A stretch of 64,000 nucleotides of DNA from Tubiluchus corallicola (Eukaryota; Priapulida; Priapulimorpha; Priapulimorphida; Tubiluchidae). The notes under the pieces were generated by a model. The model made no database searches and was not told the origin of the DNA. It saw only the letters and a program-made list of their open reading frames with translations. Position numbers and translations under genes: made by a program. Shown here piece by piece: positions 1 to 64,000 of the stretch. Location: NCBI GenBank assembly GCA_030141605.1, contig JAQGDQ010000002.1:1346501-1410500 (forward strand). Direction: 5' to 3'. How positions within the stretch are numbered: the stretch's first letter is position 1; every line of letters starts with the position of its first letter.

Positions 1-13
1 ATTCTATTTTTAG

Positions 14-3000
14 AATGTGAGAACCATCGTGATACTTGTCGTCAATGGGCAGACAGCGGTGAATGTGAAATTAATCCAAGTTATATGCTAAATGAATGTA
101 GACAAGCTTGCAGAATCTGTAGTGGTGAGTTTTTACACTAAATTTGAGTAGTTTATGTGTCAGTCACATGAACATTTGCTCAAGTCTAATAACAGCAAAA
201 CGAAGATGATAAAATAAGCAAAACTTCGCCATTAATTGCATTAAAATTTTCAACAAAAGATCTAAATCCCAAAAATGCATTCGCTGAACATCTGTTATGC
301 TAGCACACCAACTGTCCGAAATGTCCACGTAGAATAATGAGCGTGTTTGGTAGCTATGCCAATAAGAATTTACCCAAAAGATGAAGCAACAAATTAAAAA
401 GAGAGGTTTTCGACTTGAGAATAAATCGTACTTATTCGATTGAGCTAAATCCATCGAGTTCATCAACAACGTTGATGCCATATTTATTTCCTATATGAGC
501 AACGGAGTGACGATGACAGGTGCAGTTCATTTAAAGCTGGAGGAAAGTACTGTCAAAACTTATTCATTTATACCTGAAGTGAATAAACGCCTCACGTTCA
601 GCATTTTGGTAAAATTTATTTTATTCCAACGCATCACCTTTGAGCGCTGAAGTCTTTATTTTAACAATACAGAACCTTGCCCAACATTAACCAGGTTAAA
701 ACATTAATCAGGATTCGCATTGATACTGGTCTGATCTTCAACTTGTGAAGCTAAGAATGCACATATTTGGGGCTAGCACATTTTTCGTTACTAGTAGCTA
801 ATACATCCAATTTGACAAAGGGCAGGGTCAAGACATGAGATAATAAAAATGTGCAAATGCAAATAAATCTGTGAAACCATGTATCAAAGCCTCACATGCT
901 ATTAGCCGTGAAAACCATCTAGACATTAGTAGACAAAGCCATTTCCACCAATTTTGGGCTTTAGTGGATCAAACGGCCACTTTGTTGATCATGCATGAGT
1001 ACGCAAAAATCGCTATTTTGTCACAACCGAGTGGAGATATTGTTGAAAATTCCATATTTGCTTTACTACTAAATACATTATTTTCAAACATATACCGTAA
1101 TACTCACTCCCTTCCATATAAGAAAATTGAAAGCCTATTTTCAATTTTTTATTGGCGGAGGGCAGTCAGCTGTGTCCCTCCTTTTAGTGTCAAGATATAA
1201 CAGTTCCACGCTGTTGTAACCGCAGTGTACTGTGTACGAATACATTAAACTAACAACTGGCTATATAAAATAAGCCATCATCTAAAATCAACAAACAATT
1301 AAATGTTAAATAAGTTAATAGAATTCATTTTTACCAAAATTTTCGTGTAAAGTATACCAGTGGGCGGATTGAACTATAATGTTGATACGTAACCAGTGGT
1401 GTAAAACAAATGTTAAAATGACACTTTTTTATTTTCGAAAGGATGAATGCTGTATAAAGTCTTTTAGAGTTCGCATTTAGCGTAAATGATGTCGCTCTAC
1501 GGGAAGCTAGGTGGTTAAGTCCCAGGCATCGCGAGACTATTGGAACGGATCCGGGTTCCAGCGCGGATCCGTCTCAGGATGTATAAAGCGGCATATAAGT
1601 TATGAAATACTACAGCAGACGAGAAAAGTAAAAAGATACGAGTGTAAAATAAACTTAATGAAATAAAATAAAATAAATAACCAGTAGTTCCATGACATGT
1701 GAACAGACTTTTGTACAAAAATTAGCAAGCCTACAGCATTCACCTTTACAGACAGACTGTCAGGTTGGAATAGTCAAATTACGGCATGCATTCCGTTTCA
1801 TATAGGTACATTTGCATTACTGGGCTTCTCAACCATACCCATTACTAACATTAGGGGGTTGGTCAAAATCTGCCTTCGTAACAATATCAAAATATCCGCA
1901 TATTTAGGAGCTATAAATTTGTAGTGTACATGGGTCAAGAATCTGTCTCGGTCTCACTTGGCCTATTTAGGAAGTGCATGATTAGGTCACTGTTTAACCT
2001 TATTTACATTAGGCACCCAACTCAGGAACTATAGGAATAGTCTCATGGCGATATATAAATGAATGTCAGTCGAACACAAAATAAACACCAGTCAAAATCC
2101 AAAAAGCTACAGATATCAGAACCTGGCTGTTAAACACCGATCGAAACCTAACCAAACCCAAATAAGATTATTATACAGTGGTCAAGAATATGACTAAAAT
2201 TCATCATCATGCAGAAGTCAGTATATAATTGGTATTCAATGCTCGGAATCTGTTCAACACACAACGACCAATGAATAATGTCAGACCGTTAAATACAATA
2301 GACAGAATCTGAACAACACACAAAGTGTTCACAGACGTTGTCTCAGTTGTGATCCTGACAGTTTGACTACAACAAGATTTCATTCAACAATATGTGCATG
2401 AATAAACATTTGCTTTTTTTCAGTCGTAACATGTTTCAAAATTGTAATAGTTCATTTGATATGTCATCTGATGTGTACTAACAAACAAAACTGAGATACG
2501 TGCGACAACTGTTTCTCTGCAACAAAATTTGGATCAATAATGTGTGTGAACAATGACTATTATTTCAGGTGTGACATGTCCTGAAATTGTAATCGCTCAT
2601 GCTACCAAATCAAGTAACGCTAGAGAACATCTAGATTCAGTAACAATCACTTGCTATCCAGGTTACGAGTACAGTGGTGGAAATAGCTACGTCGTTAACT
2701 GCCTGTCAAGTGGGGAGTGGTCAGTAACAGTAGAAGACTGTTCAGGTAAAGTTAATTTCCAATTCAAAATCCATTTGGCTGTAAATTCCGATAGTGCACA
2801 AAATGTATCACAACATATTTGAACTGCTCGAAAACGTTGCTGTCCTTTAACTGTAATCACAGTTATAAAAATGCTAAATGTCAAACTGTAGCAAATTACA
2901 TAGTCCACTGGTAAAACGTACAGAGCAAACGTCTTTACTACATAGCGAGAAACATGCCGATTGAAACTGTCGAAATAAAACTAGGACGACAACCTAGTTT

Positions 3001-4568
3001 CCAACTTATGGACTTGTTGAAGGTAGCAGGATAGTCTTGATTTAAACCAGTTTTTTACTTATATTTTACAGACATAGACGAGTGCTTTTCTAATACTCAC
3101 AATTGTGCATTGGCTACTGCTACTTGTGAGAATACGCCTGGAAGCTTTACATGTGACTGTATCCAGCATTACTTCGGAGATGGTGTTCAGTGTGAACGTT
3201 AGTATTTCGCATTGCTAACTGTATAATATATTATACCTCAACTTCCATTATTTAAATAGCTAAAAGAAAGTTTTATAATAAAATAGTTAATAAATTGTCC
3301 TCTGACAAAGAATTTCTATAAAATGCTGTTATTTTTACGAAATCAGTTGTCAGCCCATTTGTTCAAAAATTTATTAATTAGTGATTTTATGGTCATTGGC
3401 ATATTTAGGCTGTAAGAAACAATCTGATACAAAAAAATCTTATCATTATTTGTAATACATGAAATTCTCTAAAATGGGGAGGCACTCGTTTCATTTTCTG
3501 GTTCAATATGTAAAAATATCTTGAATTTTTTTATAATATAATATTTTATGAGCACTACTAGAAAAGAAAAATATGCATTAGACTCAGTTTTTTGGCACAT
3601 CATGCAAAATAACCACTTACTGAATTTAGCCAAATATTATGATATCTAGTTGAATACAGTTATAATATTAATAACATTTCGAAACATATAATGTCGTGTT
3701 TCTATGAATGTCTCAAAAACAAGCATCACAATTTGTATGATTTTATACATCACAAGATTATGAAGACCCGCTTGTGACTCCGCAAAATTTGATGATTGTG
3801 GTTAGGGTCTCCAAAGATCATGCCAAAATAACAAAAATGACTTCTTCCACGTTGTCAATGGACGTTATTGCATCGTACCATAGACACGGACAAATTAGCC
3901 GAAATCATAACCTGATGTAAGTGTGATGATGCATTACATCTACAAAGATTTTAAGATGCTCATAATACGACTACACTGTCCAAGCCACATCCATACTGCA
4001 TTTCTACGGTAATCTATTCCTTCGATTATTTCATGGCAACGACTTGGAAAATGCTTAAGATTTTTCTGCAACCACGAAGACCTTCAAGACCATAATGCAT
4101 CCCTAGCTGTTCCAATTACATTGTTACTAATATCTAGAAGATCACCTTACGGTAATCTCATGAAAACCTGGGCAATATATAAGGTTGTAGTGAGGTCTTC
4201 AGTCAGTGTGATGCGGGTTTTACTGATTACCTTTAGTGTATTTCTGAGTGAGGCTGGTGTTGTTTCTTTACTTGTGCTTTATACATACATCTAGCTAATT
4301 TACAATAAATGCTATTTACATTTCAGGTGCTCTACAAGGTAGATACCAATATGTTGGGCCAAAGCTGACTGGACAAACAGGTATTTTAAATACTGTTGTC
4401 AGAAGTACAAAGCTGAGATGTCAAGCTCACTGTGTGCAAGAAAGTGCATGTCAAGCATTCAGTTATAACACTGTAAACAATTATTGTGAGATTTACTCAG
4501 GAAAGAGGTTGGGAGGGGATGCCACTTTACCGCTTGATGACTGGATGTATTTCGAAATAGAAGACTGA
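14..4568 (+). CDS. ShK-sushi-EGF-PAN domain protein, 3' part of gene
   Basis: Four exons join in frame: 14-124, 2569-2745, 3072-3197 and 4327-4568 (TGA). The first encodes a ShK domain with six cysteines, W and the NPxYM core. The second is a sushi/CCP domain with four cysteines and a late W. The third is a calcium-binding EGF domain starting DIDEC. The fourth is a PAN/apple-like domain. All internal borders are phase 1, and each exon carries one domain, as in mosaic extracellular proteins. The start lies upstream of the window, so signal peptide and full length are unknown. From the families, a secreted or membrane-anchored adhesion or matrix protein is likely; the substrate or partner cannot be told. 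A PAN domain at the very C-terminus with no membrane segment after it suggests secretion. Introns 1 and 3 (125-2568 and 3198-4326) hold a SINE-like repeat (1488-1682) and otherwise nothing I recognise. Confidence 0.85.
1488..1682 (+). mobile_element. possible tRNA-derived SINE
   Basis: In intron 1 of the ShK-EGF-PAN gene. A tRNA-like head has an A-box-like TGGTTAAGTCC and a B-box-like GGGTTCCAGC about 35 bases later. It is followed by an unrelated body and a tail of AAATA units near 1660-1680. Head, body and A-rich tail fit a tRNA-derived SINE. The B box departs from consensus at several bases, so the copy is old or the call is wrong. Confidence 0.42.
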
Positions 4569-4587
4569 GCAAAACAATATAGTGGTA

Positions 4588-4593
4588 AATAAA
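4588..4593 (+). terminator. poly(A) signal AATAAA of the ShK-EGF-PAN gene
   Basis: A canonical AATAAA lies 20 bases after the TGA stop at 4566-4568, which supports this being the true last exon. Confidence 0.6.
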
Positions 4594-5925
4594 ACAAATA
4601 CAAATTTATAAAGACTTAAAAAAGGAAAAACGTTTTTTTCTAGAAATTAAGAAATACTAAAAATACTAAAACATACCAAATTTAACTATATGTTATCTTT
4701 ATTGTTTCAGTCACCATTTAATAAGTTATGACAATAAATGTGTTATACTGCAACATCACCAACAACCTTGTGCAGTCAGACATACAAACACTTGAAAGCT
4801 TGTTTGGTCTTACTGTAAAGTAATCTCTATGGATAACAATGCAAACAAAAGAGCTAACTGCTTTTTAGTAAAGCTTCTTTATGAGCACTTAGCTATTCTA
4901 GAAAATTTATCAAGCCTAATCACTTTAGTGCTACACCCTGTAAAATTTTGGCAAATGCATAATAACTTATAGTAAAAGATAAGTTGCAACATTATAAAAG
5001 AAATTCTATGCTACAGAAGCTCATTAATCTTAGTCCTATAGCATATATGTAATGGATACACAAACACGTTACTGGCATTATTATTACTTTACCTTTATCC
5101 GCAATAACATATTGCTCATTTTGCACCCACTCCAGTTTCCATCTATGAAGTCAGACTTTCAAGAAGTATTTTCACAAAAACCAGTTGATTATGTTTCGTG
5201 AGACTACCATTTTTGTTATTGCAAATGATCTCATTTAGGTATGTTAAAAAACTATTTAAATATTTTTTCTTCAGGTAATTGGAAAGAAGATACAAAATAA
5301 GGCTGTTTATGTTATATAGCATAAAGTATGTTGCATAACAATAGCATAAATTATGCTTATGTTATGTAGTACAAAGCCTACATTTAATAATTATATGTAC
5401 AGTGATCCCAATAAATTATATGAAAGTAGTTAGTACAGTTCCGGTATAAATGATGGCATTATCATTTGTACCTACCATTTATAGACTGTACAAATTATTT
5501 TGCTAAGTTTTGATACATACAAAAACTTCACAGATACAAAATATTTTCTGAGGTGAATATAACTTTAAGTGGGGAACATAAGATTCGAAAAACACCCTTA
5601 ATAAAATACTTTCTGAGATGAAAATAAGTTTAAGCAAAGAACACAAAATTCGAAAAACATGGTTAGGATGCGTAATATGCTCAACGCTACCTGTTTCTTG
5701 AATCAACTGACAGCAGAGGATACTCCTGGTATGAACTGCTTCAATATGTTGTTCAAAACAAGTAGAGATGTTTGTAAACCAGGAGCCATGTTGCTTTCTA
5801 GCCAAACGTCTCGATATTGGTCAATCAAAGATAATAATCTATGAAACAAAGAATAATTTTGTGTAATAATGAATGAAGAATTATGCATGTTTATAAAGTA
5901 TTATCAATGTCAAGAATCTGCATTT

Positions 5926-6005
<80 letters not shown>

Positions 6006-6309
6006 ATACAATAATGCAAGAAAGATCATTTTACTTGTAAAAAGTTATCTACATGGTTTCCATTACACAGTTATACATGGAGTTTTTACCAACTCTTCAA
6101 AAACACAAACGATGAAAGTACTCTTGTATGTACTTATTCCTGGACACTCTGGCCTTTCATACATATTTGTGTTTTTGTTGCACAACAGTTTTGATGGCAC
6201 AATGTTTAGATCTTATAGTATGAAAGAAATAATTTGCTCCTTACTGTTGTCAATGTATATTGATGATGTACATGACTATTTTAACTACTTTGTGAATTTA
6301 ATTACTGCT
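4594..6309. other. intergenic DNA between convergent genes
   Basis: AT-rich sequence between the ends of two genes that point at each other. Apart from the CT/AT microsatellite at 5925-5998 I see no gene or recognisable repeat. Short open frames here lack splice context and protein-like composition. Confidence 0.6.
5925..5998. repeat. (CT)n(AT)n compound microsatellite
   Basis: About 11 CT units run directly into about 25 AT units. Likely length-variable between individuals. Confidence 0.97.
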
Positions 6310-9300
6310 TTAATAAATTTTACCAACTTTAATAAAACTTGCATACTTGTTTGCTAAGTCAGTCTTATTTGTAGCAGTGAGATTCGCAATGCCAGCATTA
6401 ATAACACGAAGGCCTAAAGTGTTCTCATTTGGAGTGCGACCATTGTTTACCAATGCTCTTCCTATCCTGAAAACAATATTGAACACATTGATAAATGGCA
6501 CAAATGGTTACCTAAAAACAAAAATTATTGACAGGTCTTTCAATTAATGTAGCCCCACAGAATACTAAAACAGAAAAATAGCTTGCCCATTCATGGAGTG
6601 TAGCGTGTAAATACAATGCAACATGTTTACATTGATACCTTCAGGATGGACCTCAAGCTGGAAAAAATTGATGTTATTTGGTTGATGTACACATTTTTTG
6701 AGTTGCAGAAAATGAAAAATTCTGTTGCATTTAATACAGAAAACAACATTTTATGTAAAGTATTACCAAACTTTTGTCTAATTAAGGTTAAAAGCCTCAT
6801 ATTTAGTGGGCCACACCCACTAAAGGATTGCAGTATTCGCGGTTAAATAAAAGCCCAGCAAATGTCGAACTATACGTAATACTTAAAGACGAACATGCAT
6901 CTGGTACTATTAGTTTTTGAGCTCCACAATAGAGCACGAGCACACGAATAGACTTTTTATTGTATGATGGGGATTAGGTTAAATGAGACCTATCTCTGAA
7001 CCTGACCTAGAACTTCTTTCTGACTTTCTTAATGCAATGTAGATCACTTAGTGAAAGAATCACCCAAGTGTGTGACTAACTAGAGTTGTCTATGATTAAC
7101 ATTGAGACACCTGGTGCCCACATGATGAGTACATGAAAATGATGATGATGATGATGATGATGATAACAATGATAATGACAATAGTGGTGATGAAAAATAT
7201 GAGGATGATAAACTATTGTAAGTAAACAATATAAACATGTGCAGGAAACTGCAGTCAATGGAAGAGAAAATACTTCCTTACTTGCAAGCTAACAGCATGA
7301 GTTCGGTTGTAAGCTGAATCTCTGCAAGAAGATCTGCTGCACGCCGACAAGTAAGATGAGATTTTGGTAACATCACTTGACACCTTCTGACATGTCGCAT
7401 GGCTTTCTGCAAAATAAATGATATGTAGTTACATTAACATGCTTGAATGCATGCTCCTTTTTATAAGAAATTTAATACTATTAAGACAAAAAAGTGATTA
7501 GAATAAGTTAACAGATTAACAGCTAACTTAATTAGTCGTTAAGATAAGCAATAAAAAATGAAGACTAATGAAATCTGTTTTTGTTACCAAATGACAATAA
7601 ATATCTGTACAGGACATGTACTAAACATATAATCTAATCCAAATCATAGATAATCAAGAGTTGTTGATAATAATAATTATAATAATCATAATGATAAGAT
7701 GAGACACCACTAATTATGGTATCATTCATAACTGAGTTGGCAGTAAGGCCAGATCCACCAAATACCTAAAACTAAGCTACCTTAGAATATTATGTTACTT
7801 TAGTAACCCTAAGATAGGGAAGAAAGTTTTGTTAGTAAATGTCGATGTATGAGAATAAGCGAAGCTAACAGTACTCTCTTATATTTAACAATTATTCATG
7901 AGGAAACTGGTGAGGCTGGCACTATGATGCTGGGAGGAATAAAACAAGCTTCTACTATACTATAAATTTGGGCATTATAGTCATCAATTTTGATACACAT
8001 GTTGCTTTGAAAGTTTATATAGTAAATGTCTGAAGGAATGAAAAATCTAAAATTGGGACCTTCTCTGTGGTATAATGGTTAGTACAGCAACCTGATTTTT
8101 CTCAAGCTACTAATTTATTTTGGTTAAAAGCAGTTAACCTGCCTCAACAGAAACAGAACACAAGAGTCATTAATTTGTTTCCATATTCAATGTAAGATTT
8201 AAAAATAAATGGGTAACTCCAATTAGCAGGAGGAAAATGCAAAACTTAACAAGCAAAATATATCACTTATATATACATAAGAAAAAACTGACACCTCAGA
8301 TGGATTGAGAAAAAACAAGAAACAGGAAAATGAAGTTTATAAATAAAACAGAAGTAAAAAAGAAACATAATTATCAAAATATTAGCCAAAAAACTACCTG
8401 AAACGTATCACAAGTCAAGTTCTCTAAGTCCACTGAATCGGGATTAGATAAAAACTGATAAAGAGCACCACCATTTGGAGCAGGCAAATTCCCATTATCA
8501 TGGCTATCTTGTCCTCTAGCTGAACGGAGAACATATGTCTCAGCACGGCCAAGTTCAATCATTACCTGACCGAAGAGTGATTCCGTATCCATGGCTATGT
8601 ACGTATTTAACAGATTAGCCAGATTTCCATGAACAAAATCCTAAAACAAAAAAGGAATTCGTGTATACCACAAGGGGGCAATAAAAAGTCCTTAATTGTG
8701 GGTTTTGCAAGTACCTGTTTAATGTATATTTCAAACACAACAATCCATGTAAACAATTTGCTAGTGTAACTAGCATGGCATAAGTCTGTGGCCATGTCGC
8801 TTTTGTAACTTCCAACTAATGAAGTTACTTGAGCACTATTGGTACACAATTTCAAGACAAATTCCTCACAACTTTGAAAGTTTTATTTAATAATCTATCA
8901 CAAGCTAATTAAAACCAAGCAGTGACAAATCTTAATCATGGCCCATTTTAATAGATGAATTTGACACTCTGATGCTCTCGCATTATCTGTGCATTCAGCT
9001 CTCTGAATTAATTGGATAACTACAGCTGCAGCGAGTTCACTAAATGAGTGAAAGACATTAACAAACAGAAAGCAGGAATGTTAGAACTTTAGAAGTTACA
9101 GAAACCAAATCATCCATTTTAGTTCAGTAAAATCCTCTAAGCATGTTAATTTCTGGTACAGGACCAAAATTAAGTAAAAAACAATAAAACACAAAAAAAA
9201 AATCAGGCAACTTTTGCAAGATGAATAATACTTGCAAAAATTCTTGAAAAGCTTAGTCGTATTAATGTTTAAATAAACGACTTTTCAAAAACAGAAATTA

Positions 9301-12300
9301 TGCTTAGAAATTAGTAAAAGACAAATGACAAACCCAATGCGTATCGTGATTCCAGCTCAGTCCTGCACCAGTCACAAAGCCAGTCCAGCTTATGGTTTTG
9401 TGAGTCACATGACCGGTGCCCGCCCAGTCAACAACTACAACTCCCAAAGCTCCTTGCTGAGCAACAGACTGCGCTGCATGATAAACATTGCCCACTGCAG
9501 CTTCAGGACAACCAGCAATGCTACAGTAATGGAAAAGTTCTGAATTACAGTCATAATTCACGCCGTGAAATTGCCATAAGGTGTTATGGTAGTTTCACAA
9601 AGAACCATATGATCATTAGTCAATGACACTGGGGTCATTAAAAATATTTATTTGGGGTCAAAAAAGTATGATACCTTGACAATATTAATAGGTTTTAACA
9701 TAATTAAATTGAAGACATTTCTTAAATTCAGTACAATCTTTTCTCGCAATAAAATTATTTTGCCACTTACAATCATTCCTCTGATTCTAAAACTGACTCC
9801 TCAAAAACATTAATCCTTAATGTCAGTAGACCAACGTAGATTAGTAAATCAAGCAATAAATGAAAAAAAGGAGTAACTGGAAAGTAAATTATTTCAAATC
9901 ACTTCCCAAGGGTGATTCAAAGATGTCATGGGTAACCATTTAACTTGCATTGTCTCTAAAATACTTTAAGCAATTTTTGAAACTAAGTCAGCCTGTGATA
10001 AAAGTGAATGATCTTAAATAAATGTCAGGTCAACAGGCATAATTCTCCAAACTTTGTGTTTACGATAATTTATTACTTAAGAAATCAAGAGTGAATCCAT
10101 TCTGGAAAGCAGTTATTTACCTGTTCCATGCAGCAGTACCTGCACATACTGCAAAGCTGACCCCATTTTCATGTAATGGTTTGCATACATGATGATAATC
10201 AAATGCAGCCTAGAATGAACATTAAAATAAAAGCTTTATTAGCAATCATAATACAACACAAAAAAAAACAATTAAATATGCTGCAACCACTGAGTATATC
10301 TTACGTACTATAATGATGCATGCTATGAATGCTTTGTGTAAAATACTAATAATAATATAATAACACTGGGAGTCACATTATACTCAACCTATATATAGCA
10401 AAAAATCTCTATCATATGTCTTTCTATCAGTATATTCTTTTTCTAAGCACTTAGTTTTGAATTTCAATACAAACAATCAATCTTTTTACATTTCACATTC
10501 ATTCTTCAAAGCAAAGAAATAATTTATCATTTAGAAACGTATGTTGGCAAAGTCTAAAAAATATATTCTCATACAACATTTTCACAATCACAACTTTGTA
10601 CCTCAAATCCATATAGAAGCAGCATGAAGTTAGGAGGAAGCTGCAGAGCAAAATGCACATTATCATGGAAACTGTTACTACACAGCATCATAGTGCTTTT
10701 ACTGCTAAAAGGCAATAGTTTATAGATGGCAGTGCAATCAAAATCTTCCTGGTTGATCAACAAACTCGACAAACGTGGTCCCAAGTGAACAAACCTGTAA
10801 AAGTAAAACTGAAGTAGTTATTCTCTAATGAAAAAAACCTATGTAGGACATTTTTGCTGTCAATAACCAAAAATTAGGATAGGAGAAATTTTGCAGCAGT
10901 CAAGGTTTAAGTTAAGTTTAAATTAACATGTGAAAAATCATTGGTTTAATCTATTTGAAAGTAACTATTCTAGTAATACCAAGTGATTAATGAAAATGCA
11001 ATTGTGTCCCATTAAGTGCCCAAATTAATAAACACGCAGACTGAGTTTCAAAAACGAAATTGCAGTATACAGGTAATAGAAAACAGGAACAACGGGTGAA
11101 GTTAAAAAGAGTGAAGTTATAGAGAAGATATACAAAAATGGCAGAGTGATCAGCAGGGTGAGACAGCGCTGTAATAGGATTTAAGCAACTATCAATATAA
11201 GATGAATAGCAAGAGCCTTCTTGGAAAATTGGAATGGTGCATTCTAACTCTCCAGTCAGTTTATTTCTACAGTCTACCTAGCCGATAAGAAACTCAGCTT
11301 TAGTCGCTCAGTGATGGGAGTTGAGCTAGCCAACATTTTTGCCAGCTGCGAAGATTTTCACTCTTGCGAACAAACCACTTGCATAGCAGTGTCTAGTTTT
11401 TTGCTGGATTATTGATGTGTTCACCTGTTCTCGGACAAATTTCTTTTATTTTAGAATTCTGCATAGTGGATTTATATTATATTTGGAATAAATCCATTGC
11501 TCTTTTATAATAATAAAAACTTGATCTCCAATGCATTATATGAATTTGTACATCAGCTTTTTCTATGTGTATAAGCAACATGAGTTATTTAAAAAATTTG
11601 TATCCATAATTTAACAGTTAATTAACAATTTATCATTTATTTAGTTAACAAAAATTCGTAGCTTTAACTGACTTAGTAGATTTTTTCTTTAAGCGAACTC
11701 AGCTGAAAAGTCAATCAACTTCAGCGAACTAACTGATTTACTGTGCGAGTCAGCTGATGTAGTAGCAACTATTTAGATTTCAAAATTTTGTCAGTAATAA
11801 AACTCAGAACAAGACATCTTTTTTGTTTTACCGATATTACATTATTTTCAAAATTTTAGTTTTCGCTCATGCAAAATAGTCTATAACTAGCACGTCATGT
11901 AAATGTCTTATGCAATTTACAAGTGCTATCCGCAACGACAACACAAATTGAAAATCACTGCTCCTGAAAGAATCCATGACTGTGCTAACCAAGGTCATTA
12001 TACTAAACTTTAAGAAGATCGTTCTAGACTTAAGTTGCTGCTGTGAAGTACATTCACACTGAGCCCCCAAATTCAAGCTACAGTAAAACTAGAACAAAGT
12101 TACTTACTCAGCTGACGGAAATGAAGTGATAAAATCATCAAATGCAGAGTGCATTTGGTCAAGATCATCATAGCACGTTCGCGGATCAACGTCAATAACT
12201 GGCACGAGCTGACAGCACCGTTCATGTGCGAAATAGTCTAACTCCAGCAACTCACTGCATAGTAAATGAAAACGAGCTCAAGCACTATTTCATTATTGCT

Positions 12301-15300
12301 ATATGCTGGTGAGACATTGTAAGTGGATTAGTTTAGTCAAATTAATACATGTCTACTAATCAGTGCATAATTATCTTATTTATGAGAAATTAGAGAATGC
12401 ACAGGACATAAATAACAAATGTAAATGTAATTTATGTTATTTCATCAAAGTAATTTCATTTGGAAAACTTCCGTTGTTTAACACTAACATGATTACCCTT
12501 ATAATTGCAGTTTGAACAACATGTTTCAAGTACTAAATTGCTGAACATTTAGAGAGACTTTCAGTGAGAAGAAGTATCGATTACTTTTAATCACGAATTA
12601 ATTTCTTCGTTATTACAAAAATTAATAGCTTCACAAGTTTACTTAACCATCAGCATTAAAGGTAAAAATTCTAGCTTTCAGAATATTAATAAATCTGTGC
12701 TTTTAACTCTTATTTATTTCTACTCAATGCATAATGGATGTAAAGTATTCATATGATTAAAATGGACTGTGCACAGCAATAAATTTGGGGCTGTTTAATT
12801 GCTATTAAATGTCCAACGGAAAAGTTGATAAAGTACAGTACATTTAATAGGAATTGCTTCACCATAAAAAACACGCTTGTAAGTCTGTAAAAATGGGTAC
12901 AAGCTACAGAATAACATAAATTATGTGATGGCTAAAACAAGTTTTTTCTGCACTAAAAATAATGAAATGTACTCACTTCTGACTATAGCAAAACTGCCAC
13001 CGATTGCTTGCATGCTTGTGGAAACGGAAATACATGTGTACCTAAAGCACAAAAAACTATCTTGTTGTTAATGCACGAAAAGGATAATGAAACACAGTAT
13101 GACAAACAGGAAGGCTGGTCCTAAAAACAAGTAAAAAAAACATAAAAGAAGTCTGATGATAATAAAAGCCATAAAAGAGTCCACACCATATCATCTACAC
13201 TGTCCGACGTCACTGCCTTCACAAATAGTGATAATGATGGTGACAATGACGAAAACAACAACCACAGGCAGTTTTACTAGTAGCCAGGAAACTTCATCAT
13301 GTACATTGTCGTGCCTGGAAGTTCGTCAAAGACAGTTATTTGTGGAATTTACAGAAGTGCAGGGAGGGCCAGATTAAAGTGTGTTGGTGCATAAGCACAC
13401 CCAGCATCTAGTGCTCCGGCTGTCCTCTGTCCCGCGTCACCACTTGCACATTTCACGGCTCAAAGCATTTGTAATACAGATTATGCGATATTATGTATAA
13501 AACAAACTCCATTGCTTTATGTAGGACTTATGCCATTTAAATTCTTTATTGACTTTCAAATGAAATTTTAGTTAAATAAATCTTCTACAAAAAAAGGTAT
13601 GATGCCTGCCAACAGCAACAAAAAAAATAGTCAAATCAAACATTAAGGACAACTTAATAGCTGTGATGTTCTCAGTCAGTAGGTGGCAGCACCTGTGTGT
13701 GTGTGCAAAAAAAGTTGCATTGACTGGCACAGATTTTGGTGTTCAAAACTGCAAGGTTTGCTAATTTCATCTTAAACTGTACATCTTAGAGATAACAACA
13801 ATGAATCAACAGCCTAGTGAAACCTTGCAAAAATATTTTGCACATAGTTGAAACTGTGTGAAATTATAAATACTCTTAGGCCCATCCACTAGTTATCATT
13901 AATGCACGAACATTTTACATGGTTTTGCAAACTACCATTTTGTTGACTCTTGACTTTGTTGAGTACAGGAGCAGACAAAGACATTTTGGCGATACGGGAT
14001 CCTTGTTTGTGGCTAGCCCTCTGGTTTGATGGAATCTGCGATGCGTGGACCACCACAAATGGTTTTGGTGCGGTTCTTTGTTTTGGACGTATGTTCAAGG
14101 ATGGCTGGACCCATGGTACCACGACCCAATGATGCCCATTGATATTGCTGCAGACTAAGAATTCTTCTTTGGCAACTATCCTATCCAATCCAATCCTCCT
14201 ATTAAACCTGGGTTGGGGTTAACCGAATTTCGTTGTATGTAAGTACAGTAGTGATTTGTAGAGTTATCTTGAAATTGCTATTAAATCAATTTTTGCATGT
14301 TTTATAGAAAAAAGCAATGATGTTTGTTTGTCCACCTGTTCATCCTGGTTATTTCTAAACACAAATGATAATGGCACAAAAATAACATCATTTTTAACCA
14401 AACTGCTTTACCCTCGTGAAATTTTGGATAAAAACATATGAAAAGGTTTTATAATCTTTCTTTTTATTATTTTTATTCACATGTGATAAACTTTGGCACG
14501 TTTGGACAAAATAAAAGACAACACTTGTTTCGTATTCCTGGCAAAACTATTTATTCTTTTATATAATACACCACAGAATGTCGCAAATGGTGCCAGAGGT
14601 TGTCACATTTGTTAATGTGCAAACTTTTTTCAAAGTAATTGCAAAAGGGCACCTCTAACCCTTTCACTACATAGTGGCTTTTAACAGGGCTGCACTGCCT
14701 TTTGCACATTTGACAATAACTTTTGGTGGCATGTTACTAAAAGAGAATATTGTAAATAAACAAATAGCCATTTTTTATTAAATGCTGATATTGATTATTA
14801 GTTTCATTTATACACATGCACACACATCCGCGCACACATATATGCCCTCATGCATGCACACATGTGCACACCCACACAAATATTTACATACTTATGTTTA
14901 GAAGCCAATTTACACAGAAGTCCATATTACTATTCCATAATATGCAATTATTTTACAAGAATGCAGAACAAATGACTAAACACGTTTCATCAACTATCAA
15001 CAAGCAATTTTGCGTGAGAACATACTATACAGTACAGTATTATGGAATGCACCTGGCTTCAGATGTTGATTGGCTGGTTAGCATTACTTGTTGCGACGCA
15101 ACCACGATCCCTCGGCTGTTAAACTTTTCTACAATGTTTCTGCTTGGCTGTAGCAGTGAAATAAACAGACCTGGGTAACTGCGCTTAGTGCTGAGCTCGG
15201 GCGGCACTCTGCCGCCTTCCATAGTGAAAGGGTTAAAGATGACAATAAGCTAGCAAAACAACACCACATCACTATAACAGCCAGCAACAGCTTAACAAAA

Positions 15301-18300
15301 ATATGCATAGTATAGTCAGAATGCAATGCAACCGATCAAACAATAGCTATGAGGCAAACAAGTACCATATTTGGTGTTTTTTTGGATTTTTCCCTTACTG
15401 ATACTTTGTCTATTTCCTTACTGGCCTGGGTTGAAAAACAAATCCAATATGGGACCATGGGAGACCAAGATGGTTCACTTGATATACTTGTCACAAATGG
15501 CTTAGTAGTTGCAGAGAAAACTGCATATTACATAAATCCAAATAATAAAAGATATCTAGAGAAATAATAGTATTAGATCATGGTAATTTATAACTAACTG
15601 GTCATTCTTGGTACCAGTTAAAAGTAAATTATTGTCATAGTGTCTGTGTCTTTTGTTTTTGTGTTTAAATTCATTCTAAAATTTTTGTAATCTCACTAAT
15701 CTAAACAAATTTCTACCAGTGGAAGAAACATCGTGTTACCTAGTAATGAAAATTTAAATGCGTGTTTTATGTGTGGCTTGCCATTTTATTGTTAAAAAAT
15801 TTGAATTTTAACTTGAATTTGAATTTAAATAAGTCTAGATAATGCTGTGCCCATACCTGACTGATCTTTAACTTGGTTAGTGTATTAATCGTATCACGTA
15901 AAACAGTGACCTTCGGCAAGCGACCTTGAGAAAAATCTAACATCACAGCTCTGTACTTAGCATGTGGCCAGTCAGTGACCTAAAAACAAAACACTTGCAT
16001 GTAGTCATTCACACTTCACGAAATGAGCTGCATCTGACCCTCATTTTCCTAGGTAAGTTATCATGAGTAAATTCAAACAGCCTAGCCACAGGTTACCTAA
16101 GCATAAAAAAACTACAACTATTTCATTTTCTCCCTCAGTTTATTTAATAACAAGACCCAGATATAATAAACAGAATCTTCATAAACAATCAAAGAACTTT
16201 GATCAGTTAACATAAGATTCTAAACACACACTGCAGAATTGTTTGTGTGTTCCAGTCAATTCCACATAATAATTAGCAGACCATCAATTATTTGCAGCCA
16301 ATAAAGTGACTTTTTGTTTTGTACCTGTATAGGTGAAATACCATTGCCATCTCTTCCACATAACCTTAGCAGTTGTAACACAGTACATGCGGCATAAAAC
16401 ATGCCAGCTTCATCGGCAGCTAAAAGTCGAATCTATATGAATAAAAATTTCAATAATTACAACACCAAAGACATTTTGTTGTTCTCAAAAACTCATTAAT
16501 TAACAACCATAACGCTTTGATAACTAAAAATATAATAGCAATGGCTAATATAAAATGCAATATAACATAGTATGGAACCTGTACAGATTACTTGCATTTA
16601 GTAATGCATTTCAATGCATTAAAACATATCCTGTGCATAAAAATAAAAAATTAAGACAAATTTTTGTAAAATTTAATCCAATAACCAGAAATTCAGAAAA
16701 TACATTGCCGAAAATCAAACTGGTAAAAATTTCATTCTTCATATAAGTCGGTTAAAGCCAACAACAACAACATTTCTTTAATAGCATAAAGCACATACAC
16801 GTGAATAACCTGTACCTGATTTTCTGTCACGGTGAGTCGATAGCTTTCGGAATGCTGCAAAAGTCGCGAATTCACATAACAAATAATACGAGTTCGATTA
16901 TCAGAGAGGTCTGTCGATCTGTGTCCAACTACGTGCACATGATAGTTGGACTGCTCAAAGTCGGCTTCCAATATCCTCCACGTTTTATGAATTATTCGAA
17001 CAGAATCTTAAAAACACAAGTGGAAAACGAAAAGCTCAGACAACACAAAAGTGATAACTAATTTTACAAGAGCATCAAGTAGCTAAAATAAATTCACAGA
17101 TTTCTGTATACAACTATACGTAATTTAAAAAAAAACAACAGCCAGAACACAAAAATATTATCACAAGCTACTTACCACTATCAAGACCAGCAGAAATAAA
17201 AACGGCCAAATGTTGAGTCGGCCATAATGGCTGACAACTCCGCTGGATAATGGACTGTGGTTGAGGCCATAGTTGATTTAACCTAGTATCTGTCACCAAA
17301 GGGATCGGAGGAAGAATGCCGGAAGCAGCATTGGATAACTCCAGTTCTCCACGTGACTTTAAGAAAAGTGAAAAAATTTTAAGTAATGATTTTCATGAAC
17401 AATTTTTGATTGCATTAATTTTTTTTCATAGTTATAGTGCTTGGCAAAATTCCATTAGCAACGAAATTCAGAGATACTGTGTAAATAAGGAGATTCAAAT
17501 TAATGTATGAGATATCTGCATGCATCTATATAACACGATGTGCTACTGCGTGGCACACATGCTCTTTCCATTATCTTTTCAATAATATATAATTGAATGT
17601 ATGTATGACATTGTATGTGTATTTGTAGTCTGGAGATCAGTTTAGTAAAAACTGGGTAAATATTTTTTAGACTAACTTGTACAAAAGTAAGTGTGTAACT
17701 GCTTCTGAATATTAATTCACCAAGGGTTAGCTAAGAACTCAATTTATCTAGTAAACATACTTACATTTTCTATAAAACCATTTGGATGATTCAGAGCATT
17801 ATAGATGTGACCATTTGACAAAGATGTTGCAGACAATGCATTATGCGGCTCATTGAAATCACTTTCAAATCGATTTCTCTTAGGTGATTCATTCGCACCT
17901 AGAGACGAAATTTAAAATTGAAGTATGCACACAAGAACATTGTCCTTAAGGGCAACTCTACTTAAATTTAACAGGTAGCTCAGGTATGATACTTCTGCAC
18001 AGTTCTAATCAATTATGAAATTTATTTTGTGAATATTTAGAACAGTTAATGTCTGGGTTAAAGCAAATACCATCCAAATCAGATATGCTCGCATGTTTAA
18101 AATCACAACCGCCATTGATTGATAATGAATCCACTGAATGAAGAAGAGTTACAAGATCTGTCGCCTGAAGTTCATCTGCTAAATCTTTTGCAGTCTTGCC
18201 AGCAAATTTTCTATATGAAATAAAAATAAATATCGCATATAATTCTATGATTCAGCACTTTCATTTAATGGACAGACATAGCACATTAGATTTTATTTAC

Positions 18301-21026
18301 TCATAATCTAATTTTCTCAGATAGGAGAATCTATTTTTAAATAAGTTTCTGTACCCTGAATGAGCAGCTAAGTTCGCATCTGCACCATGGCGCAAAAGTT
18401 CCGCAACAATAGAACTCACTCCCCGGAGTACCGCATCATGAAGTGGAGTAGCTCCTTCCGAATTAGTAGCATTCACATGAGCATTGCGGGCTAAAAAAAG
18501 CAGTCTTAGCATGGGTGACTGTTACAATAAAAAAAATTCAGGGTCACTTAAAGTGTAGGAAATTCAGGTTTTTCTTTACTACAGAAGTCAACAGACATAC
18601 AACAACTAATACTCACAGTGTTTTTATACAGCCTTATCAATTTGCAAGACTTAATCAAATGAAACTTTTATTAAAAGTAAATAATGAAAATGTGAATTTG
18701 TGTCCTTAAGTAACACTCAGACTAAGCTAACCTGAATAGTTTTAATGCTTAATAGAGACCAATAGATAGCTAGTCACAGAATAGTTCAAATTAGGCAGCT
18801 AATCATAGTAATACACACATGCTAAACAGATATTCACCATATTCAGTAAACCAAATGTAGCACTTAATTTACAAGTTTATTTATTTGTCATGAAGTCGTC
18901 ATTGCGAAAGTAAATGTCTAGTGATATAGAGTACAAAATGTTGTGAAATGTGAAGAACATTCGTACAAAAACTTACTACAAAGACACTCTATAATGTCTC
19001 TATCTCCAAAACTTGCTGCCCAATGGAGAGGTGTGTTCCTCTTTTGTTTACAGTCACTCAAGTTGACATTAACACCAGCAGCAAGTAGTTGACAAACTTT
19101 GCCTTCACTGAAAAAAACAGTAATAAACAAACTCTAAAAAACTTATAACTCTTATATTTGCCATTTTCACAATTTTTTTAAGCCAGCACATACCGGCCTT
19201 CCTAGACTCAAGGCTCATTCATATGAACACTCACTTGCACTGTGCAGTTGCTTGGAGAAGCTCTTCATTGAAGACTTGCCTGACTTTCTCCGTAGCTGCT
19301 AGATCAAATGCTGTCTGTCCATCCTGGTTGTGAATGCCTGGATCAGCACCAGCAGCCAACAAAATTCTTACTGCATCTGGTTTGCCCAACTATTTGAAAA
19401 AATTGAGGAAATCAAACCAAGCACAGAAAAATTGATATTGAGGATGTAGATGTGAAAATAACATGCAACAATACTAAACCACAGCAGTTTAGTTAACAAA
19501 CTGGAGTACAAGACAAGAGCATTAGGTTTTTGCTAATTAAAAAAATTACTGGTGAGTGCATTATTACAGAATATTACACTACAACAAAACTAATGCCTGC
19601 CTTCCACAACAAAAAAACCAGTGTTTTGAGGTCACACTAACTTGACTCTGCCTGACTAGGTCAACATGTAAAGGCTAACAGGTAAGTTGGTTTTACATCT
19701 AAAAAACAGGAACACAGTGCCATTTAAAGTATTGCTTTTATTAGTTAAATAATAAAAAATTGTCATCTAACTTCATTTTTGGCTTACCTAGAAAGTCAGA
19801 AGACAATGAAGTTCTGTAAGCATTATGAATATAATTTATGTTTTATTTTGCATTACTTGACAAAAAGAGGGCATCGCAAATTGAGTGTAAAACAAATTGA
19901 TCACTGCATCAAAATCTGTACAAGTCACACAAGTGACAGGCGTTACTTTTATTAAAATTTCTTTATAAAAAAAGGAGCTTGCCTTAAAGCGAGGACCATT
20001 ACAAATCCGATTCATAAGAACTTCTAAAAGCTTTTTCACTGCTGGACAGTCCTTAATAAATTATATTTTATAAAATTTTTAACACAAGGTATTCTTATTC
20101 AAGTTAATTGTGACAAATTTTTTACCTACAAAATGCTTTCAAGAATTGTGTAAAACTACAATATAACATTATAAACATTAATAAAAAAGCTTTGTGGTGG
20201 GGGCCAATAATTCATTACTGTATTGAAACATTTGATTTCAGGCAAAAATTTTTATTGAAAATAATGTCACACAGTAGTTAGATCCTACCAGCTTTGATCC
20301 AGATTACAATTTAACCATAAAATTAAATTTTTAGTAACATCTAATGTCAGAAAATTCTCAGAAATAATTTAAATTCAAAACAAATCCACATCAAAAATAC
20401 AAACCGAAGATGCTAAATGTAGAAGAGTTCCATTTCCTGTGCACAAATCACTCAAAAGACGTTTTAGTGTAACAGCACCTGCTTCAACTATGTCACCTAG
20501 AAAATGCTATTTCACTGCTACAGTCAGAAAGCACAGATTATGTTGTGCAATGCAATAATTTGATTATTTATTTCAAGTACCGTGCCTTCTACTTTATTTA
20601 AAAGCCAGTTAACTTTAGCTTTACCTGAACACACTCAGCTAAAAAAAATTTATGTTTATAGAAGAATAAATGTAATGAAACCATAAATAAAACATACTAG
20701 GCCGTAATGATTGTGGCCTAGGATTTAGGATTATGTGCTTAATATTGTGAGTGATGTGCCCCATATTTGGATCTTCAGAAAACCTTACAAATTGCCCTGC
20801 CTGGCAAGCAGATCCACCCACCCATAGGAAAACTAAATTTAGATTTACATTTGGTATGGCAGAATGCCCATTCCAGTAATTTTCAGATTTGCGCAGTAAG
20901 TAGTAGAGAGTATCCTATTTCTGGGCCTGAAAAACCCTAAAATGGGTAGTTCTGGCAATTGGTCATCTGTACAAAAAAAACAATATCAGATTTGCTTTCA
21001 GAAATATAAAGTGTATTTTATGTTTC

Positions 21027-21068
<42 letters not shown>

Positions 21069-22186
21069 CATATATAGTCAATAATGATCCCGTTTGATGA
21101 TCCCATAAATAATGATAACGTTTCCATGATTTGGACGTATTCCAAAATGCCCTTAATGGCCTAGAAAAAATGGGCACCCACCTTTCAACAAAAAAATAAA
21201 TTCTAGCACATAAATCCCAAAGAAGCCAAAAATCTGATGTAAGGAACTATACTAATAAATACTAAATAATTATAATTTATTATTCTTAGTTGTGACTCTT
21301 CTTTTAAATCAGTGGTGTGCAAATTGCGGCCTGCGGGCCACTTGTGGCCCGCCGAGAGAATTTGTGCGGCCCGCGAAGAGATTTGTCAACCTAATGAAAG
21401 TGCGGCCCAGGCGATTAATTGAGTGCATCCAGCTGAAGTCCGTGCTACGATTCCAAAGATAGTGCGTGTAGTTTTTTCTACTAAATCGGATGCCATTAAC
21501 CCTTACAAGACGGTTGTAGCTTAATAACACTGTACTACACAGACTGTGTGATACACATTACTAATATGCATTGTAATGAAATTACCACTATCTGTCGTGA
21601 AAGTAGAAATATATGGTTTGTAATATAAATTTTAATAACTTCTAAAATAGTTTCTTGAGTGTAGTAGTAATGATGTACGCAGGTCGGATGCAAAAAAATC
21701 GTTATTAGGCCTTTCTGTACTTGGCTCCTTGATCAAACATTCTGTGGCCCACAGGAATTGTGGGAAAGTTTAATGTGGCCCGGCTAGTCAGACAATTTGC
21801 ACACCCCTGTTTTAAATAAATGTGTACTAACCAGTAAAGGGATTTAACTATTTCAATATCAGAGCTATTGCATAAAAATATAAATTGTTCATCTATTGTC
21901 AGGTTTACAAAATGAAGACATATATTAGTTTGAAACTCCAATGCTGCTATGTTTAATACAGTAGCCCTCATTTACCTTAATATTTACTATAACATTTACC
22001 ATGCTCATATTCCTATCAATGACGAGAACTACTCATTTCTGCTGAAATCAACGAAAATGAATAAGACCTAGGCTTATGTCAATAAATAAACTTACATGTT
22101 TCACAAGCAGACAATATTGATCTTACAATATCAGTTCTGTCTGATTCCAAAGCAGCAATTAGACTTTCTTGAGCTTCTTTCAACAT
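6310..22186 (-). CDS. ankyrin-repeat/GH20 hexosaminidase-like protein, predicted inactive
   Basis: Twenty exons join in frame from ATG at 22186 (TAA directly upstream) to TAA at 6310, giving 918 residues: 22186-22096, 20496-20405, 20051-19983, 19389-19235, 19107-18977, 18490-18355, 18210-18071, 17898-17765, 17356-17176, 17006-16816, 16432-16325, 15979-15857, 13041-12977, 12254-12108, 10794-10602, 10209-10121, 9520-9334, 8640-8398, 7406-7282, 6466-6310. Residues 1-250 are ankyrin repeats (for example NTPLHWAASFGD and GATPLHDAVLRG). Residues 330-440 resemble the GH20 N-terminal domain and 440-750 the GH20 barrel (DEAGMFYA, YRAVMLDFSQGR, SFAVCAGTAAWNS, DWAGTGH). No signal peptide is seen, so a cytosolic or nuclear place is inferred. 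At the motif where active GH20 enzymes have Asp-Glu after HxG, this protein has HLGPR (residues 591-595), which argues against hydrolysis. The intron after exon 3 has a GC donor. I do not recognise a characterised orthologue. Confidence 0.88.
7137..7165. repeat. (ATG)n microsatellite
   Basis: About nine ATG/GAT units in the last intron of the ankyrin-GH20 gene, continuing as imperfect GATAA units. Confidence 0.9.
13880..14200 (-). other. unexplained open frame in an intron
   Basis: A segment less AT-rich than its surroundings in the 2.8-kb intron between exons 12 and 13 of the ankyrin-GH20 gene. The minus strand is open for about 100 codons (14188-13889). I recognise no domain. The reading frame does not connect in phase to the host gene. 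It could be a piece of an old retroelement or chance. Confidence 0.25.
14659..15232. mobile_element. piggyBac-like MITE
   Basis: The ends are inverted copies of CCCTTTCACTA. The right end is followed by TTAA and the left preceded by CTAA, consistent with a TTAA target with one mutation. About 574 bp, no transposase frame. TTAA targets and CCC ends are typical of piggyBac elements; assignment rests on the ends only. It sits in an intron of the ankyrin-GH20 gene. Confidence 0.55.
14811..14876. repeat. CA-rich imperfect microsatellite
   Basis: Degenerate CA/TGCA run inside the piggyBac-like MITE. Confidence 0.75.
21029..21064. repeat. (AT)n microsatellite
   Basis: About 17 AT units in intron 1 of the ankyrin-GH20 gene. 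Confidence 0.95.
21310..21809. mobile_element. non-autonomous hAT transposon with intact target duplication
   Basis: A 500-bp element with inverted ends: CAGTGGTGTGCAAATTG on the left and the complement of CAGGGGTGTGCAAATTG on the right. It is flanked on both sides by the 8-bp direct repeat TTTTAAAT (21302-21309 and 21810-21817). The ends, GGCCC-rich subterminal blocks and 8-bp duplication are hAT hallmarks. No transposase is encoded. It lies in the first intron of the ankyrin-GH20 gene and interrupts nothing coding. Confidence 0.88.
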
Positions 22187-25120
22187 TTAAGCAACACGTG
22201 TTGACATATGATCTTTCAAACGAAGTGAGGGAAAATGAAATCAACTAAAAGAAATTTTATCACACAATTAAAATAACACTATAACAAAAATGTTTTTCTG
22301 GGTAAATATGCCATTTATTACAATAGTTTACCCAATCTAAATAAATACTTTTATAACTAACAATATTCTTATTGAGGAGCGTGGCATTTAGGTCATTATA
22401 GCTAGAATTTTGGCTTATTAATACCAATAATATTAATCAAAATCATAAATTTGGGTTACGCCAGATACTGAAAGTAGCTGTTAGTTGTCTCTTAGTTATC
22501 AGCATATCAAATAAATATCAGCACATCAGATAAATTTGAGCATAACTGGGAGAGGTTAATTTTTGTCGCTGCAGCAGGACTGGCAAAGGAATGCTTTGTT
22601 TTCACTTCAACTGATGCAAATCCCTTACAGCAGCTACTATTTTTAACAACCCATTTAACTCAATATTAATAACCATTAAATAATAAAGCAAATTATTTAA
22701 CTTGCAGGCTTAACAGCGTACATAACTTAGCTAGAGCTCTCAGTGAATGGAAGTAGACAGCAATGCCACAGTATGGATCTAAAATTGTTGGCACATTTGC
22801 AGTTTAAGTAATTTTCAGCAGATTCATCACATAAAATTTATTAAACGCACACTAAAAATAATGGGAACCTTGCAAACTACCTAGCTATAAATTATCAACA
22901 TTTATTTTTTATAAAGGCAATATTACTTGGGAGAAACAATTCCAAATAAAACATTACTGATAAGTAATTACAGTCAAAAGGCTTAATATACTAACTTGGT
23001 CCTAATCTGTAGATAAATTGGAAAGTTGAAATAATGGGAGAGTCAAAGCTTTACACATCTAAATTTTGCCTACATTATGGTAATGATAATCATAATGATA
23101 TCTGCGGATGGAGATGCAGTGAAGCTGTTAACACGCAAAAGTGCAAAAGTGACAAATTAACTGATCAACTAGTACCTATAAAATCTATACTGATACCTAT
23201 GCTGATATAAAGTTGTCAAGTCGCCATGCTAGCTGAACATCCGAATTTAAAACGATGTTTTTCTAGTGATGAGGGGATCTTAAGCCGGCGCACTTGGTTG
23301 TGACAAATGATCGATCATACTCATGATCGGCCTCAATTTACAAGCAGGGCAGGTTTTTAGGTCACCGTAGCTATTACCTGAACATCTTAACTGTTTCTTA
23401 TCTATTAAGCAAATACTGTTAAACAAAATTAGAAATTAATAGAAAATTCGCATAGGCGATCATAGCCCTTTCAAACATCGAAAACTGAAAAAAATTGATG
23501 GCGGTAAATAATTGCACAGTAAAATACTGCTAATTTTGGTCTCCAGTGTAAATAAAAAGGCTACAGCAGGAACCTTACTTTGACAGCAAGGCTACTAAAC
23601 CTATGTTACTTATTAAGGCTAAGACAGTTAACCGTTTAACCATTACTTAAAGCCAAGTTTTCTACATATCCGTAGAATGTAACCTTTTCTGAGGTTAGTA
23701 CGCAGTTAGCAATGTCCCGCTTACATAAAATTGTACTATTTACAGTACAACATTTTTTCAATTAATCTAATTGCCTAAGAAGCATCTAAACGGTAAATTA
23801 CAGAAAGTTTTCACTCGTGTATGTTACGAGGATGCCGCCATATTGGACATTTTTGCTGGCACATGGTCGATTTGAACTGCATCGCACTGTTATATGCATG
23901 ATGTCATTGGGAACGGTTAAATGGTTAACCGACCGCAATTAATAATGTTTAAATGTTTAAGCCTAACCCTCTCGACCCGATTAGTTATCTATCAAGAATA
24001 ACATTTAAACTTGGGCTGTTCTGATCATTTAGCGACCTTCCTTTTGTTCATGTCTGCTACGCAACGCCTGTTTACTTTGCTCAGATCATGACCTTATTTA
24101 ACATTCGGACTGACTGCCCGATAAGTACTTCTACAACTATAGCTCATTATTTTAATGTTTGGTCATATGCACAGTGCACGTACTGCAGATGGTCCAGTAA
24201 AGTAACACCGCTGAACACTATTGTGCATGTACAGTTGTTTACTATGGATACGGGTGAGAAAAGATCAGGCTTCATTGTCAGCTCAGTAAGCAGGAGCTTC
24301 AAACAAATTAACAGCAATATGGCCATTATTTTAATTCTGTAAATACAGAAAAACTATAACAGTGCAGTGCAAATGTGTGCAGGGAAAAAGCTGTTATGTA
24401 CATCTAAAAATTCTTAAGAGTCTGTGAATTTTGCTAGAAAATGGTAAACTGAATTAGCTTAATGACAAACTTAGGTGCACTGTAGAAGCAATGATCTGAT
24501 TTCATTAAAATGTCAACAGCCCAAACACATGCATACTTTTCACTAAAGCGTCACTCAAACTAACACGCAAAGGTAATAGTAATCACTAAGGGATTACCCT
24601 TGCCAATTTAAGTAATCAGTAATGAGTAATTTGGTACCATTGTTTTTCCGAAGCAATTAGTAACCACGATAGATTACTTTTCAAAAGTCCGGGACCAACC
24701 ATTGCTCACTTTGTACTTCTTGCCATTATACAGTGGTACTTTACTACATGTACGATGCAATGTATCGAGAGACAGCACATGGTAAGGTAGCAGGTAATGA
24801 GGCGGCATATGCGACGCATGGCAAAGAAAGTACATGGGAATGTCTCGAGCAAGGGAGAACGTCCCACAGGATGTATAACAATTTTTCTTAATATACCATT
24901 AAAAATTGTAACAATACCCTCAAAATAGCTACAACGCTCAGTCAATTAAAGTGCACACAAATACATATGCCTTCTGGATCATTTGCTACACCCTTAAAGC
25001 AATAAAAGAGAAAGAGTATTATTATTCCACCTATTTAAAACTAAGCAACCACAACATTCTTCAAGGTCTCATTCCATTTATTGTAGACATTGAGGCATTA
25101 ACATTTAATAAAGTATTCTA
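22187..25120. other. upstream region of the ankyrin-GH20 gene
   Basis: No coding exon recognised. It must hold the promoter and any 5' untranslated exon of the minus-strand gene starting at 22186. The part around 23.2-24.3 kb has more CpG and is the better promoter candidate. AT-rich unique sequence otherwise. Confidence 0.45.
23834..23846 (-). promoter_or_regulatory. YY1-like site
   Basis: The minus strand reads CCAATATGGCGGC, which contains an exact AANATGGCGGC core. In animals such sites often lie at or just downstream of transcription starts. It is 1.65 kb upstream of the ATG of the ankyrin-GH20 gene, so it would need a non-coding first exon. Motif match only. Confidence 0.3.
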
Positions 25121-25124
25121 ACCA

Positions 25125-25575
25125 CTCCTATCTGCAGCTAATTAACAGCGTAAATTCTTCTACTCCTAAAGAAAGATTTCGTTGAAGTAGCTGAACAGCT
25201 TATTTGTCTTAGCTATCCAAGTTGTTTTTGGTTTGCCGGGTAGTTTTTTGCAAGGTTTTAAGGCTTCCTTTAAAATCGATTCTTACTGGTACTTCACTTG
25301 GTAAGCTTAGGTGTTCTAAACACCTTAATCTTCGGATCCTGACTTTTGAACTCCAAGGAATTTGCTTCTAGTGTATAGATTATCATTTTTGATTATATAT
25401 GGCCATCTTATCTTTAGAACTTTCCTTACACGACTTCTACGAAATGCATCAAATAACCACAACACGTCAACAAACTGTTTGCACTTTGCAAAGTTTGCAG
25501 CATTTCCTGACAGAAATCTTATACACCTGCCGACCAGGAAAATTAATTCGTTAGTTTTTAGTGTGTGCACCGATT
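25125..25575 (-). mobile_element. LINE 3'-end fragment
   Basis: The minus strand encodes pieces of the C-terminal region that follows the reverse transcriptase in LINE ORF2 proteins: FRRSRVRKVLKIRWP, then KEALKPCKKLPGKPKTTW, with stops and frame changes between. Dead fragment. It lies head to head with a related plus-strand fragment that starts near 25600. Confidence 0.65.
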
Positions 25576-25599
25576 ACGACTTCAACTTAAATAAAGGCA

Positions 25600-26519
25600 C
25601 CGTACCTAGCCAATGCGTCCAAAACGAAGATGTCTCACCTACAGAAGTCTCACCTACCAGATCGTAATTACGATGCCACCTCGAATAGAAAATCTCCCTT
25701 TCCATATGGTTGATCATGCACCACATTTCTACAAACAATTCCTAATAGACCAACAATATGCCGACGACATTGGGTGGATAAGCATTCCAAATTCTGCACA
25801 GATACTGTTAAAAAAGAATGCCCAAAATTACTAGAAATAAAGACATTTCAAAGTTGACAACACGAAAACTGAAGAATATACCATTACCACGGGATGGAGA
25901 TCAACCTGAAAACGTTGCATATACTTGGTATCACTACTTTACACGGAAGATGATATCAAAAATGGAAACAACGGGCAATGTACGGTTCTTTCCAAAACAT
26001 ACCAATTCTAAGCAGCAAGAAACTATCCTTAAAACAACGCCCTGACTCTTTATATGCATACGTAACTAGTATCTTTATGTACAACAGCGAAATATGGGGC
26101 TGCAATGCAGCAAACAGAAATAAAATTGATGTGTTTCACAGAGGCCTACTCAGAAAAATCTTAAAAAATAAAATGGCGATATATCTTTTCAAATGAGCCA
26201 TATAACAGAACCAAAGAAGAACAAGACAGATATGACGTCAAATGAGATTGTCAGAAACAATATCAGTAAGATAGGTGATAAACGAAGCACTGAAACGTGC
26301 TAAGCGACCTTCAGGCAAACCAAAAAACAACCTGCATATCAAAAATTAATAAAGACTTACAATAGCTAAAATAAAACTTGACAACAGCATCACATGCAGG
26401 AATAGAAAATTTTAGCTGCAGACAGGAAACAGTGAAGTGCTCTAGCAAAGTATACAGGCTCTATGTCTACAATAGATATTTAGAGCAACAGGAGAAGAAG
26501 AAGAAGAAGAAGAAGAAAG
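25600..26519 (+). mobile_element. LINE reverse-transcriptase fragment
   Basis: Plus-strand frames contain the catalytic RT motif YADD in QQYADDIGW (about 25755-25781). Downstream come MYNSEIWGCNAANRNK and EALKRAKRPSGKPKNNL, matching the order seen in LINE ORF2 C-termini. Frames shift at several places. It ends in a (GAA)n tail at about 26492-26519. The last motif resembles that of the minus-strand fragment at 25125-25575, so both are probably of one family. Confidence 0.68.
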
Positions 26520-26639
26520 AATCTTGAAATTTTTGAATCTCGAAATTCTTGAAACTGGAACTTACTCAGCCGTACTGTGCAATCAATAGTTGCAACAATT
26601 AGTTGTAACAGTCATTTTCTAGTATTTCAATTCATTCTA

Positions 26640-26870
<231 letters not shown>

Positions 26871-27208
26871 CTTACAACAGCAATAAAGAAGAAGAAAAAT
26901 TAATTCAGTGTAAGGAAAATGAAATTAGATATCTAAAATAGAATTGTAATTCTACAACAGGGTAAAAATCAAACTGCATTATCTAATGACATTTTTAACA
27001 ATATAAATCCAAAGCACACATTGAACTTTTAAGCCTTATTACTACGCAAATACTAAATATGACTAATTTATTAATGACACAGACCAACCTCGATATTGCA
27101 CAAATGGAGATGAGTATTAATATTAAGACAAGGTCTTATCTTGAAACTCACGATAATATTCTTCATAAAAAAGCTTAAAAATTCATCCTGGAATTCTGTA
27201 ACACTTAC

Positions 27209-27881
27209 ATGTTGTCCAATTTTTATTGCATACAGAGCTTGTGCTGACAGTAACACTGTACAAAGTTTTCCTCCTGGAGTTACCATTAGATGCACTCATT
27301 ATAACAGTAAGTCATTTGAAGCAAGCTTAAATAACAACCCATAGAGTTTCAGACCATTCTATAGTACACCTTTGTTGCTAAAACATAAATTATTTCATAA
27401 TGTTAATAAGATCAATAATGTGTTGTTTTTTGGTGACCCTGTAGTGCACATTGGGATGCTATATGACCAGCATTACATAGGAATAAAGATAAACCTGATA
27501 AATGATAATCTGGCTTATTGAATGTCACGCCTCTTAAAATACTCATTAATTGTGGTACACAATGCACTTTTGACATACCAATAATTATAATGTTACTTAT
27601 CTTACGTAAAAGGTTGAATTCTGAGTAGACTAAGTATTTGAAAAGAATCAGCACTTCTATAGTCATTGGCAGGTTATTCGACAGTTGCTGCTGCAAAAAA
27701 AGCAATGTCACCAGAAGAAAGTCAACTGGCATACGTTGATGAAAGGCAAATTGTCAGATGCCGTCAAACTGTGGTTACTTTTTAGAAGAACAGTAAGAAA
27801 ACATATAACGAATAATGCAGAGTTTACAGAAGTAGTATCAAAAATAGTTTCACATTCAACATTGATCCGCTGATAATGCAT
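27209..27881 (-). CDS. possible small unknown gene, divergent from PRDX4
   Basis: Three minus-strand exons fit in phase: 27881-27735 (ATG, 49 codons), 27690-27438 and 27273-27209. The first intron would be only 44 nt but has GTATGC, a T-rich tract and TTTGCAG. The third exon ends in a strong GTAAGT donor, so the gene would continue to lower coordinates, perhaps to a TAA near 27071. The first exon is also open upstream to an acceptor at 27935. The product is helical and leucine-rich (LSGLSLFLCNAGHIASQC), without a domain I know. Weak points are the tiny intron, a poor GTCACC donor after exon 2, and no clear start. Without splicing, exon 2 ends at a stop at 27412. It may be a gene sharing a promoter with PRDX4, or a chance frame. 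Confidence 0.33.
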
Positions 27882-28140
27882 AGCTGAATAATCAGCTAAG
27901 TTATGTATACAACGTAAATAGGGCTCTTTGTTTTCCTGATGATAAAATACAAAATCAATAACTATGGCTACATAATTTCAGTAATAGTCAATTGCCGTGT
28001 CTACGTAGTGTCTAGTGCCTACGTGGCTGTGCCCTTTAATCAATAATCAGTGACCTTAATTTGGGTCTGTCGCAATTGATAAACAAATAAATTTAAAAAA
28101 AATCGAATTTTATAAAACTTTTTTGTTTGCGGGGTTTGTT

Positions 28141-28190
28141 TCGTCTCTGACGTTGTTTTAACAGTCCACGTGCGTACATGTGTCCACGTG
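28141..28190. promoter_or_regulatory. paired CACGTG boxes upstream of PRDX4
   Basis: Two GTCCACGTG copies put CACGTG at 28167-28172 and 28185-28190, 73-96 bp before the PRDX4 ATG. A TGACGTT lies at 28148-28154. CACGTG is the E-box of bHLH factors, and CCACG is also the core of ER stress elements. No CCAAT at the ERSE spacing was found. Role inferred from position only. Confidence 0.35.
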
Positions 28191-28262
28191 TTCCAGATCG
28201 TTATCAAAAGAGTTTTTCACTCCGAATAAATATTTTGGAATCTTCTTATCAAACTTGTAATA

Positions 28263-31200
28263 ATGTATAAAATTGTGGTACTGTTAATTAGCTTAACAGC
28301 ATGTTTTTTCCTAGAATTAAATGCTGATGAAGGAGCATGTCACCAGTTCGCTGGAGGCCATGTGTACCCTCAGGTAAATCCTCATTGGTATTGCTATTGG
28401 ATGTGAAAGTTTTGATTATAAAGTTATAACGATTATTTGGACACTCTCCGCAGTTCACAATGTTTGCAATAGAATAACATTCCAAAATCCCAACATCATC
28501 ACAATCACTCATTCAGTAGGTAATAAGTTCATTTCTTCTATTGCCTGGAAATGTTCTTACCACTGTAATATGTTGCCAACTTCTATAGATTGCCACAGAA
28601 TATTATGATTGGTATGTTGTTTATCCAGAAAAGGCGCAACTATTGAATAGTTAATTTGTCAGTGTAATTTCAAAAGAAAACTGTGAAGAAATGCCAAATG
28701 TAATGCCTCGATACACACCAATACCAGAAGTAGAAGATATACTAGAGATAGAGGAGAAAGAAGTATTAGACGAACTTAAAACACTGAATGTAAACAAACC
28801 GCCTGGTGACGATGGCATGTATGTACCTAAGGTTTTTAAAAGAAGTAAGCTCAGAACTAGTTAAACCACTCTCATTTGTTTTTCGACAAGTTACTAGACA
28901 AAGGGAAGGTACCTGAAGATTGGAAGTTGAGCCAAGTTTCACCGGTCTATAAGAAAGAAAGTAAAAATAATAAGAGCAACCACAGACCAGTAAGCCTAAT
29001 GTGAGTACCTTGTAAAACACTAGAGAAAATTATCCAGAAATAATCACAAGCACATAAAAGACAAGGTATCAAGAACACAACATATATTTATGTAAGGCAG
29101 GTCTTGTATTACTCAACTCTTAGATGTCATCGATTTATGGACCGAAATAATCGATCATGGAACTTGACTTGAGACAATCTATTTTGATATTGCAAAGGCA
29201 TTTGATTCAATCCCTCACAAAAGATTCTTACTAAAGGATACATCAATGGATAGAGTCAAAATCAATAATGCATTCTCAAGCTGAGCACCAGCATTATCAG
29301 GCATTCCATGAGGTAGCGTATGTTTAAATGATATGCCTGATATAGTAGTAAATATTATTAGACTGTTTGCAAATGATGCAAAGATATTCAGTGAAATTGA
29401 CTGTCAAGCAGATGCTGAAAATCTACAAATTAACTTGAACAATCCACAAGAATGGACAGAGGTTTGGCAAATGAGGTTTCATTGTACAGACAAATGTGTG
29501 GTGCTATATGTAAGTCATGATAATATGCGCAATACCTATGGTATGTATAATGATGGAGGATTGATTGGCGTAAACAAAATAGAGAGTGAAAAAGATTTAG
29601 GAGTCATCGTAGATAGTAAACTGAAGTTTGATGAGCACGCTGACATAATTGCCAATAAGGGAAACAAAATAGTCGGAGTAATGAAAGGTTCGTTTGATTA
29701 ACATGGACACCAACATGTTTTTGCACTTATATACCACATTAGTTAGACCAACTTTGGAATATGGTAATATAGTAACGTCACCATTTTATAGGAAGGACAT
29801 CAATTTATTAGAAAATGTATAGCGCAGAGCAACAAAGATGATGTACAGCATATCAAGTCTGGAGTATGAAGATTGATTGTTGACACTGAAACTGCTTTGT
29901 TTAACATACCGTAGGTTTAGAAGTGATATGACAGAAATATACAAGATCACACATGGCTGCTACGACAAACCAATAAAATTGGAACAAAATGAAAAGGGAA
30001 GTAATAAGGGTTATGCGTATAAAACTGGAAGTACAATATAGCAGACTCGACACGAAAACAATTTTTCACAGTAAGAACGCCAGAATTATGAAAAGTTACC
30101 AGAACAGGTGGTTGAGCCACTATCTTTGAATACCTTCAAGAACTGTTTAGATAAACATTTTGGAGTACCGAAAAACACACTTAAAGACCCTAAGGAATAC
30201 CTTTTCAGACAGCCAAAGCTTTTTGCTGAAACCGCGAACAAGTCGATGTTCAAAGAGATATGTTTTTATTTATGTGAAAAGTTAAGCGCTGTTAAGATCC
30301 TCAATAGGCAATATCTTGAAAAAGGACAACGACTGGTAACTGGTAATGTTAAATGGATAAATAAATATTAAATATATTTTAATAAATAAGGTGGTCACAA
30401 TGCAGCTGTCTCAGAAATACATTGATGATGATCATGACAACATTGCCTTTTGTGTAGGCCCATTTGCTGTATGCTAGAAGTTTTGTTGATCCTCTTTAGA
30501 AATTTTAATCATTTAAATGTATGTATTGCTTATCCGTGTAAAAACTAGGCTAGATAACATAGTCTTGACATGGTAGGCGAACTAGTTTAGTAGGTAACCC
30601 ATCCTCGAATCTGTTGCTGTTTTGTGGTTTTTCTCATTCGTGATTTAATTTGCAATTTATCATGATACCTAATCTAATTCTAACAAATGCCATGGTTTGT
30701 AAGCTACATGCAGCAACTGGGCTATAGTGCTCAGTGTTTTTAAAATGATTCAGTACTCATCTGATAACTCAATAAACTTTTGGTTCTAAACGGGTTAGCT
30801 GAGGGTATTTTTGATGTTTTACATTTGTAGATGCTGAATCAGTACAATGGTGCAATGTTGTCTCTGCAATCTCTGCCTATAGGTTATGTTAAAGCTTTGT
30901 CATTTGGCACATACTCCTATGGCAAACTTTTCCACTTTCACGCAAAAATTATGTATAATTTATCTTTGCCAAGACTGTAAATCTTCAATGTCGTATGTGC
31001 TTATCTGCAGAGATATAGGAGTAAATACCTTACAGTGATGTTCAGTAGGAGTGAGCAAACACTACCAGAAACTGAATCGAATTTTTGATTTTCGAATTCG
31101 AATTGTATCAAATTTCAAAATGTTGAATCCGAAACAACCCCGAATTCAGTTTTAAAGATCTTCGAATAAATTTTGAATGACAAAAATAATAATGTAGGCA

Positions 31201-32427
31201 AAAAACTCTGAGATGACGAAGACTGTACATGATTCGTGGCACCACTAATTTACCACTAAGACTATAATGATTGATTTATGTAGCTAAAATTAAGAATCAC
31301 CGCAAAAATTGTTTGCTGCCCTTAGAAATCTAATGAATCTACTTTTACTTATTGTTTTAGGTGATGTGTTTGAGATAAGTGTTATTTTGCATGCCTTAAA
31401 TTGTATGTTTTATTGTGGTGCACAATCTGCAAGTTGTCTCTGATAAGGATACCAAATAAGTATTGGCTTGTACAATGTACAGGTCATGCTAACAATGCAA
31501 GTATTTTCTAAATTGCTATAATGAGTAGGTGGCAGAGTGCAGACATTTGCTAACATTGACTGAATTGCCAATCACACTGCTTATTTCAGTTTTTCAGCAG
31601 CTCACAAAGATTGCATGCTGTTTCAGATATTTTAACGACAGAATGAAAGAAATCGGGGTGTAGAACTATTCAAATTCATAATTTGAGGTTCGAATCGAAT
31701 TTGAATAAAAAAAAATCATCAGAGTAAAAATTTTGTGTTGTGTTAGTTTAATTTGTGTATATATACTTGCATTGCAACTACAAATGTCTTATTCCAGGAA
31801 ACGACAACCACTCAAGGTGGACATAGTTTGACTTGGAGTAAAGCTCAGATTTCTAAACCAGCACCTTACTGGGAAGGCACCGCTGTACTTGGTAAAGAAT
31901 TTGTTGAGCTGAAGCTGTCTGATTACAAAGGAAAGTATCTAGTTTTCTTTTTCTATCCGTTGGATTTCACATTTGTCTGCCCAACAGAAATTGTTGCTTT
32001 TAGTGACGCCATTGAGAAATTTCGCGCAATAAACACTGAAGTTGTTGCTTGTTCGGTAGACTCTCAGTTTACTCACCTTGCATGGCTAAACACTCCACGT
32101 TGCGAGGGTGGACTAGGATCACTCAAGATTCCACTTTTGTCAGATCTAACTCATCAGATTTCCAAGGACTATGGTGTTTATCTTGAGGATCTGGGGCACA
32201 CTTTAAGAGGTCTTTTTATTATCGATGACAAAGGCAATTTACGGCAGATTACTATGAATGATCTGCCTGTCGGTCGATCCGTAGAAGAGACACTACGGTT
32301 AGTGCAGGCTTTCCAGTACACCGATAAGCACGGAGAGGTGTGCCCAGCAGGTTGGAAACCGGGTAGTCCAACTATAATTCCAAATCCCCAAGATAAACTG
32401 CAATACTTCAAAGAAACGGAGAATTGA
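28263..32427 (+). CDS. PRDX4: peroxiredoxin 4-like, ER 2-Cys peroxiredoxin
   Basis: Two coding exons, 28263-28373 and 31798-32427, join in phase 0 to give 246 residues. Residues 1-20 form a hydrophobic signal peptide, followed by [14 protein letters not shown], the N-terminal extension and extra cysteine (C26) typical of PRDX4. The peroxidatic cysteine is C98 in FTFVCPTE and the resolving cysteine C219 in [12 protein letters not shown] (141-144) and a C-terminal YF (240-241), the marks of over-oxidation-sensitive enzymes, are present. The family reduces hydrogen peroxide in the ER lumen and passes oxidising equivalents to disulfide isomerases. C139 in [10 protein letters not shown] is an extra cysteine where many relatives have other residues. 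The whole catalytic domain is in one exon, while vertebrate genes split it. The single intron carries a dead LINE. Confidence 0.96.
28685..30375 (+). mobile_element. degenerate CR1-like LINE reverse transcriptase
   Basis: In the intron of PRDX4, same strand. Broken frames follow the order of a CR1/jockey-type [17 protein letters not shown], then [15 protein letters not shown] (motif A), a GIPxGS block, then LFANDAKIF where active enzymes have YADD, then [15 protein letters not shown] and a terminal [16 protein letters not shown]. There are many stops and frameshifts, and the catalytic YADD is FAND, so it is inactive. No endonuclease domain is visible upstream, so it is 5' truncated. Confidence 0.88.
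31045..31720. mobile_element. possible MITE with AT-rich inverted ends
   Basis: The left flank has GAATTCGAATTG and the right has GGTTCGAATCGAATTTG in opposite sense, about 600 bp apart in the PRDX4 intron. Ends are not sharp and no target duplication was found. It resembles old hAT-type MITEs but may be only AT-rich symmetry. Confidence 0.3.
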
Positions 32428-35400
32428 AGTGTTGCTTTGTGCTTAAAGTGTTAAGTAGGTTTTTCCTACAGCTCTTTGGGTAGATCTGTTTTTTTTATTG
32501 GGTTCTTGGTGAATTTTGTAAATTGTATTAGTGCTATTTAGAAATGTATTAATTGGATGAATAATTGTCGTCAGTTCATTTTGTTTTTTTTCTGATATTC
32601 TAATACTCTACATCATTCTAGTTGTATTTTTGATTATAACGTCTTGCTTTAAGCTTCTTCAGTATTTTGTTCAACGATGATATTCTAGTACTCACTCTTT
32701 CAATTCGTTTATGTTCAATATCAAAAATAGGTTCTGTTAATCTAATGAATAGGGTTTGCTACAAGTTCAGCAACTATAAGCTCATCTATTCCAGAGATAT
32801 CGCTCATACATTGACATTATGCAGGTGTAGTGGAGTGCACATGATATTAATATTCAAACTTAAGCCATAAAAATGGATTTTAGGAAAGACTGAAATGTTG
32901 GAAAACTGTTTTTCTTGCCGTCAAAATTAGATAACTAATTTTGTGAATATATTTTTCTCTATTTTCTGCTATGAGCTGTGCCAAGAAGTGTCCCAGTAAC
33001 TATATGATGTATGTTAGTTGATATACTTATCATTATCGCTGTTTTTAATCAATAACTAACCTATCTGAGTGTCACATGTGTCTCTTTCATTGATGCTTAT
33101 GAAACGTATAATATAATATATGCAGTGTGGTAGATTTGGTAAAAGCAGTTTGAGCTTCTGCATTCTGTGCTGCTGTACACAGCTACTTGCACGGGATTTA
33201 ACTATTTTGACTTTCACAAGACAACATAAGGTGAATCTGGTCTGCACAAATCAGATGCATGTTTAAGGCTTTAAGTGCATTTAGAAATACTATAATGGTC
33301 AAGTTAACTGCAAAAATATTCTAATGTTACTATGATTTGATCAATCAAAATGTTTTCGACACAGTATGAGAGCTACACCAACGTGAAGTTTCAAAATTCT
33401 AGGAAATATATTGTCATAATTCTGTATTGTCATATTGGGTTTTTGCTGGTGTTAAAAAGCTATAGAGCTATTTAAAAATGTGATCTTTTTTTGCACTATG
33501 AATTTTCTAGTCTATTGTACAAAATTTAATGCTTATAGTTTACTTTTGTTTGAATTCTTCTGGAGTTTTCTGTGGACAAACTTAATATTTCATCTTGGAA
33601 ACAAATGACCGAAAAATGGAATAAGTTCAAATGAAGGTCATGGGCAGCTTTGGGCACTTAATTGAGAAGGCATTAATGCTGTATTTAACTGTTAACATAA
33701 TGTTTATCATGATGCTGATAATCTGTGTAATTAATTTCCTAAGATTAACAAATAATGATTCTGATAATCTGTATAAATCGACTAATTAATAGTTCATAAA
33801 TCAGGACTTGGAAACGATTGTTTTCATGATCAAAAGTAGATATTCAGTCAGTTTTGTCCAATTTACTTGTTTTAAGACCAAGAGTCATTTGACTAGTGTA
33901 GTTCTGTCACATACCTCTCGAGCATTTCTTCATTCATTCTGTTCAGTAATAATAAACTAATTAAGCATTGTAGTTTTTGTCATGTTGAAAACAGTATAAC
34001 TGTTTTAATTAGCCAAGTGATGCAATAGATCTGGTGATATTCTCTTTGTAATTAATATTTTTTATATTTAAGCTAACTGCATTTAAGCATCTAAATAAAA
34101 AAAATTTAATGTGGTGATATTGGACTGAATGTGCGACTTGCAGGTGTCCTGTGGGGAAAATAAATTCTGTATAATCACATCTGCTTCTGTTAGTAGTTTG
34201 TATTCAGCAACAACAAATTAACAAAGAAATAAACAAAAAGTAAGTAGAGAAAGTTGTGCTTGAACATACTTACATGGCAAAGTTTGGCATAAAGTTTTGT
34301 GAAGTTATAATTTAATTAATTCTATCCTCAAGATTTTTCTTACTTGCAAATAATAAATGAGTAAACAACTAAACTAAAGATTACAGTTGGTTACATGTCA
34401 CAAGAAATACGAAATTGTATTAGAAATTTCATCAATTGAAAGAAAAATACTTGTAGTACAGAGAAATCTGGCTGCAGTAATCTAATGGTCTGTGATGATT
34501 GTGTGATCATTAGGGTACACTAGCTAGTCAGTTATTCCTAGGTTTTACCACACTCTTGTTTTTTTAAATAAAGTAATAAATTTCAATATCTTTACGCTAC
34601 CTTACATCTTCAAAATACTAAATTTCATCATGAGAAACAAATAATTATTATTGTTGCTGATTAATATGACGTGCATTCCTTATCATGGGATCTCTGAACT
34701 ACATTAATTGTTTTGTAAAATTTCAATAGTAAATAATAAATAATTCATCAGTTTAAATGAGTGCTGCCACCTTTGTTTACAATTTTACATGCAGCAACTT
34801 TACTGATTGAAAGGTGCCTTTCTTTGCCTATGCTAAGTACACTTACAGCAGGTCATAAACTGTAAACAGTTGTATTGGACTTTCAACTATTGTGCTGCTA
34901 ATTCTGTGCATAGCAAGCTTTACCAAGCTTAAGACTTGTCAGTTTTTGCCTTATTTAATGTGAAAGCTGTTTGGCAGTCGGCTGTAGCTGGTCTTTGCGA
35001 ATATAATTCAGTATCAGGTAATTTATTACTCTATTTGACATAATTTAATAAGGAATAGTGTATGCATTAATTATCTTAATAATGAGCTTAGTTGATGTGA
35101 AATACTGCGCTGTTTGTGATTTTACATTGTGGGTCCATAATGGAAGTAAAGTATCTTATTGCCCTTTGCTGCATTATTCCTGCATAGGTTTCTTGAAAGC
35201 AGTTTTTTATATTTTAATGTAAAAATTTTACTCAAAACCAATGACTCAATAAGTCAACCAAAAGTTGTTTTTGCATGTTTTCACATTCTAAAGCATTAAT
35301 GTAAACTTTGGCCTATTTGTTCTCTTTTAACACATTCAGTTTATTAACTATAGTTATGCTTTATATTAATGCCTTTTGCATCTATCTCCAGAATAAAACA

Positions 35401-35608
35401 TTATAACCAATTAGTAATTATTTTTTGTTACGAAATTATAGTTATGTTACAATGTTACAAAAATATATTATAATGGAGGCTTTGTAAACAGCAGTTCCTT
35501 GAAGTTGTTTCAGTGTTTTTATATTAACGATCAAACAAACTTTGATCCTGGCATTTCATTTTCTAGTGACCTTTACTAGGTAGCTTTTATGATGTCAGCT
35601 GACTCATA
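32428..35608. other. intergenic DNA between PRDX4 and the spectrin gene
   Basis: Holds the PRDX4 3' untranslated region and the spectrin promoter. AT-rich unique sequence; I recognised no exon, RNA gene or repeat. No AATAAA lies close after the PRDX4 stop. Confidence 0.5.
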
Positions 35609-38600
35609 ATGAGTGGAACAATAGAAACTAAGGTTGGTAAGCGTGGCTCACAGATGCGTGATAGCTACCATGATGATGCAGCAGCTACTCAGCGAATAAA
35701 GCAACTGCAGAGTGAGCGCATTTATCAGCAACAAAAAACTTTTACCAAATGGATGCAAAGTATTTTCAAGAAGGTGATGTATCGTTTAATTTTTTTGGTG
35801 TATTGTCACATAGTGTGCATAGGTTGAGCCTCTTAAGTTATTTTTAAGGATATGTGTACCACAGAAATAGCTTTGTATAATTAAAAATTACGAACAGCTA
35901 CTTTTACAAAGTTGTAGTCATGTTTAATAAGCTGGCTAATCAGTGATTTATCATTGGTGCAGTATTGTGCTCAGTGCAATGGTCTATGTTTGCATTTTGC
36001 TATGCAATTAGCTTGATCTTTTATTGTAGTACTCACATGCTCAACTGTATCAGGAGTTAGCAAGTTACTGCCAACAGCATAATGAGTAGTACAATCATTG
36101 TACGTGTTTAGAAAGTTCCAAGTTACCTATTTTGGCTGTAAAGGCTGAGATTGCAATTGGCAAAAAAATTAGCTCAGACATTTTCATATCCAGTTAAACA
36201 CACTTTGAGAGCATTTGTTATTCATTATTAGCAAGCATCTTTTCTTGTCTTTCAGGCTGGGATAGATTTGAGTGATCTTGACATTTTCAAAGATTTGAAT
36301 GATGGAACACTTTTATTAAGGCTGATGGAATTGATATCTGGTGAGGATGTTGGAAAACCTAATCGCGGCAAAATGAAAGTACAGAAAATAGAGAACCTGA
36401 ACAAAGTGCTTAAATACATTTCGTCAAAGGTATTGAATACTTCTGAAAGATATTTGCAATTAATGATTTTTGTGCAAAAATTGTTATGGTAACCTACCTT
36501 AACAAAAAAATGCTTTTATTATCAAGGAACAATTTTTTGTAGCTTTTGAGAACTATTATTTTTTTATACTTTCTTGAAAATGCTACTTCGCTATTTAGAA
36601 CTATTTTTTGTGGTAGTCTGTCAATTCAAAAACTGGATAATTTATTTAATATTTCTTACCTGTGTTATTTTAATTTTTGAAAAAGAGTAGTGCATTTATT
36701 ACGAGCTGCCTGGATAAATTGACTTAAAATGTTAGTTTGATTATTACTTTCCTATAGTGACATGTAAATAGTTCATTCGGTAATTTGTTCTCCTTTTTAA
36801 TTTTGTTGAAATCTCTGTATGAAAGGTAGGATATTGTACATTCAAAGTTATTAGACCAGTAGCACTCAATTTATACTTGTAGTAGATAATTCTGTAGCTA
36901 TACACACATATATGTAGTCATATACTATTCTTCAGGGTTAAAAAACGACTTTCCATATTCTGAAACCATTCTTCATTGGCAGCTGCTCAGAAAGTCTTTT
37001 GAGCATTCAAATTAATCATGATCATTCATTTAGCCTTTTGTAATCCGTTTAACCTGAGTGCATTGACGGACAAATGTAGGCACATCTCTGCTTTGATGAA
37101 TAACTATAAATCCTTCTTACATACCTTTGTATTGTATCAACAAGATAAGGCTACCGATGACATGCTTTTTAAGTACAAACTGATTAATACTGCTTGCTCA
37201 GTAAACGGTGAACACATTAAATAGGCACTCCTTCAGAATTCTATTCACAAGTTTACTGGCAAGTATGAGTATGCCCCAAATAAAGAATATTATATTCATT
37301 AATAATTGTACTGATTTAATAATAAAATTGAAATCATGTTATTACCTTTTTAAAGTAAAAAATTATTTAGTTGAATTACTTGTCATTTTATATATTTTTG
37401 TAGATTAAAATTTGTGAAAATTTGCCAGTAAAAAATGAAATACAGTACGCATCGTAATTTTAATTTACTGTTACGTTATTTATTTTACAAAATTTAGTTT
37501 ACCTACTTTTCAATGTTTATCTTTTGCTATATTTTATAAATATTTTAAACTTTCTTTTGTATAAACCATTTTTAAGTCTAATTTAAGCAGTTGTTATCAA
37601 AATACAAATTTGAGGTAACTATGTTTACGCTTTTGTTTCTTGACAATAGACGCGGTTGGAGAACATTTCTGCTGAAGATATTCTTGATGGTAATCCCACC
37701 CTTATTCTTGGCCTCATGTGGACTACAATCCTTCGGTTTGAGATTCAAGTTATTCAAGAGAATTTGGTATATTTTAGTACATTTTTAAAACAAGAACCTA
37801 TCATAGATAACTTGAACCTGTTCTTGCGAAAGGAGTTTGATTTTTCTTGTGTTCACAACAGCAACATCGATGATGATAATGCGTAACAGGACTGACCACT
37901 TAGACCCCATTCTCGAAATGGGTCCAGTTAAACATTTTAGAGAACATTTGAGAGGATTGTTGACAAGAAATGTGAAGTTTTTTTTATTTATGTAGGAAAC
38001 ATGACTAAAATGCCTTTATAGTTCATGTTGCTAGAATGTTCTTGATGAGAACTTTGTATGATGAAATTCTGATTAGTCATTTTGGTAAAGCAGTTATAAG
38101 TTTAACACAGATGGCCAGTTTCAATATTATTTTGAATGCTGTGTTGAAAAGCTGTTTTCGATTGTAACGTCTGTCACGTAGTCTTAAGTTATTAGTGTAA
38201 ATTTATTAACTAATGTAATGTGAGTTTTTTATGCTGCAGGAAAGATCGAGAGCTGAAGAAGGGGAAATGACACTGCAAGAACTCGGTGTTGATGAAGCAA
38301 CTCTAGAAGAAATGAAAGTAGGTGAAAGGAAACTTAGGTCTTTCCTTTGTCAGTAGCTTTATACATTTAAACTTGTTTAGATTTACCTGTCCTCAGGCAT
38401 TATTACATTTACTAGCTAAACCCTACAAAAGAATTTTGTGCAAAACCAACAACTATAACCATGTCCCATCTCACCATACCATACCACACCCATCACAACA
38501 TCTACACAACGCCACCCACATTATACGACTTGCACCATGCCATCAACACCATGCCACACCTACCACACCATCCATACCGCACCACATCAGCTCCCCTGCT

Positions 38601-39457
38601 GATGACGATCGTGATAATCATTATGATGACAACAACTTCGGCAGCAACAACAACAAAAACAACCTAGTGAAATCATGTAAAAACATTTTGTGCAATTTGA
38701 AACTGTGTGCAAAAGAAAAATGCTATTAGATCATTCACCAATAATCAATAATGCGCAACATTCTATACATTCTTTGTAGTCTTGGATCACTGATTCCATA
38801 ATGACGATAAAGTAGCCTAGCTTATTAACCCTTAATAGATGTAAGTTTTAAAAGCCAGCTAAACCGAAGCAATCTGTAGGCAGAATATAATGGGTGATGT
38901 CACAGAAAATGAATTGTGCCCTACTCGTTTTGCACTGAGAAAATTGCAAAAAGACCTTGGAATCGTCTTTTTGGGCTAAAGTGGAAGCATTCATAAAAAA
39001 ACCTACATCGTCACGTAGCCCAATTTCTTCTCTTTCCAAAGAGCTGTATATCTCCCACAAAGATCCCAACAGGTGCCGTACGAATATTTTTTTACACGTT
39101 GTTTCATCAATATTTCAGAAAAATTGGCTTGTTGGGTTCAGGGAAACACCCACTGCTGGACAGTTGTCCTTCCAGGAAATCTAAATCTGCCTACTATTCC
39201 CATCCGTTGAATGGGCTATCTTACTACTGCTGGTACCACTCTCCACACTCTTGTTTTCTTGAACTAAGTAGTATAAGTTTAGCAAAAACTGGTGAAAAGT
39301 GACCATTTTTGGAGGTTTTTAGCCTACTGTACCTCCTGGTGGTCTTGATTCGAAAAAATAAACCATCAGTGAGATAACACTAGACTGAGACTTCGTTTTG
39401 ATATGTAGATCACCGAAAATGGTGCAGTCCTTGGAGTTGTAGCCATATAGGTTTCCA

Positions 39458-39495
<38 letters not shown>

Positions 39496-42400
39496 GTAGT
39501 CACTTAATAAAACCACAGATAATAAAAGCAACTGCATTTTAGAACTACTTAGGCAGGACCCAAAATTACTTCCATAGAAACAATTGCTAACAAAAATTCA
39601 GATAATAAAATCAGTGCAACAAAATGTTCAATAATAGGCAACAATAGCAGAATGAAAAAATAAAATGTTTCTTTGGTAGTTTGCGCATTTTTTTATGATA
39701 CGCAGTGAAATTTTCGTCTCGTGTTCTAGATTTGCCCCTTGTTAGTCAAAATCATGCTGAAAGTTAAAGTCCTTAGTTTCAGTTATAACTGTTCTGCATA
39801 TCCAGCTGCTAATAAAGAGCATTTTAGTCTGTTGAATGAACTTGAATGACTATCGTATGCTTGAGTTATTCTGTAGACATGCTAGTGAGCTGACTGCCCC
39901 TCGTCTGTATGAGCCTGTAAGCAAAGTTTTTATATGTAACATGTTGAATTAGGTCAGGCAAACATATTAAATTTTGGATTAATCTTGCCAAATATAGGTG
40001 TTTGCAATAGACCACCACATAATAAAACCACCATTTATTAAGACCACTTATAGATGGTCCTGTAGTGGTTTTATTAAGTGGCGACTACTGCTATCCAAAT
40101 ACCAGCATAATTAATATATGCTAGATGTCAGGTTTCTAATACTCTTAAAAGAAATACAGTAGGCGTCGCTTAATAGACTCACTTTGGGACCAACGTGTTT
40201 TGACCCAGTTAACCAACTGAACCTATTAACCGATGGGTGTAGTATTACAGGTATAGAAGTATAAGTCATCACCTTACTATGCACTGCAAAGGTTTTTAAT
40301 TAATTTTAGACATGTAGTAATGCATAAATTCCTTTGTGCAGTTAAAAACTAGAAAAAATATTTTAAAATATTAATTTATATAAGTGAAATAAATTAAAAA
40401 GTATACTTTTCGAAATCACACAAGTCTGTTTTTTTGCGAAAATTACAAAAATTCCTTCAAAGTCGGCTGCTTCATTTTCTCGCGAAGAAGTTGGCCCACA
40501 AATTATAAAAACATTGGAAATCTGTTGTTGTGCATGACTAAAACAGTTCTGAATTGTCTGCTCACTTACATTGCCTGCATTTGCTGTATGATGTTTACGT
40601 AAGTCACGAGGAATACCTGCTGATTACTGTACCTGCATCTTTGACTGTTAACTGATTAAGCCTGAAAGCGTGATTTGCAACGAGAGCATCAGAAGGAAAC
40701 TGCTAGGCAAATGATTAAATGTTTAGCTTCCAGAAATTCTTTGGGTAACAGTGGACGAGCGGGTAACAGATTCAAAACAAAATCGCTATGCTAGCCTATT
40801 AGTGCATAATAAATGTACCTGCTTATAAACAAAACGGTACTTAACATGATTGTTTCTGTAGACATAGCGCACAAAAGAGAAGTAAAGATGACATAAAGTA
40901 GGAAAGGTTCTTTTGGCACATACAAATATGTTATTTTAAGCAGATGAAGGAAAAATATTGAGTCAATTATGCGGAGTTATTTGAGTCAAATACCAATAGA
41001 TTTACGTATATTTGAATAGAAGCGGCCCGTTCTAGGCGTTTTTGAGTCAATTAAGCGATTAAGTCTATTAACCGTGTATCTATTAAGCAGTGCCTACTGT
41101 AGTAGATTAACTAAAAACTAGAGAAAAGTGTTGACTAAGCTTTTAAGCAAAAGTCATTTTACAACTTTTCTGAAACAATATGCATTAGTTATGTATTTTT
41201 AATTTAATTTAGTATACAAAAATTTTAAAACTGGGGCTCTTAAGCTATTGCCACCAAAAATTTGTTTATTATATCCAGTTACTCGTATAATTTTTGTTAA
41301 GTTCTATAGTTACATTGCAAATTAATAACTCTGTTTGGTATGGCAAGTAAAGTGATTGTAGTTATTGAAATATTGTACTTGCAAACCTTTAACTAATATT
41401 TCACTGCTAGACATATTCCCCACCAAACGAAGTGTTGGTAGAGGATATAGTAGAAATTTATGTATATGCATACGTGTTGTTTGGAATGTTTTATGTTATA
41501 TCTCTGAAGCCACTGAAGCAAGTCTCACATATATATTTTACTAGTAAAAAATGTCACTTTGATTCAAATCATCATTGACTCATCATTGTTTCAAACTTAT
41601 TGTTTTGAGTTATATTTTTATGGCCAACGTAATTCCACATGATACATGGATGATACTAGTGGAAGAAAGGTTTGCTGAGGTGCACTTGACTTGACTTTGA
41701 ATCATAAAAACCATAAGGCTCTGTGTTGCATACAAAGATTTTGTTGATATTTTCATGGCCACTGAGGTCAAGCCAGTCAAGCTTTGGAACAAAGGTACCA
41801 AGCCTGTTAGGGCCAAGATTGGTATGGTACACTTGGTGTTGACTTTTATCTTAAAGATGGTAGGGCCTCGTATTATAACTTCTGTAAACATTTTAGATGA
41901 TTCACTTTTTATCATTTTTTAACATTTTTAGAAAAAATATCCAGAGCTGTTTGGGACTACTGATGCAGTCCAGCAAGCACTAGCAGAGTTGTATTTATCA
42001 ACAGTTGACCTTGACACAAAACTTGGAGATCTTCCTCCAGTTCTTACCCTCCGTGACCTTGGTGTAAAGGATGATAATCTTCCCGAGGGAGCTTCACCGC
42101 ACACAACTCTTGCTGATTTGCCTGCTGAGATGACTCTTCGCGATTTAGGATTTACTGAGCATGATATGCCTGCAGTAAAAGATAGAATACATCGTAGCTG
42201 TTTAGTTCACTGTGGATTAATTTACCAAGATGTGATGCCTAACACGTTAAACACCAGTACAACTTTAGGTGAACTTCCTCCAGATATGACATTACGTGAT
42301 CTTGGCTTAGATGAAAAACAACTAGCAAAAAATGTTTCTCCTGATATAACGTTGAAACAACTATCGTCAGAATACCAACTGAAAGATTTGGGTTTTAAAG

Positions 42401-45400
42401 ATGAGGAATTGCCAAAACTTAGGGATTCTGCAAACAGGTCTTACCAATTGAGACACGAGCCAATATATGCCAATGTTGTGCCAGTTAACATAAATACAAA
42501 AACGATGATGAAAGAACTGCCACAGGATTTGGAAGTGCGAGACTTAGGGTTGCATAAAAAGAACATCCCTAAGGAATACTCTGATACTATGCTTTTAAGA
42601 GAGCTACCCCCAGACATGACTTTAGCTGAGTTGGGTGTCCTAAAAGAAGATATTCCCAATGTTCAGAGAAGTGCTAATTTGAATTACACACTGCGCCATG
42701 CACCAGTTTATCGAAATGCTATTCCGGCAGATATTACGCAAGAGACATTAGTTAGCATGTTTCTAGAAGATATGACATTGAGTGATCTGGGAATAACAAA
42801 AGAACAACTTCCTGAAGCTGTGTCTACAGAAACAACTGTTCGAAATTTACCAAAAGGCATGAAAGTAAGAGACTTGGGGTATGATGCCAAAGACTTGCCA
42901 GTTGTCCGGGAGCATGCAAATGCTACTTATCAATTGAAGCACGGACCAGTCTACAGTAATGTTTTACCGGCAAGTCTTAGTCCTGAAACTAAAGTAACTG
43001 ATCTTCCACAAGACCTGACACTGAGAGAAGTTGGAATCAAAGAGCATCAGGTACCTGCCAAGGTTTCCCTGGACACTAATTTAGAAGAGATGCCAAATTT
43101 TATGACGTTAAAAAGCTTGGGTGTTGAAAAGGAAGACATACCTCAGATTCGAGATTGTGCTATGCATTGTCATCAAGTTAAAAATGGTCCCTTATATTGG
43201 GACTGCTTGCCAATTGAGATGACTCCTGACACGAAACTGAAAGAATTGCCACAAGACATGACTTTAAGGGATTTGCAAGTGATTGAAGTTCCTGCAGGTA
43301 TGTCTGCAGATACCATGCTGTGTGATCTTCCAGGTAATCTCACCTTACGTGACCTTGGATACACTGAAGCAGAAATACCTCTGCTGAGGCAGCACGCTAA
43401 TCAAAATTATCAACTTCGTCGTGGTCCTGTAATAGTCACTGAGTCAACTGCTGTGCATCAGTTGCCACAGAAATTAACCTTGGGAGAGATTGGCTTGTCA
43501 GAGGAGCAGATAAAGCAGCTACCAGGCAGTGTCACACAGGAAACAACTTTAAGCGAGCTGCAGCAGGACCTAACACTTGCTGATCTTGGTAAGTTGTACG
43601 TGATTTTAATTAAAAAATTCTAATTAATGTATTATTAACACTGTCATTTATTGTATTATCTTGATTTGCATATTATTTTTTGGGTCTAACTTTGTGCAGG
43701 CTTGACTGACTTACTGTGATAGCCATAGAGTTGTTGTTTATTAACAGTCATTGGGTTTATAAATTATACTACAAGCAGCTTCAATCTTCTGTTCTTGTTA
43801 CATACTAAGAAATTTCCAAACATTTTTATATACTGGTTTTTTCTTTTACTTACTCTTACTTCTGGAAACCAAAGAAAAGTTTGTGAATTACTTTTGAGCT
43901 AGTTTCTTGTGAACATTTTAGTGAGTTGTCCAAGTATAAAATTCCCCTTGTTATTATCTCCTCTTTTATGTAGTTAAACCCCATTACTGATGTACATAAT
44001 ACTTTGCCTTGAAAATTTCCCATTTTATGTTCCTGTTAAATTTTAAAAACTTGGATTCTTGCAGTTAGCCTGAAATATACATTTAGACTCACATTATCGA
44101 AGTATTGCTGTAGTCTAATTGTAGCATTAGGTAGGATAAAATGCATATTTTTGAAACACCAATTTGTTTCAGTCTGGTTGTTTAATTTATTCTATTTTAT
44201 GTATCTACTAAGTATATGTAGTTTTGTACAAATTATTTTTATTTTCTAAGTAATTTTCTAATACTAATTTCTGTAAGGCAAAACTGGGATCCTGTGCAGA
44301 CATTGCGAGTTACAGTGGTTCCTTTTTTGTCTGGCACAGTATCAACATAAAATAATATCTGTTGGTTGAGTTATTTATCTTTGCACTTTTCTAGCATAAC
44401 TTTATTTGCTTTAGACCTTTGGAATGCAAATGTAACAGTGAGTAATCTAGGGATTTATATCAGTAGTAGCATTTTATGAAAGTAAACTCGCGCTACCCTT
44501 TTGAGTACAGTAGGCTTGTTTCAAAAACAAATGGTGTAATGGAAATCTCTCATTTTGCTGCATTTTAATTGTTAGCAAAATTTGGCACTGATTGTTAATT
44601 TACTGGTGAAGAAATTGCAATTGAAATAATTAAAAAAAATTGTGTGGGACATTTAGATTAAGCATAATCTGAATTAGTGCATAAAATTTAATTCATTGGA
44701 AATAATACCCGGACATGGTAAGGTTTTTTAAGTAACAGCTTTACCTACTAAATGATTAGTGTTTGTGATAAGTGTCTGTGTGAACCTGACTCTCTGCGTG
44801 TCTCCCACACCTGCATCTCCTGTTTGCATTGGGTGCTAACTCGAGTGGAGTTAACTCTAGTTGGTAATGAGTTGGTGATCATCTTGAGGACCAAGATATA
44901 ATTACCTGCGCTCAGGAGTGCGCTGCTATGTAGGTAGTGAGTACTCAATGGGTTTGCAGACACGGCTGCAAAGCCCTACCCATGTGCTTTTGCAACAAAC
45001 GAATTTAGATGGTTCCGGGCCATCTGTCTTTCTACTCGACTGATATCACACCCATTTTTGTAGGCTTCGAGGTTTGTGACCCTCTTGGCCCAAGCCAGCT
45101 CTTTATTCCACACCGGTGCCGATGCACTCATGCTCACCAGCGAGTCTGGCGAGGCTTGCATACGACTGAGCATCTTGACCTTCATCAGAGGCACATCCTC
45201 TTCAAGACAAGAAAACCCTATTCTGCCCTTTTTCATGGACAAACTCATTTGATCCAAGAACAGGTTGAAATTTGGGGCCTTCAAAAACATAGAACAAAGT
45301 TAATGGATTTAGAGATTGAAGAGCCTTTTTGACGTTTTGTTTTTCTGTGAAAAAAGTTTTCTCTGTTTTGTATACAGGTGTCAATGAGGTTGACGGTGTA

Positions 45401-48400
45401 CAAAGAGTAAAAAGCGTTGCTAATCCCGACCCCATTGCGACGAAGTACTCCGCTGTGGAGCTTTCTGCTGATATGAAACTTTCAGAGCTGCCTGAAGGTG
45501 TTTCAAAGGAAATGCTGGGCATTGACGAGGAAACTTTGAATAAATACATTGTAAGTTGCTAAACAAGTAATACACTTGTTTAATTATAAATCAATCTATG
45601 TAAGCATGGTTTAAATGCAACTTTTATTAAACGTGGCTGTTCGAATATACTGAAAAAGATAACATTACATATATTGATTTTGTTAGTTTACTGACTTATA
45701 GGAATGTATAATTTATGAGACCAGAGCATGATGTTAGATCTAGTAAATTTTCCTTCAAGTGAGTAGGTATTGAGTTGCACAAACTAACTTGTCTTACTTT
45801 AACATTAATGTAGGCAGAGAAACCAGAAGGCAAAGAAAAACAATCTGCAAAAGAGGCCCTCTTGATGTGGTGCAAGTCTAAAACAGATGGGTATGCAGAT
45901 GTTTGAATGGCTTTCTTTACTGTAATAGTTTATTGTATTTGAAATGTATAATATTTTTGTGATACGATGCTAAATTTTGAAGGCAATGATGACGACATTG
46001 ATAGGAATTACTGGAACACTACAAAGACAAAATTTTTGGTAAATCGCTGGACATAATTAAGATTACAAAAATACAGTTTATCAAAGTAAATTTGGTACTA
46101 GTGCATTGCATGTGAAAGGATGCAGCCTGTACGTTTGCTGCTTACACATAACGCAAATGCTTAATTTTGATTTTTTATAACTGCTTAACTAGGCATGAAA
46201 ATTGTGAAGTGCAGAATTTCTCTCAAAGTTGGAATGATGGTATGGCTTTTTGCGCTCTTATTCACACTCATAGGTAAGAAATATTTGTTACTATATATTT
46301 CTGAAATTATACCAATTTCATACTTACTATATTTAATTAAAAACAAATAGTATTTTCTTGCTTAGTGTCACATGACTAATTCTGGGTTAGTATTTTTTCT
46401 ATGTAGAATAACACTAATTGACAGGACCCAATTATTATGAGGTGGTTATGTTAGACTAAAATCGGGTAATTGGTATCTCGCTATGATGGGTAATCCTTTA
46501 AAATGAGACATCGAACTAACAAACGTATCCTAGTTGTGTTTAGCTATATGTGCACCCTCCTTATTCCAGATAAATTGGCAGGGTGGTATGGCAGATGTGG
46601 TCGCCTAAAATCAGCTATGTTAAAATCCTTAAATTGTTATTTTATGGAATTCTGTGCTTTACTGTTTTGGTTTCCCTAATTTCAGGCCAGACTTAATTGA
46701 TTACGACTCGCTGGATCCAGAAGAACGGGTTAAAAACCTAAACTATGCGTTTGATATCGCAGAGCAAGAACTGGGTATCCCACAATTGCTTGACGCAGAA
46801 GGTAATTAAGGAAGCTGACACATGCAGTAAGTCCTCATTTAACGACTCCCAGTTTAGCGACGTTTATTTTAACAATGCTGAACATTAGACACCTTTTTTC
46901 ACTTCACGACACACATTTCATTTTAATGACGATTTTTTTACTTTGCTGAAAGCCAATTTGCATTTTATCAACAACTTTTTTACTAAATTTGAAGCATTAA
47001 AACAGCACATATTGCGTTATTCTGTTTTGAAAGTGCAATAGTAACATAAACAGTGCAATTATTATATATATTCTTGCTTCCCGCCTGACTAATACTATAC
47101 TAGCTGCCATTTCTATCAAGCAACCAGACTATGTAGTAAATGATGCAGTGCTCTGGAATGATAAAATTTCCAAGGTCACCTCATGCAGCGCTTGGGTTTG
47201 ACTCTGCAATGTTTATTGTTTAATGTATGCCTAGGCTTAAACCGTAATGAAAGAGAAATGCTAGACAGGTACATATTGGTAAGAAAGATAAGTGGTTTCA
47301 AGCAAGCAGAAAGAAATTAATTAGTAGAAACCATAAAGAAACTCATAAAACATTTAACTGATGTGATTTAAGCAGCATTGAGTTTTGACTCTGGAACATA
47401 CTTCAGTTCTTTTACATTATTTTCTGTGGAAGTTTTGGTTTCGTTTAACGACGTTTCCCTTAACTGCGCATTTTGCTGGAACACATTTGCATCGTTAAGT
47501 GAGGACTTACTGTACATCAGGTTGTTGTAAGTGTAGTTAGCTTTCTAGCTTTGCCTCAACAGGAGGTTGTATTCAATTTGTTTTACGATGTTAGGTGTGC
47601 ACCATGCAACATTTTTGTACAAAAAATTGTCTGGGTTGTTTATTTTGTTCATGGTAACAAACTAATACGTAGATAAGCAAAGGGTAAATAGCTAATAGCT
47701 CTTTTGCTTGATCAGTTTTAGATTATTCATATTCTGAGTTTGCCAGTTGGGTAGACCTGTTTTGTGAACTGTTAACATTACTTTATAGAGATAATAAAAT
47801 ATTGTGGATGTAAACCTAATTTGCTGAAATGCTAAAATTAATGTTCTCGTGTGATCTGTGTTGTCATTGGTGTTATAATTATTCTAGTGGTCTACCATTA
47901 TGCTTCTAGTTCAGTTGTTACTATGACATTTTTAAAGTACCTTTTAGACAATCAGTTTTTTCATCAAACTCGTTTGTCATTTAACAAACTAATTTGATCA
48001 TGTAAACACCGAAACTGACAAACTTTTAATTTGACAAATGAAGTTTGATGATATCAAACCGTCTTCAATTCATCAAACAAAAACTGACAAACTCAGACAC
48101 AACAGTCATTTGTGCACTCGTGACATCATACTGACTGTTCATTTTCGTGCATGTAGGAAGAAATTAATAACAACTAAAAACTACAGTTGGGTCTATTGTG
48201 AAATTTAAATCGGCTCTAGGGGTTCTTTCACAATGGGATTGAATGTCAGATTAACTGCATAATTTGCACAAATGTTAAAGTGCACATATCAAAACTGACT
48301 TTGAAGTACACATTTCCTTCAAATTGCTCTTATTGGATAAAATTTTTCAAAGTGATCTCGTTTTTTTCTTAATGTTGTCGTTATTAATTCAAAAGGACGG

Positions 48401-51400
48401 TATAAATATGCATCAATCAGCATTATTTGAAGCTGGCTGACACTGGGACCTGGAAGGTAGAAGCGGTAGTAATAAAAAGGAAATTCTGATTTTGCTGTAC
48501 TGTTTTCTACCAATTCAACTAACGAATTTGTGACAGTACTGTAGATGTGTTATACAGGCATTGCTTAGTTTGTGTTTAGCTTCATGAATCATGGCTTCCT
48601 TTGAGGATCTAGTCAAAAATTGCGGGTGTAACATATGTATATAATTCAAAAGTCACTCGGCACCTCAGTTTTTAGCTCTCTCAAAATCAGGCAGTAGCTC
48701 TCCCTTTCGATTCTTCGCTGTAGTCGTTTTTCATCCAAACTTTTCTAACTCTTTCCAATTTCTCGTTTTCTAATTGCACAAGCTAGCACAACAGGCAATA
48801 AAGCATCTTCACATGTTGGCACCATAAAATTTGATGTCACCTCTAAACACGTATCATTTGTTAGATTGACGGTTTTTGTTTGTCAGTTTTAGTTTGACAG
48901 TTTAAAAACTGGTCGTGTAAATGGACCATAAGTGATCTTACCTGCTACATGATTCTACTAAAGGTTGCTTTTCCTACTAATGATTTTTGAGAGTAAAAAT
49001 GGTGTTTGCTATCAAGTTCAAGTCCAAATAAATATTAACATGATATTTTATACCTCTACAATGCTGTTTAGTTTCTCATAGACCCTTTACAGATATGCCT
49101 AAACTGCTTTATGCATTAACGACAACAATAATAATAAAAAAGTAAACACTTGCAAGATTGGCTGTGCTCCCACTGCACATGCATTTGTGTGAATTTATTT
49201 GAGCTCTGTATTTATAGGCTTGGTGAGAATGTAGTTTTAGCAAATGAGTTTCAAATACAGCTTTATTTTTTCTGTTACAGATGTGGCTGTTAAAAGACCA
49301 GATGAAAAATCTATTATGACATACATTGCCTCTTATTATCATACATTTGCTAAAATGAAAGACGAAAATACAAGCAGTAAACGCATTGGCAAGGTAAATG
49401 CTGATGACTTTAGACTAGCCACTGTTTTTAATCATAATTGAGATAATTGCCATTTATCAGTAATGGTGTGTGTATCTTTGTTTATTAATTGTTGGCGATT
49501 CATTTCAAGTCTTCTTATCAGTGCAAAGTAACATCATGCAGATTATGAACAAATATAAGTTTTTTTAATGCTTGAGATAAATTTGATATGACATCTGAAA
49601 AAACGTCAATTACATTCATGGATCAAAGTTGCATGTTGAGTTATGTTTACTTTGACTAAAAAACTCAGCATCAGTATGTATCAATATAATGCAATAAGTT
49701 TATTTTAAAATGTTCTTACTTTTAAAGGAACTTGCCCAAGTCAGTATGGCTTGCGTACTGTCCGCAGGCCCATTCAAAGAGTTTCCTGTAATTTTATTCT
49801 TTTTGTGTCTTGTTTTTATTCAAAGTTGTGACTAGCACTGTTCACATGAGCAATTTGAAATTTAATGAATTTTTGTTAACAAAAACCTGTATGTTTGGCT
49901 ATAGTTGCTTTTTGGCTGTATTAATTATTAGCCTTAGGTAAAAGTTTGTTGCATTTTAGATAGTAAATTTCATGATGGACATTGACGAACAGAAGGAAAT
50001 TTATGAACAAAGTGCCGACGAGTTATTAAAATGGATTCAGAATAAAACTGCTGAGCTGAATGATCCCAGTTTACCAAATAGCATGGAAGCTACACACCAA
50101 GAACTTGCAAAATTCCACGATTATATTAGAGTTGAAAAGCCACTAAGGTTATCTGAAATCTTAGTTTATAATATTACTATTTCTTGAAAAAACTTTTTAA
50201 AAACCACATTAAGTCTGCTATTTAATATTTTTGCATGAAATGATATTATTATTGTTATTGTAGAGTATAGAGAACAGATTTAAAATTCATTCTGCACAGC
50301 TTTATAGTTTATGCCAATGGTCTTTCATTTTTACTTACATTTTGTGTACACTTACTTTCATATATGACTGCCTTTGTGACAGTCATATGCCATTTTCATG
50401 CACGTAATTGTGTACAGAACAGGTATAGGTCACTTATTGATACTAAAGTTTACCACGGCTAATATAGCTTAAGTCATTCGAAAAAATACATCACTTCAAA
50501 AATGCGAAAATTTCATCATGGTAAGTAAAGCTTAAGTTGTTTTTAACGTTTATTCTGAACTTTTTTTATTACAGAATGTTGTGCAGAACACTTCATTATC
50601 ATTAATCTTTCATTGTGCACCACTATAAAAAATTTTTATTCATTACAGATACAAGGAGAAAGGCGAACTTGAGGCACAACTGTTTGACATCCAGACAAAA
50701 CTTAATGCAGAGAGTCGTAGTTACTATCAACCGCCTGAGGGAAAACTTGTTAGTGATGTTGAGAAAGCTTGGCAGCAATTGGAGAAAGCTGAACATGCAC
50801 GTGAAGTTGCTCTGCGAGACAACCTAAGAAGGTAAGTGTCACATTTATTATTGCCAATCAGTCCCTTCATTGTGTTAGTATCACTTTATTTAATCATTGT
50901 CAATCATTTGATTTTTTCCATCATTAGGGAAGAAAAATTGGAACAGCTAGCTGAGAAATTTAATAGGAAGGCAGAGCTTAGGGAGTCATGGCTTGCTGAT
51001 CAGAACAAGATCCTTGATAACATGCCTATCGGCGAAACGGCGAAAGAAGTGGAGTTGGCAGCAAAGAGACATGTAACCATGACAACTGAAGTTCTTGCGC
51101 GGGTACGTTTACTTTGCTATGGCTTCCTGACTGCTAAGTTGTATTTGGGAAGCATGTAATGGCAGGCGTATTTGAGACTGTCCATAATCCTTCAGTAATT
51201 CACATTTTAAAAATATTAACCCTACAGTATTTATGTTGGGGACAATAGTATTGTGACACCCTATGAATATACAGAAGTGTTATATCTGACTCCTCCTTAT
51301 AGCTAGGATTACTTTCCAGTTAAGAAAATATTTTTAATGATTCCGAGAGGACAAGAAGCCTTTTCTTAAGAAATTAGTTTTTAATATTTTTTAAACCAAG

Positions 51401-54400
51401 CTGGGCATCAGTTTACTTATAATAATTATAGTTTAATTATAGACATTCTTATTTTAGTTAAGTAAAGTTTCATGAAACAAATTTAGACAATATTAGCTCC
51501 ATTCTTGCTGGCTTTCGTTTGTCCTTCTAACAAGTTTTGTCAGATTAGTATCAGTAGTAATCAATGAAATTCAATTTTTTGGCTATTTGTTTTTGATTCT
51601 GGTTCACTGACTAATAATCAATAATGGTCTGCAGATGATCTGTTGTGATTTGTTAACACATAAAGTGTCAGTCAAGGACAAATCTATTTGTTTTACACTC
51701 ATTTCTATTTTTGCTTTTTTTATTAATGTAGAAAGACAGATTTGATTTGCTGAAAAAAATGGCAGAGCATCTTGCAGAGGCAGATTACCATGAGACAACT
51801 GTAATTAAAGCAAAGTAAGTTACTTCATGAAATGTTTAGTTGTTTGTATGAATGATATTCTATTTAAAATAAACTATTTGGGATTATTTTGTTTTGATTT
51901 TGATGGCCATTGGGCTTCCTTATTATATAATTTCCTTTTGTGGCTTTCACACATGCGTCTGGTAACGAACTCTTCAGTGCCGTTAACATTTTGCAAAAAT
52001 TGTTATTCCAGAAGTAATAGCAAAACAAATTACTGTACTTGCTATGAAGATATAATTGAATGTATGTCTTTATCTTAAAAACAACTGTACGATTAGCTTG
52101 TCAGTAACAAAAAATTTGCTACAATAATTAGAAATGAGAGGTTCTGTTGTAATGGACTCGTAATGAATTAAGACAGTTAGGGCTATTAAGACAAGCAACA
52201 GTTTTTGTAGTAACTCAATATGAATATAAATATGAATAACTCAACTTAAGTATTTCTGTCTTAAAATACTCATTACTCACCTCAGTTATTGCATACTTTT
52301 AAATTTGGTTTTAGTGACAGTGTTTTTTAAGAGAGATGATGCAAAGTACAGATTTGCTTATAAGTAGCACTTAACAACAAATGCAGTCTGAAAAAACTTT
52401 ATAACTCAAGATTTTTTTTTATTATTTTGGCAATAATTGCACCCTGTGCATAAATACTGAATAAACTCTACTGTACCACTTCTGTTGGTCACTAAACCTA
52501 TGTAATATATTTGACTACTTTGCTGTATTGGTGTATGCTGTATTAAATTTACACATGAAAAATTATATGTGTGCTTGTATAGCAAAATCGTCAATAAGTC
52601 GGCAATTAAGCTTTTCTAGCTATTCATATGTCCTGATTCTCCATTTCATGAGGATCATTTTGATACCCAGCTTATCGCACGGTATTATTTCTAAGCTGAG
52701 ATAATCCACAATGAAGTTGAGGAGCACGCTACACAGTGAAAAACATAATCTTGAGAAAATCGCAGTTAAAGTTCGCCATTGTTTTTTGTCGTGTTTCTTC
52801 AAAACATTTAGCAACCGTACTAATGTTGGTTGCTACTGACTTTGCAAGAACTCGTTGAAGTTATGTTTAAATCTAGTAGATGGCTCTTCCTGATGAAGAC
52901 CTGGGCTTGGCAACGGAAAAAACCCGAAGCAAAATGACTGCTTCCACGAGCTACTATCGGCGTTTGAAAATACGAGTTTTTTACAATTGCAGTACTAGTT
53001 TCTAGACAGAAAAGTGGGCACGGGTTTAATAGATTAGATTTTTAGTATTTCTTAAAAATTTTCTTGACAATCTAGTGCTAGAATATTAAAGTCCAATATA
53101 TTTAGAGTTTGTTTTTTAAAAACCAGAAATTGGCATTTGACCACTCTGCTTTCTAGTTTGAAGCATTCTACTTTGAAGCATCATAACGTAGTTTTAACTA
53201 TGCCAACTTATGGATGGTTTTGGTTTGCAAGCACACATATGAAAAAATTGCCAGAATGCATGTTTTTATTTAGTTTATTACTTTACTTTACTTAATTAAA
53301 TTTCAGACATGAAAAGATTGCAGATGAATGGCATAGCCTGCTGCTTAGAATGAATGAAAAACAAAATAGTCTGGACAATGTAAACTCTGTCATATCACTG
53401 ATGAGGGACATTGATAGTCTGAATTCAGAAATGAAACATTTGGAGGTAATGTTTTGTTTATTCTCATTTTCTTTTCTACATTTATGTTTCTCCTGTAACT
53501 TTCAGGGCAAGTGCTAGTTTTTAAGCTGTGTGACAGGATAAGCTTTTTTGCTACTGATGAAGAATATAAGTGATGGCATCAAAAATAAGTACATAATAGG
53601 ATATCTTACAGAAATAGTCACTAAAAATGTTTCTACTGGGTTGCTGATCAGAATTTAGATTGTAACTGAGATGTTTCTCCTTAATTTTTATAGCAAAATT
53701 AGTTTACAAATTAAAGCAGTCAGTATTTAATTTAGTCGTTTTAAAAACTTCTTGTCACATTTCTTGCCAGGAAGCCATTATTTATAGTTCTGAAGTTTAC
53801 TTTCAACCAGTGCTTTCCAGTGCGTGTTTCTCTACTATTTTAAATTGCTGAAAATACAAATGCTGGCTTTGTATAATTGCTTTTTTTGTCACTGAAACTT
53901 TTGGAAAAAATAAATGACAACATGTGAAACAGTTTTAAAGATTCTTCTTAGTTAACACAGCAAACAGTGAGGGAACTAATTGTGATATAAACCCTTTTAT
54001 AACTGTGATTTATCAGAAATGTTTGTCATTGCAGCCTGGTGTAGACTCTAACGTAATGGGCAATGAACTTATTGCTGCTGATCATTTAGTTGAGAAACAT
54101 GCCCTCCTTGACAGCGAGGTCAAATCAGCCGGAGAAAAAGTGAACATCTTAATTGAAAAAGCTGAAAAATGGACACAAGAGAATCCTGCTCTAAAGAAGG
54201 AAATTGAAAGAATGGCAGACAATTATGCACTGTATGTTTTTTTTTACTAAATTGGCTTATCTTTCTATGTCATTTGAAGACTGACAAAATGGAAAAATTT
54301 CTTTAACATCAATTTCAAAATTTTCTGATTTGCAGACTACTGTAAATTTTGCTTTGACACTTCAAGAGTTTGTCTATTGACACTACTACTAGTGCTGCTT

Positions 54401-57400
54401 TATAATATAAATTAATAATACACTTTTCCCTAGTTCTTCTTAAAAAAATAATTATGCAATTTCTCTGTTATATATGATAACAGGTTAAATGCAAAAAGTG
54501 AGAAAAGGAAAGCTGATTTGGCAGAGGCATATGCTTATTACAAGCTTGTGGATGATGCGGAGCAAGAGGAAGCTTGGTTAGCTGAAAAACAGACTTGGTT
54601 GAAGCAAGCTCCGGAACCCAGCCGAGATATCTATGCCTTGTACAGGCAGCTACAGGCACACGATGTATGTGATGCAATAATTTTATTTCTTTTAATTTTT
54701 AGTTTATTTTTGGTGTAATCTAGAGTTTAATCTATACTATTTACATCTATAATATAAGCGTATAGGTAGAGTTCGTAATAAAAGAGTATGAAGAGGCATG
54801 TGAAAGGGAAAGGCTAGATCGATAGATTGAATATTTTAATTTGCATTGCATTCTAGAGTGGCATTTATGTAGCATCCGGATGCGGATGTAGATGCGTTTT
54901 TCACCTGCGGAATAGAGTGCGGAAAAAACAATAGGAACAGCTGCAGAAAAAGAATAACACAAATACGGGCTGCATAAATGGGTGCATTGAAAACAATAGA
55001 AACCGATTTTATCTATTCCGTGCCTCCCAAAACGCATCCGCATCCAGATACTACATAAACACTTCTTTAGCATGTATAATATGTTCTAAAATGCTTCACA
55101 ATAAAAAATGCAAAGAGTAAAGACTACAAAAAAAATAAGAAACACCACTACAAAAATTCAATATGTAACAAGATCGTACACAGGCACTAAAATCAGATTT
55201 TCTAAAATATTTCATAATAAAGATCCAAAAAAATAAAAACACACATTTTAAAATTCAATTTATAATAAAATCAGACTAAACTCGCGTGTTAATTGAAAAT
55301 AAGATATTGACAATATCGACTAGCCTAGGAATCTGACTAAACAGCTAAGTTTTAAATTTTGATTTAAAACTGCTGAGGTTACTGCACATGCTAAATTCAC
55401 GAGGAAGAGCATTCCAGTAAGTAAGAACATAGTATCTAAATGATTGCTTTTGTACCACAGATAATGTTGAAAGAGGTTGATACAGAAATGGACTACTGTT
55501 ATGTCTTAAACCATGAGAGTTGGGTTGTGTTGGTAGACAATGTCATGTATGTGTAATTTGGAGTCTGATTGTTAAGTATTTATAAACGATAACCAGAAAT
55601 TTAAGTTGTATTCTAAATTTCACAGCTAGCCAATGTAAATGATGTAGAACTGGTGTGTTGTGGTCGCACATACCTGTACATGATATTTAATGTACAGCTG
55701 AGTTTTATACATGTTGAAGTTTTAAAATATTGTATTCCGGCAAATAACAGATGTTGCTGAAAAAACTGTTACAGTAGTCTAAATGGGAATGCACCAGGGC
55801 GTGGACAAGAATGATAACTGAATCACGACTAAGAAATCCTCTAATCTTTCCCAAATTATAGTTACAAAATTGGCCTTATTGCAAACTTCAATGATATTTT
55901 TGTTGAAACAGGATGTATGTATATGAACTAATTTGTTTCTTGACTACTTTGTCAATGTTGGCTAGAATAGAATGACTACACTTTGCCTTGTTTTTTATTT
56001 TTAGGCAGTGGAGGCTGAGATGCAAGCACATGCTCCAGTAAGTAACACTATCTGTGTGATGGGTTCACGAATGAATCAAACCAGTTATCCGCTCCGTGCA
56101 GCCGAAGTCAACAAACACATGAACATCTTGCAGGAGGAATGGCACAAACTTAAATCGTCTGTTGCTGCTAGGAAGATTAAGTTAGAAGATGCGCTGGAAT
56201 CTGCCCAGGTAAATTATTGATAATGTCAATCTTTAGGTCACAGGCTAAATTCACCTGTCCTGTTGAATAATGGCTAAATTGACCATTATAGTTATCAGTT
56301 TATTTGCCAACAATTGAATGTGCATGTTTTTTATTCATTTATTTTTACCCATTTTAGGTATGTGAAAATTGGGGCAGACTCGTTTTCCTAGAAAAGTTTT
56401 TTGCCAGAAAAATTTTTCCCCCAACAAAAAAAATTCACAGAAAACTTTTTTTACTTCCCAAAAGAAAATTTCCCAAAAAAGATATTTCCCAGAATTGCCA
56501 GTTCCTAGAATTTTTTTTTCCCTGAATCGTCATGTCATGGAACAGAAAATTCACAGAAAATGTAATAAATCTTTTTAGATAATGTGCAAGAAAAAATATT
56601 TTATTTTAACTACGTGTATTGATTAATAGGGAACATATAATAATAAAAATGTTCAGATCTTTAGGCAAGAAATTAGATTTGTAACATCAGAACTATTAGG
56701 TAGTGAATAGTGTTGATCTTTGCATATACCCAAGAATGAGTGATCATGGTGTGCCATTCGCTACCAAAGTTAAGCAATGCCAAGCCTTGCAACTGATTTG
56801 TTGGTAGACCGCTTGTAAATATCAGTCTTGGGCAGTTATTTTTATTGTGATTCCAAATTATTTCATTAATTTCATTGTTTAGAGAAGATGAACATGCATT
56901 CGAATGTGACTGTGACTTCTCAGTCAGCCCAGTATTTCATCTCAGAGGATTATCTTGATAATGAACTAGGATCTGGTCCTGCCATAAAAGAACTCCTAAA
57001 AAATCTTCTGATGGAGCTTAATTTATTGGGCAAATGTTGACCCCAAGTCGTTAACAAATTTGTGTGGTTTGCAAAGCCTTGGTGTTTTCATTTTTTATAA
57101 TTGTTAGTTGTAAAATATATTTCAAATCCTAGGAAAATCAGTTTGGAGTGATTACATGCAGCAAATGATACAATGCCAATTACTGTCAGAAATCAATGTT
57201 ATCTTAAAACCAAGTTTAAATTGTAGCAACAAGTTTCAAAACAAAATATTTTTTTCAAAACATAATTAAAAAACAAGGTTGATAGGCATTATTTAAAGTG
57301 CTGTAGATAACCAAAAGATAGCAAAAAGAGAAAGAATTAAAGGTATAGAGTAAGGGGAAGGGGAGTGAGATGGGGAAGGAGAGAGAATATGAGGAAGAGA

Positions 57401-60400
57401 GAGCTAGAGGAGGAAGAGGAGGAGGAGGAGAGACTGAAAGAGAGAGAGAGGGGGGAAGGAGCAAGGGGGAGGATAAGAAGGTAAAAGAAGGGAAGAGAGT
57501 GAAGAGGGAGGAACAGACAGAGCCGTGATTTTTTTGTCGAAAAATCTTTCTAGGAAATATGTTTTTCTGTGAAATGAGTTTTCTAGGAAAAATATTTTCT
57601 GGGAAAAAATTTTCTGAAAGTTATTTTTCTGCAAAATGGTTTTTCTGAAGGCTTCTGAGAACAAACCTAAACCATGAAACTTTTAGCTGCAGCACTGAAG
57701 CACTTCTATGAGAATTAAGATAGTTGTCATGGTTTGCACTGTGCAACTAACCAACTTATTTTGTTTAGAGCAATTTCAAAATCTGACAAACATAGCATCA
57801 AGTCATACTGTTCCTATTCACAGTAGTTGAATTGTGGCCTAAAAGTGTGCCACTTTATTTTTTGCACCATCTTAGTAAGTTTCCTTTAACAGTATACGTT
57901 AAGTTTTTAAGTAGGCTACAAATTTGCTGCGAAAACGTTTTTGTGTTGAAAATTCTCAGTTAGTCTTCTCAATGATGGTCTTTTAACAAAACATTAATAT
58001 TCAAAATGTGGTTGCATTGAAGCTCTTAAAAAGGGTTTTCTTACTTAGCGAAAAGCATTGTCTTTGTTGTTACTTAAAAATATGGTAATTGTACTCTTTT
58101 AGCAGAAAACAGTAAAGTCTAACAATGTTAATTCACTACAAGTTTCATTAAGGAATTGATAACAACCTTTACTTTTTCAGTATTACGCTGATGCTGAAGA
58201 AGCAACTCAGTGGATAAAGGAGAGAATGCCATTAGCAGCAAGTGATGATTTTGGACGAGATGAAGCATCAGCACAAGTAGCTGCCCCATTTAATTTTGTT
58301 ACTTTTTTTATTGACAAGTGATGATTTGTGCTTTAAAAATAAACAACATCTTAATAAGGCATTTGGGCTAGTGTATATAACCAGTTGTTCGAAGGCATTC
58401 TGCCAACAAGAAAGTTTTCTCCTACTTTAGTAATGTCTTATTGTTGTGACTGTACTGATTTAGCTGCAGTATAGTAATACTTACCAGAACCATCGTACAG
58501 TGACGAAGTACATTTGCTAGAATTATTTGATTTACGATTTTGTATGGTTAATCAGAAAGGTTAATTAAACAACTGGTCTAAGTGGCCTAATTGGCTTGAC
58601 TTCTTGTGTCAAACTTTCATGGAAAATCAGCCTTAGCAAACTTCTCACTGAAAAAAGGCTCCTAACACCTTCATTAACTGCTGTATGCTTGCAGAATGTT
58701 TTAGTTCTGCTTTAGCAAGATGAACTTTCGCTTTGCTGACGTAATCATTATTCTTGAGTTGTTTAACTTTATATGATTTTGTTACTTGAACATATTGTAA
58801 AAGTAAATTGTTTGTCCGTAGGCATTACTACAAAAGCACAAGATTCTTGAAGAGGAGATTCGTGCTTATGATGCCGACATACAACGCCTCAACAACTATG
58901 CTACTCTCATGACACAAGATGCTCAACAACACAAGGCACGTAGAATAAATTTTATTAAGAATTGTAATTAGAGAATAATTGTAAGTGGTTTATAACATGA
59001 CGATTGTTTTGGGATTGTCATCAGAAATTTCATGTTTTACATGTATAACGCATAAATAACAGATTAACAGTGTGGTGGCAAAGTTTGAAGCTGCTAAAAG
59101 ATTCCTGCTTATATGAAAGCTAAGATTCCAAGGCCTGTGTCATCAGAAAAGTTAAATTCTTATCTAAGTTACAATATATCTCCTATTTTTAGAATAAGTT
59201 CTTACATAAATACCTATCTTCTTAACAGATGTCATTGGCATGTAAAAATTCGTAATTTTTGCAAAGTTTCCTGCACATCTATTTGACTTTTTTGGTAAAG
59301 AGTTAAAATGATAACTCACATACTAAGATCATTACTTGAGGCTATTTTGTGTAACAATATTCTTGTAATAAGTGATTCATAACTAAAAAATTTTTGTGAT
59401 TAAGATCAGCTTAAATGAGTTTTCAAAAACTTTATAAGATATTGTTAGCTGCTACCACTGATCAGTAATTTATAATAGAAAATTTCGTTCAAATTGTAAA
59501 TAACAATTATGTTTTTAATGTCTGCAGATTCCGCCTGAATCAGCTGTGAAGAGATTACAGGAAGAAGAAGGAACATCTGCTGGTGGGGAAGAAGAGGAAG
59601 ATGTGGAATATCACCTGGTAAAGATAGTTTTTGGCAATCAACACATTCTTAGCGTGAAAAATTTGTGAATTTTTTGTTAACAGCTTTGGCTTTCTTTTTG
59701 CCAGAAATTTTGCCACAAAATTAAAAATATAAATTTACAATATAGTAAATCTTCACTTGGGAACACCTCATTTAGTGACAATAAATTTTGACATTTATGA
59801 GATTTTGGCATTTTTTAACAAGTTTAAAAACAATAATCTGTGCTAAGCTGCAAGCATTTAAGGCACTCGAATGTTTGTTTTATGCCAGTCAGATATTATT
59901 GATTTTTGGTACTGGAATACATTTCTATACACTTACATTTTTGCTTCTGGAATGCACATATTAAAGATTTGCTTAACCCACTGCATTTTGTGTGAACACA
60001 TTGGTATAGTTATTTAAGGCCTTACTGTAATTGGATCTAGTTTATTATATGTGTTTTAAAGTATATTTACCAATTTGCATATCTCAAAGTTCTGAACATC
60101 AGATATTAGTTCTGGATAAAAAAACATTGTTATCCACAGATTTCACTTAGCTAGTAGCTATCATAATAGAAAATAAAGATTATGGTTTGGCGAGAGGAAT
60201 AGCTGAATGATTCATTATGTGTGCTTGTCGACAGAAATAAGCAGTGCTAGACCTGGTTAGTAAATGGACCGGTGTCTGGCGGAAATTGCTAATGAGAGTT
60301 TTTATCTGCTATCCTGTGCCTCGACCATGTCTCTTGTTTAGGTGAAAATGCCAACCAAATGGGTTAGTGTTTACGCATCCGACATGACCATGAGACATTT

Positions 60401-60847
60401 CTGCTAGTTCAATGTTTCGTCTCAGAGGATTATGACAATGAGATGGGTTCTAGTGTCGTCACAAGAATCTGTATTAATTAAGTTCTGCTACTAAGTGCTA
60501 TACCCTAACTAGCAAAGTTGCTTACAAGTAAAGATGAGCTTTACAAGATTCTACTTTTCTTACTAACATAAATAACTATGCAAACAAAGTTAGTGCAAAA
60601 AATCTGTTTTCAGTAAGTGTTATCACAGCTGTAGGCTCTGTGCTTTTAAACAACATCCCTAGATTAGCTTAGCTTCATGAAACCTAAGTATTTTTTTGCA
60701 TTTACAATATAGGTGCCAGTCGAAAGTGAAGAAGAAATAGAAATGGTAATGCAGGTGATGGAAGAATTTGTAGAACTGAAAATCTCTCCTCGAGTGAAGA
60801 TGAGATACCCGTACAGCGGACATGGTGTTGATGTCAAGAAAGGAGAG
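35609..60847 (+). CDS. SPTBN5: beta-heavy spectrin with a large insert between CH1 and CH2, 3' end missing
   Basis: Twenty-two exons join in frame (1512 residues so far): 35609-35773, 36256-36429, 37650-37766, 38240-38317, 41932-43588, 45378-45550, 45814-45890, 46193-46273, 46686-46801, 49281-49393, 49960-50147, 50649-50831, 50928-51102, 51732-51814, 53307-53445, 54035-54231, 54484-54664, 56005-56208, 58181-58276, 58822-58935, 59528-59617, 60713-60847. Residues 44-150 are CH1 ([41 protein letters not shown]). Residues 153-788 are the novel repeat insert. CH2 is about 795-910 ([29 protein letters not shown]). Spectrin repeats follow from about 924. An SH3 domain begins near 1497 ([18 protein letters not shown]) after the start of repeat 5, its place in beta-heavy spectrins such as Drosophila karst. 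The family crosslinks actin under membranes with alpha-spectrin. The intron after 58935 seems to use a GC donor. Confidence 0.92.
38450..38600. repeat. cryptic CCAT/CCAC simple-sequence tract
   Basis: About 150 bases of irregular ACC, CCAT and CCAC units in the intron after spectrin exon 4. The open frames read through it are repeat artefacts. Confidence 0.6.
39462..39492. repeat. (AT)n microsatellite
   Basis: About 15 AT units that directly abut the left end of the MITE at 39494. Confidence 0.93.
39494..40090. mobile_element. pogo/Tigger-like MITE 1
   Basis: Inverted ends: CAGTAGTCACTTAATAAAAC on the left and the complement of CAGTAGTCGCCACTTAATAA on the right, then AACCAC on both. About 597 bp, non-coding. 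The CAGTAG start recalls pogo/Tigger elements. Near the right end several AATAAAACCACCA blocks are repeated in both senses. In the intron before the large spectrin exon. Confidence 0.65.
40157..41099. mobile_element. pogo/Tigger-like MITE 2
   Basis: Inverted ends CAGTAGGCGTCGCTTAATAG and the complement of CAGTAGGCACTGCTTAATAG, flanked by TA on each side. About 943 bp, no transposase frame recognised. It starts 66 bp after MITE 1 and has a related end. Confidence 0.7.
42004..43588 (+). repeat. coding tandem array of 81-residue units in spectrin exon 5
   Basis: Residues 203-607 are five units of exactly 81 codons (243 bp): 42004-42246, 42247-42489, 42490-42732, 42733-42975 and 42976-43218. A sixth of 76 codons (43219-43446) and a partial seventh (43447-43588) follow, running on into 45378-45550. 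Each unit has two half-repeats of the form [16 protein letters not shown] with a hydrophobic residue next and LP about six residues on, then a segment like ANxxYQLRHGPVYxNVLP. Related single motifs are in the exon before ([11 protein letters not shown]) and after ([10 protein letters not shown]). I do not recognise this repeat. Unit-to-unit identity is moderate, so the array is old and under selection to stay open. The exon is about ten times longer than its neighbours. Confidence 0.93.
44740..45320. other. GC-richer unexplained segment in a spectrin intron
   Basis: Base composition is clearly less AT-rich than the flanks. The minus strand is open for 105 codons at 45290-44976, with no domain I recognise. 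It ends just before the exon at 45378. It may be a fragment of a mobile element or processed gene. Confidence 0.35.
46825..47512. mobile_element. pogo/Tigger-like MITE 3
   Basis: Inverted ends CAGTAAGTCCTCATTTAACG and the complement of CAGTAAGTCCTCACTTAACG, about 688 bp apart. The right end is followed by TA. No transposase frame. In the intron after spectrin exon 9, starting 24 bp after the splice donor. Ends resemble those of the two MITEs upstream. Confidence 0.72.
47930..48930. mobile_element. possible MITE with CAAACTGACAAA ends
   Basis: Left flank CATGTAAACACCGAAACTGA and, in opposite sense, right flank CATTTACACGACCAGTTTTT, both followed by runs of AAACTGACAAAC. Ends are ragged and no target duplication was identified. 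Confidence 0.35.
54857..55063. mobile_element. short MITE with GGATGCGGATG ends
   Basis: About 207 bp with inverted ends: TTTATGTAGCATCCGGATGC on the left and the complement of TTTATGTAGTATCTGGATGC on the right. Flanks TTCTAG and TTCTTTAG may be a decayed target duplication. In the intron after spectrin exon 17. Confidence 0.6.
55330..55900 (-). mobile_element. L2/CR1-clade LINE 3' fragment
   Basis: The minus strand encodes [20 protein letters not shown] followed by DYCNS, the conserved C-terminal RT block of L2/CR1 LINEs. Later pieces include NNQTPNY and [20 protein letters not shown], again in the expected order. Stops and frameshifts break it. Inserted antisense in the spectrin intron, next to the short MITE. 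Confidence 0.75.
56380..56570. repeat. degenerate CCAGAAAAATTTTCCC stutter repeat, left arm
   Basis: Many 15-20 bp variants of a near-palindromic unit such as TTTTCCTAGAAAA or CCAGAAAAATTTTTCCC. The same units appear in opposite sense at 57530-57665. The two arms may be long degenerate ends of one mobile element enclosing 56571-57529. Confidence 0.5.
56722..57005 (+). mobile_element. 5S-rRNA-derived SINE (SINE3-like), copy A
   Basis: The head aligns by eye along the length of 5S rRNA: CATATACCC, an AAAGTTAAGCAATGCC block at the 5S internal promoter A box, then TGGTAGACCGCTTGTAAATA, which matches the conserved 5S region GGGAGACCGCCTGGGAATA. A non-rRNA body follows, with TCTCAGAGGATTATCTTGAT, shared with copy B at 60200-60480. 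Rejected as a working 5S gene because it is diverged and fused to the body. In the intron after spectrin exon 18. Confidence 0.68.
57350..57520 (+). repeat. polypurine (GA/GGA)n tract
   Basis: About 170 bases that are almost all G and A on the plus strand, with GGAGGA and GAGAGA runs and few pyrimidines. Such tracts can form triplex DNA. It lies between the 5S-SINE and the right stutter arm. Confidence 0.85.
57530..57665. repeat. degenerate stutter repeat, right arm
   Basis: Inverted relative of 56380-56570, with units such as TTTTCTAGGAAAAATATTTT and TTTTCTGGGAAAAAATTTTC. Confidence 0.5.
60200..60480 (+). mobile_element. 5S-rRNA-derived SINE, copy B
   Basis: Contains AATAAGCAGTGCTAGACC then TGGTTAGTAAATGG, close to 5S rRNA AAGCAGGGTCGGGCCTGGTTAGTACTTGG. 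The 3' body has GTTTCGTCTCAGAGGATTAT and GACAATGAGATGGG, matching copy A (56722-57005). In the intron before spectrin exon 22. Confidence 0.7.
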
Positions 60848-63800
60848 GTAAGTTAGTGCAAAAGTACTGCATCATCGTCTTTTTAACTGCTCGAGTAAAA
60901 GTCTCCTAACCATGTTAGCAAAGAGGTGGCACAGATCGTAGTTGCTTATTGACATTGTGCAAGTGCCGAGTGATAATTAACAAAAGAAAGTTTACTAAAA
61001 AAAGACAACAGTTGACATTGCATGCATTCATTCTTTGTTGTGCTACTACCTCATTTTTGATGCTTGGTATGGTAACTGATGCATGCAGAAACAAAAATTA
61101 TAATAAATTAGTAAAATGGATTCAAATAGGTTTTATTACGTAAATGACTAGTAGTTTGCAGATTTTTAGTAGTTATTAGCTCAACAGTTTTCACCTTTCC
61201 GTCCATTTATTACTAGTACATCTAGTACTTCGTCATTCTTAAAGTGCAATGATCATACACTTGCGTTGTAAACTATAATTTAAAACAAAGTGGCAACTAT
61301 AGTTTGCTTTTTCTCTGTTTTTTGAGCTGTCATAATTTTATACCACTAGTATTATGTCAACAACTGCAGTTATTGCTTGAAAACATTGGTGTTATTAGGC
61401 TTGCACAAAGTTGCACATGATCCGTATTCAGGATGCAAATCACAATAGTTTATAGCAGGAAGTACAATCAGGTTCATTATATCAGGGATACACTAATAAA
61501 CTTTTTGCTTTGAGTGCTCTAAAAATTTTTCCTTAAGTTAAATATTGATACAGATATTATGAGCCTGAATAACTGTCGTTGTTGAGAGTTGAAAGTGGGT
61601 TTAATTGTGTTCAGCTTAACTAATACTCGATAGAAGGAAGCAGGATAGAGTCTTATATTAATTTGAGCTTCTTACATACGTATGTTAATGTTTGGTCTGC
61701 AGCGCAGCAGTGGATGATTAATTAGAGTTTGCTAATTAAGGTTTACTTGAGAGAAGTTAGATTTGGTTGAAGGGAAATAAGTGTCAACTGCTTCAAGTAG
61801 TTTTATAATCACTTCTTGCTAACATTTTCAGGCACATTTTTTACTTCATCTCCTTCGTACAGCATTGCAGATGTACTTAGCTATACTTTTGCATGTTACA
61901 TAATTGCCACTTGCATTTTGGCTTCGTACTTCTTCTAGTTGCATTTCTACTTAACTTTTATGGGTGTTTCAAAATTGAAAGCATTTTAATTATAAGAGAA
62001 AATAACATAACTTCATTGAGGTTTTGAAGCTAATATATGCAGTATGCAACTAAAAATGTAATATACCCATTTTCATTGAAATGATCGGATTTATGACATA
62101 TTTATTACATTAATTTAAATTTTTATTACCAGCTGCATGTTGCATCACTTTCACTACTGCAAGCAAACTTTATTACTTACTGTGCGAGCAAACAGTGATT
62201 AATGTAACCAGAAATACAAGCTAATCAGGCAATTGAAATGCATGCATAGATTTCTAGTATCAGTCCATGCACAAATCCACAGAGTGATTAACTTGCTTTA
62301 TAGCCATTGTGTGTTATTCGTATAGTTTTTTGCACTTTGTGGTTTGTTTAGTTTGACATAAACAGAGATTTCAGTGTTCATATTGTAACATATAGTAACA
62401 CTTTATGATCAGTGAATTTTCTGATATTAACAGGAATATATATTTTGGTGTTTATATGGCTGCTTATTGGCTATATATGTTATTTGTGGTGCACATGAGA
62501 GATAGACATTATTTCTGCTACTCAGACTCTGTTAGGACTCAAGCACTAAAAAATGATGTCCTACAGGGCTGCTATCACACAGAGTCAAATGCAGTTTATG
62601 TCCATGCCTTTGTTAGGCTCAGACTCGTACCTACTGCACAGTTGAAACTCTACATGCTCATCAGAATTGTTTACTGTTGTCCGGGATAGCTACTGCACTT
62701 TGACGTCCACAAAATGAATTCTTTTCTCTTTGTTAAACATATTAAACAATTTAAGATGAGCAGCCATTATGAAAAGTAAAGAGCAGACATCGAACAGCTA
62801 TAAATTGACATCAAGCATATTGGTCTATCGGTCCACCTCCGTTGTGATGTAGGCATGCTCAGCAGCATTCAGGACATCAGGTTATGTTGAACAACAACTC
62901 TTTTAGCAAACAACATGACAACTAATATCTAATCAGCAAATACACTGACTGTGTTTATTCATACACACAAGTTTGCAGAGCAGCAATTAAAACTTTCAGC
63001 AGCCAAAAAAGACTACAGTTTAAGCAGCAAGTAGCTTCGAAGTTTCAAAGATCTACAAAATTCAGAGACATGACTGCCAAATCGGGTCATTATTGTAAAA
63101 GAACTAATTAAGCCAGTAAGCCTTGCTTTAAGCCAAATGGGCAACAAAAATATTTACTAAAGTTTGTCTCCCTCTTGTCTTTGTACATACGAACATATTA
63201 TGCTTGCGACTTATCTTTTTTACGTTTAGCTGATCATGTGGTCGTCTACAAGCTTTTAACCACTTTTTGCATCTTTCCAACTGTTTGTTAGGTCGCAGAA
63301 ATAAAATAACTTTGTTTCATTCTGTAGACTATCCTTATATAGGCTGCCCAAGTTACATAAGTCCTGATGCCATCTTTTAAGTGTAAAATTAACTATTTCA
63401 GAATGCTAATATTACATAGACATACGTCATATAATATAAATTTTGACTGGCTTCACTGATTTGCTGACATTTAACTGTTTCTACAACCTGGGAAAAACCT
63501 ACTTAAATTTAAGTGCTCAGGCTGCTTTTTTGCATGCAGTTTAACTTTAAAGACTAGAATCACTTATACCTGTTAATTCGGGCTTCAATCTGAAGTTATA
63601 GATTTCATTTCATCTCTGTTCTGGTACGCTATTTGACATTTGCAATTATAAAGCAGCGTCATATGATTGGCCCAGTAGTGGCTCGTAGCTAAAATTAGTG
63701 GGGGTGCTGCTTCAAAAAATTTTTAGCCATTGTTTTAATACCGTGTAAAACGTAACAAACATATGTAATTTTAATGTTGTAGTTATATTTGAAGATTGGG

Positions 63801-64000
63801 TGTTGAATGGCCTATTTTTTTAACTGCAACTTTCTCATGGAGAGACAACTGTGAAAAATTAAGCTGTTGTAGTTCACTTACAGTCACAGAACTTATTTCT
63901 TGGGGATGTAAGGCGTCCATTATTAAATAATTTATGTTTTAAGCACATACACGCTAAGTTTGCATTTCATCACATCCAAGAATATGACAGTACACAGTAA
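60848..64000. other. spectrin intron running to the window edge
   Basis: Starts with a good GTAAGT donor inside the SH3 domain. I found no exon carrying the rest of the SH3 (a WW-containing stretch is expected), so the intron appears to continue past 64000. No recognisable repeat or RNA gene. AT-rich. Confidence 0.55.

Follow-up and report, generated by a model that had tools for sequence, protein, structure and literature searches.

A repeat-coding block of three exons in the CH1-CH2 linker of a beta-heavy spectrin gene of the priapulid Tubiluchus corallicola

Described actin-binding heads and the identity of the gene

In actin-binding heads built from two CH domains, CH2 is described as a steric inhibitor of CH1, with an equilibrium between open and closed forms (PMC5676748, PMC7688639). 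The restraint of CH1 by CH2 is central to the biology of spectrins, actinins, and filamins and to disease mutations, e.g., SPTBN2 L253P. A linker altered in nature, with a proposed effect on regulation, is known from the C. elegans filamin FLN-2, whose actin-binding domain has no linker between CH1 and CH2 but a third CH domain (PMC3143143); in the gene reported here, the linker is instead enlarged.

The closest described system is the beta-heavy spectrin of Drosophila (karst), which resembles the present gene in having CH1, CH2, approximately 30 spectrin repeats, an SH3 domain, and a C-terminal PH domain; the fly domain plan is taken from a figure legend (PMC11361641). CH1-CH2 of the fly protein was modelled as residues 1-278 (PMC10328500), which leaves no space for an insert of this kind in the fly, whereas 636 residues lie between CH1 and CH2 here. 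Two ordinary beta-spectrins from the same assembly (L019 and L020) share the tandem CH family with the present gene but have ordinary linkers (2/2), with one short intron between their CH1 and CH2 exons. A search of the open-access literature found no CH1-CH2 insert of such a kind.

The assignment of the gene to the beta-heavy spectrins, made in the initial annotation, is borne out by the SH3 and PH domains and the approximately 30 repeats. The N-terminal CH pair matches PF00307 with 57.9 bits (CH1) and 108.5 bits (CH2). For the spectrin repeats, about 30 of which are expected in a beta-heavy chain, 31 matches (29 of them longer than 60 aa) were counted; the underlying gene model is our own and includes one stop as well as some uncertain exons. 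The SH3 domain lies early in the rod, at residue 1718, after the fifth spectrin-repeat match; one of five SH3-type models exceeds its cut-off (SH3_2, 24.2 bits against 21.8), while SH3_9 (25.7 against 30) and SH3_1 (18.4 against 22.9) fall below theirs. The C-terminal PH domain is matched by PH_9 with 75.3 bits.

Coordinates in Table 1 refer to the window, i.e., the whole stretch of 64,000 nucleotides that was analysed. The gene extends beyond it, with the SH3 domain, further repeats, and the PH domain, at least to ~1.499 Mb on the contig; its 3' end was not found in the DNA examined, which nearly stops at that point. No obvious second beta-heavy gene was seen among the matches listed for the genome, which are lower bounds and leave SH3 and PH aside. 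Rfam at gathering scores gave no matches within the window. Searches for COX1 and innexin, the latter run with no positive control, also came back empty. At the first coding exon, a donor 6 nt downstream is an alternative, and the automatic gene model used 35779.

Table 1. Exons and repeat units at the 5' part of the beta-heavy spectrin gene (window positions)
Feature	Position	Strand	Evidence
First coding exon, start of CH1 (MSGTIETK...FKK)	35609..35773	+	by eye + CH match
CH1 exon 2, phase 0-0	36256..36429	+	CH match
CH1 exon 3, phase 0-0, weak donor gtatat	37650..37766	+	by eye; absent from automatic gene model
Insert exon 1, 26 aa, phase 0-0	38240..38317	+	repeat profile E 0.25
Insert exon 2, 552 aa, repeat array, phase 0-1	41932..43588	+	repeat alignment + profile
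Repeat R1, 81 aa	42013..42255	+	profile 122.9 bits
Repeat R2, 81 aa	42256..42498	+	profile 126.7 bits
Repeat R3, 81 aa	42499..42741	+	profile 121.1 bits
Repeat R4, 81 aa	42742..42984	+	profile 123.2 bits
Repeat R5, 81 aa	42985..43227	+	profile 129.9 bits
Repeat R6, two-residue deletion	43228..43458	+	profile 110.2 bits, positions 1-78
Partial repeat R7, profile positions 1-46	43444..43588	+	profile 32.7 bits; single-repeat search E 0.009
Insert exon 3, degenerate repeat, 58 codons incl. split one, phase 1-0	45378..45550	+	repeat profile E 0.14
First CH2 exon, phase 0-2	45814..45890	+	CH match
CH2 exon 2	46193..46273	+	by eye; absent from automatic gene model
CH2 exon 3	46686..46801	+	CH match
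End of CH2	49281..49393	+	gene model + CH match
Spectrin-repeat rod start	49960..64000	+	gene model + domain matches

Exons and splice sites of the insert

Three exons separate the end of CH1 from the first CH2 exon, of 78 + 1657 + 173 = 1908 nt, and encode 636 aa with no stop. An insert of about 640 residues placed precisely in the CH1-CH2 linker, and in frame with both domains, had been claimed from the first inspection, and on both points the claim holds. All three exons have AG/GT borders and their phases (0-0, 0-1, 1-0) are compatible. In its own frame, the 1657-nt exon is free of stops; the two remaining frames of the plus strand contain 52 and 48.

The splice sites had also been called good throughout. 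This is not true of every junction: the donor of the last CH1 exon, TTG/gtatat, is weak, its score of -1.8 being lower than the fifth percentile of the gene-model donors (-1.5). Scores were calculated with hand-set matrices, the reference set being the donors of the gene model itself. The insert-exon donors score 1.4, 2.9, and 1.2, i.e., near or above the gene-model median of 1.3. Of the two acceptors, that of the first insert exon lies closer to the CH1 donor than that of CH2 and also has the better score (4.2 vs 1.1), and this speaks for inclusion of the insert.

The three-exon block is bordered by phase-0 introns and is frame-neutral, and so, judged by the reading frame, both inclusion and skipping of the cassette are possible. 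It is conceivable, but somewhat unlikely, that the standard CH1-linker-CH2 is the main product and the three exons are used in some tissue or stage only. Such minor use would suit the position of the block between phase-0 introns and the full canonical domain obtained by skipping, as well as the fact that insert exons 2 and 3, with phases 0-1 and 1-0, preserve the frame only when skipped jointly. It fits less well with the insert donors and with the stronger acceptor nearest to the CH1 donor, as scored by the hand-set matrices. The symmetry itself is weak evidence for alternative splicing, because phase 0-0 exons are frequent in the gene model (45/100).

Synonymous codon usage does not differ between the insert and the rest of the gene model (chi2 28.3, df 41, p 0.93), a comparison of limited independence, as the insert exons served in the initial training of the codon scores applied to the remainder of the gene. 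It gives no sign of a foreign origin of the insert. Very unlikely, in our estimation, is an independently spliced gene nested within the CH1-CH2 intron in the same orientation: the exon at 38240 does contain an in-frame ATG, and read-through past 45550 gives VSC and then a stop, but splice sites are present at both outer borders, with phases matching the CH1 and CH2 exons, and the codon usage of the insert is that of the host gene.

The 81-residue repeat array

The array consists of five 81-residue units without gaps, followed by a sixth that lacks two residues and an incomplete seventh. Its periodicity is pronounced, with scores of 0.88, 0.64, and 0.41 at spacings of 81, 162, and 243 and of 0.02 for the next best. 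The mean pairwise amino acid identity of R1-R5 is 36%, vs 6.8% in residue-shuffled repeats (maximum of 2000 shuffles, 10.6%). The last few residues of R6 are also covered by the R7 match, which extends 2 nt beyond the splice site.

Divergence between the units indicates that the array is under selection on the protein. In all ten pairs of R1-R5, pN (0.37-0.48) is lower than pS (0.68-0.84), and divergence at the three codon positions is 0.505/0.330/0.673, with synonymous sites near saturation. When six frames of 153.5 kb were searched with the array profile, the best matches outside the array exon were the two flanking insert exons (E 0.14 and 0.25; the next, 11); by this profile, the three insert exons are one repeat family. 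The view that the locus is a single gene and no fusion of two is upheld by the one repeat family across three exons, the codon usage (p 0.93), and the canonical product of skipping. An assembly artefact might be suspected in a draft genome of 2344 contigs, yet it is extremely unlikely here: the locus lies on a single 3.1 Mb contig, the phases match, one repeat family spans the three exons, and selection acts on the protein.

Each unit is predicted to comprise three elements: short turns that make up a compact core (TxLxxLPxxxTLxxLG, occurring twice), a helix of 19 residues, and a flexible joint ~15 residues long. In AlphaFold2 models, R4, R5, and R6 have a near-identical order of elements and low-confidence joints. 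The models are of middling confidence (pLDDT 77.2 and 69.6; pTM 0.48 and 0.38), and their alignments of 6 and 2 rows come entirely from the array itself. The array is acidic, with a net charge of ~-40.

No convincing relative of the insert was found in the 343.5 Mb of the animal's own genome, in PDB, or in Pfam. In the genome, the array exon retrieved a single match, itself, and all seven matches of the single-repeat search, among the best candidates scored, were in the array. IMG/VR and NCBIfam yielded no relatives of the insert, and none of the 12 pattern matches in bacteria and archaea (one genome per species) was confirmed. PDB sequences gave no matches in one search and three weak ones in a profile search (best E 0.011); neither PDB folds nor viral folds matched the insert. 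Up to E 10, the array exon retrieved three Pfam families, namely, PF25137, a partial match above its cut-off, and DUF1127 and HTH_WhiA, both below; the spectrin repeat PF00435 is not among them. The two short insert exons match no Pfam family up to E 1. The 81-residue unit may represent an undescribed domain family.

Two of the weak matches were considered as candidate affiliations. Firstly, leucine-rich repeats have the consensus LxxLxLxxN with a conserved Asn. Decorin and biglycan show a weak local profile match to the insert (whole chain E 0.011), and the leucine spacing of TLRDLGL in the insert is similar to LxxLxL. This affiliation was rejected, as Asn occupies the corresponding position in none of the ten half-units of R1-R5 (columns 21 and 50) and the folds do not match. 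Secondly, the array exon scores 31.8 bits (cut-off 27) against PF25137, the C-terminal domain of Fe-containing alcohol dehydrogenases, with which it presumably has the motif TLRELGvkEEDLP in common. Only profile positions 84-174 of 194 are covered and only two of six single repeats match (best E 0.033), and this affiliation was likewise rejected; we read the match as chance or a convergent helix motif.

The joined CH pair and possible roles of the insert

Joined directly to CH2, CH1 gives a canonical actin-binding domain with a linker three residues longer. The joined pair aligns with 8iah over residues 2-234 of 234 (E 7.6e-75) and scores 254.5 bits to a spectrin beta chain. Estimated by eye, the CH1-CH2 linker has ~656 residues with the cassette and ~20 without it. 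The short linker that is usual in, but does not define, beta-heavy spectrins is thus absent from the gene as read and present if the cassette is skipped. In the alignment of the joined pair, the residue that corresponds to L253 of human beta-III is still Leu; a published homology model places L253 at the interface of CH1 and CH2.

On balance, though narrowly, we consider it probable that the cassette is expressed, included by default, and loosens the inhibition of CH1 by CH2 while adding a flexible arm. The three exons would form a protein-coding cassette in the CH1-CH2 linker, retained in the mRNA by default and encoding a chain of six to seven 81-residue units. With a linker of ~656 instead of ~20 residues, CH2 would be a weaker brake on CH1, and the acidic array could act as a flexible arm that reaches or docks partners; skipping of the cassette would yield an actin-binding domain of the standard closed type. 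This reading and its alternatives overlap, e.g., a cassette in minor use could also uncouple the domains, and our confidences in them are not meant to sum to one. The elastic or adhesive role and the tuning of actin binding suggested at first inspection are hypothetical.

The kept interface Leu and the canonical CH pair suggest that CH1 and CH2 may still close, in which case the head may stay closed in spite of the insert. The array would then loop out as a docking platform, with the affinity for actin unchanged, a possibility we rate as rather unlikely. The joined CH1, CH2, and both ends of the linker look canonical, and the low-confidence joints between repeats, along with the low pTM, permit a loop with its ends close together. 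On the other hand, a linker ~33-fold longer should, by a polymer argument, reduce the effective CH2 concentration at CH1, and no partner is known.

If the default-inclusion reading is true, the locus would offer a natural experiment on how CH1 and CH2 are coupled at different linker lengths, a single splicing event separating it from the canonical form; if the insert is translated, a head regarded as a single compact unit becomes split or bears a large side arm. More tentatively, and as a possibility that we would not call probable, splicing of the cassette might toggle a head split by this array of an undescribed domain between two states, one closed and inhibited by CH2, the other open, with a long arm that reaches a second partner.

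In L019 and L020, the intron between the CH1 and CH2 exons follows ILRFQ and, as aligned by eye, lies 8 residues upstream of the beta-heavy intron.

Gene model and insert anatomy

The beta-heavy spectrin gene extends beyond the end of the window, which lies at G000:C1209:1346501-1410500 (G000:C1209 being the handle of its contig) in a eukaryote assembly of 343.5 Mb and 2344 contigs. For the gene model, contig sequence was taken up to 1,500,000 and subjected to dynamic programming that combined codon scores with splice-site matrices set by hand. The result is approximate: some of its exons are doubtful, one stop interrupts the frame, the 3' end of the gene is not reached, and two exons missed automatically, the final one of CH1 and one of CH2, were placed by eye. 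A domain profile search of the model identified CH1 (57.9 bits), CH2 (108.5 bits), PH (75.3 bits), and SH3 (SH3_2, 24.2 bits, cut-off 21.8; the remaining SH3 models fell under their cut-offs). Starting from a single rod repeat, a profile was built up that gave 31 spectrin-repeat matches, 29 of them >60 residues, with SH3 positioned after the fifth. This layout is that of the published beta-heavy spectrin plan, which comprises CH domains, 30 repeats, SH3, and PH (PMC11361641); the identification made in the initial annotation is thereby supported.

An insert of about 640 residues between CH1 and CH2 had been claimed, with in-frame junctions and good splice sites. The insert itself is borne out: three predicted exons together encode 636 residues, and their phases are compatible. 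On the hand-set matrices, exons 1, 2, and 3 score 4.2, 1.7, and 4.2 at their acceptors and 1.4, 2.9, and 1.2 at their donors, but the final CH1 exon has a weak donor (-1.8), to which the claim of good sites does not extend. This donor is not decisive between inclusion and skipping, because both forms use it. Given their phases, exons 2 and 3 would have to be kept or skipped as a pair for the frame to be preserved; exon 1 can be kept or skipped independently.

Coordinates of the spectrin gene features and of other elements (window positions)
Feature	Position	Phase	Remarks
Sushi (CCP) domain exon-like open frame	2550-2822		by eye
LINE reverse transcriptase fragment-like open frame	29312-29701		by eye
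Peroxiredoxin-like open frame	31747-32427		+ strand, upstream of spectrin gene; 226 aa; by eye
Beta-heavy spectrin gene start	35609
CH1 end	37766		residues [13 protein letters not shown]
Insert exon 1	38240-38317	0-0
Terminal inverted repeats	39480-40101		stretch in the intron separating insert exons 1 and 2, with 37 nt arms (76% complementarity); perhaps a DNA transposon
Terminal inverted repeats	40155-41101		same intron, adjoining the preceding element; 28 nt arms, 82% complementary
Insert exon 2	41932-43588	0-1
Insert exon 3	45378-45550	1-0
CH2 exon start	45814		residues [20 protein letters not shown]

An array of 81-residue repeats

The insert is more regular than had been annotated. In a self-comparison of its 636 residues, spacings of 81, 162, and 243 stand well above every other, the best ungapped match at 81 placing residues 49-397 on 130-478. 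The first unit aligns with five further units at 30-42% identity, and each unit carries the motif TxLxxLPxxxTLxxLG twice, 29 residues apart. Repeats 1-5 have a mean pairwise identity of 36% (shuffled 6.8%, maximum in 2000 shuffles 10.6%), pS (0.68-0.84) exceeds pN (0.37-0.48) in all ten pairs, and divergence is highest at third codon positions (0.673, vs. 0.505 and 0.330). Hence, judged from the sequence, the array is under selection at the protein level.

When a profile of six units was run over 153.5 kb in all six frames, seven matches fell inside the middle exon. The next best were the other two insert exons; their E-values (0.14 and 0.25; the following match has 11) are individually weak, and the argument for the unity of the three exons is that both land on predicted ones. 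Synonymous codon usage does not differ between the insert and the rest of the model (p 0.93), a comparison qualified by the initial training of the model's codon scores on the insert exons themselves.

In its own genome, the array exon matched only itself, and a single repeat matched only seven places, all in the array. The exon had no matches among PDB sequences, where the repeat profile retrieved only decorin and biglycan (E 0.011 to 0.076). One partial Pfam match of the exon exceeded its cut-off (Fe-ADH C-terminal, 31.8 bits); this reading fails on single repeats (2/6 matching, best E 0.033). No earlier account of such an insert surfaced in searches of an open-access library.

The actin-binding head

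With CH1 fused straight onto the CH2 exon, the predicted product is a 234-residue domain, of which residues 2-234 match a solved spectrin beta chain (E 7.6e-75) with a linker three residues longer. The locus could therefore make a standard head by in-frame skipping of the three exons. CH1-CH2 linkers in nesprins and calmin exceed that of spectrin, though by tens of residues. Residues 1-278 of fly beta-heavy spectrin have been modelled as CH1-CH2 (PMC10328500).

CH2 is described as restraining CH1 in the closed head through steric hindrance, with affinity rising on opening (PMC5676748, PMC7688639). Since the insert would extend the CH1-CH2 link to about 656 residues, as against about 20 otherwise, the CH2 brake on CH1 should weaken. 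Alternatively, the array may be a side arm on a head that still closes, as Leu is retained at the place of human L253 in the CH1-CH2 interface (alignment with the spectrin beta chain).

Both ordinary beta-spectrin genes of the same genome, L019 (G000:C2279) and L020 (C2252), differ: their linkers are ordinary, and CH1 is separated from CH2 by a single short intron. By eye, the CH exons of these two genes are very similar, which suggests a duplication.
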